From contig JACPUR010000038.1 in the NCBI GenBank assembly GCA_016192135.1, forward strand, positions 124,001 to 188,000: DNA of 64,000 bases, in the 5' to 3' direction. Source of the stretch: Candidatus Tectomicrobia bacterium (GTDB taxonomy: Bacteria; UBA8248). The notes under the pieces are model-generated. The model was not told where the DNA came from, searched no databases, and saw only the letters and a program-made list of their open reading frames with translations. Below, piece by piece: positions 1-64,000 of this stretch (within the stretch, counting starts at the first letter, position 1; each line of letters begins with the position of its first letter). Made by a program: the position numbers and the translations under genes.

Positions 1-789
1 CTTGCGGATGGCGTCGAGGAGGCGCGTCTTGCCGTGGTCCACGTGGCCCATGATGGTGATGACCGGGGCGCGCGGCTTGAGGCTCTCCGGGGCGTCCGCC
101 TCCTGATGCACGAGGACGTCCTCGATGTTCTCCTTGCTGATCTCGACCTCGTAGCCGAACTTCTCGCTCAGGCCGACGGCCGTGCTGTTGTCGATCATCT
201 GGTTGATCGTGGTCATCTGGCCCATCTTCATGAGCTCTTTGATGATTTCGGCCGCCTTGATGCTGAGCTTGTCGGCGAGGTCCTTGACGGTGATGGCTTC
301 GGGGATGCGCACCCGGCCGCGCCGCTGGCGGACCACCTCCGCCGGCTTGGGCGGAGCGGGGGCCTCGGGGGTCGGAGGCGCGGCCGTGCGGGCGGCGGGA
401 GCGGGGGGCGCCGGTCTCGGAGCGGGAGGAGCGGCCTTGGGGGCCGCCGCCCGGGGAGGCGCGGGAGCCCTTTGGGGCGGAGCGGCCGGGGGCGCCGCCT
501 CTTTTTTCGGGGCGGGCGCGGGGGCTTTCGCGGCCGGGGGGGCCGATTCTTTTCCCTTGGGCTTGGCGGCCTCGGGAGCGGGTGCCTTCTCAGCCGGCGG
601 GGCCGCGGGGGCGGCCTTGGCCTTTTCGCCCCGGGAGCCGAACAGCGTGCGGACGAGATCAGCCGTCTCCTCGTCCACCGTGCTCATGTAGCTCTTGACC
701 TGGATGCCTTCCCGGTGGAGTTCTTCGACAAACGCCTTGTTGTCGAAGCCCAGCTCCTTGGCCAGCTCATAGACCCGAATCTTCGCCAT
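1..789 (-). CDS. infB: Translation initiation factor IF-2, N-terminal part (cut by window edge)
   Basis: IF-2 is the GTPase that brings initiator tRNA to the 30S subunit. The first 263 codons are present. They hold an IF2_N domain at residues 1-50 (start [14 protein letters not shown]), then a Pro/Ala/Lys-rich linker of about 100 residues, then a second IF2_N-type domain ([20 protein letters not shown]) and the G1 loop GHVDHGKT just before the window edge. The ATG at 789 follows a GGAGGAGG Shine-Dalgarno. It is the last visible gene of rimP-nusA-rnpM-infB. The 3' remainder (rest of the G domain, domains II-IV) lies outside. Identification is certain. Confidence 0.97.
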
Positions 790-846
790 CCATCCTCCTC
801 CGACCCCCGATGCTCCCCTCCAGCCGAAGGGATATATAATCCGTTA

Positions 847-875
847 AATATAGATAATTAAGGCTGAGGCCTCAA
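847..875 (-). promoter_or_regulatory. Candidate sigma-70 promoter in front of infB
   Basis: On the minus strand a TTGAGG box (870-875) and a TATATT box (847-852) are separated by exactly 17 bp, in an AT-rich pocket overlapping the rnpM stop. This would give infB its own internal promoter. It is sequence inference only. Confidence 0.45.
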
Positions 876-1429
876 CCCTCGGCCAAGCTCTTGAGCTGGG
901 CCAGCCGCAGGGCGACCGCCTCCTCCAGGGAGACATCCCGGAGGGCGAGAACCCCGGCCGGGGACCGGCCGAGCAGCCGGCCGATCTCCTCCATCCGGAG
1001 CGGCAGCTCTAGCGGAGGCCGGGCTTCTTTCGGAATCTCGCTCCGGCTGCCCGCCGAGAGGTCCCGGGCGAGAAGAAGCCGCCCTCCCTCCGCGAGCTCC
1101 CGGAAGGCCGCGTCCCGCCCCGGGGTGAGAACTCCCTTGCGCCAGGCGGCGGCCAGGAGCCCCTCCAGGCGCCGCCGGAGAAGCTCCTCCACCCGCTCCG
1201 CCAGCTCCCCCGGCCCGGGCGCCTGGATGCCCTCCCGCAGGGCCCGCGCCAGGTTCTTCGGCTTCAGCGCGGCCTGGATGCAGGAGGCCCGGAAGCAGCA
1301 GTGGGCGCCCCGCCCCGGGAGCCGGCTGTCGAGCTCCGCCGCCACTCCGCCCCCGGGATCGGCCACCATGCGGAAAAACGCGTCCGCCTCGCCCTTCGTC
1401 CGGCAACCGATGCAGGTCCGCACGGGCAT
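872..1429 (-). CDS. rnpM: YlxR/RnpM family RNA-binding protein (DUF448), long form
   Basis: The N-terminal 80 residues match the YlxR/RnpM fold: MPVRTCIGCRTKGE, then GRGAHCCFRASCIQAALKPKNLARALR. Members bind RNA; in Firmicutes the protein modulates RNase P. At 185 residues it is about twice the usual length. The C-terminal half (about 85-185) looks like the ribosomal-L7Ae-like module often fused to or encoded beside YlxR, but that assignment is weak. It sits between nusA (30 bp upstream) and infB, the classic position. The ATG at 1429 has only a weak Shine-Dalgarno. Confidence 0.88.
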   Translation of the reverse strand: MPVRTCIGCRTKGEADAFFRMVADPGGGVAAELDSRLPGRGAHCCFRASCIQAALKPKNLARALREGIQAPGPGELAERVEELLRRRLEGLLAAAWRKGVLTPGRDAAFRELAEGGRLLLARDLSAGSRSEIPKEARPPLELPLRMEEIGRLLGRSPAGVLALRDVSLEEAVALRLAQLKSLAEG

Positions 1430-1459
1430 CGCTCTCGTCCCGGGCGCGGCGGAAGCGGG

Positions 1460-2796
<1,337 letters not shown>

Positions 2797-2800
<4 letters not shown>

Positions 2801-3321
2801 TTGCCGTTTCCTCCCTTACGGGCCGGCCCCGGGCGATCCGCCTTCCGGAACTCGGCCTCCCAGTCCACTTCCAGGCGCGCCTTCGATATCTCGCCGAGGG
2901 AGACGCGCTGGGGCGCCCCCTCCCCCGTCTCCACGGCGACAACGTCGCCCTCGATGCCCAGCAGCGTGCCGGAAACGACACGCGGCTTTCCCCGGGGGTT
3001 CCGCACCCGGATGCGCACCCGCCGGCCCGCGTACCGCTGGAAATCGGCCGGCCTGCGCAGGGGGCGCTCGAGGCCCGGGCTCGACACCTCCAGCAGGTAG
3101 GACGAGGGCGGGAAGTCCTCCGCGTCGAAGCGGGCTTCCACCTCCCGGCTCATCCGCTTGCAGTCCTCGACGCTGAGGCCACCCTCGCGGTCCACGAACA
3201 GGCGCAGCACCGGGCGCCCGCCCCCACCGGAGAAGTCGACCTCCACCAGTTCCATGCCGAGGGATTGGGCCACGGGTTCCGCCAGAGCCCAGATCCGGCC
3301 CACGACGTCGTCGGCGGCCAT
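2797..3321 (-). CDS. rimP: Ribosome maturation factor RimP
   Basis: RimP assists late 30S assembly. The 174 residues fit: an N-terminal domain with LGMELVEVDFSGGGGRPVLRLFVDREGGLSVEDCKRMSREVE, the family motif YLLEVSSPGLERPL at about 90-103, and a C-terminal Sm-like barrel. The ATG at 3321 (MAADDVVGRIWALAEPVAQ) was chosen because homology begins there; the open frame continues upstream with no similarity. It is the first gene of the nusA operon and overlaps nusA by 4 bp. The 240 bp upstream up to the divergent PilZ gene must hold the operon promoter, which I could not place. Confidence 0.93.
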
Positions 3322-3561
3322 GCCTTCGCTCCCGGGCGGCGAACGAAAAAAATGGGCCGAACAAGCTGGGCCCACGCCGGAAGGCATCAACTCGCCGGCA
3401 TGGTAGTCCTTCCGGCGGGAAAGTTCAAGGCCCGGCGCCCCGGCGCGGGCGCGGGCGGGCGGGCCCCGCCGAGGCGCGGGTTTCTTGCCCCCCGCGTCCC
3501 GCCGTGCTAGCATCGGGCCTCCGATCTGCCCGGAAACGCGGGAGTTTTGCGCGAGGAAGTC

Positions 3562-4164
3562 ATGGCGAAAGAAGACGCGGCCCAGCGGCGCAGCATGGTC
3601 CGGATGGATGATCAGCTCGAGATCAGCCACCGCCCGGTGCCCGACTACGAGCTGGAGAGCCTGAGCACCCAGATCATCACCCGCGGCGGGGGCGGAGGGG
3701 CCATGGGCTCCGTGAATTCCATCGTCCAGGCCGCCGGGCGCTCCATCGATCCCAACGCCCCCACCTGGAAGGCCATCGCGCTCCTCGACCAGAAGCTCGA
3801 CCACCTGATCTCGATGCTCCAGTCCCAGATGCGCGCGAGGGTCGAGGCCACCGACTTCCACAAGGCCCAGGTGAACATCAGCGGCTCGGGCATCCGCTTC
3901 CCCAGCCAGCAGCTCTACAGCAAGGGGTCCCACCTGTGGATCGGCATGGTCTTCGTCGGCGCGGCCCCCTCGTTCCGGGTGGACGCCGTGGCCCGGGTGG
4001 AGCGGCTCTCCTCCTCGGTCAAGCGGGGCGCGGGCGACAAGGCGCCGAGCGTCGAGGTGGGCGCGCGATTCACGGCCATCAACGAGCAAGACAGCGAGCA
4101 GATCCTCCGGTACGTGTTCCAGAAGCAGCGCGAGATGCTCCGGGCGCGAAGCCGGGACGCCTGA
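3562..4164 (+). CDS. PilZ-like domain protein, possible c-di-GMP effector
   Basis: A 200-residue soluble protein. The N-terminus carries RRSMVRMDDQLEISHR, and residues about 90-195 form a PilZ-like barrel with FHKAQVNISGSGIRF, analogous to the RxxxR and (D/N)xSxxG c-di-GMP-binding signatures. Helix 70-95 (WKAIALLDQKLDHLISMLQSQM) could form a coiled coil. The start is ATG 3562, preceded by GAGGAAG; an upstream TTG at 3547 is unlikely. The neighbours (divergent rimP, downstream pdhA) say nothing about its job. It is one of three PilZ-type proteins in the window (also 24325-24684 and the C-terminus of 35959-37911). c-di-GMP binding is inferred. Confidence 0.7.
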   Translation: MAKEDAAQRRSMVRMDDQLEISHRPVPDYELESLSTQIITRGGGGGAMGSVNSIVQAAGRSIDPNAPTWKAIALLDQKLDHLISMLQSQMRARVEATDFHKAQVNISGSGIRFPSQQLYSKGSHLWIGMVFVGAAPSFRVDAVARVERLSSSVKRGAGDKAPSVEVGARFTAINEQDSEQILRYVFQKQREMLRARSRDA

Positions 4165-4235
4165 CGCCCCCCGCGCCCCGCCCCTCCGCCGCCCGCGGGG
4201 GCGACCTCGTTTTCCGAACCGCATAAGGATTCCCC

Positions 4236-5207
4236 ATGCCCGAGCTGAGCAGGACGAAAGCCCTCTGGATCTACGAGACGATGGTGCGGATCCGCCGCTT
4301 CGAGGAGCGCTCGATCGAGCTCTTCCAGGCGGGCGAGCTGCCTGGCTTCCTCCACGCCTACATCGGAGAGGAGGCCGTGGCGGCGGGCGTCTGCGCCCAC
4401 CTCACGGACAAGGATCAGATCACCTCCACCCACCGGGGCCACGGCCACATGGTGGCCAAGGGCCTCAAGTACGAGGGCATGTTCGCCGAGCTCTACGCCC
4501 GCCGCACCGGCTACTGCAAGGGCAAGGGCGGCTCGATGCACATCGCGGATCAGGACCTCGGGGTCCTCGGCGCGAACGGCATCGTGGGGGGCGGCATCCC
4601 CATCGCGGCGGGGGCGGCCCTGGGCATCAAGCTCAAGGGCGAGAGGCACGTCGTGGTGAGCTTCTTCGGGGACGGCGCGAGCAACGAGGGCGCCTTCCAC
4701 GAGGGCATCAACCTCGCCTCCGTCTGGAAGCTCCCCGCCGTCTTCGTCTGCGAGAACAACGGCTTCGCCGAGAGCACCCCCCGGCCCACGCACCAGGCGG
4801 TGCGCGATGTGGCGGACCGCGCCAAGGCCTACGGCATCCCGGGCGTCACGGTGGACGGCATGGATCCCGCCGCGGTATACGAGACCGCGGGCGAGGCCAT
4901 CGAGCGCGCCCGCCGGGGCGAGGGCCCCACCCTCATCGAGGCCAAGACGATGCGCTTCCTCGGCCACTACGTGGGCGACCCCGGCACCGCCTACGGGCAC
5001 GACAAGGAAGTGGTGAAGTGGAAGAAGCGCGACCCCCTCCAGGCCTTCGGCGCCTTCCTCGAAAAGAAGAAGTGGATGACGCCCAAGACCCGCGAGGAGA
5101 TTTGGGCCCGGGTCCACGCCGCCATCGAGCGCGGCGTCGAGTTCGGGCGCACGAGTCCCGAGCCCGAGCTCTCGGACGCCCTGACCGACATCTACGTTTC
5201 CCTCTGA
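4236..5207 (+). CDS. pdhA: Pyruvate (or acetoin) dehydrogenase E1 component, alpha subunit
   Basis: Thiamine-diphosphate-dependent decarboxylase subunit of a 2-oxoacid dehydrogenase complex; it works with the E1beta and E2 encoded next to it. The 323 residues include the TPP/Mg motif GDG at 145-147 closing with NN at 174-175, the family signature GYCKGKGGSMHIAD at 92-105, and the phosphorylation-loop-like region around FLGHYVGDPGTAYG. Size and motifs fit PdhA and equally AcoA (acetoin dehydrogenase); sequence alone does not settle the substrate. First gene of a three-gene operon, 17 bp before pdhB. No E3 (lipoamide dehydrogenase) gene is in the window. Confidence 0.92.
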   Translation: MPELSRTKALWIYETMVRIRRFEERSIELFQAGELPGFLHAYIGEEAVAAGVCAHLTDKDQITSTHRGHGHMVAKGLKYEGMFAELYARRTGYCKGKGGSMHIADQDLGVLGANGIVGGGIPIAAGAALGIKLKGERHVVVSFFGDGASNEGAFHEGINLASVWKLPAVFVCENNGFAESTPRPTHQAVRDVADRAKAYGIPGVTVDGMDPAAVYETAGEAIERARRGEGPTLIEAKTMRFLGHYVGDPGTAYGHDKEVVKWKKRDPLQAFGAFLEKKKWMTPKTREEIWARVHAAIERGVEFGRTSPEPELSDALTDIYVSL

Positions 5208-5224
5208 GCCGAGGCCCTTCAGCG

Positions 5225-6205
5225 ATGCGCGAGATTCTCTACCGGGAGGCCATCGTCGAGGCGATGGCCGAGGAGATGGAGCGGGACGAGACGGTCTTCG
5301 TCATGGGCGAGGACATCGCCGAGTTCGGCGGCTCCTACAAGACCACCGTCGGCCTGCTCGAGAAGTTCGGCAAGGAGCGGGTGCGCAACACCCCCATCGC
5401 CGAGCAGGGCATCGTGGGCGCGGCCCTGGGCGCGGCCCTCATGGGCATGCGCCCCGTCGCCGAGCTCATGTACATCGATTTCTCCGCCGTGGCGATGGAC
5501 CAGATCGTCAACCAGGTGGCCAAGGTGCGCTACATGTTCGGGGGCAAGGCCAAGACCGCCCTCGTCATCCGCACCCAGGGAGGGGCGGGCCGCAGCTCCG
5601 CCGCCCAGCACGCCCAGAGCCTGGAGGCCTGGTTCGTCCACGTCCCGGGGCTGAAGGTCGTCATGCCCTCCACCCCCCGCGACGCCAAGGGGCTCCTCAA
5701 GAGCGCCATCCGGGACGACGATCCCGTCTTCTTCATCGAGCACAAGCTGCTCTACCTCCAGAAGGGCCCCGTGCCCGAGGGGGACTACACCATCCCCCTG
5801 GGAGTGGCCGAGGTGAAGCGCGAGGGGCGCGACGTGACCATCGTCGCCACCTCCTCCATGGTGGGCAGATCCCTCCAGGCGGCCGCCGAGCTGGAGAAAG
5901 AGGGCGTGAGCTGCGAGGTGGTGGACCCGCGCACCCTCTTCCCGCTCGACAAGGAGACCATCCTCGCCTCCGTGCGCAAGACCGGCCGCCTCCTCGTCAC
6001 CCACGAGGCGGTGCAGCGCTGCGGGTGGGGGGCCGAGATCGCCGCCATCGCCGCGCGCGAGGCCTTCGACTACCTCGACGCCCCCATCGTGCGCGTCTGC
6101 GCGAAGGAGACCCCCGTGCCCTTCGCGCCCAAGCTCGAGGGCCACGTGATCCCGAACAAGGACGACGTCATCGCGGGCGTCCGCACCCTGCTGCAGACCG
6201 CCTGA
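5225..6205 (+). CDS. pdhB: Pyruvate (or acetoin) dehydrogenase E1 component, beta subunit
   Basis: Partner of PdhA in the alpha2-beta2 E1. The 326 residues start MREILYREAIVEAMAEEMERD and carry GEDIAEFGGSYKTT, the conserved NTPIAEQGIVGAALGAAL and RTQGGAGRSSAAQHAQSLEAWF (catalytic/TPP region), and the C-terminal transketolase domain VVDPRTLFPLDKETI. ATG 5225 is chosen because homology starts there; the longer open frame upstream belongs to another reading of pdhA. It lies 17 bp after pdhA and 32 bp before pdhC, consistent with one transcript. Confidence 0.93.
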   Translation: MREILYREAIVEAMAEEMERDETVFVMGEDIAEFGGSYKTTVGLLEKFGKERVRNTPIAEQGIVGAALGAALMGMRPVAELMYIDFSAVAMDQIVNQVAKVRYMFGGKAKTALVIRTQGGAGRSSAAQHAQSLEAWFVHVPGLKVVMPSTPRDAKGLLKSAIRDDDPVFFIEHKLLYLQKGPVPEGDYTIPLGVAEVKREGRDVTIVATSSMVGRSLQAAAELEKEGVSCEVVDPRTLFPLDKETILASVRKTGRLLVTHEAVQRCGWGAEIAAIAAREAFDYLDAPIVRVCAKETPVPFAPKLEGHVIPNKDDVIAGVRTLLQTA

Positions 6206-6237
6206 GCGCGGCAGCGGCGACAGGAGCCGACACAGCC

Positions 6238-7542
6238 ATGGCCACACCGCTTCCCATGCCGAAGCTCGGCCTCACGATGGAGCAGGGGACCATCCTCAAG
6301 TGGATGAAGCCCGAGGGCGCCCCCGTCGAGAAGGGCGAGATCATCCTCCAGATCCAGACCGACAAGGTGGAGTACGAGGTCGAGTCCCCGGACGGGGGCG
6401 TGCTCCTCAAGACCCTGGCCGGCGAGGGCGACGCCGTCCCCTGCGGGCAGAACGTAGCCGTCATCGGCCGGAAGGGCGAGGACGTGAGCGCCTTCACGGG
6501 CGGCGCGGCCCCCAAGGCGGAGAAGCCCGCCGCCCCCGCGCCCTCCCGGGCGGAGGCCCAGCCCGCCGCCCCCGCGCCCTCGGCCCCGGTGCCCCAGGCC
6601 CCCGCGGGAGCGCCCGCGGCCGGTGGAGAGTCGGCCCCGCCCCGGGACGGGAGGGTCTTCGCCAGCCCGGCCGCCCGGCGCGTGGCCCGCGAACTGGGGA
6701 TGGACTACCGCACCCTCAAGGGCTCGGGCCCCGGCGGGAGGATCGTCCAGGCCGACGTCCGCGCGGCCGCCCAAAGCCCCGGCAGGACCGCGGGAGCGCC
6801 CCGCGTGGCCGCCCCCCCCGCCCCGCCCGCGGCCGCCACGGGCCCCGCCGCCGTCGCCGCGAAGAAGCCCGTCGCCGGGATGCGCAAGGTCATCGCCCAG
6901 CGCATGGCCGCGAGCTGGAGCGCCGTCCCCCGCGTCACCCTCCAGGCCGAGGTGGACCTCACGAACCTCCTCGCCGTCCGCGAGGCCAGCCGCAAGGCCT
7001 GGGAGCAGGACCTGGGGGTGAAGGTCTCGATCAACGACCTCATCCTCTTCTACACCGCGCGCGCGGTGCGCCGCTGCCCGGCGGTGAACGTGCGCCTGGC
7101 GGGGGAGGAAATCCACCAGATGGCCGACGTGAACCTGGGCATCGCCGTCGCCGTCGAGAACGGCCTCATGGTGCCCGTCATCCGGGGGGCGGACCAGAAG
7201 CCCATCGACGCTCTCGCCCGCGAGGCCCGCGCCCTGGCCGAGAGCGCCCGGGCGGGGAGCCTCCCCCTCTCCGCCCTGGAGGGCGGCACCTTCACCGTCT
7301 CGAACCTGGGCGCCTACGGCATCGACCACTTCTCGGCCATCGTGAACGCTCCCGAGAGCTGCATCCTCTCGGTGGGGGCGGCCCGCGAGCGCGCCGTGGT
7401 GCGCGAGGGCCAAGTCGTCCCCCGCACCACCGCCTGGCTCGGGATCAACGCCGACCACCGCATCGTGGACGGCGCCCCCGCGGCCGGGTTCCTCTCGACC
7501 CTCAAGGACATGCTGGAGAACCCCAAGGTCATGCCGGCGTAG
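6238..7542 (+). CDS. pdhC: Dihydrolipoamide acetyltransferase (E2) of the 2-oxoacid dehydrogenase
   Basis: E2 core: moves the acyl group from E1 to CoA via lipoyl-lysine. The 434 residues are one lipoyl domain (1-80, lipoylated K43 in QTDKVEYEVE), an Ala/Pro linker, a peripheral-subunit-binding domain (about 140-175, ASPAARRVARELGMDYRTLKG), a second linker, and the catalytic domain (about 207-434) with the active site DHRIVDG at 406-412. The last gene of the operon, followed at once by a strong terminator. A diverged copy of its last 51 bp recurs at 8523-8573, just after the first GAF-PAS gene. Confidence 0.94.
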   Translation: MATPLPMPKLGLTMEQGTILKWMKPEGAPVEKGEIILQIQTDKVEYEVESPDGGVLLKTLAGEGDAVPCGQNVAVIGRKGEDVSAFTGGAAPKAEKPAAPAPSRAEAQPAAPAPSAPVPQAPAGAPAAGGESAPPRDGRVFASPAARRVARELGMDYRTLKGSGPGGRIVQADVRAAAQSPGRTAGAPRVAAPPAPPAAATGPAAVAAKKPVAGMRKVIAQRMAASWSAVPRVTLQAEVDLTNLLAVREASRKAWEQDLGVKVSINDLILFYTARAVRRCPAVNVRLAGEEIHQMADVNLGIAVAVENGLMVPVIRGADQKPIDALAREARALAESARAGSLPLSALEGGTFTVSNLGAYGIDHFSAIVNAPESCILSVGAARERAVVREGQVVPRTTAWLGINADHRIVDGAPAAGFLSTLKDMLENPKVMPA

Positions 7543-7563
7543 GACCTGCACGAATCCACGCAG

Positions 7564-7600
7564 CCGGGGCGCGGTCCTCCGCGCCCCGGTTGTTTTTTTT
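7564..7600 (+). terminator. Rho-independent terminator of the pdh operon
   Basis: A perfect 11-bp stem CCGGGGCGCGG (7564-7574) pairs with CCGCGCCCCGG (7579-7589) around a TCCT loop and is followed by TTG and eight T. It separates pdhABC from the GAF-PAS array, so the array needs its own promoters. Confidence 0.93.
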
Positions 7601-7660
7601 AATTTGTTTCATTTTTTCTTGATTTGTCTTCTTATAGAAAAGCCGCCTTTGAGCGGTCCC

Positions 7661-8464
7661 ATGCCCGACGTGAAAATCCTCACAGAAATCGTCGAAATCG
7701 GCACCCACCTCGTGAGCGCCCGCTACGGCGCCTTGGGAAAACTGAACGCGCGGGGAGACGCCCTCGAGCAAGTCCTCACGGCCGGCACCGCACCCGCCAT
7801 TTCCTCCCCCGCGAGCCTCGGCCTCCTGAGCCCCATCATCCGGGAGCCCCGGCCCCTGCGGCTGAAAGATGTGTCCCTGGACCTCTCCCTGGCCGGTTTT
7901 TCCAGGATCCGCCTGAAGGCGCGCTCTTATCTGGCGGTGCCGCTCTTCCACCGCAGGGCGCTGAAGGGGGGGCTTTGCTTCCTGGAGAAGCAGGGAGCGC
8001 CGGAATTCAGGGTGGCGGACGAGCGCTTGGCCGAGAGCCTCGCGCGCCTCGCCATGAGGACGCTGGAGAGCGAGACGGACCAGACCGGCATCCGCCAGGC
8101 CCTGCGCTTCTTCCGAACCGCCGCCGAGGAGAAGGATGACGCCGTCATCATCATGAGCCCGTCCCGCGAAATACTTTCGTGGAACGACGGCGCGAGGAAG
8201 CTCTTCGGCTATTCGGCGGAGGAAGTTCTGGGCCTGTCGTTCCTGGATCTGCTTGTGCCTCCGGAAGGGCGCGCCAGGTGGAGCAGACACACCGAGCCCC
8301 GGCTGGCGCGGGAACTGCGGGAAGGAAAGACGGTCCACTATGACACCATGCGCCTCCGCAAGGACGGCACGAGGATTCAGGTTAGCGTGACTTTGTCTCC
8401 CGTCTATCACGAGATGGCGGGCGTCAACCTGGTGACGGGCATCCATCGATCCAAGAAGGCATGA
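7661..8464 (+). CDS. GAF-PAS protein, array member 1
   Basis: First of ten tandem paralogues. The 267 residues are a DosS-type GAF domain (about 1-135, with SARYGALGKL and SYLAVPLF) and a PAS domain (about 150-265, VIIMSPSREILSWNDGARKLFGY). There is no kinase, DNA-binding, GGDEF or membrane segment. The aligned haem-ligand position is Arg rather than His, and the distal Tyr is Cys (GGLCFLEK), so haem binding looks lost. ATG 7661 (MPDVKIL) is chosen because members 3 and 5 begin MPDTHIL and MPETKLL; a TTG at 7604 lies inside the terminator tail. It is flanked by two copies of the pdhC 3' end (7492-7542, 8523-8573). Confidence 0.87.
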   Translation: MPDVKILTEIVEIGTHLVSARYGALGKLNARGDALEQVLTAGTAPAISSPASLGLLSPIIREPRPLRLKDVSLDLSLAGFSRIRLKARSYLAVPLFHRRALKGGLCFLEKQGAPEFRVADERLAESLARLAMRTLESETDQTGIRQALRFFRTAAEEKDDAVIIMSPSREILSWNDGARKLFGYSAEEVLGLSFLDLLVPPEGRARWSRHTEPRLARELREGKTVHYDTMRLRKDGTRIQVSVTLSPVYHEMAGVNLVTGIHRSKKA

Positions 8465-8522
8465 CGGGAAGCGTTTCCCCAAAGCCATTCCGGCTTGCGA
8501 AATGCTCTCCAGCCGCAAGTCC

Positions 8523-8573
8523 CTCGCCACCCTCAAGGACATGATCGAGAGTTCCAAGGTCATGCCGGCGCAG
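8523..8573 (+). pseudogene. Duplicated fragment of the pdhC 3' end
   Basis: This 51-bp stretch reads LATLKDMIESSKVMPAQ and aligns codon for codon with the last 17 codons of pdhC (7492-7542, LSTLKDMLENPKVMPA plus stop), with 8 mismatches; the pdhC stop TAG is CAG here. The two copies lie 1031 bp apart and bracket GAF-PAS gene 1. It is too short to be a gene and reads as a scar of a duplication or recombination event. Confidence 0.8.
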
Positions 8574-8753
8574 GAGACAGGTCTTTTTTCACCCTCCCGG
8601 CGCCTCCTCTCTTGAGTTAAACCCCGGGGAAAGCTCCGGAAAAGTGGACAATTTCGTTTATTTTTTTCTTTTTAGAAATAGAGTATATTGGTGGGGATCT
8701 GCATGAGTCTAATTTGAGTCTTTTGGTCCAATCCCCGTGAGGCTTGTGCGGCC

Positions 8754-9575
8754 TTGCCCCAGACGAAGGTCCTCCTGCAGGAGCTCGTGGATCTGGGCGT
8801 CCGCGTGGTGGAATCGCGCTACGGCGCCCTGGGGGTGCTGACCGGGCTGGGGGAGGCCTTCGCCGACTTCCTCACCGCGGGCATCGACCTCAAGTCCCGC
8901 CTGGCCATCGGGGCCAACCCCCTGGGGGTGGGCCTCATGGGCGTCATCCTCCGCGATCCCCGCCCCCTGCGCGTGCCGGACATCGGGCAAGACCCCCGCG
9001 CCGTGGGCTTTCCCCCTCACCATCCCCGGATGCGGTCCTTCCTCGGGGTCCCGATCCGGGCCGGCTGGAAGGTGCGCGGGGGCCTCTACTTCACCGGCAA
9101 GGAAAGCCTCCCGGAGTTCCGGCCGGAGGACGAGCGCCTGGCCGAATGCCTGGCCCGGCTGGCGGCGGAAATCCTCGACGGCAAGATGGGCCATACGGCG
9201 GTCCAGCGCTCCCTCAAATATCTCCGGGACGGCGTGGACGGAGAGGGCGAGGCCGTCGTCATCATGGGCCCGGGCCGCGAGATCATCCGGTGGAGCGGAG
9301 GAGCCCGGGCGCTCTTCGGCTTCACCGCCGACGAGGCCCTGGGACGGAGGTTCGTGGACCTCCTTGTGCCTCCCGAGGACCGGGAGCGGTGGCGGAGGCA
9401 GTTCGAGCCCCACCTCATGCGGGAACTGAGCGAAGGCAAGGTGTACCGGGCCAACGTCACCCGCCTCCACAAGAGCGGCCGGCGGCTCCCGGTCCGCATC
9501 ACCCTCAGCCCCATCCTCCACGAGATGGCCGGGGTCAAGACCATCGTGGGCGTCTACAAGTTCAAGAAAGAGTGA
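8754..9575 (+). CDS. GAF-PAS protein, array member 2 (haem-ligand His present)
   Basis: 273 residues: GAF (about 1-140) plus PAS (about 155-270). The GAF domain has SRYGALGVL, GFPPHHPRMRSFLGVP and GGLYFTGK. H90 and Y112 are 22 residues apart, matching the spacing I recall for the proximal His and distal Tyr of the DosS/DevS haem GAF-A (H149/Y171), so haem binding is plausible. The PAS core is VVIMGPGREIIRWSGGARALFGF. The start is TTG 8754 (MPQTKVL), matching the MPxTK N-terminus of other members; no ATG fits. The region 8641-8700 upstream is AT-rich and promoter-like. No output domain. Confidence 0.87.
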   Translation: MPQTKVLLQELVDLGVRVVESRYGALGVLTGLGEAFADFLTAGIDLKSRLAIGANPLGVGLMGVILRDPRPLRVPDIGQDPRAVGFPPHHPRMRSFLGVPIRAGWKVRGGLYFTGKESLPEFRPEDERLAECLARLAAEILDGKMGHTAVQRSLKYLRDGVDGEGEAVVIMGPGREIIRWSGGARALFGFTADEALGRRFVDLLVPPEDRERWRRQFEPHLMRELSEGKVYRANVTRLHKSGRRLPVRITLSPILHEMAGVKTIVGVYKFKKE

Positions 9576-9608
9576 CCTTCGCCAGGCGTGCCCGCGGATT
9601 CTCAAGGA

Positions 9609-9708
9609 TGTCATTCCGAGCGGAACGAAGGCGCGAAAGAATCCCGGTTTAAAACCGATATCCTTCGCGGAGCCTGGCCTGAGCGCAAGCGAAGGGCTCA
9701 GGATGACA
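9609..9708. repeat. Dispersed GTCATTCCGAGCG palindromic repeat, copy 1
   Basis: It runs from GTCATTCCGAGCGGAACG to GGGCTCAGGATGACA, with imperfect inverted ends. Related copies are at 20027-20134, 47444-47523 and 50827-50914, all intergenic. It occupies the gap between GAF-PAS genes 2 and 3. No coding capacity. Confidence 0.75.
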
Positions 9709-9720
9709 CCTTCGCGGAAT

Positions 9721-9775
9721 CGTAGGGGCAGGCCCCCGTGCCTGCCCCGGGCGGCCACAGGGGGCCGCCCCAACG
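9721..9775. repeat. TAGGGGC-family double palindrome
   Basis: CGTAGGGGCAGGCCCCC followed by GTGCCTGCCCC and then GGCGGCC / GGCCGCC arms: two hairpins back to back. It belongs to the TAGGGGC family seen at ten or more intergenic places in the window. With 9609-9708 it fills most of the 361-bp gap 9576-9936. Confidence 0.7.
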
Positions 9776-9886
9776 GACCCATGGCTGAATATCACACGCA
9801 CGCAAGCCTCCCCTTTCCCCGCCTGAACTTTTCGCCGAAAAACAGGTCAACCACTCTTTCGGTTTCACCTTTCCCCGCCCCTGCGG

Positions 9887-9892
9887 TAAAAT
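9887..9892 (+). promoter_or_regulatory. Candidate -10 box of GAF-PAS gene 3
   Basis: TAAAAT, 45 bp before the start, with TTCACC 17 bp upstream as a weak -35. Similar TAAAAT/TAGAAT boxes in a GC-rich setting occur before array genes 6 (13093, 13116), 8 (15540) and 9 (16604). Confidence 0.35.
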
Positions 9893-9936
9893 TCGGGCGT
9901 TTGGCCGCCGCAATCCTCAAGGAAACCTTTGGCCCC

Positions 9937-10770
9937 ATGCCCGACACCCACATCCTGGAAGAGATCGTGGAACTGGGCACCCGGCTGGTGGGCGCCCGCT
10001 ACGGCGCCCTCGCGGTGCTGAACGAGCGGGGCGGCGCGGTCCAGACGTTCGTCACGGCCGGGATGGAGGCGGAGACCCGCGCCGCCATCGGCGCCCCGCC
10101 CCGCGGCCTGGGCATCCTGGGCGCCCTCATCCGGGAGCCCCGCCCCCTGCGGCTCAAGGACCTGGGCCTCGACCCCCGCTCGGCGGGCTTCCCGCCGGGC
10201 CACCCGCCGATGCGCTCCTTCCTGGGCGTGCCGCTCCTGTCCGAGGGGAAGGCGTGCGGGAACTTCTACTTCACCGAGAAGGAGGGAGCGGAGGAGTTCA
10301 GCCCGGCGGACGAGCGCATGGCGGAGAACTTCGCCCGCCTCGCCGTCCGGGCCATCCAGCACCCGGCGGCCCACGCGGGCATCCGGCGGGACCTGGAAAC
10401 CTTCCGGAGCGCGGCTGCGGATCCCGGGGCCGTCATCATCGTGAACCCGGGGCGCGAGATCATCGTGTGGAACGAGGGGGCGCGGGACCTCTACGGCTAT
10501 ACGCGAGAGGAGGCCCTGGGCCGGCGCCTCGAAGAGCTGCTCATTCCGCCGGAGCGGCGGGAAGCCTGGCTGAACCGGTATCTGAACGAGCACGTCCGGG
10601 ACCTTCGGGCCGGGAAGACGGTTCAGTACAATGGGACGCCCCTCCACAAGAACGGCCGGGAAATCCACGTGAGCGTGACCTTCTCCCCCATCCGCCACGG
10701 CGAAGCGGGGATCATGGCGGTCACCGGGACGCTCAAGGTCACGAAGAAGGACGGGAACGAGGCGGCGTGA
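9937..10770 (+). CDS. GAF-PAS protein, array member 3 (haem-ligand His present)
   Basis: 277 residues and the closest member to the DosS consensus: GARYGALAVL at 19-28, GFPPGHPPMRSFLGVPL at 84-100 with the candidate proximal His H89, and GNFYFTEKEG with Y111, 22 residues on. The PAS domain spans about 163-270 (VIIVNPGREIIVWNEGARDLYGY). It resembles member 5 most closely (both have AENFARLAV and RRDLxxFR), which suggests a recent pair. ATG 9937 (MPDTHILEEIVELG). No kinase, cyclase or HTH follows. A stand-alone gas/redox sensor module is the inferred role; the partner is unknown. Confidence 0.88.
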   Translation: MPDTHILEEIVELGTRLVGARYGALAVLNERGGAVQTFVTAGMEAETRAAIGAPPRGLGILGALIREPRPLRLKDLGLDPRSAGFPPGHPPMRSFLGVPLLSEGKACGNFYFTEKEGAEEFSPADERMAENFARLAVRAIQHPAAHAGIRRDLETFRSAAADPGAVIIVNPGREIIVWNEGARDLYGYTREEALGRRLEELLIPPERREAWLNRYLNEHVRDLRAGKTVQYNGTPLHKNGREIHVSVTFSPIRHGEAGIMAVTGTLKVTKKDGNEAA

Positions 10771-10952
10771 CGCCGCCCCCCGGGTAAGAAATTCTTCCTC
10801 CGCCTCCCCGGCCGAAGGCCCTCGCGTTCCGGTCCGTCCTCCTATCCCGGGGCGCCGCGCGGCCCGCGGCCCGCCATGTCGGGCCGCGCCCTGGAGGCCC
10901 TTCCTTGCCAGAACCGCCCGGGTATCGGATACTGACATTCGAGGGAAATGCT

Positions 10953-11837
10953 GTGTCGACGCCTGTTCCGGCAACACCAATGCCTACTCCCGAGAAAACA
11001 CCCCGTCCCAATTTCCGGGGCGCCGATTCCCTGCAAGAGCTGGTGGACGTGGGGACACGGCTGGCCGGGGCCCGCTACGGCGCCCTCGGCGTGCTGAACG
11101 AACGGGGCGACGCCTTCTCCCGCTTCCTCACCCGCGGCATCAGCAAGGAGATGCGGACCGCCGTCCCCTTCGTCCCCGCGGACCGGGGGCTGCTGGCCGC
11201 GCCCATCCTGGATTCCCGGCCCTTGCGGACCAGGGACATCCTGCGCAATCCGGGGGCCGGCGCGCTGCCCGAGAACCGCCTGCCGGTGAGCAATCTCCTC
11301 GCCCTCCCCGTCCTGGCGGAGAAACGGGTGCTCGGGGGCCTCTACTTCGCGGAGAAGATTGGCGCCGCCCAGTTCCGGGCGACGGACATCCCCCTGATGC
11401 AGAACTTCGCGAACCTGGCGGCCGAGCTGATCGAGGGGCTGGCGGGCCCGGAGGAGACGGGGCGCTTTCTCGATATATTCCGGGAAGCCCTGGAGACGGA
11501 CCTGGCCTGCCTCATCACCGACCCGTCCCGGCGGATCGTCTTCTGGAACCCGGCGGCCCGCCGCCTCTTCGGCCATGCGGAGGAGGAGGCGCTGGGACGG
11601 CGTTTCGAGGAGGTGCTGGTCCCGCCGGAGGAGTTCGCGGTGTGGAGGAAAAGCTTCATCCCCCGCGTCCTGCGCGAGTTCATGGACGGCAAGGAGGTCC
11701 GCTACGAAGCCCCGCGCCTGCACAAGGACGGCCGGCGGGTCCGGGTCGGCGCCCTGCTTTCCCCCGTCATCCAGGTCCGGGGCGGGATCGCCGCCATCAC
11801 GGTCATCGGGAAATATGAGGGAATCTCTCCATTTTGA
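10953..11837 (+). CDS. GAF-PAS protein, array member 4 (His lost)
   Basis: 294 residues with a Pro-rich N-terminal extension of about 25 residues before the GAF domain (LQELVDVGTRLAGARYGALGVL). The aligned haem-ligand position is Arg (ENRLPVSNLLALP), while the Tyr is kept (GGLYFAEK). The PAS domain is about 180-285 (CLITDPSRRIVFWNPAARRLFGH). The start is set at GTG 10953, preceded by GAGGG at 7 nt; ATG 10980 (MPTPEK) is an alternative without a Shine-Dalgarno. The 182-bp gap upstream is GC-rich with no clear promoter. Same strand and architecture as the rest of the array. Confidence 0.85.
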   Translation: MSTPVPATPMPTPEKTPRPNFRGADSLQELVDVGTRLAGARYGALGVLNERGDAFSRFLTRGISKEMRTAVPFVPADRGLLAAPILDSRPLRTRDILRNPGAGALPENRLPVSNLLALPVLAEKRVLGGLYFAEKIGAAQFRATDIPLMQNFANLAAELIEGLAGPEETGRFLDIFREALETDLACLITDPSRRIVFWNPAARRLFGHAEEEALGRRFEEVLVPPEEFAVWRKSFIPRVLREFMDGKEVRYEAPRLHKDGRRVRVGALLSPVIQVRGGIAAITVIGKYEGISPF

Positions 11838-12087
11838 CCGCGCCGTCCCGCGAGCGCTCAGGTGTTTTCCTTACTTGACCGGGGGAGCCGGCAGGTCTCA
11901 TCTTGACAGGCAATGTCCAACCCCTGGCCCGGGAGTCCGGATCCGCTCCGCCGCTTCCCCCGCCCGTTCATGCCTCACGGTTCCGTGCGTCGGCATAACT
12001 CATTTCACATTGCCGGAAGTCCGAATATGGTTTAAAGTTCCAGGTTAACTTTGGCACAGGCCGGATTCCGCCTGATAAGGAAGGCAA

Positions 12088-12957
12088 ATGCCCGAGACGA
12101 AACTGCTGGAGGAAATTGTCGAGCTGGGCGCCCGGCTCGTGGGCGCCCGCTACGGCGCCCTGGGGGTGCTGAACCCGCGCGGGGACGGCCTGGAGCGCTT
12201 CATCACGGCGGGGATAGACGAGGAATCCCGAACCCGAATCGGCAGTCTCCCGACGGGCAAGGGCATCCTGGGGGCCCTCATCCGGGACCCCCGGCCCCTG
12301 CGCCTGGCCAACCTGCACGCCGACGCCCGCTCCGTGGGCTTTCCCGGCAACCACCCCCCGATGAACTCCTTCCTCGGGGTGCCCCTCTTCTTCCAGTCGC
12401 ACGGGGGGGTGTACGGGAACTTCTACTTCACCGAGAAGGAGGGCGCCCCCGAGTTCAGCGCGGCCGACGAGCGCCTGGCGGAGAACTTCGCCCGCCTCGC
12501 CGTCCAGGCCATCGAGAACCCCATGTCCGTGGAAGAAGGCCTCCGGCGGGACCTGGACGCCTTCCGGACCGCGCTGACCGAAACCGGGGCCGTCATCATC
12601 ACGAACCCCGCGCGCGAGATCATCCTGTGGAACGCGGGGGCCGAGGAGATGTTCGGCATCCCCAGGGAGGACGCCCTGGGCCGCCGCATTGAGGAGCTGC
12701 TCGTGCCCCCCGAGGAGCAGGTGGAGTGGCGGCGGCGCTACGTGCACGACCACACGCGCGACCTCCGCGCCGGGCGGACGGTGCGCTACGAGACCACCCG
12801 CTTCCACAAGGACGGCCACCGGCTCGCCGTCACCGTGACTCTCTCCCCCATCCGGCACGGCTCGGCCGGCATCATGGCGGTCACCGGCGTGTACAAGATC
12901 GCCAGGGTGGTCCATGATAACGGCGCGCCCCTGAAGAATTCGCCGCAGGCGATGTAG
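12088..12957 (+). CDS. GAF-PAS protein, array member 5 (haem-ligand His present)
   Basis: 289 residues, MPETKLLEEIVELGARLVGARYGALGVL at the start and AAGGAAGG just ahead of ATG 12088. GFPGNHPPMNSFLGVP gives candidate proximal H89, and GNFYFTEKEG gives Y113. A two-residue loop insertion (FQSHGG) makes the spacing 24 instead of 22. The PAS domain is about 165-275 (VIITNPAREIILWNAGAEEMFGI), followed by a short unrelated tail (VVHDNGAPLKNSPQAM). It is most similar to member 3. The 250-bp gap upstream (11838-12087) is less GC-rich near 12000-12060 and probably carries the promoter. Confidence 0.88.
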   Translation: MPETKLLEEIVELGARLVGARYGALGVLNPRGDGLERFITAGIDEESRTRIGSLPTGKGILGALIRDPRPLRLANLHADARSVGFPGNHPPMNSFLGVPLFFQSHGGVYGNFYFTEKEGAPEFSAADERLAENFARLAVQAIENPMSVEEGLRRDLDAFRTALTETGAVIITNPAREIILWNAGAEEMFGIPREDALGRRIEELLVPPEEQVEWRRRYVHDHTRDLRAGRTVRYETTRFHKDGHRLAVTVTLSPIRHGSAGIMAVTGVYKIARVVHDNGAPLKNSPQAM

Positions 12958-13029
12958 AGCGCGCCGGCCCGCCTCCCGCGCGGGGCCGCCGATGCGTCCG
13001 CGGGGCGCATGCCGCCGCCGGCCACGGCT

Positions 13030-13057
13030 GTAGGGGCGTATCGCGATACGCCCCTAC
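13030..13057. repeat. TAGGGGC-family single palindrome
   Basis: A perfect 28-bp inverted repeat with ends GTAGGGGC / GCCCCTAC and inner arms GTATC / GATAC. It lies in the gap between array genes 5 and 6. Confidence 0.8.
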
Positions 13058-13092
13058 AAAAGGGGAAGGCCGTGGGTTTTCCGCCCCCGCGA

Positions 13093-13121
13093 TAGAATCT
13101 CGCCCGGGGTTCCGCTAGAAT
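13093..13121 (+). promoter_or_regulatory. Two candidate -10 boxes before GAF-PAS gene 6
   Basis: TAGAAT occurs at 13093-13098 and again at 13116-13121, 23 bp apart, in otherwise GC-rich sequence 33-60 bp before the start. No good -35 is visible. Confidence 0.3.
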
Positions 13122-13153
13122 CATCCCGCCCGAGAACGCATCGAGAACGGCAC

Positions 13154-14026
13154 ATGCTCAGACCGCGCTCTCTCCTGGACCTCCTGCAGCAGGCGCTGGA
13201 CCTCGGCATCCGCCTGCTGAGCGCCCGCTTCGCGTCCCTGGCGCTGCTGGACGAGCCGGGAACGGCCTTCGAGCACTTCCTCGCCGCGGGGACGGACGGC
13301 GCCCTCCCCTCCCCGCCCCCCGATCCCCGGGGCCGGGGCATCCTGAGCCTCCTCATCCGCGATCCGAGACCGCTGCGGCTCAATGACGCCGCCGAGGACC
13401 CCGCCTCGCTGGGATTGCCCGGCCGCCTGCCGCCGGTGGGCTCCTTCCTCGGGATGCCCATCACCTCCCGCGGCAAGGTGCGCGGGACCCTCTGCTTCGC
13501 CGAGAAGAAGGCCGGGCCGGGCTTCCGGCTGGCGGACGAGCGCGTGGCCGAGAGCCTCTCGCGCCTGGCCGCGGACATCCTGGAGGACGTGGCGCCCCGG
13601 ACCGAGATCCTGCGCTCGCTCGAGCTCTTCCGGGGGGTCCTCGAGCCCGGGGCTTCCGTCATCACCACTCCGGCCCCCGTCCGGGAGGTCCTCTACTGGA
13701 ACAAGGGAGCGGAGGAGCTTTTCGGCTTCACGGCGGAAGAGGCCCTGGGCCGGCGCCTCCCGGACCTCAACGTGCCCATGGAAGGGCGCGAATACTGGCG
13801 AAAGCACATCCAGCCGGGCCTTATGCTCCGGCTGCAGGAGGGCAGGGACGCCCCCTTCGAGGCCTTCCGCCTCCACAAGAGCGGCGAGCGCATCCGGGTG
13901 CGGGTGGTGATGTCCCCCATCCGCCACGAGGTGGCCGGGATCATGGCCGTCACCCGGGTCTACAAGTACCGCCGGGCCCGGCCGGAGGATATCCAGAACC
14001 CCGTCCCGGGGTCGGACCTCTTCTGA
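13154..14026 (+). CDS. GAF-PAS protein, array member 6 (most diverged GAF)
   Basis: 290 residues, ATG 13154 (MLRPRSLLDLLQQALDLGIRL). The usual RYGAL core is RFASL here, the aligned haem-ligand position is Leu (GRLPPVGSFLGMP) and the distal Tyr is Cys (GTLCFAEK), so haem binding is not expected. The PAS domain (about 165-275) has a two-residue insertion before the core (TTPAPVREVLYWNKGAEELFGF). Otherwise it keeps the two-domain layout and length of the array, with the conserved ending SPIRHEVAGIMAVTRVYKY. It reads as an intact, diverged paralogue rather than a pseudogene. Confidence 0.85.
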   Translation: MLRPRSLLDLLQQALDLGIRLLSARFASLALLDEPGTAFEHFLAAGTDGALPSPPPDPRGRGILSLLIRDPRPLRLNDAAEDPASLGLPGRLPPVGSFLGMPITSRGKVRGTLCFAEKKAGPGFRLADERVAESLSRLAADILEDVAPRTEILRSLELFRGVLEPGASVITTPAPVREVLYWNKGAEELFGFTAEEALGRRLPDLNVPMEGREYWRKHIQPGLMLRLQEGRDAPFEAFRLHKSGERIRVRVVMSPIRHEVAGIMAVTRVYKYRRARPEDIQNPVPGSDLF

Positions 14027-14091
14027 GGCCGCGCGGGGGGACACCCGGTAGTGGGTCAGTCGGGCGATTCTGCCGTCATCTCGAACGCGGC

Positions 14092-14245
14092 CATTCCCTC
14101 ACCCCCCGCCCCTCTCCCCCCTCCCGAACCGGCAGGCCGGTTCGGGGACCCGAAAAGACGGGGAGAGGGGCGCAGAGGCCGCGAAAACCGGTGAATGGGC
14201 ATCTCTCCCTCTCCCTCTGGGAGAGGGCCGGGGTGAGGGGTACTG
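14092..14245. repeat. CCCTCTCCC/GGGAGAGGG hairpin with a nested palindrome (gap 14027-14474)
   Basis: Arms CCCCTCTCCCC and GGGGAGAGGGG (14110-14170) are interrupted at the loop by a second palindrome, CTCCCGAACCGGCAGGCCGG followed by TTCGGGGACCC (14120-14151). That inner piece recurs at 49469-49501. A further hairpin of the same family (TCTCCCTCTCCCTC / GGGAGAGGGCC) ends near 14240. The rest of the 448-bp gap is an AT-rich stretch at 14335-14430 that likely holds the promoter of array gene 7; no gene is seen. Confidence 0.75.
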
Positions 14246-14474
14246 GCGGCGGAGGCCCATTTATGCAAACCGGTTCGCTGCCAAACGCCCGCCTAGTGCC
14301 CCACCGAAAGGCCCCGGGTACGCCTGGGTAACGTTTCATTTACATTCAATGAGTTACCTCCTATTATTTAACATCTTCCTTTGAAAATCCTCTTGCAAAA
14401 CACCCCATATCGCGGCTAAGGTATTTCCTGGATAAGCCGCCGTCGTGGAACCACCCGCGGTGGAAGTGCCTGGA

Positions 14475-15353
14475 ATGCGCCATACGGGAACCGAACGACA
14501 GCAGATCACGAACGAGGAGCTCCTCCAGCAGATCATCGACCTGGGCCGAAGGCTGGTCGGCGCGCGCTACGGCGCCCTCGGCCTCCTGCGCCGCGACGGG
14601 CGCGGGTTCTCCCGGTTCATCACCTCCGGCATGAAAGAAACGGCCGCCGGGGCGGTCTACCCTATCCCGGACGGGCGCGGCCTCGCGGGCGTCCTCATCC
14701 GCGACCCCAGGCCCCTGCGGGCGGCGGCCACCGAAACCCTCGAAACCACCGGGATGACCGAGAGCCACCCCCGCCTCAACTCCTTCCTCGGCGTGCCGCT
14801 CGTCTGCCGGGGCAAGGTGTGCGGCAACCTCTACTTCACCGAAAAGATCGGCTGGCCGGAGTTCCCGCCCACGGACATCCGCCTGCTCCAGAGCTTCGCC
14901 CGCTGGGCCTCCGAGGCGGCGATGGGCATCTCGGCCCCCGAGGAGATCCAGAAGTGCCTGGCCCTCTTCCGCAGCGCCCTGGACGAGCGCACGGCCGCGG
15001 TGACCATCGTGGACCCGAGGCGGGAGTTCATCCTGTGGAACCGCAAGGCGCGGGCCCTCTTCGGCTACACCGAGAGGGAGGTCCTCGGCCGGCGGGTCGA
15101 GGAGGTCCTCATCCCCCCGGAGGAGGCCGGGGAATGGAAGCGGAACTTCCTCCGGCGCGTCGCGCAGGACCTCCTGGACGGAAAGCAGGTCCACTGCGAG
15201 GGGACGCGCCTGCACAAGGACGGCCGGCGCATCCACGTCCGGATGGTCCTCTCCCCCGTCATTCACGACGCCGCCGGGGTCCGGACCGCCACGACCATCA
15301 CGAAAATGAGGCCGATCGGCTCCACGGCGTTCGGCCGCCCGGCACAGGGGTGA
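14475..15353 (+). CDS. GAF-PAS protein, array member 7 (haem-ligand His present)
   Basis: 292 residues. GAF: LVGARYGALGLL, ESHPRLNSFLGVP with candidate proximal H98, and GNLYFTEK with Y120, again 22 apart. The GFPP segment before the His is replaced by MTES, so the proximal loop differs from members 2, 3 and 5. The PAS domain is about 175-280 (VTIVDPRREFILWNRKARALFGY). ATG 14475 (MRHTGTERQQ) is chosen, with GGAAG 8 nt upstream; GTG 14445 would add ten residues without a Shine-Dalgarno. Its own AT-rich leader (14335-14430) suggests a separate transcript. Confidence 0.86.
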   Translation: MRHTGTERQQITNEELLQQIIDLGRRLVGARYGALGLLRRDGRGFSRFITSGMKETAAGAVYPIPDGRGLAGVLIRDPRPLRAAATETLETTGMTESHPRLNSFLGVPLVCRGKVCGNLYFTEKIGWPEFPPTDIRLLQSFARWASEAAMGISAPEEIQKCLALFRSALDERTAAVTIVDPRREFILWNRKARALFGYTEREVLGRRVEEVLIPPEEAGEWKRNFLRRVAQDLLDGKQVHCEGTRLHKDGRRIHVRMVLSPVIHDAAGVRTATTITKMRPIGSTAFGRPAQG

Positions 15354-15393
15354 GCTCGCATTCACCCTATCCCGCCTCAGAGCCGAAATCTCG

Positions 15394-15439
15394 ACCCCCC
15401 CCCATCCCCCCCTTGAATAAGGGGGGGATGGGGGGGGTT
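15394..15439. repeat. C-run/G-run palindrome
   Basis: ACCCCCCCCCATCCCCCC, then TTGAATAA, then GGGGGGGATGGGGGGG: a long near-perfect hairpin between array genes 7 and 8. It could act as a terminator or block polymerases. No coding capacity. Confidence 0.7.
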
Positions 15440-15539
15440 GCCGCGCAGGGGCGCATGGGCGATGCGCTCCCGCCCAATCAACTTCTTCTCCCCGCCCTAT
15501 CCGGGGGCGCCCCTGTCGGCGCCTGCATGCTCCGCGCGG

Positions 15540-15545
15540 TAGAAT
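15540..15545 (+). promoter_or_regulatory. Candidate -10 box upstream of GAF-PAS gene 8
   Basis: TAGAAT in the context GCGCGG-TAGAAT-TTTCCC, followed by an AT-rich leader (TTACAATAAATTAACACC). No convincing -35 is seen; the context resembles the boxes before genes 3 and 6. Confidence 0.3.
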
Positions 15546-15633
15546 TTTCCCCCGCGCTCGCTTACAATAAATTAACACCGGAAAATTTGGAGCGTCCCGT
15601 TCCGGGGACGCGATCCGCGCGAGAGAAGGACCC

Positions 15634-16461
15634 ATGAAAGCGCCCGACGACGGCAACGGCAAGGGCCCGGAGGGGGGGCCGCTCCAGGATCTCATCCAGC
15701 TGGGCACCCGCCTCCTGAAGGCCCGCTACGGCGCCCTGGCCCTGCTGAGCGGGCGGGGGGAGGGTTTCGATCAGTTCATCACGGCCGGCATCCCCGAGGA
15801 GACCCGGAGGGCCATCGGCGCCTTGCCCCAGGGCCGGGGGCTGCTCGGAGTCCCCATCCGGGACCCGCGGCCCCTGCGGGTGAGGAACATCGCCCGGGAC
15901 CCCCGCTCCGCCGGCCTTCCCAAGAACGCCCCTCCGATGCGCTCCTTCCTCGGCGTCCCGATCTTCTCGAACCGCAAGGTGCAGGGCGGCCTCTATTTCA
16001 CGGAAAAGACGACGGCGCCCGAATTCCGGCCCGCGGACGAGCGCCTGGCCGAGAGCCTCGCGCGCGTGGCCGTCGAACCCCGGCCGAGGATGCGGCGCTC
16101 CCTCGACATCCTGCGCCAGGCGGCGGGCGGGACGGGCGCCGCCGTCATCACGAGCCAGGCGCGCGAGATCATCTTCTGGAGCGACGAGGCCCGGCAACTC
16201 TACGGCTACACCGAGGACGAAGTCCTGGGCCGGAGCTTCGTGGATATCATCGTGCCCCCGGAGGAGCGGGCCGCGTGGAGACGGGTGAACCAGCCCCGCC
16301 TGACGCGGGAGCTGCAGGAGGGCAAGGTCGTCAAGCTGGAGGCCCAGCGGCTCCGCAAGGACGACACCCGGATCACCGTGATCGTGACCGTGACCCCCAT
16401 CCGCCACGACGTGGCCGGCATCACCGCCCTCACCAGCGTCCACATCATTCAAAAGATATGA
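15634..16461 (+). CDS. GAF-PAS protein, array member 8 (His replaced by Ala)
   Basis: 275 residues, ATG 15634 after GAGAGAAGGACCC. GAF: LLKARYGALALL, then GLPKNAPPMRSFLGVP, where the aligned haem ligand is Ala although the flanking PPMRSFLGVP is intact; the Tyr is retained (GGLYFTEK). This is a one-residue change from the predicted haem-binding members. The linker to the PAS domain is shorter than in the other members (VEPRPRMRRSLDILRQA). The PAS domain is about 150-270 (AVITSQAREIIFWSDEARQLYGY). Architecture and strand match the array. Confidence 0.87.
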   Translation: MKAPDDGNGKGPEGGPLQDLIQLGTRLLKARYGALALLSGRGEGFDQFITAGIPEETRRAIGALPQGRGLLGVPIRDPRPLRVRNIARDPRSAGLPKNAPPMRSFLGVPIFSNRKVQGGLYFTEKTTAPEFRPADERLAESLARVAVEPRPRMRRSLDILRQAAGGTGAAVITSQAREIIFWSDEARQLYGYTEDEVLGRSFVDIIVPPEERAAWRRVNQPRLTRELQEGKVVKLEAQRLRKDDTRITVIVTVTPIRHDVAGITALTSVHIIQKI

Positions 16462-16603
16462 GCGCCGGCGGACGGGGGGGGGCGAGCGGCGCGCGCCACC
16501 TCGCTCATTCGGACATCCGGACTGTCATCTTCCCGGGCGTTCCCGTCCCCGCCGTCCGTTTCAAGATGATTCGAAATTGGCATCCCCCGGCGGCGAGCGC
16601 TGA

Positions 16604-16661
16604 TAAAATCGCGCGATCCCGCGAAAATATGAAACAAACCTGAATCGAGTGCGCTTATAAT
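16604..16661 (+). promoter_or_regulatory. Candidate promoter region of GAF-PAS gene 9
   Basis: TAAAAT at 16604-16609 and a consensus TATAAT at 16656-16661 lie in an AT-rich stretch about 80-135 bp before the start. No matching -35 was found at 16-18 bp for either. Confidence 0.35.
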
Positions 16662-16738
16662 CATAATGGTAATCCCAGCGCTCCCAGCGCCTCAGGATTC
16701 TTCCTGCGGCCTTGGCCTCTCTCTCTTCAAGGGCAGCC

Positions 16739-17569
16739 TTGTCCGCACTGCGAAGCAAGCACCCCTCTTACGACCGCGATCTTCTCCAGGAGATCGTCAA
16801 CCTGTCGACCCGCCTCCTCGGCGCCCGCTCCGGCGCCCTGGGCCTGCTGAACGAGCGGCGGGACGCCTTCGAGTGTTTCATCGCGGCCGGGAGCGGGCGG
16901 GAGGAATCCTCCGCCGTCGGCCCCCTCCCCCGGGGCTGGGGGCTGATGGACGCCCTCATCGATGACCCCCGCCCCATCCGGCTGGTCGCGCCGCGCGAGA
17001 GGGGCGCCGACGGCAAGAGAGCCCCCGCCCGCTCCTTCCTCGGGGTGCCGCTCCTCTCGGGGAAAAAGCACTGGGGAAACTTCTACTTCGCCGACAAGGA
17101 AGGAGAGCCGGAGTTCCGCCCCACGGACGAGCGCCTCGCCGAATGCCTCGCCCGGATCGCCGCGGATTACCTGCAAGGCGCCCTGCCGAGGGGAGAGGCC
17201 TCCCGCTACATCGGCCTCCTGGAGGGCGCGCTGGAGGAGGCCGGCGCCGTCTGCATCACGGATCCCTCCCGCGAGATCATCTTCTGGAACCGCGGGGCCC
17301 GGCGCCTCTTCGGCTTCACCGAGCGGGAGACCCTCGGCCGCCCGTTCGTCCACCTGCTGGTGCCTCCCGAGGAGAGGCAGAAGCGGCGGCGGGGCTTCGA
17401 TCCCAGCGTCCAGCGGACGCTCTTGAACGGCATGACCGCCCAGGCCGACTGCATCCGCCTTCACAAGGACGGGCGGCGGCTTCCCATCCGTATGACCGTC
17501 TCCCCCATCCTCCACCGCGTGGCGGGCATCGTCGCCATCACCTGCGTCGGCCGGTACGAGCGCCTCTGA
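16739..17569 (+). CDS. GAF-PAS protein, array member 9 (His lost)
   Basis: 276 residues. GAF: LLQEIVNLSTRLLGARSGALGLL (RSGAL instead of RYGAL), with the proximal loop shortened to GKRAPARSFLGVP so that Arg sits at the ligand position; the Tyr is kept (GNFYFADK). The PAS domain is about 160-272 (VCITDPSREIIFWNRGARRLFGF), ending VAGIVAITCVGRYERL. It forms a close pair with member 10. The start is TTG 16739 with AAGGG five bases upstream; a TTG at 16712 would add nine residues without a Shine-Dalgarno. Confidence 0.84.
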   Translation: MSALRSKHPSYDRDLLQEIVNLSTRLLGARSGALGLLNERRDAFECFIAAGSGREESSAVGPLPRGWGLMDALIDDPRPIRLVAPRERGADGKRAPARSFLGVPLLSGKKHWGNFYFADKEGEPEFRPTDERLAECLARIAADYLQGALPRGEASRYIGLLEGALEEAGAVCITDPSREIIFWNRGARRLFGFTERETLGRPFVHLLVPPEERQKRRRGFDPSVQRTLLNGMTAQADCIRLHKDGRRLPIRMTVSPILHRVAGIVAITCVGRYERL

Positions 17570-17809
17570 GAGAAGACGAGCCGGGCTCTCCTTTCTCCTT
17601 CCTTTCCTCCCCCGAAATGTAACTTCCGTTATCGCACCGGCTCGAAATCTCAATATGCAATATGCGGCAGGTGTTTTTTCCCACCATTTAGTGAAATGGA
17701 TCGTGCGGCTGGGGAGCGCGCGCCGCTATACTACCTGTACGTAATTTTAGATTTCAGCCGCCTTCGTTCCGGCCCCCTCGCCTCATCCCTCCTTCATCTG
17801 GAGCCGTCC

Positions 17810-18640
17810 ATGTCCTGCCCGTGCGAAACGCTCTCCCCGCCCCCGAGATCCAAAAGCAGCCATTCGCTCCTTCAGGAGATCGTCGACCTCGCCACCATCC
17901 TGCTCGGCGCCCGCTACGGCGCTCTCGGCTTGCTGAACGCCAGGCGCACGGCCTTCATCCGCTTCATCGCCGCCGGGGGCGGCGGCGAGGAGGAAATCAT
18001 GGCCGCGATCCCGGAGGGATGGGAGCTGCTGGAGGACCTCATCCGCGACCCGCGGCCCCTGCGCGTCCGCGTGCCGGAGTCCGAGACGGAGGAACCGGTG
18101 CTGGCCTTCCTGGGCGTGCCGCTCGTCTCCGGCCGGAAGGTGTGGGGCAACTTCTATTTCGCGGAGAAAGAAGAGGGGGAGTTCCGCCCGACGGACACGC
18201 GCCTGGCCGAGTGCTTCGGCCGGCTCGCGATCGACCTCCTCGAAGGCTCGAAGACGAGCGAGGAGACGCGCCTGTGCCTCACCCGCTACCGGAGCGTGCT
18301 GGACCCCGAGGGCGGCGCCATGAGCATCACCGACCCGGCGCGGGAGATCATCTTCTGGAACGAGGGGGCGCGCCGCCTCTTCGGCTACGCCGAAAAGGAG
18401 GCCCTCGGGCGCGTCTTCCTGGACCTCCTCGGCGTGCCCGAGGAGCGCAGGCGCTGGATGCGGGGCCTCGAGCCCGAGGCCCTGCGCGTGCTGCTGAAGG
18501 GCGGCGTGGCCCAGCGGGACTGCCTGCGCCTCCACAAGAGCGGGCGGAAAATACCGATCCGCATGACCCTCACCCCCGTCTGCCACACGGTGGCGGGCAT
18601 CGTCGCCATCACCCTCATCGGCCGCTACAAGCGGATCTGA
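17810..18640 (+). CDS. GAF-PAS protein, array member 10 (His lost)
   Basis: 276 residues, last of the array. GAF: LLQEIVDLATILLGARYGALGLL, then a shortened proximal loop ETEEPVLAFLGVP with Glu at the aligned ligand position; the Tyr is kept (GNFYFAEK). The PAS domain is about 160-272 (MSITDPAREIIFWNEGARRLFGY), ending VAGIVAITLIGRYKRI as in member 9. ATG 17810 (MSCPCETL) follows GGAG at 6 nt; an ATG at 17696 would add 38 residues with no homology to the other members. A TATACT box at 17727 lies in the AT-rich leader. Confidence 0.86.
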   Translation: MSCPCETLSPPPRSKSSHSLLQEIVDLATILLGARYGALGLLNARRTAFIRFIAAGGGGEEEIMAAIPEGWELLEDLIRDPRPLRVRVPESETEEPVLAFLGVPLVSGRKVWGNFYFAEKEEGEFRPTDTRLAECFGRLAIDLLEGSKTSEETRLCLTRYRSVLDPEGGAMSITDPAREIIFWNEGARRLFGYAEKEALGRVFLDLLGVPEERRRWMRGLEPEALRVLLKGGVAQRDCLRLHKSGRKIPIRMTLTPVCHTVAGIVAITLIGRYKRI

Positions 18641-18719
18641 CGCCCCAAGCCAAGAGAACGCCCCCCGGCCCTCCCGGTCAGGCGCCGGGAGAAGCGGGGG
18701 CAATGATCTGGTCGTGAAA

Positions 18720-18747
18720 CCCTCTCCCAGAGGGAGAGAGAGACGGG
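18720..18747. repeat. CCCTCTCCC/GGGAGAGGG hairpin copy
   Basis: CCCTCTCCCAGAGGGAGAGA, a short member of the same hairpin family as 14092-14245. Just upstream, CTCCCGG (18671-18677) pairs with CCGGGAG (18685-18691) and could end the array transcript, but there is no T tract. Confidence 0.6.
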
Positions 18748-18819
18748 CGTTGCGCTCTGCCCTCCCTGTGCCGGATGCCTAAATGACGTTCTTGACTTCC
18801 ACGCCCTTGCCCCCCACGC

Positions 18820-19152
18820 CTAGTCGAGCCCCCGGCCCCGGCGGCCGTCGGACTCGTCTTCCTCCTCCAACTCGCCTTCCTCGCCGCCCGGGATGAGGGC
18901 CAGCTTCGGCCCCTCCGGGGTCTCGGACACGTCGAGCGTCATGCCCGCGAGCTGGATGGCGACCTCCTGATCGAGCACGGCCACCGTGCGCTCGCCGTGC
19001 TGGTAGGTGGTGTCGCCGGGGCCCGGCCGGTCGATCTGGATCGAGACGGCTTGGTTCTCCAGGACGAACCGCGCGCCCATCTCCTCGGGGGCCTGCGCCT
19101 CGGAGAGCTTTTCCGAAAGATACGCGGCGGCCGATTCGGTGACGGTGAACAT
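18820..19152 (-). CDS. Cysteine-free HesB/IscA-like protein
   Basis: 110 residues. The opening MFTVTESAAAYLSEKL and the core VAVLDQEVAIQLAGMTLDVSETPEGPKLALIPG follow the A-type Fe-S carrier pattern (LT..A...L, then VDP.S...L.G..LDY), but none of the three cluster-binding cysteines is present; the protein has no Cys at all. The C-terminus is a 20-residue Glu/Asp-rich tail (EEGELEEEDESDGRRG). An Fe-S carrier role is therefore unlikely and the function is unknown. ATG 19152 follows GGGAGG. Convergent with the GAF-PAS array; divergent from the peroxiredoxin gene. Confidence 0.6.
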   Translation of the reverse strand: MFTVTESAAAYLSEKLSEAQAPEEMGARFVLENQAVSIQIDRPGPGDTTYQHGERTVAVLDQEVAIQLAGMTLDVSETPEGPKLALIPGGEEGELEEEDESDGRRGRGLD

Positions 19153-19412
19153 GGGAACCTCCCTGCGGGGCCGGAAGCGCGCGTGCGGGCGCGCTTTCCG
19201 AAAATTTCGCGAAGATGAGGGGGATTGGGCGGCAATAAAGGGAAGCGGCCCATCTCGGGCCAACACGGCGCCACTACTCAACCTAGGCGCCGGGGGCTTT
19301 GCTGTCTAGACTTTTGGGCGGGAACTTTTATACTGCCACGCATCCGCGGCACGAGCACCCGTTTATGCGCTCCAGCTCAAGTGATGGCTTGAACTAAATG
19401 GAGAATCCGCCG

Positions 19413-19979
19413 ATGGCCCGCAGCGACGACATCATGCACGTTCCCCCCGGCCTCCCCATCCCCGTGGACGACGGCGCCTGCCGGCACGTACCGGGAATGT
19501 CCCTCCCTTCCCTCTATCTCCCCACGACCGGGGGCCGCGCCGTGAACCTCGCCGAGATGCCCGGCCGCACCGTCGTCTACGTCTATCCGCGCACCGGGCA
19601 CCCGGACCGCGAGCCCCCCACGGGCTGGGACGAGATCCCCGGCGCGCGCGGCTGCACCCCCCAGTCGTGCGCCTTCCGCGACCATTACCAGGAGCTCAGG
19701 GAGCTGAACGCCGCCCTCTTCGGCCTCTCCACCCAGGACACCCTCTACCAGCGCGAGGCCGCCCGGCGCCTCCGCCTCCCCTTCGAGCTGCTGAGCGACA
19801 AGATGCTCGCCTTCCAGCGCGCGCTGAGGCTGCCCACCTTCGAGATCGAGGGCATGATCCTCTTGAAGCGCGCCACCCTCATCGCCCGGGAGGGCTGGAT
19901 CGAGAAGGTCTTCTACCCCGTCTTCCCCCCCGACCGGAACGCCGAGGACGTCATCTCCTGGCTGAAGCCGAACCCGTAG
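19413..19979 (+). CDS. Peroxiredoxin, PrxQ/BCP type
   Basis: Thiol peroxidase that reduces H2O2 and organic peroxides. The 188 residues contain GCTPQSCAFRDHYQEL, where the peroxidatic Cys is followed four residues later by the resolving Cys, the atypical 2-Cys PrxQ arrangement (compare GCTKQACAFRD). Downstream come FGLSTQD, LPFELLSDKML and LKRATLIAREGWIEKVFYPVFPP. ATG 19413 is preferred (GGAGAA 7 nt upstream) over ATG 19398. The C-terminal region is slightly longer than in BCP. A single-gene unit; the region before it (19153-19412) has no other gene. Confidence 0.85.
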   Translation: MARSDDIMHVPPGLPIPVDDGACRHVPGMSLPSLYLPTTGGRAVNLAEMPGRTVVYVYPRTGHPDREPPTGWDEIPGARGCTPQSCAFRDHYQELRELNAALFGLSTQDTLYQREAARRLRLPFELLSDKMLAFQRALRLPTFEIEGMILLKRATLIAREGWIEKVFYPVFPPDRNAEDVISWLKPNP

Positions 19980-20026
19980 GGGAAAAATATAGGGACGCCC
20001 CGTCGCCCCCCGAAAAACGCAAAAGA

Positions 20027-20134
20027 TGTCATTCTGAGAGGAACGAAGTGAAGCGAAGAATATCGGTTTGGAAAGCAACGCCGATATCCTTCGCGGAGCC
20101 TGTCCTGAGCGCAAGCGCAGAGCTCAGGATGGCA
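20027..20134. repeat. Dispersed GTCATTCCGAGCG palindromic repeat, copy 2
   Basis: GTCATTCTGAGAGGAACGAA to GAGCTCAGGATGGCAC, the same organisation as 9609-9708 including the CTTCGCGGAGCCTGTCCTGA core. First element of the repeat-filled gap 19980-20502, which has no gene. Confidence 0.75.
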
Positions 20135-20187
20135 CCAATCTGCGAGACGCCGCCGCCGATTTCGGCATGAAGGCGAATTCCCAAACC

Positions 20188-20250
20188 CGTAGGGGCGAGG
20201 CACCCGGCTTCGTCGAAGGCCACGCCGGAGGCAGCTGCCTCGCCCCTACG
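20188..20250. repeat. TAGGGGC-family double element
   Basis: CGTAGGGGCGAGGC at one end and GCCTCGCCCCTACG at the other, an inverted repeat enclosing about 35 bp of unrelated sequence. Confidence 0.75.
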
Positions 20251-20301
20251 AATGGAAACCGGCCTCACCCCTGCGGATGGCGCCCGATGCCGCGGCCACT
20301 C

Positions 20302-20422
20302 CCTCCCCCTCCGGGGGAGGGCCGGGGCGGGGGAGGCGCCTCCCCGGCATTCCCTCACCCCAGCCCTCTCCCAGAGGGAGAGGGGGAAAAATGCAGGGGC
20401 GGTTCGCGAACCGCCCCTACGG
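20302..20422. repeat. CCCTCTCCC-type hairpins followed by a TAGGGGC palindrome
   Basis: CCTCCCCCTCCGGGGGAGGG and CAGCCCTCTCCCAGAGGGAG form two hairpins. CAGGGGCGGTTCGCGAACCG with CCCCTACGG (20394-20422) is a perfect TAGGGGC-type palindrome. The two families abut here, as they do at 25806-25941. Confidence 0.75.
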
Positions 20423-20502
20423 AATGGTCACCGGCGCGGGGCCTGTGTAGGGCGTCACATGCAACGCCCCTGCGGGATGCGCCAACGGTGGGGGGGCGCC
20501 CC

Positions 20503-21231
20503 CTACCCCACCCGCTTCCCCTCGATGCCCCAGGCCGTGTCCTTGGCCGTGATGAAGACGTAGTCCTCGCCCCCGAGGATTTTGGCCGAGTGCACCGCGT
20601 CCGCCGGGATGTGGATGATGTCCCCCGGCCCGCACTCGCGCGCGTCCCCCTCCACGTCCATCCGGCAGCGGCCCTGCATCACGTAGACGAACTGCTCGTT
20701 CGGGTGGGTGTGGGGCTCCGCCCCCGTGCCCTTGGGCATCATGATCTTGCCGAAGATGATGCGCTCCCCCGTCACCCAGGCCCCCCGCGCCGAGGAGTAG
20801 GACTCCCCGGCCATCCCCTCCCGCATCTCGGCGGTGCGGTAGAAGTACTTGGCCTTCTTCGCCCGCCCGGCCGGGGGCGCCTCCGACACCTTCTTGCCCT
20901 GGATGCCGTGCGAGGTGTCCTTCGCCACGATGAAGACGTACTCCTCCGGCCCGATGGTGGAGGAGTGGACCGCGTTGGGCGGCCGGTAGGCGATGTCGCC
21001 CGGGCTCACCACCCACTCCTCCCCCTCGATGTTCATCCGGCTCGAGCCGCGCACGCAGTAGCCGAACTGCTCGTTCGGGTGGCTGTGCGCGTCGGCGTGC
21101 GTGCCGGCCGGCATGTGGATCTCGCCGAAGATGATCTTCTGGCCCGTCACCCAGGCCCCCTCGGCCGAGGAGTAGCCCCGCCCGGCCAGGTTCTTCTCCA
21201 TCTCCTTGGGGCTGAAGTAGTGCTGAACCAT
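20503..21231 (-). CDS. Bicupin protein (two tandem cupin_2 domains)
   Basis: 242 residues made of an internal duplication: residues 1-118 and 130-242 align throughout (YSSAEGAWVTGQKIIFGEIHMP versus YSSARGAWVTGERIIFGKIMMP). Each half has a cupin metal site: AHSHPNEQF with H49, H51, E54 and NAVHS with H89 in the first; PHTHPNEQF and DAVHS in the second. Each ends in EEYVFIVAKDTSHGIQGK or EDYVFITAKDTAWGIEGK. Bicupins include dioxygenases, isomerases and decarboxylases; the substrate cannot be named. ATG 21231 follows GAGG. Flanked by repeats on one side and by the AT-rich island on the other. Confidence 0.8.
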   Translation of the reverse strand: MVQHYFSPKEMEKNLAGRGYSSAEGAWVTGQKIIFGEIHMPAGTHADAHSHPNEQFGYCVRGSSRMNIEGEEWVVSPGDIAYRPPNAVHSSTIGPEEYVFIVAKDTSHGIQGKKVSEAPPAGRAKKAKYFYRTAEMREGMAGESYSSARGAWVTGERIIFGKIMMPKGTGAEPHTHPNEQFVYVMQGRCRMDVEGDARECGPGDIIHIPADAVHSAKILGGEDYVFITAKDTAWGIEGKRVG

Positions 21232-21333
21232 GCGTGAGTCCTCGCTGAATGGGTGAAAAAGTCAGGTCAAGTGATAAAAGGATAGCATCGGGAGAGGGAT
21301 GAGGCGATCCAGAAGAAATGCCACGTAATAATT

Positions 21334-22155
21334 TTACGCAACTTTCGACAAATCAGACGCTTTGATCAAGGCAACAGGAATCGGATGCTTTGCGGATTGC
21401 ATTGGAGTAATGCGCGACTCTAGTGAGTTGGTGTCATAACCTTCGGGCAAGAGAACAGTCATTGAAATGTATGAGAGGAGACGGGATACGAATTCTCGCT
21501 GAGGATGCTCGGGATTGTTTTCCAAGTTGTAGTAGGCTGTCTCAACGCCATTGAATACGTATTTCACTCGAAACGCCATTTCTTCCAGAGCCAGATCAAC
21601 AAACCAGGCGAAGAAACAAATCTTTCCTGCCCCGTCAAAAATATGGAAATAGCCGCCACCCATCTTCAATAGTGCCTGAACATTAGCATCGTCCTTGTCA
21701 GACAAACGCATTCCCTTGAACGTAAAATACTTAAGTATTTTTGCGATGGTGTCGGCGTTTTCCTGTGTTGCAACACTTTCACCAGTTGCTTTCTTGGGCG
21801 ACGCTTCAAGTGCTTTTTCTTGTTCTTTAGGTGTCGCTGGTGCCTGCAACAACTCTCTGAAGCCTCGTGCGGCATCTAAAGTTAAAGTCCCCCCAAACAT
21901 ACTATCCACTTGACGTTGAATGGAGGCAGATCTTTCCCTGATTTCTGCAAGTGCATCTGTGGCATTGGATTGCAGTTCGATCCCTTTGGCGAAGAAATAG
22001 ATAGCCCCTACAAATGCAAGGATTGAAATGCCCAGTGATACAATCGAAAGAGCGTCTGACGCATTGGCCCCTCGCGATAACCAGAGCATAAAAATGATAA
22101 GGGTCAATATCCCGCATAGAACCCATGGCAACATTCTCGATTCAAGGATTCTCAT
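21334..22155 (-). CDS. Hypothetical membrane protein in an AT-rich, foreign-looking island
   Basis: 273 residues. Two hydrophobic helices at about 8-27 and 37-58 (WVLCGILTLIIFMLWL, ISILAFVGAIYFFAKGIEL), then a soluble domain: a coiled-coil-like stretch (NATDALAEIRERSASIQRQVDSMF), a charged linker and a 150-residue C-terminal domain (KMGGGYFHIFDGAGKICFFAWFVDLALEEM). Base composition and codon use differ sharply from every neighbour: many A/T-ending codons and an overall G+C near 45 percent by eye, against about two thirds around it, from roughly 21240 to 22175. Horizontal acquisition is the likely reason. I do not recognise the family. The start at 22155 is uncertain; ATG 22134 is an alternative. 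Confidence 0.7.
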   Translation of the reverse strand: MRILESRMLPWVLCGILTLIIFMLWLSRGANASDALSIVSLGISILAFVGAIYFFAKGIELQSNATDALAEIRERSASIQRQVDSMFGGTLTLDAARGFRELLQAPATPKEQEKALEASPKKATGESVATQENADTIAKILKYFTFKGMRLSDKDDANVQALLKMGGGYFHIFDGAGKICFFAWFVDLALEEMAFRVKYVFNGVETAYYNLENNPEHPQREFVSRLLSYISMTVLLPEGYDTNSLESRITPMQSAKHPIPVALIKASDLSKVA

Positions 22156-22206
22156 TGCTTCCGTCCGAAATTGGGCTAAGCCTGGGCAGCGGCACCCCTC
22201 GCCGGG

Positions 22207-22542
22207 TCAGGCGGCATGGAGCAGCCGCCCCTCGCGCAGGATGGTGCCCGGCAGGGACGCCTTCAGATGGCGCCTCTCGTCGAACCATTTCCGGGTGCAG
22301 ACGAGCACGTCCGCCGCGGTGCCCGTGCCGCGCAGGGCGGTGTAGGCCAGGCGGCTCTCCCGCCGCTCGGGCGGGGCGTCGTCGGGCACGACGAGGAGGA
22401 GGTCGTAGTCGCTGTCGGGCCCCTCCTCCCCCCGGGCCTTGGAGCCGAAGAGGTAGATGCGCTCGGGCCGGTAGGCCTCGGCGAGGCGGCGGACGGCCTC
22501 GGCCAGCTTCGGGTCCTGGGCCAGGATGCTGTCTTCGGCCAT
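22207..22542 (-). CDS. MNT-type nucleotidyltransferase (antitoxin-like), orphan
   Basis: 111 residues with the minimal nucleotidyltransferase signature IYLFGSKARGEEGPDSDYDL (GSxxRG and SDxDL, the two catalytic Asp) and LLVVPDD. Such proteins usually pair with a HEPN toxin (MntA/HepT type), and MntA can AMPylate the toxin. No HEPN gene lies next to it: upstream is repeat DNA and downstream, 51 bp on, is the AT-rich membrane gene. G+C is like the host genome. ATG 22542 is chosen at the first Met before the conserved region. Either a solitary domain or half of a broken module. Confidence 0.78.
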   Translation of the reverse strand: MAEDSILAQDPKLAEAVRRLAEAYRPERIYLFGSKARGEEGPDSDYDLLLVVPDDAPPERRESRLAYTALRGTGTAADVLVCTRKWFDERRHLKASLPGTILREGRLLHAA

Positions 22543-22636
22543 GCCGCCGCCTCCGCGCCCGGTGGGGAAATTCAGGATGATTCTAGACGGCCCCCCGGCT
22601 CCCTGTCGACGGGAGGAAACGGGAGCGGGACGCATC

Positions 22637-22757
22637 TGTAGGGGCGATCCTTGTGATCGCCCCCCGCCGCGACCCGGGCGAACACAGGGGTTCGCCCCTA
22701 CAGGTACGGTCGTGGCCCCCTTGTCCGTAGGGGCGGGTTTGAAACCCGCCCCTACCG
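22637..22757. repeat. Two TAGGGGC-family elements
   Basis: 22637-22703 is a double element (GTAGGGGCGATCC...GGATCGCCCC-like arm, then GGGCGAACACAGGGGTTCGC and CCCTAC). 22726-22757 is a perfect single palindrome with GGGTTT / AAACCC arms. They fill the 245-bp gap 22543-22787; no gene is seen there. Confidence 0.75.
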
Positions 22758-22787
22758 ATGAAACCCGCCGCCGTTCTCTCCCCTCCC

Positions 22788-23858
22788 CTACGGCGTGATC
22801 ATGACCCGCATCACGCCGTCCTCGCGGGCCTTGAACATGCGGACGGCCTCGTGGAAGTCGGCGAGGGGGAAGGTGTGGGTGAGCATCTTCTTGGCGTCCA
22901 CGTGGCCGTCCATGATGAGCCGGATGGCGCGCGGGTAGCAGTTCGGCGATCCCCGGCTGCCGATGAGGGTGATCTCGTCGAGCACGATGCGGTCGGTCGG
23001 GAAGGGCACCTCCTTGCCCCCGTTGATGCCCTCGAGCACCACCCGGCCCCCGCGCCGGGCCAAGGCGACGGCCTGGCGCATGGACTCGGGCGGCCCCGCG
23101 CACTCGATGGCGAGGTCCACCCCCCGGCCTCCGGTGTCGGCCATGACGATCTTCACGGGGTCCTCCTTCGTGATGTCGATCACCACGTCCGCGCCCAGCT
23201 CCCGGGCCAGCGCCAGGCGGTAGCCCCGGCCGGTGACGTAGGTGCGCGACGCCCCGCAGGCCCGGGCGAGCTGGAGGACGGAGAGGCCCAGGAGCCCCGG
23301 GCCCAGGACGGCCACCCGGTCGGCGGGCTCGAGCCGCCCCCGGTCGAGGGCGTGCAGCGCGATGACCACCTGGTTGGTGATGACGGCCTGCTCCCAGGTC
23401 ATCGCGTCCGGCATCTTGTGGAGCTGGATGGGGGGCGCGGCGCCGTACTCGCTGAAGGCGCCGTCCGCGGTGTGGCCGAGGAGCTTGTAGCCGCCCCCCT
23501 TCCTCCCGGTCTCGAGGCAGAGGTGGTAGCTGCCCTGGCGGCAGTTCTGGCAGCGGCCGCAGCCGATGGTGGGCTCCATGATGACGCGGTCGCCGGGCTT
23601 GAGATCCGTCTTGCAGGCGCTCCCCACGGCGGCGACGGTGCCGCACCACTCGTGGCCCTGGATGAAGGGGTAGTAGGGGGGCCACATGGGGGCCATGTGG
23701 CCGTCCAGGATGTGGAGGTCGGTGCCGCAGACCCCGCAGGCGGCCACCTTCACGAGCACCTGATCGGGTTCGTAGGCGGGGACGGGGATTTCCTCGATCT
23801 TCACGTCGCCGGCGCCGTGGGTGACCGCGGCGCGCATGGTCTTGGGGATGGCGGGCAT
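22788..23858 (-). CDS. Zinc-binding medium-chain alcohol/polyol dehydrogenase
   Basis: NAD(P)-dependent dehydrogenase of the MDR family, 356 residues. Catalytic zinc ligands are in VAACGVCGTDLH (Cys) and GHEWCG (His-Glu). The structural zinc lobe has four Cys in CGRCQNCRQGSYHLC. The Rossmann glycine motif is VAVLGPGLLGLSVLQLA. Overall it resembles threonine/sorbitol/2,3-butanediol dehydrogenases (TDH branch); the substrate cannot be named. ATG 23858 follows GGAGGAG. Single gene between two repeat-filled gaps. Confidence 0.88.
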   Translation of the reverse strand: MPAIPKTMRAAVTHGAGDVKIEEIPVPAYEPDQVLVKVAACGVCGTDLHILDGHMAPMWPPYYPFIQGHEWCGTVAAVGSACKTDLKPGDRVIMEPTIGCGRCQNCRQGSYHLCLETGRKGGGYKLLGHTADGAFSEYGAAPPIQLHKMPDAMTWEQAVITNQVVIALHALDRGRLEPADRVAVLGPGLLGLSVLQLARACGASRTYVTGRGYRLALARELGADVVIDITKEDPVKIVMADTGGRGVDLAIECAGPPESMRQAVALARRGGRVVLEGINGGKEVPFPTDRIVLDEITLIGSRGSPNCYPRAIRLIMDGHVDAKKMLTHTFPLADFHEAVRMFKAREDGVMRVMITP

Positions 23859-24090
23859 GGGGCGCTCCTCCAGGTGGGGGCCGGGAATGGGCCATCCTCG
23901 CCCAGGCGGGCGGAGGGATCAAGGAGCGGGAAAGGAGGAGAGAGCGCCCGCGCCCGCTTCCCTCCCCCGGCCTCGAATCCGGCCGTGCCATGAAGGTGCG
24001 CGAAAATGGCGTCATTTGCGGTAGCTGGCTTTTCCCGCCCCGGGCCTACATTGGCCTCCGGGGCGGGGTGCGCCCGGCGTCATGAGGTCC

Positions 24091-24150
24091 GTAGGGGCGA
24101 ATCTTGTATTCGCCCCCTGCGCCCGGGCGAACACGAGGTTCGCCCCTACG
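24091..24150. repeat. TAGGGGC-family double element (gap 23859-24324)
   Basis: GTAGGGGCGAATCTTGTATT with CGCCCCC, then CGGGCGAACACGAGGTTCGC and CCCTACGG: two imperfect hairpins. The 466-bp gap holds this element and the 10-bp array at 24181; no gene is seen. Confidence 0.75.
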
Positions 24151-24180
24151 GATTCGGGAGGTGCGGAGGGTTTCCGGTGG

Positions 24181-24264
24181 TTTCAGGGATTTTCAGGCTT
24201 ATTCAGGGATATTCAGGCTTATTCAGGCTTATTCAGGCATTTTTTTACGCGCGCGCGAGGGGGC
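24181..24264. repeat. 10-bp tandem repeat (TTCAGG units) with T-run and CG-run flank, copy 1
   Basis: Six exact 10-bp units with consensus ATTCAGGSWT: TTTCAGGGAT, TTTCAGGCTT, ATTCAGGGAT, ATTCAGGCTT (twice) and ATTCAGGCAT. They are followed by a T-run and ACGCGCGCGCGAGG. The same arrangement appears inverted at 47112-47181. One unit per helical turn puts every TTCAGG on the same DNA face. Confidence 0.85.
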
Positions 24265-24324
24265 AGGGGTGCGGGAGCTTCAACGCGATTCGGCGATGAT
24301 GAACGCGAAAAGCGATCTTCCGGC

Positions 24325-24684
24325 TCAGGCGTGCCAGAGGGGCCGGGGGCCGGCGGCGTGCTCCTCGAGCTTGCGGGCGAGGCGGTGGCGGTCGCCCTCG
24401 GGGATGGCGATCTCGAGGCCGATGCCCCAGGTGCCGCCCCGGGTGGGCTGGACCCAGGCGATGCGGGCGGAGCACTTGTGAAAGGCCTCGCCGGCGACCT
24501 GGAAGCTGAGCTCGATGCGGGCGTCGGGCTGGGGCGGGGCGGGGAGGCCCCGGACGGTGAGGAAGATACCCCCGGCCGAGATGTCCCTGCCCTCGATGGG
24601 GGCGTGCTCCCAGGCGGGGGCCTCGACGTAGACGGGGAGCTGGCGGCGGGGGTGCCTGCGCTTGTCTTCCGGCTCGGCGGCCAT
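24325..24684 (-). CDS. Single-domain PilZ protein
   Basis: 119 residues and a full PilZ domain. RRHPRR (residues 9-14) is the RxxxR arm and DISAGGIFL (34-42) is the DxSxxG motif that together grip c-di-GMP. A second half, RIAWVQPTRGGTWGIGLEI, completes the barrel. It would be a stand-alone c-di-GMP adaptor of the kind that docks on motility or secretion machinery. ATG 24684 with AGAGG upstream. The neighbours are an alcohol dehydrogenase and an alpha/beta hydrolase on either side of repeat DNA, so no partner is suggested. Confidence 0.85.
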   Translation of the reverse strand: MAAEPEDKRRHPRRQLPVYVEAPAWEHAPIEGRDISAGGIFLTVRGLPAPPQPDARIELSFQVAGEAFHKCSARIAWVQPTRGGTWGIGLEIAIPEGDRHRLARKLEEHAAGPRPLWHA

Positions 24685-24838
24685 GGGGTCCTCTGGACCG
24701 GGAAGGGGGGATTATAGACCAAGGGGCCGGGCGGCGGGAGTGGCTGAGGTTACATTTTGTTAACGTCCCGAAGATTCACCGCTTGCCCGGTTCCGCGGGG
24801 GCGGGTTTCGGACCCGCGCCTATAGGCGTGAGGCGGGC

Positions 24839-24900
24839 CGTAGGGGCAGGCCCCAGTGCCTGCCCCTTCTGAGGGGCGGCCACGGGGGGCCGCCCCTACG
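24839..24900. repeat. TAGGGGC-family double palindrome
   Basis: GTAGGGGCAGGCCCC / GTGCCTGCCCC followed by GAGGGGCGGCC / GGCCGCCCCTACG. Same organisation as 9721-9775. It sits just before the hydrolase gene. Confidence 0.75.
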
Positions 24901-24971
24901 ACGGTTTGGCGGGATCATGCTAGATTCGGCCCATCCGGGACTTTTCCAGCCATCCAAGGGAGGGGCCGTCC

Positions 24972-25769
24972 GTGCCGAGGGTGAAGGCGAACGGGATCAG
25001 CTTCAACTACGTGGTGAAGGGGAACGGGCCGCCGCTGGTGCTCTCCCACGGCTTCCAGAACTGCGGGGGGTTCGCCTTCAAGCCGGTCATAGGCCGGCTG
25101 GCGGAGAGGTTCACGGTCTACGCCTGGGACAAGCGCGGGCACGGGGACTCGGACAAGCCGGGGGGCCCCTACTCCATCCAGATGTTCTCGGACGACCTGC
25201 TGGCCTTCATCGACGCCTTGAAGCTCGACCGGATCGACCTCCTGGGTCACAGCATGGGGGGCCGGACGGCCACCCTCTTCGGCATCGGCCACAGCGACCG
25301 CCTGAAGCGGCTGATGCTCCTCTCCTCCTCGTGCGGGGCGCCGAAGGGGGCCTACCGGGAGCACTTCCGGGCGCTCCACGACCTGGCGCTGGCGAAGGGG
25401 ATGGAGGCGGTGTTCGAGCACCCGGAGTTCCGCGGCCTCATCCCGGCGGCGATGATCACCGGGGAGAACGAGAAGGAGTACCGGAAGAGCTTCCTCCGCA
25501 ACACGCCCCAGACCTACTCCGACACGGGAGCGGCCCTCTTCAACATGCCCGACCTGAGCGGGAGGCTCCACAAGATCTCGGCGCCGACCTGGGTGGGCTA
25601 CGGGGAGAACGACCCCGGCCCCATGGCCTACGCCGAGGCCTACCGGAAGAACATCCCCGACTGCACCCTCTGCATCCTCAAGGGCTCGGGGCACTTCCCG
25701 GTGTGGGACAACACGGAGGGGCTGCTGCGGGAGGTGTTCGGGTTCCTGGACAGCCATCCGGCGGGATAG
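24972..25769 (+). CDS. Alpha/beta hydrolase fold protein
   Basis: 265 residues. The nucleophile elbow is GHSMGG in the middle third (DLLGHSMGGRTATLFGI), the oxyanion region is VLSHGFQNCGG, an acid residue is probable in YGENDPGP and the catalytic His is in GSGHFPVWDN near the C-terminus. Family members include esterases, haloperoxidase-like enzymes and C-C hydrolases; the substrate is unknown. The start is GTG 24972 behind GGGAGGGG. No signal peptide. A related hydrolase starts at 63787. Confidence 0.85.
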   Translation: MPRVKANGISFNYVVKGNGPPLVLSHGFQNCGGFAFKPVIGRLAERFTVYAWDKRGHGDSDKPGGPYSIQMFSDDLLAFIDALKLDRIDLLGHSMGGRTATLFGIGHSDRLKRLMLLSSSCGAPKGAYREHFRALHDLALAKGMEAVFEHPEFRGLIPAAMITGENEKEYRKSFLRNTPQTYSDTGAALFNMPDLSGRLHKISAPTWVGYGENDPGPMAYAEAYRKNIPDCTLCILKGSGHFPVWDNTEGLLREVFGFLDSHPAG

Positions 25770-25805
25770 GGGGAAACGAACACACGACGCGTATAAAACG
25801 CAGGG

Positions 25806-25941
25806 GAGGAAGATTTTCCCCCTCCCTCCGGGAGGGGGTTGGGGGGAGGGAAGGCTGCCAGCGGGCATCTCCCCCACCCCAGCCCTCCCCCGGAGGGGGA
25901 GGGAGAAAAACGCAGGGGCGTATTGCAATACGCCCCTACAG
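25806..25941. repeat. CCCTCCC hairpins plus TAGGGGC palindrome
   Basis: CCCCCTCCCTCCGGGAGGGG and CAGCCCTCCCCCGGAGGGGG form hairpins; CAGGGGCGTATTGCAATACG plus CCCCTACAG (25913-25941) is a perfect palindrome. Same order of families as at 20302-20422. Confidence 0.75.
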
Positions 25942-25969
25942 GCGGCGCGCCCTGGCGGTCCGCCTTCCC

Positions 25970-26611
25970 CTATTTCGGCGCCAGCTGCCCGGGCTTGCGG
26001 TCGGGCCGCTGCATGAAGAAGACGTCCTGGGTGCGGCAGTAGTTGTTCCCGGCCAGCCGCCCCACGGGCTGGAGCCTGACCGGATCGATGTACTTCCCCT
26101 GCTCCACCAGGTCCTCCCTCACGTGCCAGCGCAGGATCTCCCCGATGACGAGGTGGGTGACGTGCTCGGGCTCCCCCAGGGAGAGCATGGTATGGAGCGT
26201 GCACTCCATGGCGAGGGGGGCCTCGGCGATGCGGGGGGCGGGCACGAGGTCGGCGGGGATGGGGGTGAGCCCCGCCTCGTCGAACTCGCTGACCTCGGGC
26301 GGGAAGTCGCCGGAGCAGACGTTCATTTGCTCCTCCAGGCCGTTGCTGACGGCGTGGACGACGTAGCCCCGGGTCTCGAGGATGTTGCGGGTGGTGTGCT
26401 TGTAGCCCCCGTCCCGCGCCCCCACCGAGATGGAAACCATGGGCGGATAATGGGAGACGCAGGTGAAGAAGCTGAAGGGGGCGAGGTTGGGGACGCCCTC
26501 CCTGCTGATGGAGCTCACCCAGGCGATGGGCCGGGGGACGATGGAACCGACCATGAGGCGGTACACCTGGCGCCTGTCCATTCCGGCCGCGTCGAGCTTG
26601 ATGTAGTTCAT
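25970..26611 (-). CDS. Flavin reductase-like FMN-binding protein
   Basis: 213 residues of the flavin-reductase/DIM6-NTAB split-barrel family. The FMN-binding segment is VGSIVPRPIAWVSSISREGVPNLAPFSFFTCVSHYPPM, typical of members that supply reduced flavin to monooxygenases or act as flavoprotein oxygenases. The C-terminus HLVIGEILRWHVREDLV is also typical. ATG 26611. It stands alone between the hydrolase repeat cluster and the helicase gene; no partner oxygenase lies beside it. Confidence 0.85.
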   Translation of the reverse strand: MNYIKLDAAGMDRRQVYRLMVGSIVPRPIAWVSSISREGVPNLAPFSFFTCVSHYPPMVSISVGARDGGYKHTTRNILETRGYVVHAVSNGLEEQMNVCSGDFPPEVSEFDEAGLTPIPADLVPAPRIAEAPLAMECTLHTMLSLGEPEHVTHLVIGEILRWHVREDLVEQGKYIDPVRLQPVGRLAGNNYCRTQDVFFMQRPDRKPGQLAPK

Positions 26612-26705
26612 CCGGTCCCTGTCTCCTCGGTGAGGCCCCCGCCCCTCCGGCGGGTGCCGATGGCTTGCTCCCCACCCCGGCGGCGCGCCGGAAGGGGAGC
26701 GGATG

Positions 26706-28826
26706 TCAGAACTCCTCCTCGTACTCGTAGCGCAGGCCGGCCGGGTCGTCCGGGTCGGCTTGCCTCACCCGCCCGGCTTCCCGGCCCTCCGGCGCGGGCG
26801 CCCCGCCCGCCCCCGAAGGCTCCTCCTCCAGCGACCAGCGCTCGTAGGCCCCCTCCGGGAGCTCGGCCACGTAGCGCGAGAGCCGGGAGAAGGACCGCAT
26901 GCGGACGGTGTCGCTCTCGGTCATGGGCTGGCAGAGGTGGAGCTCGTCCTTGGCCCGGGTAACGGCCACGTAGAACAGCCGCCTCTCCTCCTCCTCCCCC
27001 TCCGGGTCCGAGAGCGCCCGGGGGTTCGGGAAGCGGCTGTCCGTCAGCCAGATGAGGAACACCACCTTCCACTCCAGTCCCTTCGCCTGGTGGACGGAGC
27101 TTAGCACAACCTTCTCCTCGGGCCCCTCGTCGCCCGGCCCCGCCGTCTCGGCCGCCACGGTGCCCATCAGGGCGAGCTCCGAGAGGAAGCGCTCGGCCGT
27201 GTCGTACTGCATGGCGAACTCGGCGAGCTGGCGGATATCCTCGGCGCGGGCCGGGGCATTGTCGAAGGTGGCCTCGGCGAAGCCTTCGTAGAAGCGGTCG
27301 AGGACCAGCATGATCATCTCGGTCGGCGGCACGGCCGCCGCCTCGGGCGGGCGGTTGAGTCCGGCCAAGTCGGCGATGAGGGCGCGGAAATCCTCGAAGG
27401 CGGGGCGGGCTCCCTTGGGGACGATGCCGGCCCCCTGCTCCCACAGCCAGCGGACGGGGTCCTTCTGGACCCGGAGGTGGTCCCAGATGCGGTCGGCGGT
27501 GGCGGCCCCCACCTTGGGCAGGAGGCGCAGGGCCCGCTTCCAGGCCAGCTCGTCCGCCGGGGAGCTGACCAGGCGGAGGAAGGCGGTGACGTCCTTGATA
27601 TGGCGCTGCTCGAAGAAGCGCAGACCGCTGCGGATCTCGAACGGAATCCCCCGCCGGGTGAGCTCCATCTGGAGCTCCATCGAATGGTAGTGGGCCCGGT
27701 AGAGGACGGCCATCTCGGAGAGGGGGGTACCCTCGTCTTGCAGCGCGAGGATGCGCTGGGCCACGAAATCGGCCTGCTGGAGCACGTCCCGGGCGGGAAT
27801 CAGGGCCGGAAGGGTGCCCGGGCCCCGGGTGGTCCGCAGGTGCTTCTCGAACTGGCGCTTGTTCCGGGCGATGGAGGCGTTGGCCAGGGCGAGGATGGAC
27901 TCGGTGCTGCGGTAGTTCGTCTCCAGGCGGAAGAGCCGGGTGCCCGGGTGGCGCTCGGGGAAGCTGATAATGTTCTCGAAGTGCGCCCCCCGGAAGCTGT
28001 AGATGCTCTGGGCGTCGTCCCCCACCACGGCCAGGTTGCCGCGCGGCCCGGCGATGAGGTCCACGATCTCGGCCTGCACCTTGTTCGTGTCCTGGTATTC
28101 GTCCACCAGGATGTAGCGGAAGCGCTCCCGGTAGCTGCGCCTCACCTCCTCGCGCTCGGACAGAAGCCCCCGGGTGAAGGCCAGGAGGTCCGAGAAGTCC
28201 ATGGCATTGACATCTCGCTTCCGCTGGGCGAAGCGCTCGGCCACGCGTTCGATGTCCCCGATCCGGTCGGCTAGGTATGGGGTTTTTTCCAGCACTGCGT
28301 CCGCCACCGTCCGGTCAGTGTCAGCGGCGAAGGCGAAGATGGACTCCAGGACGTTCCCCTTGGGAAAGTGCTTCTCCTTCGGGTCGATGCCCGCGAGCTT
28401 GATGCACTCGTGGGCCAAGTCGGCGGCGTCCTCGCGGTCGAGGATGGTGAAGTTCGGAGGGAAGCCGATGAAGCGCCCGTGCTCCCGGAGGATGAGGTTC
28501 CCCACGTGGTGAAAGGTGCCTCCCCAGACCCGCCGCACGTCGCTCTGGATGAGGGTGGCGGCCCGGTGGAGCATCTCCCGCGCCGCCTTGTTCGTGAAGG
28601 TGACGAGGAGGATGGCCTCCGGATGGACGCCTTCCTCGATCAGGCGGGCCAGCCGGTAGGTGACGGTGCGGGTTTTTCCGCTCCCCGCGCCCGCGATGAC
28701 GAGCAGGGGACCCTCCCCGGCCAGGACCACCTCCAGCTGCTGGGGGTTGAGCTCGGCAGCGTAATCGATGCGCCCGGAAAGCGAGCGGGGGGGCCGCCTG
28801 AGCGTGTATTTTCGCGGTTCTGCCAT
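26706..28826 (-). CDS. UvrD/PcrA-like superfamily 1 DNA helicase
   Basis: ATP-dependent 3'-5' DNA helicase, 706 residues. Q motif LNPQQLEVV; Walker A VIAGAGSGKTRTV; motif Ia LLVTFTNKAAREM; motif II ILVDEYQDTN; motif III VVGDDAQSIYSFRGA; motif IV LETNYRS; motif V VHQAKGLEWKVVFLIWL; motif VI RRLFYVAVTRAKDEL. The order is complete. It is slightly shorter than PcrA/UvrD and its C-terminus lacks the usual RNA polymerase-interacting Tudor domain, so it may be a Rep/UvrD paralogue rather than the repair UvrD itself. ATG 28826. Single gene. Confidence 0.92.
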   Translation of the reverse strand: MAEPRKYTLRRPPRSLSGRIDYAAELNPQQLEVVLAGEGPLLVIAGAGSGKTRTVTYRLARLIEEGVHPEAILLVTFTNKAAREMLHRAATLIQSDVRRVWGGTFHHVGNLILREHGRFIGFPPNFTILDREDAADLAHECIKLAGIDPKEKHFPKGNVLESIFAFAADTDRTVADAVLEKTPYLADRIGDIERVAERFAQRKRDVNAMDFSDLLAFTRGLLSEREEVRRSYRERFRYILVDEYQDTNKVQAEIVDLIAGPRGNLAVVGDDAQSIYSFRGAHFENIISFPERHPGTRLFRLETNYRSTESILALANASIARNKRQFEKHLRTTRGPGTLPALIPARDVLQQADFVAQRILALQDEGTPLSEMAVLYRAHYHSMELQMELTRRGIPFEIRSGLRFFEQRHIKDVTAFLRLVSSPADELAWKRALRLLPKVGAATADRIWDHLRVQKDPVRWLWEQGAGIVPKGARPAFEDFRALIADLAGLNRPPEAAAVPPTEMIMLVLDRFYEGFAEATFDNAPARAEDIRQLAEFAMQYDTAERFLSELALMGTVAAETAGPGDEGPEEKVVLSSVHQAKGLEWKVVFLIWLTDSRFPNPRALSDPEGEEEERRLFYVAVTRAKDELHLCQPMTESDTVRMRSFSRLSRYVAELPEGAYERWSLEEEPSGAGGAPAPEGREAGRVRQADPDDPAGLRYEYEEEF

Positions 28827-28923
28827 GGTCCTTTCGGCCTCTTCGCCCGGCGGAAAAGGAGTTTATTGACACCCATCGGGGCCGGGAATACACTTTAATT
28901 CAGGAGTCTTGAGGAGCCCGCCC

Positions 28924-29115
28924 ATGCGCAACTACCAGACACTCCTCGACGGCATGGCCCTCGGGTTCTTTCTGGGATTTCTTGCCTTCTATCTTCTCTA
29001 CCGCTTCAAGGCCGCCCGGCCGAAAAAACCAAAGAGCGAGATCGACCGCCTGGTCGACGATATCCACCGCTACTACCGCCGGGTGTCGGAAGGCAAGCGC
29101 GAAGACGTCGAGTAA
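28924..29115 (+). CDS. Small single-pass membrane protein, unknown
   Basis: 63 residues: a transmembrane helix at about 10-28 (GMALGFFLGFLAFYLLYRF), then a basic, charged cytoplasmic tail (KAARPKKPKSEIDRLVDDIHRYYRRVSEGKREDVE) predicted helical. ATG 28924 has GAGGAG at 7 nt, a better start than TTG 28909. Divergent from the helicase gene. The family is not recognised; a good Shine-Dalgarno and normal codon use support it as a real gene. Confidence 0.65.
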   Translation: MRNYQTLLDGMALGFFLGFLAFYLLYRFKAARPKKPKSEIDRLVDDIHRYYRRVSEGKREDVE

Positions 29116-29163
29116 ATCGGTCCATCCTTCGCCCGCCGATCGCCACGGCCGCGCGCTATGGCC

Positions 29164-29802
29164 TCAGAGGTACGGGCTCCCCTCCGTGTTCGTGATGCCC
29201 TTCAGATGCGCCAGCCCGTTCATGGTGACGACGTTCCAGCCGCGCGTGGGGGAATGCTCGACGAGATTGTGAGCGGCGTTGAACTGGCGGATGCGGCGGA
29301 AGGCGTTCAGATCGATCCCCAGTGCTCGGCACAGGATGGCCGTGATGGCCAGGTTGTGGCTGACGGCGGCGACAGTGTCGTGGGGATGGGCGAGGAGCAT
29401 GTCTTCCAGAGCGGCCCAGGCGCGCTCCTGGAGTTCGGCCAGGGTTTCCCCTCCGGGCATCCGCAGGCGGGCCGGGTTGCTGCGCCAGTCGTCCATGAAG
29501 CCGTTGAACCGCGCGTCGATCTCCTCGGTGGTGAGCCCCTCCAGCTCGCCCTGATTCAGCTCCGCCAGGCGGGGTTCCAGCCGCACATCGAGGCCCAGGG
29601 AAGCGGCGATCACCTCGGCCGTCTGGCGGGCCCGGGTGAGATGGCTGCTGTAGACCGCCGTGATGAGCTTTCCGCGCACGAGCTCGGCCAGCGCCCTGGC
29701 CTGGAGGCGTCCTCTCTCGTTCAGCGGGGTTCCCGAGACGCCCTGGATGCGGCGCTGGACATTCCAATCCGTCTCGCCGTGGCGCAGAAGGTAGAGGAGC
29801 AA
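29164..29802 (-). CDS. Histidine phosphatase family protein (phosphoglycerate mutase-like)
   Basis: 212 residues. The catalytic RHGET motif is at 7-11 (LLRHGETDWN); Arg in SSHLTRARQTAEVI; acid in ELNQGELEGLT; the second catalytic His in VAAVSHNLAITAILCRALG. It fits the CobC/GpmB branch (cofactor-independent phosphatases); the substrate is unknown. It follows bfn by 46 bp on the same strand and so may be the last gene of miaB-bfn-phosphatase. Confidence 0.88.
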   Translation of the reverse strand: MLLYLLRHGETDWNVQRRIQGVSGTPLNERGRLQARALAELVRGKLITAVYSSHLTRARQTAEVIAASLGLDVRLEPRLAELNQGELEGLTTEEIDARFNGFMDDWRSNPARLRMPGGETLAELQERAWAALEDMLLAHPHDTVAAVSHNLAITAILCRALGIDLNAFRRIRQFNAAHNLVEHSPTRGWNVVTMNGLAHLKGITNTEGSPYL

Positions 29803-29848
29803 GGGCCTGAACTCCGCGCCCGGTGGCCGGGCGGGGGTGGGGGCGGGA

Positions 29849-30394
29849 TCAGTTCTCGAACTTCATGAAGTCCTCGGGCTTGAGATTCTCGAGCCAGCGC
29901 TTCACGTCCTCGGGATTCTCCTGCATCTTTTCCTCGGCGCCTTCCTTCTCGCCTTCCTTCCCGCCGCCCTCCGCTTCCTTCGCCTCGGCCTCGTTGAACT
30001 CGATGCTCTTGGCCTCTTCCAGCACCTTTTCGACGACGAAGATGGGGGCCTTCGTCCGGAGGGCGATGGCGATGGCGTCCGACGGCCGGGAATCGATCAC
30101 GATCTCCGAACCGTTGAGGGTGAGGTAGATCTCCGCATAGAACGTATTGTCCTTCAGATCGTTCACCACAATCCGGCTCACCTTGCCCTTGATCCCGCTG
30201 ATGAGGTTGCGGATCAGATCGTGGGTCATGGGCCGGGGGGTCTGGAAGTTCTCGATCTCTCGCGCGATCGCGTGGGCCTCGAAAATCCCGACCCAGATGG
30301 GGAGGGCCCGCTCACCCTCCGTCTCCCGGAGGATGACGATCGGTACGTTGGTCAGAGGGTCGAGTGTGAGACCTTTGACCTTCATTTCGATCAT
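29849..30394 (-). CDS. Bifunctional nuclease family protein (BFN, DUF151)
   Basis: 181 residues. The BFN/DUF151 core (1-130) has [51 protein letters not shown] and the conserved [23 protein letters not shown]. Members are associated with RNase/DNase activity and stress. The C-terminal 45 residues are a Glu/Lys-rich acidic tail. It overlaps the miaB stop by ATGA, so it is translationally coupled to miaB, a pairing also common in other phyla. Confidence 0.9.
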
Positions 30395-31770
30395 GGGCCT
30401 GAATCCTCCATCAGTACCGAATCAGGCGGCCAAATTCCGCCCAGGGCGTGCAAACCGCCCCGCAGAACCTTCACGTCCACCAGGTCGCCCGGCCGGGGCG
30501 CCGGACCATCCACGATGAATTGTACCCTGTGATTGCCCCGGCTGCGACCCGAGAATCCCGCGACCCCCCTGTCCTCCTGGCAGCCCTGGCAGGGCGAGGC
30601 GCCCTCCCAGGCGCCCTCCACCATGACCTCGAGCACCTGGCCCTCGAGCTCCCGGTGAAGGTCCTCGGTCATCCGGCGCTGGAGGCGGAGGGCCTCCTCG
30701 AAGCGCTCGGCCATGGCCTCCTCGGGCACCCGGCCTGGCATGGCGGCGGCCGGCGTCCCGGGCCTCGGTGAGTATTTAAACATAAAAATGCTGTCAAAGC
30801 GCGCCCGGTGAAGAATTTCAAGCGTCTTTTCAAAATCCCGGTCCGTCTCCCCGGGAAATCCCACGATTACGTCCGAGGTAAGCACCCCACCCGGCACGTG
30901 CTTGCGGAATAAATCCACCTTCGCCAGGTATTCCTCCCCCGTATAGCCCCTCTCCATGCGGCGGAGCACCTCGTTCGAGCCCGCCTGGAAGGGCAGGTGA
31001 AGGTGCTCGCAGACTTTCGCGCACTCCCCCATGGCCGCCACCATGTCCAAGTCGCAGTCCTTGGGGTGGGAGGTCATGAAGCGGACGCGGAGGAGGCCCC
31101 CCACCTCGTCCAAGCGCCGCAGGAGGCCTCCGAAGGTCAGCCCGCCCGGCGTCTTCCGGCCATAGGAGTTGACGTTCTGGCCGAGCAGGGTGACCTCCCT
31201 GAAGCCCTCCGCGACGGCCTTCTCCACCTCCTCGACGATGAGCGGGCTCGGCTTGCTCCACTCCGGGCCGCGCGTGTAGGGAACCACGCAGAAGGTGCAG
31301 AAGTTGTCGCAGCCCCGGGCGATGCTCACCCAGGCGCTCAGATCCCCCTCCCTCCGGATGGGGGCGACTTCCGTGAAATCTGGCTCCACGGGGGCCACGT
31401 CCACGACGCGGCCTTCCGTCATCCGGCCGAGCAGGCGGGGGAGTTCCGCGATGTTCTGGGTGCCGAACACCAGGTCCACGGCCGGCTGGCGCTTCGCGAT
31501 CCCCTCCCCTTCCCGGGTGGCGAAGCAGCCGCAGACGGCGATCTTGAGGCCCGGCTTCTCCTTCTTGAGACGGCTCAGGCGGCCGAGCTGGCTGAAAACC
31601 TTCTGCTCGGCCCGCTCCCGGATGGAGCACGTGTTGAGCAGGATGAGGTCGGCCGTCTCGAAATTCTCCGACCGCTCGTAGCCCTCCCGCTCCAGATGGC
31701 CGGTGATGGTTTCGGTGTCGTAGCGGTTCATCTGGCAGCCGTAGGTGAAAATCGAAAAGCGCTTGGCCAA
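30391..31770 (-). CDS. miaB: tRNA-2-methylthio-N6-isopentenyladenosine synthase MiaB
   Basis: Radical-SAM methylthiotransferase acting on A37 of tRNAs, 459 residues. The UPF0004 domain has three auxiliary-cluster Cys ([27 protein letters not shown]). The radical-SAM motif is [18 protein letters not shown] (CxxxCxxC). A C-terminal TRAM domain follows ([14 protein letters not shown]). Odd point: the TRAM entry carries an extra loop with a CQGC pair ([15 protein letters not shown]). The start is TTG 31770 with GGGAGC upstream. Coupled to bfn by a 4-bp overlap. The 160 bp upstream are AT-rich. Confidence 0.94.
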
Positions 31771-31930
31771 CGGAAGCTCCCTGGTTCAAGGGACAGGGTA
31801 AAAATCCATATTGCGAAAGGGTTCTAAACGTGTCAACTTGACGTTCCGCCCAAAGGTCTTTTTTTCCAAAACATTTGAATGGGTTGGAGGAAGCGCCATT
31901 CGCGCTATCTGCTTCCACGGGAGACGGGAG

Positions 31931-32503
31931 ATGGATGGGGGCGGCGCCTTCCTCCGGGCCGCGCGGCTTCTCGGCCGGACGGCGGAGAGGGCCGGCTTCT
32001 TCGCCCAGGCGCTCACCCCGGCCTGGCCCCAGCCGCCCGGTTCCCCCGACCGCGCCTTCGCCCGCCTGAGCCCCGCGCCGATCCTGGACCTGAATGCGCC
32101 CTGGCGGTTCCACCTCGAAGTGGTGTCCGATCCTACCCTGGCCGTCATCCCGCCAATGGGGAACGCCCTCCTCCCCGGCGGCAGGCTCCTGGTGAATTCA
32201 CCGTCCTCTCCCGCCTCTCCGGACGGGGGGCCCCGGGTGCACTGGGCCGATTTCTCCGCCCTCGCCGCCCTCCACCGGGGAGAGCTGGCGGCCGGCCTGG
32301 CGGCGGGCGCCTGCGCGATCCTCGGGACGATCGCCCCCGAGATGCCCCTGGGCATCCATCTCATCGAGGCCCTCCTGGCCGAGGGCGGCGAGGGGCTGGC
32401 CGGCCCCGCCTCCCTGGCCCTCGCCCGGGCCTCCTTCGTGGCCGCTCAATCCGCCCGCCCTGCCGCGCCGTCGGGCCCGGCCCGGGGAGGGATGGAGAAT
32501 TGA
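31931..32503 (+). CDS. Orphan 2-oxoacid:ferredoxin oxidoreductase gamma-domain-like protein
   Basis: 190 residues. The start GGGAFLRAARLLGRTAERAGFFAQALTP and the following RAFARLSPAPI track the gamma-subunit pattern (GGQGVxxAAxLLAxAAxxxGxxAQ...RAFVRISxxPI). The middle DPTLAVIPP and LLPGGRLLVNSP and the end AAGACAILGTIAPEMPLGIHLIEALL also fit. The diagnostic GGQG is GGGA and the catalytic partners (alpha, beta, delta) are absent, so enzyme activity is doubtful. The stop overlaps the next start (TGATG), coupling it to the glycosidase-like gene. The assignment rests on pattern resemblance only. Confidence 0.45.
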   Translation: MDGGGAFLRAARLLGRTAERAGFFAQALTPAWPQPPGSPDRAFARLSPAPILDLNAPWRFHLEVVSDPTLAVIPPMGNALLPGGRLLVNSPSSPASPDGGPRVHWADFSALAALHRGELAAGLAAGACAILGTIAPEMPLGIHLIEALLAEGGEGLAGPASLALARASFVAAQSARPAAPSGPARGGMEN

Positions 32504-33732
32504 TGCGCTTTCTCTTCCTCGCCGCTTCTTTCTTTATCCTTTTCCAGGCGGGCGGGAGCGGCTGCCTTGCGGAAGCGGCTCCGGCGCCCCCCCGGGGGGA
32601 GGTGGGCCTCTGGGTGCCCGCGGAGGGCCAGAACGCCACCTTGGACGACCCGAAGAGGATCCTCGCCCTCGCCGAGCGGGCCCGCGCCTCGGGCGTGACC
32701 GACCTGTATGTCCAGGTGTACCGGAGCGGCCGCGCCTGGTTCCCGACGAGGCTGGCGGACGATTCGCCCTCGCGCCGGGCGGGCCGGGAGCCCCTGGCCT
32801 ATCTCCTCGAGCTGGCCTCCGCGCCTGGGGGCGGGGGGCGTCCGATCCGGGTCCATGCCTGGATCAATGCTTTCGCGCTCGCCCGCAACCGGGAGGCCCC
32901 CCTCCTGCGCGAGCTGGGGCCGGAGGCCGTGCTCCGGGACCTGCACGGCCGCTCCCTGCTTGACTACCCGCCCGACGGCCGGCCCTCCTGGGCCTCCGGC
33001 TTCACGCTGGGAACGCCCGGCATCTATCTCGATCCGGGGCATCCCGGAGTGAGGCGCCGCCTGGCGGACATCGCCTCCGAGCTGGCCCGGCGCTACCCGG
33101 GGCTGGCGGGGGTCCACCTGGACTACATCCGCTACCCATACGCCCTGCCCATCTCGCCGGGCTCGCGCTTCGCGCCCCGCCTAGACTTCGGCTACGGGCG
33201 CGTCCCGGCGGAGCGCTTCCGGGCGGAGACAGGGTTCGCGGCCCCGGCGGGCGGCGTCCAGCGGAGCACGGCCGAGCACCAAGCCTGGGACGATTGGCGC
33301 CGGCGGCAGGTGACCGAGACGGTCCGGGAGGTGGACCGGGCGCTGCGGGCCCGGCACCCGGGCCTTCTGCTCTCGGCGGCCGTCCTCCCGTGGGGGGATC
33401 GCGCCTACCTCTCCGCCTTCCAGGACTGGCGCGGCTGGCTGGAGAAGGGGCTCCTGGACAAGGCCGTGCTGATGAACTACACGCGCGACGAGATTTTGGC
33501 TCACCGGATCAGCCGCAGCGCCTCGGCGTGGCGCCTTCCCGCGGAGGAGGAGAACGGCCGGCGGAAAGGCCGGGTGCTCATCGGCCTGGGAGCCTATCTT
33601 TTCGGGGAGGATCCGGAGCCACTCTGGCGCCAGTGGCGCGGGGCGCTACGGTCGGGGGCGGACGGGGTGGTGGTCTTCTCCTACGACGCGATGCTCCGGC
33701 GCGGGCGTTACTGGAGGTTCCCGCTGCCCTGA
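32503..33732 (+). CDS. Secreted glycosyl hydrolase-like protein (DUF187/GHL10 type)
   Basis: 409 residues with an N-terminal signal peptide (about 1-25, possible lipobox-like GSGC). The body is a TIM-barrel-like domain: VGLWVPAEGQ, ASGVTDLYVQVYRSGRAWFPT, IRVHAWINAFALARN, IYLDPGHPGVRRRLADIASELARRYPGLAGVHLDYIRYPY (putative catalytic Asp), LLLSAAVLPWG and ADGVVVFSYDAM. This order matches the glycosyl-hydrolase-like families that act on peptidoglycan or extracellular glycans; the substrate is unknown. ATG 32503 shares one base with the previous stop (TGATG), with GGAG upstream. Confidence 0.78.
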   Translation: MRFLFLAASFFILFQAGGSGCLAEAAPAPPRGEVGLWVPAEGQNATLDDPKRILALAERARASGVTDLYVQVYRSGRAWFPTRLADDSPSRRAGREPLAYLLELASAPGGGGRPIRVHAWINAFALARNREAPLLRELGPEAVLRDLHGRSLLDYPPDGRPSWASGFTLGTPGIYLDPGHPGVRRRLADIASELARRYPGLAGVHLDYIRYPYALPISPGSRFAPRLDFGYGRVPAERFRAETGFAAPAGGVQRSTAEHQAWDDWRRRQVTETVREVDRALRARHPGLLLSAAVLPWGDRAYLSAFQDWRGWLEKGLLDKAVLMNYTRDEILAHRISRSASAWRLPAEEENGRRKGRVLIGLGAYLFGEDPEPLWRQWRGALRSGADGVVVFSYDAMLRRGRYWRFPLP

Positions 33733-33927
33733 TTCCCGCAATTTTATTGAGGATTCGGGCGATCAGGCTTGCAAATCCAGCGGATTCTCGTTAAGATTCC
33801 GCCCCGGAATTGACCCCCGCCCGCGATTCTCACCCCCGGCGCTGACCGGGCCTGACGAAAGCCGCCCTGTGTCGAGCCCGCATTTTCCGCCCATGGAACC
33901 GCATCTTGCGGACCAGGAGATGGAGAA

Positions 33928-34200
33928 ATGAATAAAGGGGATCTGGTCGAAGCCATCGCCAAGCAGACGGATCTGAGCAAATCGGGGGCCGAGGCGGTCG
34001 TGAACGCCTTCGTCTCCACGGTCACAGGCGCGCTCAAGAAGGGGGACAAGGTCACCCTGACCGGGTTCGGGACCTTCAGCATCTCCAAGCGCGGCCCGCG
34101 CAAAGCGAGGAACCCAAGAACGGGCGAGACGATCCAGGTTAAGGCGTCCAAGGTTCCCCGGTTCAAGGCGGGAGCGGGGCTCAAGAGCGCCGTCAAGTAG
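33928..34200 (+). CDS. HU family DNA-binding protein
   Basis: 90-residue histone-like protein that bends DNA nonspecifically. MNKGDLVEAIAKQTDLSKSGAEAVVNAFVS forms the dimer helices, KKGDKVTLTGFGTFSISKRGPRKARNPRTGE is the signature, and the beta-arm tip is RNPRTGETIQVKASKVPRFKAG. The length is exact for HU. ATG 33928 with GGAG upstream. A single gene, convergent with the kinase operon's last gene. Confidence 0.95.
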   Translation: MNKGDLVEAIAKQTDLSKSGAEAVVNAFVSTVTGALKKGDKVTLTGFGTFSISKRGPRKARNPRTGETIQVKASKVPRFKAGAGLKSAVK

Positions 34201-34240
34201 CACGCTAGAGCAAGCGTACCTTAGCTGAAGCAGCGCGGGC

Positions 34241-34258
34241 GGGGAGCCGAGGCTCCCC
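34241..34258. terminator. Hairpin between convergent HU and 34288-35097
   Basis: GGGGAGCC-GA-GGCTCCCC, a perfect 8-bp stem, placed 40 bp after the HU stop and 30 bp beyond the stop of the convergent gene. No T tract on either side, so the terminator role is tentative. Confidence 0.45.
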
Positions 34259-34287
34259 TGCTTCGCTTTCGGCCGGGGCCAGGCGTC

Positions 34288-35097
34288 CTATTGATCTTCC
34301 GCCGCCAGGCTTCCTTCCCCCGCCCATGCCCCGCGGTCCGCGAGCGCCGCGACGGCCCCCTCCACGAACTCCTCGTAATCCCCCGCCCTCTCCGCCGCGG
34401 CGAGGATGAGCTCCCGCGCCCGGGCGGTGTTCTCCTCGCTGTAGGGCAGGCGGAGCTTCCGAAGGATGATCTTCGTCCGCCCGTCCAGGTAGAGGGAGTC
34501 GATGCCGTACATGCTCCCGTAGAACCGGGCCGGGGCGCCCTGGCTCCTCTCCACCTTCGCGGGCTCGCAGCCGTACAGGAGCGCGATGCCCTCGACGAAC
34601 TCCCGCCGCTGCTCGTCCGTCATCCCGGTGCGCATGCCGCTCATGATCAGGGGCACGCTCCGGTCGTCCCGGTAGATGCAGTAGTCCACCGCGATTTCGA
34701 CGAGGACGTGCGCCAGGTAGTGGGCCGACCGAAGGTCCAGGTCCTGGCCCATCTCGCGGGCGAAGTCCCGCACCAGGGGGATGAGGCCGGCGCCCCGGCG
34801 GTAGGTGTAGCCTTTCTTCTCGTGGGGATCGAGGCCGGAGGCCGCCTTTTCGCGCGTCCCGTAGTGGCAGAAGTTGTCCACCACGATGTGGCACTTGACC
34901 CAGACCAGCTTGGGGTAGCGCGTCAGCGCCCCCGCCGGCGGGGCGAAGACGTGGGTTTCGCGTGCGCGGAATTCCTGGGAAAGCGGCAGGCTGTCCGGCG
35001 AGACGTTGTAGACGTAGAGATCGAGCTCTTCCTCGGGAGGCGTCTCCCCGTGCCCCAGCAGGCGGCGCAGGATCAGCGTGTGGCAGTTCGTCAGCAA
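34288..35097 (-). CDS. Unknown protein, last gene of the kinase-cyclase operon
   Basis: 269 residues, soluble, mostly helical. Conserved-looking polar clusters are KCHIVVDNFCHYGTREKAA and RSAHYLAHVLVEIAVDYCIYRDD, whose spaced His/Asp residues recall helical metal enzymes of the zinc-dependent phospholipase C/ACP hydrolase type; this is only a resemblance. SMYGIDSLYLDGRTKIILRKLRLPYSEE follows. The start is TTG 35097 with GAGGAAG five bases upstream. It begins 21 bp after the MBL gene stop, so it is co-transcribed with the MBL hydrolase, cyclase and kinase. I do not recognise the family. Confidence 0.6.
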   Translation of the reverse strand: MLTNCHTLILRRLLGHGETPPEEELDLYVYNVSPDSLPLSQEFRARETHVFAPPAGALTRYPKLVWVKCHIVVDNFCHYGTREKAASGLDPHEKKGYTYRRGAGLIPLVRDFAREMGQDLDLRSAHYLAHVLVEIAVDYCIYRDDRSVPLIMSGMRTGMTDEQRREFVEGIALLYGCEPAKVERSQGAPARFYGSMYGIDSLYLDGRTKIILRKLRLPYSEENTARARELILAAAERAGDYEEFVEGAVAALADRGAWAGEGSLAAEDQ

Positions 35098-35118
35098 GAA
35101 GGCTTCCTCACGACGGCC

Positions 35119-35946
35119 TCATGGCCCGGCCAGGCGGTACCGGCCCTCCTCCTCCCGCACCTTCCCCTCTTCGGCCAGCTTCTGCAACTGCGCGCGGACC
35201 ATCTGCGCGGCCATGCCGAGGCGCCGCTCCTCGAGGTCGGGATAGACCTGCCGGGCGATGAGCTCCGGGGCATCCAGCCCCCCGGCCAAGCATCCAAGTA
35301 TCTGCGCCTCGCGCTGGGCCCGGTGCAGGAGCAGGTCCCGGATCCGCCGGGCCGGGTCCCGGACGATCGGCCCGTGCCCCGGGTAGATGGTCCGGGGGTT
35401 GAGCGCCAGGAGGCGCTCCAGGGTGCGCTGGTAGTCGAGCAGCCGGCCGAAGGGCGGCTGGATGGAGGTCGTCGTCGGGAGGAGCACGTTGTCCCCTCCG
35501 AAGAGGACGCGCTCCTCCTCCCACCAGAAGGAGAGATGCCCGGGCGAGTGCCCCGGGGTGAGGAGGGCCTCCAGCTCCATCTCCCCGAAGCGCAGCCGGG
35601 CGCCCTCCTCGATGGGCTCGATTTCCTTCAGGGAGGGCTGCCGGTCCTTCATCAGGGGAATCTCGATGGGGTGCGCCAGCATCCTGGCTCCCGTGGCTTC
35701 ATGTACGGCGGCGGCACCGCCCATGTGGTCCCGGTGGAAGTGGGTGAGGATGAGCATGTCGAGCCCGTCCGGCGCGGCCTCCTTGAGCCAGGCCGCCAGC
35801 TCCCCCGCCGTCTCGGCATAGCCGGCGTCCAGGAGGGCGAGGGGCTTCCGGCCGACCAGGATCACGTTCACGTGATCCATGAAGAGGCCCGGCGGAGCGG
35901 GAATGCGGCGGACGCGGATCAGGTCGCCGTGCGGTCCGGATGACAA
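35119..35946 (-). CDS. Metallo-beta-lactamase-fold hydrolase (LACTB2-like)
   Basis: 275 residues. The zinc motif is THFHRDHMGG (HxHxDH), further ligands are TPGHSPGH and GGDNVL, and the last is YPGHGP. The C-terminal 55 residues form a winged-helix-like extension (LIARQVYPDLEERRLGMAAQMVRAQLQKLAEEGKV), the layout of LACTB2/glyoxalase-II-like hydrolases and some RNA-cleaving members. The start is TTG 35946 (MSSGPHGDLIRVRRIPAP); no ATG fits before the conserved region. It lies 12 bp after the cyclase gene in the signalling operon. Substrate unknown. Confidence 0.85.
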   Translation of the reverse strand: MSSGPHGDLIRVRRIPAPPGLFMDHVNVILVGRKPLALLDAGYAETAGELAAWLKEAAPDGLDMLILTHFHRDHMGGAAAVHEATGARMLAHPIEIPLMKDRQPSLKEIEPIEEGARLRFGEMELEALLTPGHSPGHLSFWWEEERVLFGGDNVLLPTTTSIQPPFGRLLDYQRTLERLLALNPRTIYPGHGPIVRDPARRIRDLLLHRAQREAQILGCLAGGLDAPELIARQVYPDLEERRLGMAAQMVRAQLQKLAEEGKVREEEGRYRLAGP

Positions 35947-35958
35947 TGCAGGGCTGTC

Positions 35959-37911
35959 CTAGATGTTTTTCTTGGCGACGTATTGGGAGACGACGGAGCG
36001 GGCTTCCTCCCCGATGTCGAGGAACTGCAGGTTGACCATGTAGCCCTTGCGGCCGCCCTCCTCGGTCCAGGTCGCCCGGACGACATGCCCCACGAGGTCC
36101 TTCACCTGCCCTCCCCCGCCGGCGATGGTGAAGTTCAGGCGGATGGAGTTGCCCGCGTCCGCCGGGAAGCTCGTCTGGAGGAGCGCCCCCCCGACGCTGA
36201 TGTTGCGGATGATGCCCTGCCGGGTGCCGCTGACTCCCTCCTGCACGTAGATGGCGAAGAGCTCCACGTCCGCGCGCGGGGTGGTGCGCTTGACCTGGCC
36301 GGCCTCCCGCGAGGGGGGCTGGATGCTCTTGACGATGTAGACCGGCACTTCCTCGGACTTCCCCTTCACCTTCACCGGCCCCAGGGCCTCGCCTTGGGCG
36401 TAGTCCTTGATCCTCTCCCAGGTGGCGGCGCTGACGGCCACAGAGTTGTGCTTCGCGGCGCTCTCCATGCGGTTCGCGAGATTCACGGCGTCGCCGATGA
36501 CGGTGTAGTCCATGCGCTGGGGGGAGCCCAGATTGCCCGCGACGACGGGGCCGGAGTTCACCCCCACCCGCATCTTGAAGGTGGGCTTCCCTTCGGCTTT
36601 CCACTTCTCCATCAGCCCGTCCGCCGCGGCGATCATGTCGAGCCCCGCCTTGACGGCCCAGGCGGCGTGGTCGGGCTCGTAGACGGGCGCCCCGAAGACC
36701 GCCATGGTGGCGTCTCCGATAAATTTGTCGAGGGTGCCGTAGTTCTTGAAGATCATCTCGGCCATCAGGGTGAAATACTCGTTCAGCAGCTCGACCAGCT
36801 CCTCGGGGCGGAGGGCCTCGCTGAAGGGAGTGAAGCCCACCACGTCCGAGAAAAGCACCGAGCACTCCACGGTCGAGCCGCCGAGGGCCAGGTCGCTCTC
36901 CTGCTTGAGGATGTCCTCCACGATGGCCGGGGAGAGGTAGCGCGAGAGGCTAGACCGTTTGCGCGTCTCCTCCTCGATGTTCTGGTAGAGGCGGGCGTTC
37001 TCGAGCGCCCCGGCCGCCGCGCCGGCGAACGACTGCGCCAGCCGGACCAGGTCCTGGGTGAAGCCGGGGGCGCCGGCCTGGTTGTCCACGTAGAGGGTGC
37101 CGAGGTTGCGCTCCTTGTAGTTCACCGGCACGCAAAGGATGGCGCGGGCGTCCGACCGCATGACGCTCGCGAAGCCCGCCGTCCGGGTGTCACCCTTCGA
37201 GTTCGCCGTGAAGAAGGGCGCCCCCTCCACCGCCACCCGGCTGGCCACGCCGGTGCTGAAGAGCCGGGCCTCGCCCTGCTCGAGGTCGCCGCCCATGCCC
37301 CGGGCCACGCTCACCTCCAGGGCGCCGGTGCCCTCGTTCCGGAGCATCAGGAAACCCCGCTTGGCGTTCAGGGTGGGGATGGCGTAGTCCATGATCCTCT
37401 CCAGGAGCTTGCTCAATTCGTGCTCCTGGTTCAGGGCCTGGCTGACCTCCAGCAGGGTCTCGAGGTCCTTCCCGCCCCGCTTCAGGACATTCTGCATCCG
37501 CTTGGCCTCGACCAGGGCCTCCCCGATGGCCTGGGCCTGGCCGACGACGGCCTCGGGGATCGCCGTCGGCGACGCCTGCCGGGCCGTGTAAAGGGCGCGA
37601 TTCAGCTCCCCGATGTGGTCCTCCAGGCGCTCGAAGGGATCGGGGGCGCCAGCGCCGGCCGGAGGCCCGGAGGGAGCGGGCGCGCTCGCGGCAGGAGCCA
37701 CCGGAGGAGAAGCCGGGGCCGTGGTGGGCGCCGGGGCCGCCGGGGGAGCGGCCGGAGCGGCGGCGCCGTCCGAGACGGCCGGGGTGAAAGTGCAGCCGCA
37801 TTTCTTGCATTTCACGCGGGCCCGGGCCAGTTCGGCGGCGGGCCGGTTCACGCGGTAGACCGCCCCGCATTCGGGACATGCGATTCGCGTCGGTTCGACT
37901 GCCTGCTCCAC
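35959..37911 (-). CDS. Zinc ribbon-GAF-class III nucleotidyl cyclase-PilZ protein
   Basis: 650 residues, four modules. Residues 12-44: MJ0042-type zinc ribbon (CPECG...CKKCG). A Pro/Ala linker. About 160-310: GAF domain (LNAKRGFLMLRNEGTG...AILCVPVNYKERNLGTLYVDN). About 335-505: class III cyclase, with metal Asp in SVLFSDVVGFTPFSE and FIGDATMAVFG, substrate Lys in TLDKFIGD, Asp in MDYTVIGDAVNLANRME; the Lys/Asp pair favours ATP, so cAMP. About 530-650: PilZ-like domain (IIRNISVGGALLQTSFPA). No membrane segment. It begins 26 bp after the kinase gene and is probably co-transcribed. The build suggests small-molecule (GAF) and c-di-GMP (PilZ) control of cAMP synthesis. Confidence 0.88.
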   Translation of the reverse strand: MEQAVEPTRIACPECGAVYRVNRPAAELARARVKCKKCGCTFTPAVSDGAAAPAAPPAAPAPTTAPASPPVAPAASAPAPSGPPAGAGAPDPFERLEDHIGELNRALYTARQASPTAIPEAVVGQAQAIGEALVEAKRMQNVLKRGGKDLETLLEVSQALNQEHELSKLLERIMDYAIPTLNAKRGFLMLRNEGTGALEVSVARGMGGDLEQGEARLFSTGVASRVAVEGAPFFTANSKGDTRTAGFASVMRSDARAILCVPVNYKERNLGTLYVDNQAGAPGFTQDLVRLAQSFAGAAAGALENARLYQNIEEETRKRSSLSRYLSPAIVEDILKQESDLALGGSTVECSVLFSDVVGFTPFSEALRPEELVELLNEYFTLMAEMIFKNYGTLDKFIGDATMAVFGAPVYEPDHAAWAVKAGLDMIAAADGLMEKWKAEGKPTFKMRVGVNSGPVVAGNLGSPQRMDYTVIGDAVNLANRMESAAKHNSVAVSAATWERIKDYAQGEALGPVKVKGKSEEVPVYIVKSIQPPSREAGQVKRTTPRADVELFAIYVQEGVSGTRQGIIRNISVGGALLQTSFPADAGNSIRLNFTIAGGGGQVKDLVGHVVRATWTEEGGRKGYMVNLQFLDIGEEARSVVSQYVAKKNI

Positions 37912-37937
37912 GTGGGCTCCTTCCCGCTCGCGCGGGG

Positions 37938-40352
37938 CTAGGCCAGCGCCTTGAGCGCCTCGAGCAGCTCATCGACGCTCTGGTAGCGCTCCTCGGGCGT
38001 CTTCTTCAGGCACCGCAAGACGATGTCCTCGAGAGGCTTTGAGACCTCGGGGTTCTTGAGCGAGATGCGTGGAGGCTCCTCGTGCATGTGCAAGTAGGCG
38101 ATGTCGCCCTCCTTGAAGGGGACCGCCCCCGTGAGGAGCTCGTAGAACATGATGCCGAGGGAATAGAGATCGCTGCGGCCGTCCACGGCGCCGCCCCGGA
38201 TCTGCTCGGGCGACATGTAGTAGGGTGTCCCCATGACCTGGCCCACCTGGGTCATGCCGCTCCCCCCGCCCTTCCGGGCGAGGCCGAAGTCGGCCACCTT
38301 CACTCCGCCGTTCTTGGTGACCATGATGTTGTCCGGCTTGAGGTCGCGGTGGATGACCTGGGCCTGGTGGGCGAAGGCGAGCGGTTCGCAGATGCGGATG
38401 GCGAGCTTGGCGAACTGGGCCACCGGGAGTTTCCGGCCGGCGACGAGGCCGCCGAGGCTCTTCCCGTCCACGAACTCCATCACGATGAACATGGGGTCAT
38501 CGGTGCGGATGTCGTAGATGGTGATGATGCCCGGATGCTCCAGGGCGGCGGCGCTCTGGGCCTCGGTGATGAAGCGGCCGAGCGCCTCGGGGTCTTTCCC
38601 GAGGTCCCCCAGGATCATCTTGATGGCCACCTGCCGGTCGAGGATCTTGTCCCGGGCCTTGTACACCACGCCCATCGCCCCCCGGCCGAGCTCGACGATG
38701 CCGTCGTAGCGCCGCGAGAGGAACTGGATCGGGTCCACCGGGCCGGCCGGCGCGGCGGGGGCGGTGGCCTGGGGGGCCGCCTGAAGGGCCTGGCCGAGCG
38801 CCTGCGCCTTGGCCGCGGCGTCGCGGAAGCCCGCGTCGGCGGCGGCCACCATGGCGTAGTACTTCTGGGCGGGCTTCCTCTGCCCCTTGCCCTCGAAGGC
38901 CTCGGCGGCGTCGTAGCCCCACTCGAGGCGGTTCTCCTCGACGAGCTTCAGGGAGAAGAGGATGTCGAGGACGCTCTCGGCCACGTCGAACGCCCCCTTC
39001 TCCAGGTGAATCCGGCTCATCTCGCGGAGCGCCTCGGCCCGCACGGGAGAGCGCTCCACCGCCGCCTTCTGGAGGTGGGAGAGGATGACGTCCTCGCCCG
39101 CCCCGAAATCGCGCTCCAGGCTGGCCAGCTCGAAATGAGCCTGGGCCGCCTTGCTCGGGACAATGCGCCCCGCGAGGAGCCTCTCCAGCTCCTCCTTGCG
39201 GCGGCTCCGGAGGACCTCGCGGATCTGCTGCGCCTGGGCGGCGGCCTCGGCGTCTTGAGGGAAGTACTGCGTCAGCTTGTCGGCCGCGCCGCCCGCCTTC
39301 TCCAGGTCGTTCGCGGCGAAGGCGTCGGCCATCATCGTCCGGAGCACCCGCCCCAGGGAAGTCCTGGCCTCGGCGTCGGCGGGAAGCGCGGCCACGATGG
39401 CCTCCAGGTGGCGGCAGGCGCGCTCCGCGTCGCCCCCCGCCTCCGAGAGCTTGGCCAGCTTGCTCCGGATGTCGGGGCCCGCGTCGGGCCGCCGGAGGAG
39501 ATCCTCGAGGCGCTCGACGAGGGTGAGGTCCCCGGGAGGCAGCAGGGCCTCGGCCGCCTGGTAGTGCGGCATGGCGCCCGGCGCTCCCTTCTCGCCCAGG
39601 GCCCAATCCCCCCGGACGAGGGCCAGCCAGCCCTTTTCCCGGTTATCCTCGGGATTCAGGGAGGCGAGGATCTTCTCGGCGCCCGCCTTGTCTCCCTTGT
39701 GAAAGAGGAGGCTGGCCACCTTCAGGCCGGCCGGCAGCGCCCCCGGGGCCTCGGCCAGCTCCTTCTTGTAGCGGGAGAGGTACTCGTCCAGCTTCCCGCT
39801 CTGCTGGCAGGCCCGGTGAAGCTGGGCGTACACCTCGGCCTGGCCGGGGCAGGCCGCGATGAGCTCGCCCAGCCCCCGGATGGCGTCCCGGATGCGGTTG
39901 GGCACGTTGTCCACCATGCCCTTGAACTCGAAGAGGGCCATGCGGTAGTTGCCCTTCTTCGTGTGGATGCGGCCCGAGTAGTAGTACTTGTCCGAGAAGC
40001 GGGTGCCGACCACCTTGAGGCGGGTGAAGATGTCGAGGGCCCGGTCCATCTCCCCCTTGCGGTAGAGGACCTCGCCCATGATGGCGTGGTAGCGCATGTA
40101 GCGGGGAGTCAACTCCGTCTGCTGGCGGACCAGGTCGGGGTTCGGCTCCAGCTTGCCTATCTGCTCGCAGACGGCCAGTGCCTGGTCGAATTTCTGGAGC
40201 TGATGGTAGGCGACGGCCAGGTCGTTCAGGAGGCGGATGTCATCGTACTCCTCGGGGGGCTTGCGGCCCAGCAGCGCGATGATCTTGTTCCAATCGCTCT
40301 GCTGGTAGAGCGCGTCGACCTTCTTCGTGTCCTCTGCGGCGAACAGGCGCAA
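37938..40352 (-). CDS. TPR-Ser/Thr protein kinase (kinase domain at the C-terminus)
   Basis: 804 residues. Residues 1-540 are tetratricopeptide-type helical repeats (LLNDLAVAYHQLQKFDQALAVCEQIGKLEPN, MGEVLYRKGEMDRALDIFTRLKVV, YYYSGRIHTKKGNYRMALFEF). Residues 548-804 are a complete Hanks kinase: GRGAMGVVYKARD, AIKMIL, HRDLKPDN, DFGLARK, MGTPYYMSPEQ and RSDLYSLGIMFYELLTG. No transmembrane helix or PASTA domain, so it is cytoplasmic; the usual order (kinase first) is reversed. First gene of the operon kinase-cyclase-MBL-unknown. A start at or near 40352 is likely but the exact codon is uncertain. Confidence 0.9.
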   Translation of the reverse strand: MRLFAAEDTKKVDALYQQSDWNKIIALLGRKPPEEYDDIRLLNDLAVAYHQLQKFDQALAVCEQIGKLEPNPDLVRQQTELTPRYMRYHAIMGEVLYRKGEMDRALDIFTRLKVVGTRFSDKYYYSGRIHTKKGNYRMALFEFKGMVDNVPNRIRDAIRGLGELIAACPGQAEVYAQLHRACQQSGKLDEYLSRYKKELAEAPGALPAGLKVASLLFHKGDKAGAEKILASLNPEDNREKGWLALVRGDWALGEKGAPGAMPHYQAAEALLPPGDLTLVERLEDLLRRPDAGPDIRSKLAKLSEAGGDAERACRHLEAIVAALPADAEARTSLGRVLRTMMADAFAANDLEKAGGAADKLTQYFPQDAEAAAQAQQIREVLRSRRKEELERLLAGRIVPSKAAQAHFELASLERDFGAGEDVILSHLQKAAVERSPVRAEALREMSRIHLEKGAFDVAESVLDILFSLKLVEENRLEWGYDAAEAFEGKGQRKPAQKYYAMVAAADAGFRDAAAKAQALGQALQAAPQATAPAAPAGPVDPIQFLSRRYDGIVELGRGAMGVVYKARDKILDRQVAIKMILGDLGKDPEALGRFITEAQSAAALEHPGIITIYDIRTDDPMFIVMEFVDGKSLGGLVAGRKLPVAQFAKLAIRICEPLAFAHQAQVIHRDLKPDNIMVTKNGGVKVADFGLARKGGGSGMTQVGQVMGTPYYMSPEQIRGGAVDGRSDLYSLGIMFYELLTGAVPFKEGDIAYLHMHEEPPRISLKNPEVSKPLEDIVLRCLKKTPEERYQSVDELLEALKALA

Positions 40353-40595
40353 GCGCGGCTTCCTCCCCCTCCAGGTGGCGCAGATTCACCGACCGGGCGG
40401 TGCGCTACATCGGTGATGGCACCATTGTAGAAAAAATCGCCCGAGTTTCAAGGCGCCGCCGCCGGTCCGCTCCGAATACCGAAGGATGCACCGGCGGGAC
40501 GCCCCCGCTTGCACCGGCCGCCTTCCCCAGGGCGCGCAGGCCTCCGGCGCCCCACCGCCTCCCCGGCATGTCCATCCGGCTTGGCGGGGCCAGGT

Positions 40596-40623
40596 TTGAC
40601 AGAGGGACAAAATCTGCTATTTT
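40596..40623 (+). promoter_or_regulatory. Candidate promoter of the ABC importer operon
   Basis: A perfect TTGACA (40596-40601), a 16-bp spacer and TATTTT (40618-40623) give a leader of about 110 nt before the binding-protein gene. The 390-bp gap 40353-40742 otherwise holds only the divergent kinase leader and no gene. Confidence 0.55.
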
Positions 40624-40742
40624 TCGGCCTGAATTAACACGTGAGAATACCTCATCGCGGATGCCCGCCTCCGATAAAGGGAGGCTTGGGATCTTTGTTT
40701 TTGGCTCCGGCCGCTAGCACATCATAAAAAGGAGAATGACCG

Positions 40743-41849
40743 ATGCAGGTTCGCCTGAGGCTTTTTGCGCTCCGCACATGCGCTTCCGTGGCCACGCTCG
40801 CCGTTCTCGCCCTCTCCGGGAGCCCCGCGGGCGCCCAGGTCATGCCCCACGAGGAAAAGCTGATCCGGGAGGCCAAGAAGGAAGGCTCGGTCACCATCAT
40901 CAACCCCATCCTCGCGGACAGCACGGAGAGGGTCTTCGGCCCCGCGTTCATCAAGTATTACAATCTCGGGGACGGCTTCAAGTTCAACAACCTGCGGAAG
41001 GGCACTGGACCCGTCGTGGCCCAGGTGCGCCAGGAGATCCAGGCGAAGCGGTTCACGGTGGACGCCATGTTCGTGAACTCGCCGGCCTTCTTCGACGCCG
41101 CCGCCAAGCAGGGGGTATTCCTCAAGCTCGAAAGCGGCCGCTGGAAGGACCACGAGGAGGGCATGAAGAAGGCGGGCCAGTATTTCAAGCTTCCCTATGT
41201 CGTGACGCCCTTCGCCTACACCTTCGTCCCCGTCTGGAACTCCGGCTGCCCGGGCATGGAGAATTTCCAGCCCAAGTCCATCTTCGACACGGTCGCGCCC
41301 GCCCTCAAGGGGAAGACCATCGCGTCCGACCTGACCCGGAGCCTGACCTACACGAACACGACGATCGGCCTGAAGGAAACCGGCGTCGACATGGACAAGT
41401 TCTTCAAGATGCTGAAGGCGACGAACCCGGTCATCGAGTTCCGCACCGAGCCCAAGATGCAGATGGTGCTGACGTGCGAGCGCCCCATCGACACCTGGAA
41501 CCTGGCCGCCCGCGTCCCCCAGGCCATCGCCGGGAAGCCCGAGCTCAAGGACAAGATCAAGCTCGGCACCTACTCCGAGGGCCATGTCATGCTGGGCAAT
41601 CAGATGGCGGCCTTCGAGGGCGCTTCCCATCCGAACGCGGCCAAGCTCTTGATCGAATTTTTCCTCACCAAGGAAAGCGCGGACCTCATGGCCAAGCACG
41701 AGGGGATGTACTCCTTCATGAAGGGCTGGACGATTCCCAAGGATATCTGGTTCATGAAGGAAGTGAAGGCCATCGGCCTGAAGGACTGGCTCAAGGCCGG
41801 CGCGCAGCACAAGACGGTCCGGGGCGAATGGCAGAAGATGTTCCGGTAG
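40743..41849 (+). CDS. ABC transporter periplasmic binding protein, ferric/2-aminoethylphosphonate type
   Basis: 368 residues with a cleavable signal peptide (1-32, ending SPAGAQ). The mature part follows the FbpA/extracellular solute-binding family 1 pattern: EKLIREAKKEGSVTIINP, TVDAMFVNSPAFFDAAAKQG, LKGKTIASDLTRS, and FEGASHPNAAKLLIEFFLTKESADLMAKHEGM. The genes downstream encode an FbpB-type permease and two FbpC-like ATPases. The ligand (Fe3+, thiamine, phosphonate or other) is not resolved. ATG 40743 is preceded by AAGGAGA. A strong hairpin right after the stop probably raises its mRNA level above that of the permease. Confidence 0.88.
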   Translation: MQVRLRLFALRTCASVATLAVLALSGSPAGAQVMPHEEKLIREAKKEGSVTIINPILADSTERVFGPAFIKYYNLGDGFKFNNLRKGTGPVVAQVRQEIQAKRFTVDAMFVNSPAFFDAAAKQGVFLKLESGRWKDHEEGMKKAGQYFKLPYVVTPFAYTFVPVWNSGCPGMENFQPKSIFDTVAPALKGKTIASDLTRSLTYTNTTIGLKETGVDMDKFFKMLKATNPVIEFRTEPKMQMVLTCERPIDTWNLAARVPQAIAGKPELKDKIKLGTYSEGHVMLGNQMAAFEGASHPNAAKLLIEFFLTKESADLMAKHEGMYSFMKGWTIPKDIWFMKEVKAIGLKDWLKAGAQHKTVRGEWQKMFR

Positions 41850-41867
41850 TCTGTCGCGGGTCACTTC

Positions 41868-41894
41868 GGCGGGGCCCCGAACCGGGGCCCCGCC
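41868..41894 (+). terminator. Intercistronic hairpin between binding protein and permease
   Basis: GGCGGGGCCCC (41868-41878), loop GAACC, GGGGCCCCGCC (41884-41894): a perfect 11-bp stem followed by TGTCTTGAATTT. It is likely a partial terminator or RNA-stabilising stem that gives excess binding protein over membrane components. Confidence 0.7.
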
Positions 41895-41930
41895 TGTCTT
41901 GAATTTGGCACCGCATGCACGGGAAGAAAA

Positions 41931-43679
41931 ATGGCGACCGAGACGATTACCCGATACGCCGAGATGGAAAAGCCGGGCCGGTGGAGATCCCTCCTCACAC
42001 AGGAGACCCTCGTCACCACGATTGCGAGCCTGGTCGTCGGCGCCGCCGTCATCCTCCCGCTGGGCGCGCTCGTTCTGAACAGCTTCCGCGTGCTGGACGA
42101 CTCCGGCTTCGGGACGGCCTGGGGGCTGGACAACTACCAGGCTCTCTTCCATGACCGGATTATCTTCAAGGCCTTTCTCAACACCATCTACATTTGCGTC
42201 GGGACCACCATCCTCGCCACGTTCCTCGGCGTCTCGCTCGCCTGGATCAACGCCCGCACCAACTGCCCCTGGCGGGAAAAATTCGAGCCCTTCAACCTCA
42301 TTCCCTTCTTCTTGAGCCCCTTCGTGGGCGCGATTGCCTGGCACAACCTCGCCTCGCCCAGGGTGGGCCTGCTCAACGCCTGGGCGCGCGAGTACCTGGG
42401 CGTCCAGGGATACCTCCTCAACGTGAACAACCTGTACGGCATCATGTGGGTGACGGGCATTTTCTTCACCCCCCTCGTCTATCTTTTCGTCGTCGGCTCC
42501 CTGCGGCGGATGGACCCCTCCCTCGAGGACAGCGCCCGCACCACCGGCGCCGGTCTGCTCCGCACCAGCCTCACCGTCACCCTTCCCCTCGTGACGCCCG
42601 GCATCCTGTCCGGAGCCATCATCGTCTTCGTGACCACCGCGGGCGAGTTCGGGGTGCCTTTCAAGCTGGGCGCCCCCTTCGGATGGGAAACCCTCACCAC
42701 CCAGATATTCACCCGGGCCGTGGGTGACGACGCCAATCACTACCTGGGCGCCTCGATGAGCATGATGCTCGGCGCCATCACGGCCTTCTTCATCTGGGTC
42801 CAGCGGCGGATCATCGCCCCCCGCGAGTACACCACCGTCACCGGCAAGGGCTTCCGCCCCAACACCATCGACCTGGGGAAATGGAAGTGGGCGGCTTTCG
42901 GCTACAACTTCCTCTACATCCTCATCGCGGTGCTCCTCCCGCTCGCCTGCCTGTTCGCCGTCAGCCTCCACGGGGTGTGGGAAGGGCGGATCATCTGGGA
43001 CGAATTCAACCTCAACAACTACCGGCGCGTGCTCTTCTTCTGGTCGCCGGACCGCATCGTCGCGGCCACGAACGGCGTGTTCAACAGCCTCTTCCTCGCC
43101 TTGCTCGGGGCGACCATCGCCATGATCCTCTCCCTCGTCGTGAGCTACGCGGTCCACCGCACGAAGGGGCGGGGAACCTCCCTCCTCGATTTCCTGTGCG
43201 TCATCCCCATCGGCTTCCCCGGGATCGTCCTGGCCATGGGCGTGCTGGTCACCTACATCCGCACGCCCATCTACGCCACGATCTGGATTCTCCTGCTGGC
43301 CTATATCACCCGGTACTTTCCTTACGGCCAGCGGAACATCTCCGCCGTGATGCTGGCGGTCTCGGAGGAGCTCGACCAGAGCTCCCGCATGGCCGGGGCC
43401 TCCTGGCTGACCACGCTCAAGCGAATCACGATTCCCCTTTTGAAACCGGGCATTTTCGCGGGGTGGATTCTCCTCTTCGTCATCTTTTTGCGCGAGCTTC
43501 CTATTTCGATTATCCTGTACACACGAGGAACCGAGACGCTTTCGGTGGGGGTCTATTACCTCACCACGTACGAGAACGAGCCGCTGACCACGGCCCTGTC
43601 GGTGGCCCAAAGCGTTGTGCTGCTCTTGTGCATTTATCTTTTCCGCAGATTGGCGGGCAAGGAAGCGCTCGCCGCTTGA
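41931..43679 (+). CDS. ABC transporter permease, fused two-domain FbpB/ThiP type
   Basis: 582 residues, about 12 transmembrane helices in two homologous halves. The first half has the EAA-type loop EDSARTTGAGLLRTSLTVTLPLVTPGI at about 200; the second has EELDQSSRMAGASWLTTLKRITIPLLKPGIF at about 480. Such a fused permease replaces a heterodimer and contacts two ATPase subunits. It lies 81 bp after the binding-protein gene with the hairpin between, and 21 bp before the first ATPase gene. ATG 41931. Confidence 0.9.
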   Translation: MATETITRYAEMEKPGRWRSLLTQETLVTTIASLVVGAAVILPLGALVLNSFRVLDDSGFGTAWGLDNYQALFHDRIIFKAFLNTIYICVGTTILATFLGVSLAWINARTNCPWREKFEPFNLIPFFLSPFVGAIAWHNLASPRVGLLNAWAREYLGVQGYLLNVNNLYGIMWVTGIFFTPLVYLFVVGSLRRMDPSLEDSARTTGAGLLRTSLTVTLPLVTPGILSGAIIVFVTTAGEFGVPFKLGAPFGWETLTTQIFTRAVGDDANHYLGASMSMMLGAITAFFIWVQRRIIAPREYTTVTGKGFRPNTIDLGKWKWAAFGYNFLYILIAVLLPLACLFAVSLHGVWEGRIIWDEFNLNNYRRVLFFWSPDRIVAATNGVFNSLFLALLGATIAMILSLVVSYAVHRTKGRGTSLLDFLCVIPIGFPGIVLAMGVLVTYIRTPIYATIWILLLAYITRYFPYGQRNISAVMLAVSEELDQSSRMAGASWLTTLKRITIPLLKPGIFAGWILLFVIFLRELPISIILYTRGTETLSVGVYYLTTYENEPLTTALSVAQSVVLLLCIYLFRRLAGKEALAA

Positions 43680-43700
43680 GAGCCGGGGATTCCAGGGGAA

Positions 43701-44816
43701 ATGGGCGAGAATGGAGTGAAGGGCGGCAACTATCTCGAAGTGCAAGGGCTGGTTAAGTACTTCGGCAACGATCGGGCGGTCGACGGCATCTCCTTCGGCG
43801 TCCCCAAGGGAAAGTTCCTGACCCTCCTGGGGCCCTCCGGCTGCGGGAAGACCACCACCCTCATGTGCATCGCCGGGCTCCACAAGCCCGACGCCGGCGA
43901 GATCGAGGTCGGCGGCACGATCTTCACCTCCGTCTCCCGGCGCGCCTATCTCCCCCCCGAGAAGCGCGACATCGGCATGGTCTTCCAGAGCTACGCCATC
44001 TGGCCCCACATGACCGTGAACCAGAACGTGGCCTACCCCCTCGAAATCCGGAAGATGAACCGCTCCGAGATCGACGACCGTGTGGCCGATGCCCTCCGCC
44101 TGGTCGGCCTCTCGGACATGGCCTCGAAGCTCGCGACGAACCTCTCCGGCGGGCAGCAGCAGCGCGCCGCCCTGGCCCGGGCCATCGTCTTCCGGCCCCG
44201 CCTCCTGCTCTTCGACGAGCCCCTGAGCAACCTCGACCTCAAGCTCCGCGAGCAGATGCGGATCGAGCTCAAGCGCATCCAGAGCGAGGTCGGGATCACC
44301 TCGGTCTACGTGACCCACGACCAGTCCGAGGCCCTGGTCATGAGCGACGAGATCATCGTCATGAGCAAGGGCGTCATCCAGCAGACGGGGGGCCCCCACG
44401 CCATCTACGCCCGTCCCCTCAACCGCTTCGTCAGCAACTTCATCGGCGTGGCCAACCTCCTGGAGGGCCGCATCGTCCGCGCCTTCGGCTCCGGCCGCGG
44501 GGAGATCGAGGTGGCCCAGGGGAGCGAGAAGGTCCGCCTCCCGTGCCTGCTCGCGGACGGCGTCGGCGAGGGCGCCGAGGCCGTCCTCTCCGTCCGCCCC
44601 GAGAACGTGGACGCGCTCCGCGACGCCGAGGGCAAGGGCGGCGGCATCCGCGGCGAGGTCATCCAGACCATCTTCCTCGGCAACTGCCAGGACTGCCGGG
44701 TGCGGTGGGGGGATTTCGAGTGGAAGGTCCTCGCGCACTCACGGGAGCTCCTCCGCCCCGGCGACCGCGTGTATCTCCGCCTGGACCCCGAGCACACCCT
44801 AGCCGTCAGGCCCTGA
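43701..44816 (+). CDS. ABC transporter ATP-binding protein 1 (FbpC/PotA type)
   Basis: 371 residues. Walker A LLGPSGCGKTTTLMC, Q-loop MVFQSYAIWPHM, signature NLSGGQQQRAALARA, Walker B LLLFDEPLSNLD, H-loop VTHDQSEAL. The C-terminal about 120 residues form a TOBE regulatory domain (VANLLEGRIVRAFGSG...LSVRPENVDALRDAEGK). ATG 43701 after AGGGGAA. It is followed 12 bp later by a second, clearly paralogous ATPase. Confidence 0.92.
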   Translation: MGENGVKGGNYLEVQGLVKYFGNDRAVDGISFGVPKGKFLTLLGPSGCGKTTTLMCIAGLHKPDAGEIEVGGTIFTSVSRRAYLPPEKRDIGMVFQSYAIWPHMTVNQNVAYPLEIRKMNRSEIDDRVADALRLVGLSDMASKLATNLSGGQQQRAALARAIVFRPRLLLFDEPLSNLDLKLREQMRIELKRIQSEVGITSVYVTHDQSEALVMSDEIIVMSKGVIQQTGGPHAIYARPLNRFVSNFIGVANLLEGRIVRAFGSGRGEIEVAQGSEKVRLPCLLADGVGEGAEAVLSVRPENVDALRDAEGKGGGIRGEVIQTIFLGNCQDCRVRWGDFEWKVLAHSRELLRPGDRVYLRLDPEHTLAVRP

Positions 44817-44828
44817 CCGAGGTTCTTC

Positions 44829-45922
<1,094 letters not shown>

Positions 45923-45923
<1 letters not shown>

Positions 45924-46957
45924 TGGCGGCCACCTGCACCTTCCTCGCGGGAGGGGACGTCGCCCTCAACCGGGCGAAGGGCAAGGGCGCCTTCGGGGAA
46001 ATCGGACCCATCTTCCGCCGGGCCGGAGCCGCCTTCGCCAACCTCGAATGCCCCCTCTCCCGCCGGGGGCGCGGCGCTCCCGACAAGATCCTGCTCCGGG
46101 GGGCGCCCGAGATGGACGAAGCCCTCCTCGATGCCGGCTTCTCCCTCCTCTCCTTCGCCAACAACCACGCCATGGACTACGGCGAGGACGCCTTTTTCGA
46201 CACCCTCGACCTCCTGAAGCGGCGCGGCCTCCCCTTCGCCGGGGCCGGGAAGAATCTTGCCCAGGCTCGAAGGCCCGCCCTCATCGAGCGCAAGGGGCTG
46301 CGCATCGGCTTCCTGGCCTTCTCCTCGATCCTCCCTTACGGATGCGCCGCCGGGCCCTCGAAGCCCGGCGTGAACCGCCTGCGGGCCCTCACCGCCTACC
46401 GCCCCCGCATGAACCCCGCCGAGTACCCCGGCGCCCCGGCCGAGATTCACACCTGGACGGTGCCGGAGGACCTCCGGGAGATGGAGCGGGCGGTCTCGGC
46501 CCTGCGCCGGAAGGTGGACGTCCTCATCGTCAACCACCACTGGGGGACGAGCATGACCCACGAGACGCGGGCCTTTCAGCGCGAGATCGCCCACGCGACC
46601 GTCGAGGCCGGGGCGGACCTCGTCCTGGGCGGGCATCCCCACGTCCTCCAGGGGATCGAGCTCTACAAGCGGAAGCCCATCGTGTACAGCATGGGGAACC
46701 TCCTCTTCGACTTCAAGGTTCCCTTCTTCACCGCCGCCACCCGCCAGACCTTCCTCTTCGGCTGCACCCTCGGCCGGCGGGAGGTGCGCGACCCCCATCT
46801 CATCCCCTGCCAGGCGGGCGTCTTCGCCCCGCCCCGCCTGCTTCCCCCCTCGGGCCCGAAGGGCCGGGAGATCGTCCGGCTCGTGGAGCGCCTGTGCGAG
46901 CCCCTCGGCACCCGGCTCGAGGTCCGGGGCGGCCGGGCGAGGGTCCGCCCGGCCTGA
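45923..46957 (+). CDS. CapA-family metallophosphatase-like protein
   Basis: 344 residues, with the PGA_cap/CapA metal-site motifs in order: FLAGGDVALNR, ANLECPLS, SFANNHAMDYGEDA, VNHHWGTSM, and LGGHPHVLQGIELYKRKPIVYSMGN. CapA proteins take part in poly-gamma-glutamate or capsule export; many homologues are plain metallophosphoesterases. No signal peptide is visible, so it may be cytoplasmic. It is translationally coupled to ATPase 2 (TGATG), a link to a transport operon that is not usual for CapA. GTG 45920 is an alternative start. Confidence 0.85.
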
Positions 46958-46975
46958 ACGGAAATTTTCCGCCTC

Positions 46976-47070
46976 GAATATCGGGGAATATCGGGAAAAG
47001 CGGGAATATTGGCTTGCCTCCGAGAACGTCCGCGGATTTTTTGGGCTGGAATATCGTGAAATATCGTGAA
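46976..47070. repeat. 10-bp GAATATCGKG repeats (start of gap 46958-47560)
   Basis: GAATATCGGG occurs twice in tandem (46976-46995) and ATATCGTGAA twice (47051-47070), again with a 10-bp period. Between them are a T-run and GC-rich sequence. Adjacent to the TTCAGG array at 47112, so this 600-bp gene-free gap holds two 10-bp-phased repeat types. Confidence 0.65.
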
Positions 47071-47111
47071 CAGCCGGTGGAGCCACCCCCGGCCCCAGGG
47101 GCTCCGCCCCT

Positions 47112-47181
47112 CCTCGCGCGCGCGTAAAAAATAAGCCTGAATATCCCTGAATAAGCCTGAACATCCCTGAATATCCCTGAA
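47112..47181. repeat. 10-bp tandem repeat (TTCAGG units), inverted copy 2
   Basis: CCTCGCGCGCGCGTAAAAA, then ATAAGCCTGA, ATATCCCTGA, ATAAGCCTGA, ACATCCCTGA and ATATCCCTGA, 10 bp each. This is the reverse complement of the layout at 24181-24264, including the CG-run and the A/T-run. Five units here against six there. Confidence 0.85.
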
Positions 47182-47443
47182 ACCTCCCGTCTCATCCCCG
47201 CGTCTCAAATTCAACGGCAAACGCCCCCGCCCCTGCATGGAGGCGCGGCCCGCCCGGAGGCCAATGTAATGCCGGGGAGAGAAAAGCCGGTTACAGCAAT
47301 TTCCGCCAATTTCGCGCACGTTCGTGATCGGGAAGGTTTTTTTCCGCAAGCGCGATTCGGCGGGAGGGCGGCGCTGATTCCAAGATAGGGCATCCCGGCG
47401 CCGACGGCCAATCGGAAAGTATGGAACGGTTCGACGATGCTGC

Positions 47444-47523
47444 TGTCATTCCGAGCGAAGCGAGGAATCTTCGTCAGTGGCAATACAAGTAGATTCCTCG
47501 CGCCTCCGGCGCTCGGAATGACA
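47444..47523. repeat. Dispersed GTCATTCCGAGCG palindromic repeat, copy 3
   Basis: TGTCATTCCGAGCGAAGCGA to CGCTCGGAATGACA, the most symmetrical copy: 14-bp perfect inverted ends around AGGAATCT / AGATTCCT arms. It closes the gene-free gap 46958-47560. Confidence 0.85.
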
Positions 47524-47560
47524 TCCCCTCACCGACTACAAAGATGACCCACCACGACAA

Positions 47561-47920
47561 TCAGCTCGCCTTCCCCTCGGCGTCCCGGACCGGCCCCTTG
47601 ATGATGATGGCGGTCATCTTGCCGCCCACGGCGGCCGTCTTGTGCTCGACACCTCCGGGGATGTAGGCCACCTTGCCGGGCTCGAGGGGAATCCGCTCCC
47701 CCTTCGTCTCGGTGTAGCCCTTGCCCGAGAGCACCCAGATGACCTCCTCCTGCCCCGGGTGGCTGTGGGGCTCGTGGGGGGTCGAGGGGTCGTACTCGGT
47801 CACGCCCACGCGCACGTGCTCGGCGCCGTTCGAGCTGGGGCCGACCAGAATCTTGCTCCGGCCCCACCCCACCGCCTTGAAGGGGATTTTCTCGACCTCG
47901 AAGACTTCCTTCCTGGGCAT
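47561..47920 (-). CDS. Small cupin-domain protein
   Basis: 119 residues, one cupin_2 barrel. Metal site: HEPHSHPGQEEVIWVLSGKG (two His and a Glu) and GGVEHKTAAVG (third His). Start MPRKEVFEVEKIPFKAVGWG at ATG 47920 with GGAG six bases upstream. Single-domain cupins of this type are often sugar isomerases, ectoine-like enzymes or regulators; no substrate can be named. It shares the fold, but not obvious close homology, with the bicupin at 20503-21231. Confidence 0.82.
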   Translation of the reverse strand: MPRKEVFEVEKIPFKAVGWGRSKILVGPSSNGAEHVRVGVTEYDPSTPHEPHSHPGQEEVIWVLSGKGYTETKGERIPLEPGKVAYIPGGVEHKTAAVGGKMTAIIIKGPVRDAEGKAS

Positions 47921-48002
47921 TTGGATCTCCGTAAGGCAATGGGACGCCGATCCATCATCTGAACTGATTTTGCACATGCTCCACGACCGAGGTCTTCGCA
48001 TT

Positions 48003-48208
48003 GGAATTTCCCCCTCCCTCCGGGAGGGGGCAGGGGGAGGGAGAACTTGCAGGGCCGTGCCCCCCCACCCTACCCTCCCCCGGAGGGGGAGGGAAAAGCA
48101 GGCGTCCCAAACCCTCCCTCACCCCGGCCTTCTCCCAAAGAGAGAGGGCGAATCTGCCGCTATCACCCATTGACCGAACAGGGACGAACACGAGGTTCGC
48201 CCCTACAG
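48003..48208. repeat. Run of CCCTCCC/GGGAGAGGG hairpins and a TAGGGGC half element (gap 47921-48249)
   Basis: Several hairpins in a row (CCCCCTCCCTCCGGGAGGGG near 48010, CCCTCCCCCGGAGGGGGAGG near 48070, CTTCTCCCAAAGAGAGAGGG near 48130), then a TAGGGGC-type right half (GGGACGAACACGAGGTTCGC, CCCTACAG). No gene is seen. Confidence 0.7.
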
Positions 48209-48249
48209 CGGCCATTCCGCTGCCCTCCGGCCGCCGCCGATTCCCCCCC

Positions 48250-49302
48250 CTACACCCTCACCTTCTTCCGCACCGCCTCCCCGACAGCCCGGGTGTTGAG
48301 CTTCCCGCCCAGGTCCCCGGTGCGCTCGCCCGCCGCGATGGCCTCCTCGACGGCCCGGCGGATGGCCTCGCCTCCCTTCAGGCAGCCCAGGTGGTCCAGC
48401 ATGAGGGCCCCGGTCAGGATGGCCGCCATGGGGTTGGCGATGCCCCGCCCGGCGATGTCGGGGGCGGTGCCGTGGACGGGCTCGAAGAAGCAGGTGGTTT
48501 CCAGGTTCAGGTTGGCCGAGGGGGCGAGGCCGAGCCCCCCCACCAGGCCCGAGGTGATGTCGCTCAGGATGTCGCCGTACATGTTGTTCGTCACCATCAC
48601 GTCGAAGTGCCCGGGGTGCTGGATAAGCTCCATGGCCACGGCGTCGATGTGCTTGGCCTCGGACTCCACTCCGGGGAAATCCGCCCGCACCTCCTCGAAC
48701 ACCCGGCGCCAGATGCCCCCGGCGTAGCGCAGGCCGCTGGCTTTATCCGCCATGGTCACTTTCTTCCGGTTGTGGCGCTGGGCGAAGACGAAGGCCGAGC
48801 GGATGACCCGCTCCACCCCCTTGTAGGTGTGGATCTCCTCCTGGAGGGCCACCTCGTCCTTGGTGCCCTGCTTGAAGAAGCCGCCCACGTTCACGAAGAG
48901 GCCCTCGGTGTTCTCCCGGAAAACGACGTGGTCGATGTCCCCCGCCTTCTTGCCCTTCAGCGGGCTCAGGTCCTCGTGGTAGAGGCGGCAGGGGCGGATG
49001 TTGGCGTAGAGGTCGAGCCCGAAGCGGATTCCCAGGAGGATGTGCTCCTGCACGACGGGCCCCTTGACCTTGGGGTGCCCTCCGACCGCGCCGTGCAGGA
49101 TGGCGTCGAACTTCTTGAGGGTCTCGCAGCCGTCCTCGGGCATGGCCCGCCCCTCGCGGAGGTAGCGCTCGCTCCCCCAGTCGAGCTGGGTGAACTCGAC
49201 CGGGAAGCCCGCGGCCTCCGCCGCCGCCTGGATGGTCTGCTCCGCCTCGGGGACCACCTCCTGCCCGATGCCGTCCCCCCGGATCACCGCGACCTTGGCC
49301 AT
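48250..49302 (-). CDS. Isocitrate/isopropylmalate dehydrogenase family oxidoreductase
   Basis: 350 residues: NAD(P)-dependent decarboxylating beta-hydroxyacid dehydrogenase. N-terminus VAVIRGDGIGQEVVPEA; substrate region FRENTEGLFVNVGGFF; family signature NNMYGDILSDITSGLVGGLGLAPSANL; nucleotide-site EPVHGTAPDIAGRGIANP. No SxxSN of true isocitrate dehydrogenase and no leuA/leuC/leuD beside it, so a tartrate/3-isopropylmalate/homoisocitrate-like role is open. ATG 49302 behind GGAGG. It lies next to, but divergent from, an Ldh-type oxidoreductase. Confidence 0.88.
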   Translation of the reverse strand: MAKVAVIRGDGIGQEVVPEAEQTIQAAAEAAGFPVEFTQLDWGSERYLREGRAMPEDGCETLKKFDAILHGAVGGHPKVKGPVVQEHILLGIRFGLDLYANIRPCRLYHEDLSPLKGKKAGDIDHVVFRENTEGLFVNVGGFFKQGTKDEVALQEEIHTYKGVERVIRSAFVFAQRHNRKKVTMADKASGLRYAGGIWRRVFEEVRADFPGVESEAKHIDAVAMELIQHPGHFDVMVTNNMYGDILSDITSGLVGGLGLAPSANLNLETTCFFEPVHGTAPDIAGRGIANPMAAILTGALMLDHLGCLKGGEAIRRAVEEAIAAGERTGDLGGKLNTRAVGEAVRKKVRV

Positions 49303-49453
49303 GCGGGAACGCTCCTCCCCCGTGCTGCCCCGGCGGGCCGCCCGCGCGCGGGAGGCGCCGTCCTCCGATTCGATGCCTCACCATATACCGGGACGCGCGC
49401 CCTCCGCCACGCGCGGGGGGGCTGCCGGATATTCTTCGCAGCGACAATTAAAA

Positions 49454-49546
49454 CGTAGGGGCGGCCCCCCCTCCCGAACCGGCAGGCCGGTTCGGGGACC
49501 CAAGGGATCGGCCGCCCAGGGCAGGCACGGGGGCCTGCCCCTACGG
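49454..49546. repeat. TAGGGGC-family element with the nested CCCGAACCGG palindrome (gap 49303-49673)
   Basis: Outer ends CGTAGGGGCGGCCCC and GGGGGCCTGCCCCTACG. Inside, at 49469-49501, lies the same CTCCCGAACCGGCAGGCCGG / TTCGGGGACCC palindrome found at 14120-14151, again at a hairpin loop. The rest of the 371-bp gap carries leaders of the divergent genes; no gene is seen. Confidence 0.75.
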
Positions 49547-49673
49547 GTTGTCATTCCGAACGGAGCTTCGCCCCTTTTCAGCGGTCCGGAATTCGCCTAT
49601 CTTTCCGGGATTCCGTCACCAGGCGGCAGGCAACCCCCTTTCATGCGGCACCCGCGCGAGGAGGCGATCCGCG

Positions 49674-50771
49674 ATGGTCGAAACCGGCCCTCTCCCCCCC
49701 GGCACCCTGCGCTTCCCCCCGGACGTGATCCACTCCTTCATCACCTCGGCCTTCCGGACGGTGGGGGTGCCCGAGGCGGACGCGCGCCTGGTGGCCGACG
49801 TCCTCGTCAGCGCCGACCTCCGGGGCATCCGCAGCCACGGGGCGGCCCGCATCAACTTCTTCCTCGTGCGGCTGGAGCGCGGCCTCATCAACAAGAACCC
49901 GCGGATGAAGCTTGAGTCCCACTCCGACACCACGGCCGTCCTCGACGCGGACAACGCCATCGGCATCATCGCCTCGAACCGGGCGATGGAGGAGGCCATG
50001 GCGCGCGCCGAGCGGCACGGCTCGGGCTTCGTCGCCGTGCGGAGCAGCAGCCACTTCGGCTTCGCGGGCCATTGGGCGAAGAAGGCGATGGACCGGGGCT
50101 ACATCGGCATCAGCATGAGCAACGGCGGCCGCCGCACCACCCCCACCTTCGGGGACGAGCCCCTCTTCGGCACCAACCCCATGAGCGTCGCCATCCCCGG
50201 CGGGCCGGGCGGCACGCCCTTCTACCTGGACATGGCCACCGCCGTGGTCGCCGCCGGGAAGGTGGAGACCGCCCTGCGCGAGGGCCGCCCCATCCCCAAG
50301 GGCTGGGTGCCCAGCTCCTACGGCCCCCCACGCCTGGACGAGCGGAGCATCCTCCTGCACGACGTGCCCTTCCTCCCCCTGGGCGGGGAGGACCCCGAGC
50401 TCGGCGGCCACAAGGGCTACGGCCTCTCGCTCATGGTGGAGCTCCTGTGCAGCCTCCTCTCCGGCTCGGACCTCGACGCCCGCATCGCCGGGGCCTCGGG
50501 CGAGGGCACGCCCTCCACGGGCCACTTCATGGGGGCCATCAAGATCTCGGGCTTCCGGGACCCCAAGGTCGTCTTCGCCCAGATGCAGAAGACCTTCGAG
50601 CGCATCCGCGCGTCCAAGAAGGCGGCCGGCCGCGACCGCATCTACATCCACGGCGAGCCCGAGGCCATCGCCGAGGAGGAGAACCGCCGCACCGGCGTCC
50701 CCATCACCCCGGCCATCATGGAGCAGCTGCGCAGGCTGAACGGCCGGCTGCGGCTGGGGTTCGAGCTGTAG
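49674..50771 (+). CDS. Ldh-family (malate/L-lactate/ureidoglycolate) oxidoreductase
   Basis: 365 residues of the COG2055 family, NAD(P)-dependent 2-hydroxyacid dehydrogenases with their own fold. Motifs: ADVLVSADLRGIRSHGAARI (catalytic His), VRSSSHFGFAGHWAKKAM, GISMSNGGRRTTPTFG, LFGTNPMSVAIPG, LGGHKGYGLSLMVELLC. The specific substrate is unknown. ATG 49674 (MVETGPLPPG) with GAGGAGG nine bases upstream; the open frame upstream is repeat DNA. Single gene. Confidence 0.88.
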   Translation: MVETGPLPPGTLRFPPDVIHSFITSAFRTVGVPEADARLVADVLVSADLRGIRSHGAARINFFLVRLERGLINKNPRMKLESHSDTTAVLDADNAIGIIASNRAMEEAMARAERHGSGFVAVRSSSHFGFAGHWAKKAMDRGYIGISMSNGGRRTTPTFGDEPLFGTNPMSVAIPGGPGGTPFYLDMATAVVAAGKVETALREGRPIPKGWVPSSYGPPRLDERSILLHDVPFLPLGGEDPELGGHKGYGLSLMVELLCSLLSGSDLDARIAGASGEGTPSTGHFMGAIKISGFRDPKVVFAQMQKTFERIRASKKAAGRDRIYIHGEPEAIAEEENRRTGVPITPAIMEQLRRLNGRLRLGFEL

Positions 50772-50826
50772 GGGGAGAGGCGGATTCAGTTGCCGTTTAG
50801 CCGAATGAAGCCATGATAGGTTTGGA

Positions 50827-50914
50827 TGTCATCCTGAGCAAAGCGAAGGATCTCGGTGTGCAGGTTCGATCGGACAAACCGAGATTCTTCGCGCCTTCGG
50901 CGCTCAGAATGACA
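50827..50914. repeat. Dispersed GTCATTCCGAGCG palindromic repeat, copy 4
   Basis: TGTCATCCTGAGCAAAGCGA to GGCGCTCAGAATGACA with inner arms GATCTCGGT / ACCGAGATTC: an 88-bp near-perfect hairpin between the Ldh gene and the end of the ccm operon. Confidence 0.85.
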
Positions 50915-50999
50915 GGCGGGGGCGCCTCTCCCCAAGGGCCGTGGAAGACATCGTCGCGGCGGGACTTCAAGCACGGCAAAACCTGTGGGGTCTGCTATT

Positions 51000-51683
51000 T
51001 CAGGGCTTTGCCTGCGAGGCCTTCGGCGCGGCCTGGGCCGGGCCGCCCGCCGGGGCGTTGCGGAGCATCTGCTCGACGAAGGAGATGACCTCGGGGCTGT
51101 CCCACTTGCGGGCCCCGATGATCTTCTCCACGAGCCGCCCCTGGGGGTCCACGAAGAAGCTCTCGGGCACCCCGGTGGTGCGGTAGAGCTTCTTGATCTG
51201 GCCCCGGGGATCGAGGGGGATCGGGAAGGTCAGCTTGAAGCGCTCCACGAACTTCTGCACGGCGTCGGCCCCGAGGGCGTCGATGCTCACCCCGAGGATC
51301 TCGAAGGGCTGGCCCTTCTCCTTCATCCGGAGGTAGAGGTTCTGGAGCGAGGGCAGCTCGTCGATGCAGGGCGGGCACCAGGTGGCCCAGATGTTCACCA
51401 GCACCACCTTCCCCCTGTAGTCGGCCAGGGAGATGGCGCCGCCGCCGAGGGCGGGGAAGGTGAACTCCGGGGCGGGCGCCCCGAGGGCGACGATGGGCCC
51501 CTCGTCCTTCTTCTCGGGGGGCTTGTTGAGCCACCCGTACAGGCCCCAGAGGAAGGTCGCCAGGATGGGCGCCAGGATGAAGGCCAGGGCCATCCGCTTG
51601 GCGCGCCGCTCGCCGGCGGCGCTTCCCGCCTTCTCCCGGCCCTCCGTCTCCCCGGGCTTTTCCGCCGTCTTCAGCCGCTCCAT
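51000..51683 (-). CDS. TlpA/ResA-like membrane-anchored thioredoxin, copy 1
   Basis: 227 residues: one N-terminal membrane helix (about 31-50, RMALAFILAPILATFLWGLYG) and a periplasmic TlpA-type thioredoxin domain with active site WATWCPPCIDELPSLQ (C103, C106), VSIDALGADAVQKFVE and the cis-Pro region TTGVPESFFVDPQGR. It would keep apocytochrome haem-binding Cys reduced, the CcmG role. ATG 51683 with GGAGAGGG. Last gene of the ccm operon, two bases after its paralogue. Confidence 0.88.
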   Translation of the reverse strand: MERLKTAEKPGETEGREKAGSAAGERRAKRMALAFILAPILATFLWGLYGWLNKPPEKKDEGPIVALGAPAPEFTFPALGGGAISLADYRGKVVLVNIWATWCPPCIDELPSLQNLYLRMKEKGQPFEILGVSIDALGADAVQKFVERFKLTFPIPLDPRGQIKKLYRTTGVPESFFVDPQGRLVEKIIGARKWDSPEVISFVEQMLRNAPAGGPAQAAPKASQAKP

Positions 51684-51685
51684 CG

Positions 51686-52432
51686 CTACCCTCTCCTGCC
51701 ATCTTTCCGGGGGGGGGCGGCGGCCGTGCCGCTCCGTTTCGGCGCTTTTCCGCCCAGCAGATGCTCGATCAGGGCGCGCGCGGCGGGGCTGTCCCATTCC
51801 CGCGAGCCCATTCCCCAGGCGATGATCCGGCCCTCGCGGTCCACCACGTAGGTCGTGGGAAGGGCCCGGATCTGATACGTGTTCTTCACGTCATGGGCCG
51901 GGTCGAGGACGATGGGGAACGTCAGCTTCAGCTTCTCCGCGAAGCCCCGCACCTCGTCGATCTTCCCCTGGTCCACCGAGATGGCCACGATATCGAGCCC
52001 CCGGTCCTTGAACTCCGCGTAGAGGCGCTCCATGGCGGGCATCTCGCGGACGCAGGGCGGGCACCAGGTGGCCCAGAAATTCAGGAGCACCACCCTTCCG
52101 CGGTGCTGGGAGAGGGTGTGGTTCTGGCCCTCGGGGGTGCGGAGGAAGAAGTCCGGCGCCGCCGCCCGCTGGGGCTGGGAGAGCATGGACATCTTCGAGA
52201 AGACGTCGAGGGTCTCGGGCGGGAGGGCCGACCCCTTCTGGAACTTGAGGAGAAGGGAGCCGACGCGGTCGAGATTGGCGTAGCCCCATGCCAGGAGCGG
52301 GAGGAGCGCCAGCAGGAGGACGAGGGCCACCCATCCCCGCGCGCGCCGGCGCCTCGACCTGCGGCGGCCCAGGCCCTCCACGTTGTCCGCCAGGATCAGC
52401 TTCGGCGTGAATCCCATCTTCCTCGGCCTCAT
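51686..52432 (-). CDS. TlpA/CcmG-like membrane-anchored thioredoxin, copy 2
   Basis: 248 residues. An Arg-rich N-terminus, a membrane helix at about 34-52 (WVALVLLLALLPLLAWGYA), then the TlpA fold with NFWATWCPPCVREMPAM (C124, C127), VAISVDQGKIDEVRGFAEK and IRALPTTYVVDREGRI. Paralogous to the next gene; the C-terminal halves share the pattern GxxxWDSPxxxxxIEhlL. One of the two probably serves as CcmG, the other perhaps reduces CcmH or another client. 12 bp after ccmH. Confidence 0.88.
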   Translation of the reverse strand: MRPRKMGFTPKLILADNVEGLGRRRSRRRRARGWVALVLLLALLPLLAWGYANLDRVGSLLLKFQKGSALPPETLDVFSKMSMLSQPQRAAAPDFFLRTPEGQNHTLSQHRGRVVLLNFWATWCPPCVREMPAMERLYAEFKDRGLDIVAISVDQGKIDEVRGFAEKLKLTFPIVLDPAHDVKNTYQIRALPTTYVVDREGRIIAWGMGSREWDSPAARALIEHLLGGKAPKRSGTAAAPPRKDGRRG

Positions 52433-52444
52433 TCGGGGGCCCCG

Positions 52445-52957
52445 CTAGTTCCCGAAATCCTTCAACTCGCGCCGCAGGCGGTCCTCGAGAGGGTCTTCTC
52501 CCCCTCCCGCGCCCGCCTCTTCCTTTTCCGCCGGACGCTCCCGGCGCGCCCGGCCCCGCGCCGTCCACGCCCGCACCATCACGATCACCACGCCGAAGCC
52601 GGCGATGAGCCCCGCCAGCGGCAGGAGCCAGGCCGTGAGCAGGAAGCCCTCGGCCGGCGGCTGGGGCAGGACCGAGATCCCATATACATCAACAAAGTAG
52701 CGGACGATTTGTTCCTTCGTCTCGCCCGCCACCACCTTGCGGCGGACCAGCTCGCGGAGCTGGGCCCCCTCGGCGCTCGGGCAGTCGTGCAGGAGCTTGC
52801 CCGGGCACACGGGGCTCATGATGGCCCCCGTCACCTCGTCCACCGTGGTCTTGGGCTCCACGAAGGCCTTGGGCTCGGCGGCCCAGGCCCCCGGGGCGGC
52901 GAGGAGGAGCATTCCGCCCAGAAAGGGCGCCAGGAGGAGCCGGCCCGGAAACCTCAT
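52445..52957 (-). CDS. ccmH: CcmH-type cytochrome c biogenesis protein
   Basis: 170 residues: signal peptide or N-terminal anchor (1-27), periplasmic CcmH domain and a membrane helix near 98-120 (FLLTAWLLPLAGLIAGFGVVIVMVRAW). The redox pair is spaced as in the CPGKLLHDCPS variant (C51, C59) rather than the LRCxxC of E. coli CcmH; QLRELVRRKVVAGETKEQIVRYFVDVYG is the conserved three-helix part. ATG 52957 overlaps the ccmD stop as ATGA. It would reduce apocytochrome thiols for haem ligation. Confidence 0.85.
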   Translation of the reverse strand: MRFPGRLLLAPFLGGMLLLAAPGAWAAEPKAFVEPKTTVDEVTGAIMSPVCPGKLLHDCPSAEGAQLRELVRRKVVAGETKEQIVRYFVDVYGISVLPQPPAEGFLLTAWLLPLAGLIAGFGVVIVMVRAWTARGRARRERPAEKEEAGAGGGEDPLEDRLRRELKDFGN

Positions 52958-53088
52958 CCCCTGTCCTCTCGCGGCGGCCGGGACCGCCCGAGCTCGCGGC
53001 TCAGGCGGGCGCTGCGCTCCCACAGCGTCCACCAATAGTACCCGATGCCGATGATCGTGACCGCGTAGGCCGCGGCGACGTATCCCAT
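52954..53088 (-). CDS. ccmD: CcmD-like small membrane protein
   Basis: 44 residues, one helix (GYVAAAYAVTIIGIGYYWW) followed by a basic tail (ERSARLSRELGRSR). It fits CcmD, which helps release holo-CcmE from the CcmABC complex. It begins one base after the ccmC stop and overlaps the ccmH start by 4 bp. Position, length and topology support it; sequence conservation in CcmD is low in any case. Confidence 0.8.
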   Translation of the reverse strand: MGYVAAAYAVTIIGIGYYWWTLWERSARLSRELGRSRPPREDRG

Positions 53089-53089
53089 G

Positions 53090-53842
53090 TCAGCCTCCCG
53101 CGCCGGCGTGCGCGGCCTCGGCCCGCGCCTGCAGGCGCTCGATGGCCGTCCGCTTCCGGACGAAGTAGATGAAGAGCAGCGTGAAAGCCAGCAGGCAGCT
53201 CCACAGCGCCACGTGCATGGTGGCCGGGAGCTCGCCCATCCCCCCCCTGCGCAGCACCACCGGGCCCGGGTGCAGCGTCCGCCACCACACCACCGAGAGA
53301 TGGGTGATGGGGACGTTGATGAACCCCGCGATGCCCAGCACGGCGGCGAAGCGCGCCCGCTGGTCCGGGTCGGTCATGTAGGCCCGCAGCATCAGGTAGC
53401 CCACGTAGATGAGCCAGAGGATGAGGGAGGTCGTCAGGCGCGGGTCCCAGGTCCACCACACCCCCCAGATGGGCCGCGCCCAGATGGGCCCGGTGATGAG
53501 GACCAGGGTGGCGAAGAGCACCCCCACCTCGGCGCAGGCGTGCGCCCGGATGTCGTCGTTCTCCCCCCGCCAGGCGAGGTAGCGCACCGAGAAGATGAAG
53601 ACCAGGAAGAACGCGAAGAAGGCGATCCAGGCGGCCGGCACATGCACGTAGAAGATGCGCTGGGGCGGCCCCTGGAAGCGGTCCGTCCCGGCGATGAAGA
53701 GCCCGGCGTAGATGCCGAAGACGAGGAGAGCCGCCGCCGCCAGGCCCAGCCAGCGATCCCTGCCCTCGTCCTTGGCGGCGAGGATCAGCAGCAGGGCCGC
53801 CGCTCCGGTGACGCCGAGGAACAGACCCGCGTCGCTTCCCAC
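53090..53842 (-). CDS. ccmC: Haem exporter/handling protein CcmC
   Basis: 250 residues, six membrane helices, haem-handling protein of the HHP superfamily. The tryptophan-rich WWD motif is GVWWTWDPRLTTSLILWLIYVGYL; flanking His ligands are in YVHVPAAWIAF and THLSVVWWRTLHPGP. It loads haem on CcmE. The start is GTG 53842 behind GGGGAGGATGAGGG. It follows ccmB after 65 bp and precedes ccmD by one base. Confidence 0.93.
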   Translation of the reverse strand: MGSDAGLFLGVTGAAALLLILAAKDEGRDRWLGLAAAALLVFGIYAGLFIAGTDRFQGPPQRIFYVHVPAAWIAFFAFFLVFIFSVRYLAWRGENDDIRAHACAEVGVLFATLVLITGPIWARPIWGVWWTWDPRLTTSLILWLIYVGYLMLRAYMTDPDQRARFAAVLGIAGFINVPITHLSVVWWRTLHPGPVVLRRGGMGELPATMHVALWSCLLAFTLLFIYFVRKRTAIERLQARAEAAHAGAGG

Positions 53843-53907
53843 CCCTCATCCTCCCCCGGAACCGATCTGATGCAAAAACTTAAGTTTCACCGGAAAAAAC
53901 ATTGAAA

Positions 53908-54597
53908 TCAATCGGCTATAACGAACTCGAAAGCCAGCGCCGATGCTATCACGAACATCACGTCGTACACAACGAGGAGGCGCACCCAGTCTCCCGCGTC
54001 CGCCCATCCCCGCCCCCCCAGGAAGGCCGCCGTCCCCTTCACGGCCGCGATCAGCACGGGGACCAGGAGGGGGAACATGAGCACCGGGAGAAGCACCTCC
54101 CGCGTCCGGGTGCGCACGCTCATGGCCGCGAAGAGCGTGCCCACCGCCGCGATCCCCACCGTGGCCGCCCCGGCGACCAGGGCCAGCTCGAGGGCCGCCT
54201 GGCCCACCGGCGCCCGGTAGAGGACCGCCAGGGCCGCGAACCCGGCCGCCTCCATCCCCGCCATCAGGATAAGGATCGAGGCCATCTTCCCCAGGAAGAG
54301 CGCCGCGGGCTCGGCCGGGCTCAGCCGCATCATGGTGAAGCCCTCGCTCTCCCGCTCCACCCCCATGGACCGCGAGAGGCCCACCACCGAGGCGAAGAGG
54401 AAGGCCACCCACAGGATGCCCGCCTGCACCGCGCCCGGCTCGCCGCTGGGGCCGCCCTCGGGGCCGAAGGCGAAGCTGAAGAGGGCCAGGACAAGCAGGG
54501 AGAAGACGAGCATGATGACGAAGCTCTCCTTCGCCCGCCGCTCCAGCCGGAGGTCCTTCTCCACGACCGCCCACACCACTTCCAGGAACCGGCTCAG
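53908..54597 (-). CDS. ccmB: Haem exporter permease CcmB (probable CTG start)
   Basis: 229 residues, six membrane helices: SRFLEVVWAVVEKDLRLERRAKESF at the start, then LVFSLLVLALFSFAF, GILWVAFLFASVVGLSRSM, ERESEGFTMMRLSPAEPAALFLGKM (the CcmB signature region), and VLLPVLMFPLLVPVLIAAVKG. The homologous N-terminus starts before any ATG/GTG/TTG: a CTG at 54597 has GGGAGGGG at the right distance and overlaps the ccmA stop as CTGA, so I place the start there. GTG 54579, without a good Shine-Dalgarno, is the conservative alternative. With CcmA it forms the ABC-type complex for haem transfer to CcmE. Confidence 0.9.
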   Translation of the reverse strand: MSRFLEVVWAVVEKDLRLERRAKESFVIMLVFSLLVLALFSFAFGPEGGPSGEPGAVQAGILWVAFLFASVVGLSRSMGVERESEGFTMMRLSPAEPAALFLGKMASILILMAGMEAAGFAALAVLYRAPVGQAALELALVAGAATVGIAAVGTLFAAMSVRTRTREVLLPVLMFPLLVPVLIAAVKGTAAFLGGRGWADAGDWVRLLVVYDVMFVIASALAFEFVIAD

Positions 54598-55289
54598 GCC
54601 GCCCCCTCCCGCGCCGCGGCGCCCTGAAGGACGCTCCGGAACGCCCCCGCCTCCCCGGCGGGCACCCGCATGGCCACCCGCCCCCCGGCCAGCAGGGCCG
54701 CCTCCTTGGCGATGGCGCCGGCCCGCTCCGGATCGTGGGTCGTGAAGACGAGGAGGCGCTTCCCGCCGCCCATGTAGCCGTTCACGAGGCGCTCGAGGCG
54801 GTCCGCCGCCCGCACGTCCAGGCCCGAGAAGGGCTCGTCCAGGAGGAGGACGTCCGGGGCGTGGAGGAGGGCCCGGCAGAGGGAGGCCCGCTGGCGGAGC
54901 CCCTGGCTCAGGTAGCGGACGGGCTCGTCCAGGCGCTCGGCCAGGCCGAGCCATTCGCCCACCTCCTCGATCCGCTCGGCGCGGCCCTGGCGCGGCAGGC
55001 CGAAGAGCTTGGCCGCGAACTCGAGGTTCTCCCGGAGGGTCAGGGAGGGGTACAGGAGCGGGTCGTGGCCCACGAGGCCGATCCGGCCGCGGTCCGGGGC
55101 GGCGCCGTCGAGCCTCACCTGCCCCGCCGTGGGCCGGAGCAAGCCGGCCAGCATCTTGAGGAGGGTGGACTTGCCCGCTCCGTTCGATCCGAGGAGGGCC
55201 AGGGAGCAGCCCCAGGGCATGGCCAGGTTGACTTCTCTCAGGGCCCAGCGCCAGCCGTAGCGCCGGCTCAGGCCCGCGGCCTCGAGCAT
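54594..55289 (-). CDS. ccmA: Haem exporter ATP-binding protein CcmA
   Basis: 231 residues. Walker A LALLGSNGAGKSTLLKM, signature YLSQGLRQRASLCRALL, Walker B VLLLDEPFSGLD, H-loop VFTTHDPER. Short LARALL-type ABC ATPase as in CcmA. ATG 55289 (MLEAAGLSRRYGW) is at the point where homology starts. It lies five bases after the stop of the upstream unknown gene and is coupled to ccmB. Confidence 0.92.
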   Translation of the reverse strand: MLEAAGLSRRYGWRWALREVNLAMPWGCSLALLGSNGAGKSTLLKMLAGLLRPTAGQVRLDGAAPDRGRIGLVGHDPLLYPSLTLRENLEFAAKLFGLPRQGRAERIEEVGEWLGLAERLDEPVRYLSQGLRQRASLCRALLHAPDVLLLDEPFSGLDVRAADRLERLVNGYMGGGKRLLVFTTHDPERAGAIAKEAALLAGGRVAMRVPAGEAGAFRSVLQGAAAREGAA

Positions 55290-55294
55290 CGGGG

Positions 55295-56263
55295 TCACCC
55301 GCCCGAGAGTTCGCGCAGGCGGGCGAAGCGCGGGCGGCGCTCCCGGCCGTGCTCGCCGGGCGAGATATTGCCCTGGGCCAGGCGGTCGTCCAGGGCGGCG
55401 ATCTGGCGCAGCAGCGCCTCCCGCTCCACCCGAAGGGAGAGCGACTGGTTCCGCCGCCCTCTCACCCAGAGGGCCACCCCCCCACCCACGAGCAGGAAAG
55501 CGCCTCCCGCCGCGTAGAACATCCAAAGCTCCCCGCCCGAGGCGGGCGCCTGGATGTGGAAGCGGACGGTGGAGCCGGCCTTGGCGGGGCCCAGGAAACG
55601 TTCGTACTGCCGCTCCTGGAAGGTGACGGGGTCCTGGGGGGTGAATCCCGTGGCCGAGGCCTGGACGCGGTCCTTCTCGTAGAGGAGGACGAAGTTCTCG
55701 GTCCCGTAGAGGAGGGGTTTCTCGACAGTGATGCCGCCGTACTCATCCGCCAGCTTGTAGAGGTAGACCACCATCTTCCGCCCGGGCGGGATGGGCTCCG
55801 TGGTGCTGATCTCGGAGCCCATGGCCTTGAGCAGGCTCGGGTCCAGGCCGTGCGGCGCGGCCTCCATCCGGGCGTCCGGATTGCGCACGTTGCTGCTCCG
55901 CGCGAGGGCGAGGCGCATGGTGGGCGACCCGTCCTTCGAGACGACGGTGGCCTTCCCCTTGTTCTCGAAGTCGAGAAGCTCCATGACCTCGTAGAAACCC
56001 TTGTCCAGCCGCACGAAGATCAGGTGCCGGAACAAGACGATGGAGGACGTGTCGAAGCTGGTCGGGCCCTCGATTTTCTTGCCGGCTTCGGGCGCCGGGG
56101 GAGCTCCCTGCGTCTGGGTGGAGCCGCCGGGGGCGGCGCCGGGAAAAGCGGCGGCGGGCGGAAGGGAGGCCGCGAGAAGCACCCCCAGGAGAAGGGCCGC
56201 CGCCATGGCGGGAAGGAAACCGGGCGGCACGCGGCGCATGAGGGCGCGGGAGAACGGGGTCAT
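55295..56263 (-). CDS. Unknown membrane-anchored periplasmic protein of the ccm operon
   Basis: 322 residues. A signal peptide or anchor (about 15-40, LPAMAAALLLGVLLAASLPPAAA), then a periplasmic beta-rich region (residues 60-235: HLIFVRLDKGFYEVMELLDFENKGKATVV, GLDPSLLKAMGSEISTTEPIPPGRKMVVYLYKL), a second membrane helix (about 248-268, WMFYAAGGAFLLVGGGVALWV) and a cytoplasmic coiled-coil-like tail. The start overlaps the previous stop (ATGA) and the end lies five bases before ccmA, so it belongs to cytochrome c maturation in this lineage. No standard Ccm name fits. Confidence 0.72.
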   Translation of the reverse strand: MTPFSRALMRRVPPGFLPAMAAALLLGVLLAASLPPAAAFPGAAPGGSTQTQGAPPAPEAGKKIEGPTSFDTSSIVLFRHLIFVRLDKGFYEVMELLDFENKGKATVVSKDGSPTMRLALARSSNVRNPDARMEAAPHGLDPSLLKAMGSEISTTEPIPPGRKMVVYLYKLADEYGGITVEKPLLYGTENFVLLYEKDRVQASATGFTPQDPVTFQERQYERFLGPAKAGSTVRFHIQAPASGGELWMFYAAGGAFLLVGGGVALWVRGRRNQSLSLRVEREALLRQIAALDDRLAQGNISPGEHGRERRPRFARLRELSGG

Positions 56264-56880
56264 TTGAGCTTGAACCCGCAGGCGGCGCAGAAGTTGTGGC
56301 TCTCCCCGGCCTTCGCCCCGCAGGAGGGGCAGAACCGGGCGGCCGACGCGGCCCTCGGCTTGGCCGCTGGCCGCGGGGCGGGCTTGGGGGCGCCCTCGGC
56401 GGGCTTCACCTTGCGGTAGGCGAGGATCTCCTCCTCCAGCCGGGCGTCGAGCGAATCTTCCGCGCTTTCCTCTTCTTCATCTTCCTCCCCGGCCGCCTCG
56501 GCGCCCGCCGCGAACTGTTCGGCCGCGAGGCCGGCCTCGCGCTCATCGATCCGAACCGGGACGGCGCCTTCCTCCACCCCTCGCGCCTCGAGCTTGCGGA
56601 GCACCTCCAGCGCCCGGGCGCGGGCTCCCTCCATCATCTGGGCGAAGTCCTCGTCCGAGAGCTTCCCCATCTGCCGGTCGAACTCGATGTCCATGATGCT
56701 CTTGTAGGCCTGATCGCGCTCCAGGAGCAGGCGCGTGATCTCGTGCTCGCGCGTCTCGCGGCCGTTCGCATCGGGCAGGACGCTCCCGGCGTCCTCGGGA
56801 GGCCGGACCAGCGGCCAGACCGCGTACAGGAACGAGGACGCCACGGTGAGGCCCACGATGCCGGTGGTCAGGATTTCCAC
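56260..56880 (-). CDS. CcmI-like protein with C-terminal zinc ribbon
   Basis: 206 residues. An N-terminal membrane helix (TTGIVGLTVASSFLYAVWPLV), then LLLERDQAYKSIMDIEFDRQMGKLSDEDFAQMME, which matches the CcmI-type motif (LLEEKxRxLxAIxDLEFDxxxGKxSxxDY). An acidic Ala/Pro linker leads to a zinc ribbon at the C-terminus (FCPSCGAKAGESHNFCAACGFKLK, four Cys). GTG 56880, three bases after the ccmF stop. It could act as an apocytochrome-handling factor; the zinc ribbon is not part of classical CcmI. Confidence 0.75.
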   Translation of the reverse strand: MEILTTGIVGLTVASSFLYAVWPLVRPPEDAGSVLPDANGRETREHEITRLLLERDQAYKSIMDIEFDRQMGKLSDEDFAQMMEGARARALEVLRKLEARGVEEGAVPVRIDEREAGLAAEQFAAGAEAAGEEDEEEESAEDSLDARLEEEILAYRKVKPAEGAPKPAPRPAAKPRAASAARFCPSCGAKAGESHNFCAACGFKLK

Positions 56881-56883
56881 GGG

Positions 56884-58911
56884 CTACTCCGCCGCCGCGG
56901 GCGTGGGGGACTTGTCCGGGGCACGGTAGTCCCCCTCGCTTCCGTAGGCGGAAGGGAGAGCCCGCCGCCTCCGGCCCCAGCGCTCGGGGAAGAAGCATAT
57001 CAGGGAGCCCAGCGTGAAGATGATGCCTCCCATCCAGACCCAGTTGAGCAGGGGATTGATCATGAAGCGGAAGGTGGCCCCGTCCTCGCCGGCCTCGGCG
57101 AAGACGGCATAGATGTCCGAGGCGAAGCCGCGCCGGATGCCCGCCTCGGTGGTGGGCTGGGGCGGGGTGAAGTAGAGCCGCTTCTCGGGCTCGATCTCGC
57201 CCATCCGGCGGCCCCCCTGGTAGACGGCCAGCTTGGCGAAGGCCGAGGTGTACTGGGAATTCCGCGTCTCCCGCAGGCCCTCGAAGCGGAGCCGGATGCC
57301 GTTCATGGAGAAGCTCTCGCCGGGACGCAGGCGCACTTCGCCCACCTGCTGGTAGGCCGAGGAGGCCGCTATCCCGATGAAGAGGATGGCCATCCCCAGG
57401 TGGACGATGTAGCCCCCGAAGCGGCGCTTGTTGCGCATGGTGAGCTCCCAGAAGGCCGTCCAGGCGTTCTCCCCCTGATGCCGCACCCGCGCGGAGACGC
57501 CGCGGTAGTACTCGAGCCAGATGGTGGCGACCGAGAAGATGGAGAGGGCGATGGCGAGAACGGCGAAGACGTGCGTCACCCCGAAGAGGAGCAGGGTGGC
57601 CAGCCCCCCCGCCGCGACCACCGAGGGGTAGACGAAGCTCTTCTGGAACTGCTTGCCGGAGGTCCGGCGCCAGGCGAGGAGCGGGGACGCCCCCGCCAGG
57701 AAGATGAGGAGGATGGCGATGGGCACGTTCACCTGGTTGAAGAAGGGCGGGCCCACCGTCACCTTGATGCCCTTCACCGCCTCGGACACCACGGGGAAGA
57801 TGGTCCCCCAGAAGACGGCGAAGGTCATCCCCACCAGGACCACGTTGTTGAGCAGGAAGCTCGCCTCGCGCGAGAAGAAGCTCTCCATCTCGTGCTCGCT
57901 CCTAAGGAGGGGGAGGCGCCAGATGACGAGCCCGAACGAGACGGCCAGGGCGATGGCGAGGTAGGCGAGGAACGCCCAGCCGAAGCTGCTGCTGGCGAAG
58001 GCGTGCACGCTCGAGATGATGCCGCTGCGGGTCAGGAAGGTGCCGAAGATGGTGAGGGCGTAGGTCATGATGATGAGGGAGACGTTCCACACCTTCAGCA
58101 TCCCCCGCTTCTCCTGGATCATGACGGAGTGGAGGAAGGCGGTGCCGGTGAGCCAGGGCATCAGGCTCGCGTTCTCGACGGGATCCCACGCCCAGTAGCC
58201 GCCCCACCCGAGCTCCTTGTAGGCCCAGGCCCCGCCCAGCAGGATCCCGATCCCCAGGAAAAACCAGGCGAAGAGCGTCCAGCGGCGGGTGGAGGTGATC
58301 CAGTCGGTGTCGAGCTTGCCGCTCACCAGGGCGCCGATGCAGAAGGCGAACGGCACGGCGAAGCCCACGAAGCCCAGGTAGAGGTTGGGCGGATGGATCA
58401 CCATCCCCCAGTCCTGGAGGAGCGGGTTGAGCCCCTTGCCGTCCGGGGGAGGCGTGGGCAGGGTCGCGAAGGGCGGGGTGATGAAGGCGAGGATGGTCAG
58501 GAAGAACAGCGCCGTCACCATGAGGGTGGCGGTCACGTAGGGCATCAGGACCTGGTTGCGGCCGCGGTTCTGGACGATGACGGTGAAGGAGAAGATGCAG
58601 AGCAGGAGCACCCAGAGGAGGAGGCTCCCCTCCTGCCCGCCCCAGAAGGCGCTGAAGCGGTAGAAGGCGTTCAGCTGGTTGTCGACGTGGCCGGCCACGT
58701 ACTCGACGCGGTAGTCGCGAGCCAGGAGGAGCCACAAGAGGGCGATGCTCGCCGCCGTGACCAGGCCGAAGACGGCCATCGCGGCGTTGCGGCCCGCGAG
58801 GATGAAGTCGGCCCTCCGGCTGAGGCCCCCCCATACGGAGGCGATGACGCTGAAGATGGCCAGCACGAAGGCGGCCGTGATGCCGTAGCTGCCGAGCTCG
58901 ATGAAGAGCAA
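56884..58911 (-). CDS. ccmF: Cytochrome c haem lyase subunit CcmF
   Basis: 675 residues, about 14-15 membrane helices, the core of the haem ligation complex. The WWD motif is GAWAYKELGWGGYWAWDPVENASLMPWLTGTAFLHSVM, and His ligands occur in VIHPPNLYLGF and further on near THVFAVLAIAL. A large periplasmic loop sits near the C-terminus (YQQVGEVRLRPGESFSMNGIRLRF). The start is TTG 58911 with AGGAG six bases upstream. Second gene of the operon, after ccmE. Confidence 0.94.
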   Translation of the reverse strand: MLFIELGSYGITAAFVLAIFSVIASVWGGLSRRADFILAGRNAAMAVFGLVTAASIALLWLLLARDYRVEYVAGHVDNQLNAFYRFSAFWGGQEGSLLLWVLLLCIFSFTVIVQNRGRNQVLMPYVTATLMVTALFFLTILAFITPPFATLPTPPPDGKGLNPLLQDWGMVIHPPNLYLGFVGFAVPFAFCIGALVSGKLDTDWITSTRRWTLFAWFFLGIGILLGGAWAYKELGWGGYWAWDPVENASLMPWLTGTAFLHSVMIQEKRGMLKVWNVSLIIMTYALTIFGTFLTRSGIISSVHAFASSSFGWAFLAYLAIALAVSFGLVIWRLPLLRSEHEMESFFSREASFLLNNVVLVGMTFAVFWGTIFPVVSEAVKGIKVTVGPPFFNQVNVPIAILLIFLAGASPLLAWRRTSGKQFQKSFVYPSVVAAGGLATLLLFGVTHVFAVLAIALSIFSVATIWLEYYRGVSARVRHQGENAWTAFWELTMRNKRRFGGYIVHLGMAILFIGIAASSAYQQVGEVRLRPGESFSMNGIRLRFEGLRETRNSQYTSAFAKLAVYQGGRRMGEIEPEKRLYFTPPQPTTEAGIRRGFASDIYAVFAEAGEDGATFRFMINPLLNWVWMGGIIFTLGSLICFFPERWGRRRRALPSAYGSEGDYRAPDKSPTPAAAE

Positions 58912-58994
58912 GGGGCTCTCCTGAAAGCGCGGAATTGGTAGGCGGGACCACGCCGCGCGCGAAAATAGTTACTTTTACTTGTGCGGGGAGCCCC

Positions 58995-59450
58995 TTATTC
59001 TTTCGTGGCCCGCTCGACCATCTTCTGGTGTTCCTGGGGGATGGCCTCGCCCTTCGCCTTCATCTCCTCGAATTTGGAGGGGCAGGCCACCATCAGGTTC
59101 TTGGCCACCAGGGTGCCGGACTCGTCCAGCTTGCCCTCGGCGATGACCGGGAAGCCGTTCTCCAGGAGGTCGGGAGGGACGCCCCGGTAGCTCACCGCCA
59201 GGGTCTGCTTCTCGCCCTGGAGGCGGAAAGCCAGTCCCATGGCCTGGGGATTTCGGGTGATCGTCTTGGGCACCACCTTCCCCTGGACGCGGATCCCCTG
59301 CCCGTTCAGCGAGGCCGCCTTCGTGGCCGCCTCGTCCACTGTCATGAAATAAACGAAATTGTCGCTGCGGAAGCCTGAAACGGCGAGATACAGGAACGCG
59401 CTGACGACCACGATACCTGCAATGATGAACTTGGCCCGCTGAGGGGTCAT
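58995..59450 (-). CDS. ccmE: Haem chaperone CcmE, CxxxY-type variant
   Basis: 151 residues: membrane helix at about 8-25 (FIIAGIVVVSAFLYLAV), then the OB-fold haem chaperone domain (VQGKVVPKTITRNPQAMGLAFRL, GVPPDLLENGFPVIAEGKL). The haem-attachment segment reads LVAKNLMVACPSKFEEM: C123 occupies the place of the His of HxxxY CcmE, and F127 that of the Tyr (CxxxF). Cys-type CcmE is known from some Deltaproteobacteria and archaea. ATG 59450 (MTPQRAKF) with GGAG is preferred over ATG 59462. First gene of the ccm operon. Confidence 0.9.
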   Translation of the reverse strand: MTPQRAKFIIAGIVVVSAFLYLAVSGFRSDNFVYFMTVDEAATKAASLNGQGIRVQGKVVPKTITRNPQAMGLAFRLQGEKQTLAVSYRGVPPDLLENGFPVIAEGKLDESGTLVAKNLMVACPSKFEEMKAKGEAIPQEHQKMVERATKE

Positions 59451-59505
59451 TCTCGTCTCCATCCTGCTGCCGGGGGGTTAAGGCCGACCCACCTTGGAAT
59501 TTAAG

Positions 59506-59532
59506 ATTATACCCTCCGAGAGAATCTTTCAA
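59506..59532 (-). promoter_or_regulatory. Candidate promoter of the ccm operon
   Basis: On the minus strand a perfect TATAAT (59506-59511) is preceded by TTGAAA (59527-59532) with a 15-bp spacer, about 55 bp before the ccmE start. The short spacer is a weakness; the surrounding 59480-59580 stretch is the most AT-rich in the neighbourhood. Confidence 0.5.
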
Positions 59533-59583
59533 GACCGCGAAACCCGATTTGAGACATTTTCTTCCGATTTCTCACAACTGCTG

Positions 59584-59623
59584 ATAAAACAGCGCCCCCG
59601 GGGGATCGGTTCCCGCCGGGGGC
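59584..59623 (-). terminator. Rho-independent terminator of ilvC
   Basis: On the minus strand GCCCCCGG (59616-59623) pairs with CCGGGGGC (59594-59601), followed by GCTGTTTTATC. It starts 12 bp after the ilvC stop and would also insulate the ccm operon from ilvC transcription. Confidence 0.8.
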
Positions 59624-59634
59624 ACCGCTTGAGG

Positions 59635-60663
<1,029 letters not shown>

Positions 60664-60922
60664 TGCTTTCGTCCTCCTGGTTTGATCGGCTGTCCGCGCG
60701 GACCGGCGTGATCGAAAAGGCGCAGGGACCGCTTTGATTTTCCCGACATTCCCCGCCGTGAAAGGCTCCATACTCTAGGAGCGGCGGCGCGGGGCGTCAA
60801 GGCGGCGGCGCGGGGAACCGCCCGGCCCCGGAACGCCGCCTTGACACGCGCCCGGCGATGAAAGTCTTATTATTCGAGCGGCGCGCGCCCTCCCCGCCCG
60901 TCTTCCCGCACAGGAGGCCTTC

Positions 60923-61966
60923 ATGCCCCCTCTCCCGCTCCTCCGGCGCCCGGCGGCGAGCCGCGCTCTCCGGCTGGCCGCCGTTTCCTTCCTCGTCCTG
61001 GCCGCCGCGGCCCCGGCCGCCGCCCAGGCGCCCAGGCCCGTCGCCCTTGCGCTGAACTGGCTGCCCGGGGGCGCCCACGTTCCCCTCTACTTCGGCCAGA
61101 GCGAGGGAATCTTTCGAAAGGCGGGACTGGACGTGACCCTCCGCCCCTCGCGGGGCAGCGCGGAGGCGCTCCGCGCCCTCGGCCAGGGGGCACAGTTCGC
61201 CCTCGCGGAGGCGGCCGAGGTATACGCCCAGCGGGCCGGGGAGGCCGGCGGCCTGGTGGGCATCCTGGCCTATTTCCCGCAGGGCGGGAGCGCGATCATC
61301 TCGCTCAGGCGCCCGGACCTCCAGCGCCTCCCCGATTTGGCGGGGAAGGTCATCGGCGCCCCCCACGCGTCCTATCCCCGGCTCCTCTTCCCCGAATTGC
61401 GCCTCGGCCCCGCGTTCGACCTGGGCCAGGTCCGCTGGCGGAACCTGTCACCGGACGAGCTGCTCCCGGCCCTGCTGGAGGGCAAGGTGGACGCCGTGGC
61501 CGCCTCGGCCCTCGTGGCGTCCCAATACCGGGCGGCGGCGGAGCTCGTGAAAAAGGACATCTCGGTGTTCCCCTACGCCGGGGCCGGCGTGAATCCCTAC
61601 GGGCTCGTGCTGGTGACGACCGAAGATCAGATCAAGCGGGATTCCGCGCGGGTCCGCGCCATGGCCGCGGCCGTGGCCCACGCGGCGGCGGCCGCCCTGT
61701 CTCGTCCGGGGGATGCCCTGCGGGCCTTCCAGAAAGAGAACCCCGCCTCGCCCCCCGCCCGCAGCGCGTCGGAATGGGAGGAGGCGGCGAAGCTCATCCG
61801 GCCCTCCGCGCGCCCCGCGGGCCTGGGCCGCTTCGACGGCGCCCGCCTGGAGGAGTTCCAGGCCCTGATGGCGAAGCTCCTCGACCGGCGGCTCGACGTG
61901 CCCATCGGAAGCGTGTTCACGAACCGCTTCCTCCCGGGCCCGGCCCCCACTCCCCCCAAGTCCTAG
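60923..61966 (+). CDS. NMT1/THI5-like ABC substrate-binding protein, orphan
   Basis: 347 residues with a signal peptide (1-34, ending AAPAAAQ). The mature part follows the NMT1/SsuA-like fold: VALALNWLPGGAHVPLYFGQSEGIFRKAGLDVTLRPSRGSAEALRALGQGAQFALAEAAE, GSAIISLRRPDLQRLPDLAGKVIGAP, and GVNPYGLVLVTTEDQIKRDSARVRAM. Family ligands include pyrimidine/thiamine precursors, riboflavin, sulfonates and nitrate. No permease or ATPase gene follows; the next gene is convergent. ATG 60923 after AGGAGG. Confidence 0.82.
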   Translation: MPPLPLLRRPAASRALRLAAVSFLVLAAAAPAAAQAPRPVALALNWLPGGAHVPLYFGQSEGIFRKAGLDVTLRPSRGSAEALRALGQGAQFALAEAAEVYAQRAGEAGGLVGILAYFPQGGSAIISLRRPDLQRLPDLAGKVIGAPHASYPRLLFPELRLGPAFDLGQVRWRNLSPDELLPALLEGKVDAVAASALVASQYRAAAELVKKDISVFPYAGAGVNPYGLVLVTTEDQIKRDSARVRAMAAAVAHAAAAALSRPGDALRAFQKENPASPPARSASEWEEAAKLIRPSARPAGLGRFDGARLEEFQALMAKLLDRRLDVPIGSVFTNRFLPGPAPTPPKS

Positions 61967-61992
61967 CCTTCGCCCGAAACGCGAAAGCAAAA

Positions 61993-62020
61993 GGGGCCGG
62001 CGGCTCCCGCCGCCGGCCCC
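61993..62020. terminator. Terminator between convergent genes (binding protein / desaturase)
   Basis: GGGGCCGGCGGC (61993-62004), loop TCCC, GCCGCCGGCCCC (62009-62020). For the minus-strand desaturase gene it is followed by TTTTGC, a typical T tract; on the plus strand TCCATTCTTC follows. Probably bidirectional. Confidence 0.85.
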
Positions 62021-62053
62021 TCCATTCTTCCCGGGCGAAAGCCCGCCTCTCCG

Positions 62054-63454
62054 TCAGAGGGCGGAACTGATGATGGGCCGGCTGATCCCCTTGAAGGCGA
62101 CCGCGATCTGCTCGGCCGCCTGGGTCGCGGCCTCGGCCGCCTCCTGGGCGAGGATGCGGCTTTGCTCGGCCGCGTGGCGGGCGGAATCGGCCGCGCGGTC
62201 CTTCGCGGCGGAGGCGTAGGCGCTGGCCTGGGAGGCGAATTCGCCCGCCTCGGCGGCGGCGTACTTGGCCTTCTCGACGGCCGCCATGGCCAGGTCCTTC
62301 GCCGTCTCCAGCATCTGACGGACCTGCTGGTCCATCTTCTCCACCGCCTCCTGGCGCCGGTGGCGGAGGGCCTCGCCTGCGTGCCGGAGGGCGTCCTCGA
62401 CCGCCTCCCTGGCCTCCTGCGCGGACCGCATGGCCCGCTCGTAAGCCTCCGCGGCGGACGCCATGACGGGCACGTTCACCGGGAGGGTCGGATCCGTCTG
62501 GGTATGGAGGACGGATTCACGCTCCCTCGCCCGCTCGTCGGCCAGCCGGAGGGCCTCGGCATCCACCATGATGTCCACCCGGCGGGCGACGACGCTCCTG
62601 CGCGGCTCCATGATCTGCCACGCGAGGCCCAGCCGGCCCAGGAGGCAGATGGCCCAGTAGGTCACGTCGATCTCGAACCAGCGCTGCCCGTGCCGGGCCG
62701 AGCGCTGATCGGCGTGGTGGTTGTTATGCCAGCCCTCGCCGAAGGAGATGAGGGCCACCCACCAGTTGTTCGTGCTGTCCTCGTCGGTCTTGTAGTTGCG
62801 GTAGCCCCACAAATGGGTGGCCGAGTTCACCAGCCAGGTGCCGTGCCACAAGGCGACCGTGCGGAGAAAAACGCCCCAAACCAGCCAGGAAAGGCCCAGC
62901 CCCCCGTAAAGCTCCCCCGCCGCGTACACGAGGACGGCGGTCAGGAGGTACAGGAGGAAAAAGTAACGATCCAGGAAGCGCTGGACCGGGTCGCGGTCCA
63001 GGTCCTTGGCGAAGCGGCTGTACTCCTCGTAGGTGGTCGCCCCCGGCGTGTCCACGAACAGCCAGCCCATGTGGGCCCAGAGGAAGCTCACCAGGGGGCT
63101 GTGGGGATCGGGCTCGTCGTCCGCCTCCTTGTGATGGATGCGGTGCAGCGCCGTCCACGAGATGGGGCCGCTCTGCAGGGCCTGGGAGGCGCAGAAGGTG
63201 AGGAAGTATTCCATCCACTTATAGGTCTGGAAGCTGCGGTGGGTGAGCAGCCGGTGGTAGCACAGGGTGACCCCGAACATCCCCGTCATGATGTAGAAAA
63301 CGCCGAAAATCGCCAGGCCCGAGGTGCTGTAAAGGTCCGGCCGCAGGGCCAGCAGGGCGCCGGCATGGATGAGGGCGATGACGGTCACCGTCCCCCACTG
63401 GATGTGACGCTCTTCCTTGCGGTGGATGGCCAGCTTCCGCCGCCCCGATTCCAT
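62054..63454 (-). CDS. Acyl-CoA delta-9-type fatty acid desaturase with a long helical C-terminal tail
   Basis: 466 residues. Residues 1-300 are a membrane di-iron desaturase: His boxes HRLLTH (67-72), HRIHH (104-108) and HNNHH (243-247), plus NSATH (210-214), with paired membrane helices between (VIALIHAGALLAL, FLLYLLTAVLVYA). Residues about 305-466 are an Ala/Glu/Arg-rich, fully helical extension (AAEAYERAMRSAQEAREAVEDALRHAGEALRHRRQEAVEKM, then AKYAAAEAGEFASQASAYASAAKDRAADSARHAAEQS), like phasin or LEA-type amphipathic helices. Such a tail is not part of the standard enzyme. ATG 63454 is chosen; a TTG at 63466 with GGAGG is possible. Single gene. Confidence 0.88.
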   Translation of the reverse strand: MESGRRKLAIHRKEERHIQWGTVTVIALIHAGALLALRPDLYSTSGLAIFGVFYIMTGMFGVTLCYHRLLTHRSFQTYKWMEYFLTFCASQALQSGPISWTALHRIHHKEADDEPDPHSPLVSFLWAHMGWLFVDTPGATTYEEYSRFAKDLDRDPVQRFLDRYFFLLYLLTAVLVYAAGELYGGLGLSWLVWGVFLRTVALWHGTWLVNSATHLWGYRNYKTDEDSTNNWWVALISFGEGWHNNHHADQRSARHGQRWFEIDVTYWAICLLGRLGLAWQIMEPRRSVVARRVDIMVDAEALRLADERARERESVLHTQTDPTLPVNVPVMASAAEAYERAMRSAQEAREAVEDALRHAGEALRHRRQEAVEKMDQQVRQMLETAKDLAMAAVEKAKYAAAEAGEFASQASAYASAAKDRAADSARHAAEQSRILAQEAAEAATQAAEQIAVAFKGISRPIISSAL

Positions 63455-63481
63455 GGTCGAACTCAAGAGCCGGTTCCTCCA

Positions 63482-63493
63482 AACAATATTGTT
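63482..63493. promoter_or_regulatory. Palindrome upstream of the desaturase gene, candidate operator
   Basis: AACAATATTGTT, a perfect 12-bp AT-rich palindrome, 28-40 bp before the desaturase ATG. Lipid-unsaturation genes are commonly controlled by TetR/FabR-type repressors at such sites; that link is inference. The 332-bp gap 63455-63786 otherwise contains AT-rich leaders of the divergent desaturase and hydrolase genes and no gene. Confidence 0.4.
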
Positions 63494-63786
63494 CGAATGC
63501 GCAAATACGCGAGAATCCCCCTCACTCGCTTCTCCTGACAACTTTGGCGGCTCGCGCCATCAAGAAAATTGAGGGGCGGATATCCTTTGCCTGTATCCGG
63601 GGGGTTACCACTTCCCTCGGTGAGGAATTTATCTTGAGTCACTTGAGGAAAATAATCAAGTCTTTTATTTTCGGACACTTTTATCCGCTTGATGCCGGCG
63701 GTCCGCGCCCCCGGTGGGGGCCCGCGTTGTCATTTCCGCCGAACTGACATAAGAAACCGTGAACGATCCACCTTCCGGAGGCTCGC

Positions 63787-64000
63787 ATGCCCGACATCCA
63801 GGTGAATGGGGTCCGCCTCAACTACGAGAGCCACGGGGCGGGAACGCCGCTGGTCTTCGTCCACGAGTTCGCGGGCGGCCAGAAGAGTTGGCTCGACCAG
63901 GTGCGCTTCTTCGGCCGCCGGTACAAAGTGGTGACCTACAACGCCCGCGGCTACCCCCCCTCCGAGGTCCCGCCCGACCCCGCCCAGTACAGCCAGGACA
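63787..64000 (+). CDS. Alpha/beta hydrolase, N-terminal part (cut by window edge)
   Basis: The first 71 codons are present: MPDIQVNGVRLNYESHGAGTPLVFVHEFAGGQKSW, then FFGRRYKVVTYNARGYPPSEVPP. The oxyanion-hole segment (VFVHEFAGG) and the ARGYPPS turn are those of epoxide-hydrolase/haloperoxidase-type alpha/beta hydrolases. The nucleophile elbow lies beyond the window. ATG 63787 has GGAGG upstream. Substrate unknown. Confidence 0.85.
   Translation, partial: MPDIQVNGVRLNYESHGAGTPLVFVHEFAGGQKSWLDQVRFFGRRYKVVTYNARGYPPSEVPPDPAQYSQD

Follow-up and report, generated by a model that had tools for sequence, protein, structure and literature searches.

The locus described here raises the question of what a row of sensor genes might do when none of them carries an output domain, GAF and PAS sensors being, to our knowledge, nearly always fused to one. 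The window under study is a stretch of 64,000 nucleotides (G000:C38:124001-188000) from a metagenome-assembled genome (MAG) of 3.92 Mb that is 97% complete. At positions 7661-18640 it carries ten intact genes on the plus strand, each consisting of one GAF domain of the DosS/DosT type and one PAS domain only. In this array, a known sensor module has been released from its kinase and has expanded in tandem within a single lineage, the haem ligand being lost in graded fashion. As for its function, we lean, at slightly less than an even chance, towards trans-acting, partly haem-based sensor subunits for kinases encoded elsewhere, following a logic like that of NreA.

The isolate ODZ_NOB7a, obtained from oxygen-deficient Arabian Sea water, has been assigned by its authors to UBA8248, which was formerly placed in the Nitrospinota and is now a GTDB phylum of its own (PMC11373643). 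The lineage is related to putative nitrite oxidisers of oxygen-deficient waters, where sensing of O2 or NO is likely to matter. The array is a natural test of sensing modules working in trans and being mixed, and it shows the in-place amplification of receptor-type genes in a little-known marine lineage.

The ten genes and their transcription signals

The genes, all on the plus strand, are g1 (7661..8464), g2 (8754..9575, TTG start), g3 (9937..10770), g4 (10980..11837), g5 (12088..12957), g6 (13154..14026), g7 (14475..15353), g8 (15634..16461), g9 (16739..17569, TTG start, with 16712 also possible) and g10 (17810..18640). Pfam searches returned one GAF and one PAS above cut-off for each of the ten and no further domain, and no kinase, receiver, HTH, GGDEF/EAL or cyclase gene lies between g1 and g10. 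The first-pass annotation, which had described ten consecutive same-strand genes without output domains or interspersed output-type genes, was correct on both points. Its gene order and count were also retained, while the starts of some genes were placed slightly differently, so that the proteins measure 267-292 aa from the chosen starts and not 267-294 codons. The array is not compact: gene starts are 1043-1321 nt apart and the spacers span 118-448 nt, several of them with promoter-like sites.

Pairwise identity among the ten proteins is 38-63%, the pair g3 and g5 reaching 63% and g9 and g10 57%, and 28 residues are invariant. Profile searches built from the ten covered the whole model in every member, and no member had an internal stop. 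Chance reading frames in GC-rich DNA are ruled out by frame composition and homology, and an assembly artefact is unlikely at such divergence. The first-pass annotation had cautioned that related genomes might carry these genes as fragments of one larger kinase. Relatives do fuse GAF-PAS to a kinase, but they do so at a different locus, and the array consists of complete, repeated GAF-PAS units with their own starts and with spacers free of kinase remnants (best tblastn match to a kinase core E 0.09, nothing convincing), which rules out one broken kinase. No Rfam element was detected in the array region.

A strong intrinsic terminator after E2 (7560..7593, plus strand) separates the array from a pyruvate/acetoin dehydrogenase-type operon. 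Six sigma-70-like sites were found against 0.6 expected. The best sites upstream of g3, g4, g5, g6 and g7 beat shuffled sequences (p < 0.05), and those upstream of g1, g2, g8, g9 and g10 were not better than shuffles. Promoter-like sites on the plus strand are located 44 nt upstream of g3 (9864..9892, TTCACC-17-TAAAAT, p 0.003 against shuffles), 46 nt upstream of g4 (10905..10933, TTGCCA-17-GATACT), 56 nt upstream of g5 (12004..12031, TTCACA-16-TATGGT) and 107 nt upstream of g7 (14339..14367, TTTACA-17-TATTAT). Judged by these motifs, several or more members probably have their own promoter, and for this reason the array would not be one tight operon.

A 28-bp palindrome, GTAGGGGCG..CGCCCCTAC, occurs in 53 copies in the genome (0 for a control pattern) with two main core types. 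One copy is present in the g5-g6 spacer (window 13030-13057) and another in the ADH-fumC interval (C14:72192), with a near-copy at window 25915-25936.

Haem-ligand positions and the C-terminal end

The earlier designation of the GAF domain as DosS-type agrees with its best PDB matches, the GAF-A haem domains of DosT and DosS (2vzw, hmmsearch E 4e-37). The AlphaFold model of g3 (pLDDT 86, pTM 0.86) gave DosS or DosT structures as all of its top 17 Foldseek matches; against viral folds it gave generic PAS/GAF matches only. The PAS domain of the array is nearest to DosP and to generic S-box PAS domains.

His149 is the proximal haem ligand of DosS, and the roles of His149 and Tyr171 have been described (PMC4082495). 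The DosS residue numbering of our alignment was set by the mutant entries 2y79 and 2y8h (E87A, E87G). In this alignment g2, g3, g5 and g7 retain His149, whereas the position holds Arg in g1, g4 and g9, Leu in g6, Ala in g8 and Glu in g10, the last with a shortened proximal loop. The distal Tyr171 is present in eight of the ten members, with Cys in g1 and g6, and the Glu87 position is occupied by Gly or Ala in the array and by Gly also in DosT. His149 is likewise kept in kinases of three related genomes (G007, G008 and G012), and its equivalent is lost in an eleventh, separately located member of the family. From these residues, the GAF domains of g2, g3, g5 and g7 plausibly bind haem via the His149 equivalent, and haem binding in the manner of DosS is probably absent from g1, g4, g6, g8, g9 and g10. 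Since the DosS ligand is kept in four members only, the ten GAF domains cannot count as equivalent receptors. Mean identity drops to 31% in the proximal loop, one of the least conserved regions of the protein, compared with 49% in the GAF core. Between members, the GAF (49%) and the PAS (46%) are conserved to much the same degree, and consequently there is no clear pattern of a variable sensor with a constant docking face.

The array GAF is homologous to GAF-A of DosS/DevS and DosT, the haem GAF kinases of Mycobacterium tuberculosis, with both His149 and Tyr171 kept in four members. In those kinases a second GAF (GAF-B) and then a histidine kinase follow, whereas the array proteins have a PAS instead of GAF-B and no kinase, are encoded by ten tandem copies and include six members without the haem ligand. 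All ten stop at or shortly past the last PAS strand. In a hybrid kinase of the sister-genus genome G007, the corresponding PAS runs on into a D-L-T motif, a helix, a second PAS, HisKA, HATPase and REC. The DLT motif and the signalling helix that lead to the kinase in relatives are absent from the array members, whose final hairpin is shortened and reads S/T-P-x-x-H-x-x-A-G-I/V (g4 has Q in place of H and G in place of A).

Single-PAS matches in G004, G010 and G018 were considered as further stand-alone members and rejected, as they run into the DLT motif and helix or a kinase, or have broken frames. The array genome also encodes a PAS-PAS-PAS protein without output that ends in an array-related PAS (L131:2535-3854, G000:C31); its gene adjoins, on the same strand, that of an apparent CheR-type methyltransferase-PAS protein.

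Insertion site, origin and distribution

The array is inserted between the E2 and ADH/UvrD genes, at a site that lacks it in relatives, where the order is NusA - small gene - E1a/E1b - E2 - (ADH) - flavin reductase - UvrD. The E2-ADH distance is 838 bp in G005, and flavin reductase and UvrD directly follow E2 in G010 and G008. Because the E2-UvrD interval of the relatives contains no such genes, the array is a local addition downstream of E2. Unrelated genes occupy the insertion site in G007, G009 and G011, which suggests that the spot downstream of E2 is variable among relatives. These genes encode an apparent ethylbenzene-dehydrogenase-type haem-binding cytochrome of 514 aa in G007 (L157 8878-10422, G007 C8), and are DNA methyltransferase-like in G009 and G011.

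The last part of E2 recurs as a 57-nt copy of its 3' end (8519..8575, plus strand; 84% identical to 7488-7544, blastn E 2e-12), which starts 54 nt past the stop of g1, at an offset of 1031 nt or about one array unit. On sequence grounds this relic would be the fossil of an unequal tandem duplication in place that carried the end of E2 along. At 84% DNA identity the relic has changed less than g1 and g2 have from each other (46% amino acid identity); fast divergence or a later event may be responsible for this mismatch, which we cannot fully explain. The relic sits in a small open frame at window 8502-8615 (MLSSRKSLATLKDMIESSKVMPAQE...).

The phylum sample comprised 18 genomes, all of one family. 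Its best match outside the array was the N-terminal half of the G007 hybrid kinase (325 bits; next 200), a GAF-PAS-PAS-HisKA-HATPase-REC protein encoded between ADH and fumC. The N-terminal GAF-PAS of this kinase is 47-50% identical to g3 and g5 over both domains, but the kinase is single-copy, continues to REC, occupies another locus and is absent from the array genome. The ADH-fumC site varies among relatives, the GAF being accompanied by a different PAS in G012 (ODZ_NOB7a) and standing without it in G008. In the array genome, as in several other relatives, fumC directly adjoins ADH without an intervening kinase; a search of the array genome found no other kinase with an array-type GAF. A multi-GAF-PAS hybrid histidine kinase of 2310 aa is encoded just upstream of its ADH-fumC pair (L129:1960-8892, G000:C14).

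The eleventh stand-alone member, which is more diverged, lies on a separate contig (G000:C30:39288-40106, 272 aa, 159 bits). A 99/95 branch of the GAF tree separates the ten and the eleventh from the phylum kinases and actinobacterial DosS-type GAFs. This arrangement is compatible with a single origin of the eleven and does not prove it, given the lack of a root in the tree and the long branch of the eleventh member.

A check for recurrence of the array, proposed by the first-pass annotation, placed it in one genome only: no second array was found in about 880 genomes (386 from a bacterial spread, 95 from the phylum of G242 and 397 from that of G262). Two of these surveys scored six candidates per genome, among which an array would still give several strong matches. 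The two genomes of the same genus have no close array matches, and E2 is also absent from their assemblies; the array is therefore possibly genus-wide and unsampled. The earlier remark that no system of this layout had been described also agrees with our searches of these genomes, of Pfam, NCBIfam and PADLOC, and of the literature for stand-alone GAF-PAS arrays. The PADLOC anti-phage defence models matched 0 families for all ten proteins.

Selection and candidate functions

In the reading to which we lean, a stand-alone GAF-PAS gene would have derived from, or shared an ancestor with, the sensing portion of a hybrid kinase resembling DosS. Its linker helix and kinase would have been lost, and the gene amplified in place downstream of E2 through repeated tandem duplication. 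The products would be soluble sensor subunits, presumably dimerising through the GAF and connecting helices. Those of g2, g3, g5 and g7 may bind haem in the GAF domain and respond to O2, NO, CO or redox state, and the six His-less members may bind another ligand or act as the haem-free half of mixed dimers. Because no J-alpha or signalling helix is available to drive a fused enzyme, signalling would pass through an effector encoded at another locus, such as a kinase, to which the subunits would bind as NreA does to NreB, and separate promoters could make the subunit mix variable.

A precedent for such action is the Staphylococcus nitrate receptor NreA, a GAF protein; in the absence of nitrate it binds the kinase NreB and inhibits it (PMC8139620). 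Like the array proteins it is a soluble GAF sensor without output, and action on a kinase in trans is the analogy we propose; it differs in being a single copy within the NreABC system, in binding nitrate and not haem, and in having no PAS, and the array does not lie beside nreB/nreC. DhaR(N), a GAF-PAS bound to DhaK/DhaL (PDB 4lrx, 4lry, 4lrz) and a Foldseek match, provides an example of the GAF-PAS tandem as a protein-docking module, although it is part of a transcription activator with a different GAF type and an overall TM-score of only about 0.3. The type 3 bacteriophytochrome RpBphP1 is a kinase-less sensor that acts by binding another regulator (PMC6899989); unlike the array proteins it is a bilin photoreceptor with a PAS9-HOS output.

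About 20 HATPase_c proteins in the array genome are candidate partners. Several findings count against trans-acting subunits: no kinase or response regulator is found among the array-flanking genes and no partner beside the eleventh member, no kinase in the genome has an array-type GAF, and the restriction of the array to a single MAG precludes a test of partner co-occurrence. A more elaborate form of the proposal, which we regard as unlikely, is a combinatorial set in which haem-bearing and haem-free subunits, separately transcribed, would pair in mixed dimers whose sensitivity to gas or redox state is graded, and plug into at least one kinase elsewhere. If true, the cell would tune its sensing by changing the mix of subunits instead of acquiring more kinases.

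The array genes have a GC3 of 81-94% and a codon-position composition like that of neighbouring genes. When neutral evolution was simulated up to the divergence observed, 2.3 stops arose per gene and 10% of genes had zero stops, from which the probability of ten intact genes through drift is about 1e-10; the frames are therefore under selection. The dN/dS between members was of no use here: with GC3 strongly biased (near 90%), the synonymous sites have reached saturation. The first-pass claim that all frames stay open despite strong divergence accordingly holds for all ten and describes a real, selected array. These results bear on a non-productive amplification, in which redundant liberated sensor copies would drift under weak selection without coherent function. 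Presence in one genome only, the lack of a nearby partner, loss of the haem ligand in six of ten members and the highly variable proximal loop would all fit such a history, but it has a small chance given intact frames where stops were expected, the invariant residues, the coding-type GC3 and the promoter-like sites upstream of several members.

GAF and PAS domains dimerise, and the genome has GAF-PAS kinases with a related PAS (the 2310-aa protein on C14 and one of 1408 aa on C41). The array products could thus be competitive decoys, pairing with the sensor halves of such kinases in mixed dimers that are inactive, and damping them. We consider this quite unlikely, as the only kinase type with a truly similar GAF is missing here and the GAFs of the remaining kinases are remote.

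GAF folds can also be enzymes, for example free-methionine-sulfoxide reductase, and non-signalling proteins would need no output domain. The array products might then be GAF proteins that bind a ligand or haem, act as scavengers or catalyse a reaction, with the PAS as a dimerisation unit; redoxin and HesB-like genes lie nearby, the latter presumably so from the reading of its ORF, which has no Pfam match. Such a role is decidedly unlikely: the nearest homologues are all kinase sensor domains, the GAF matches haem sensors and not enzymes, and the array proteins had no match to the free methionine-R-sulfoxide reductase family in NCBIfam. That the array is a reservoir of sensor cassettes recombining into kinases to make new architectures is highly improbable, for although multi-GAF-PAS kinases are abundant in the lineage, none of the genome's kinases contains an array domain copied in recently: the best internal kinase match scores 127 bits, and the array members themselves 385-431.

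Elsewhere in the window, on the minus strand, the gene for a GAF - adenylate/guanylate cyclase - PilZ protein adjoins that for a TPR - Ser/Thr protein kinase (window 35959-37911 and 37938-40352).
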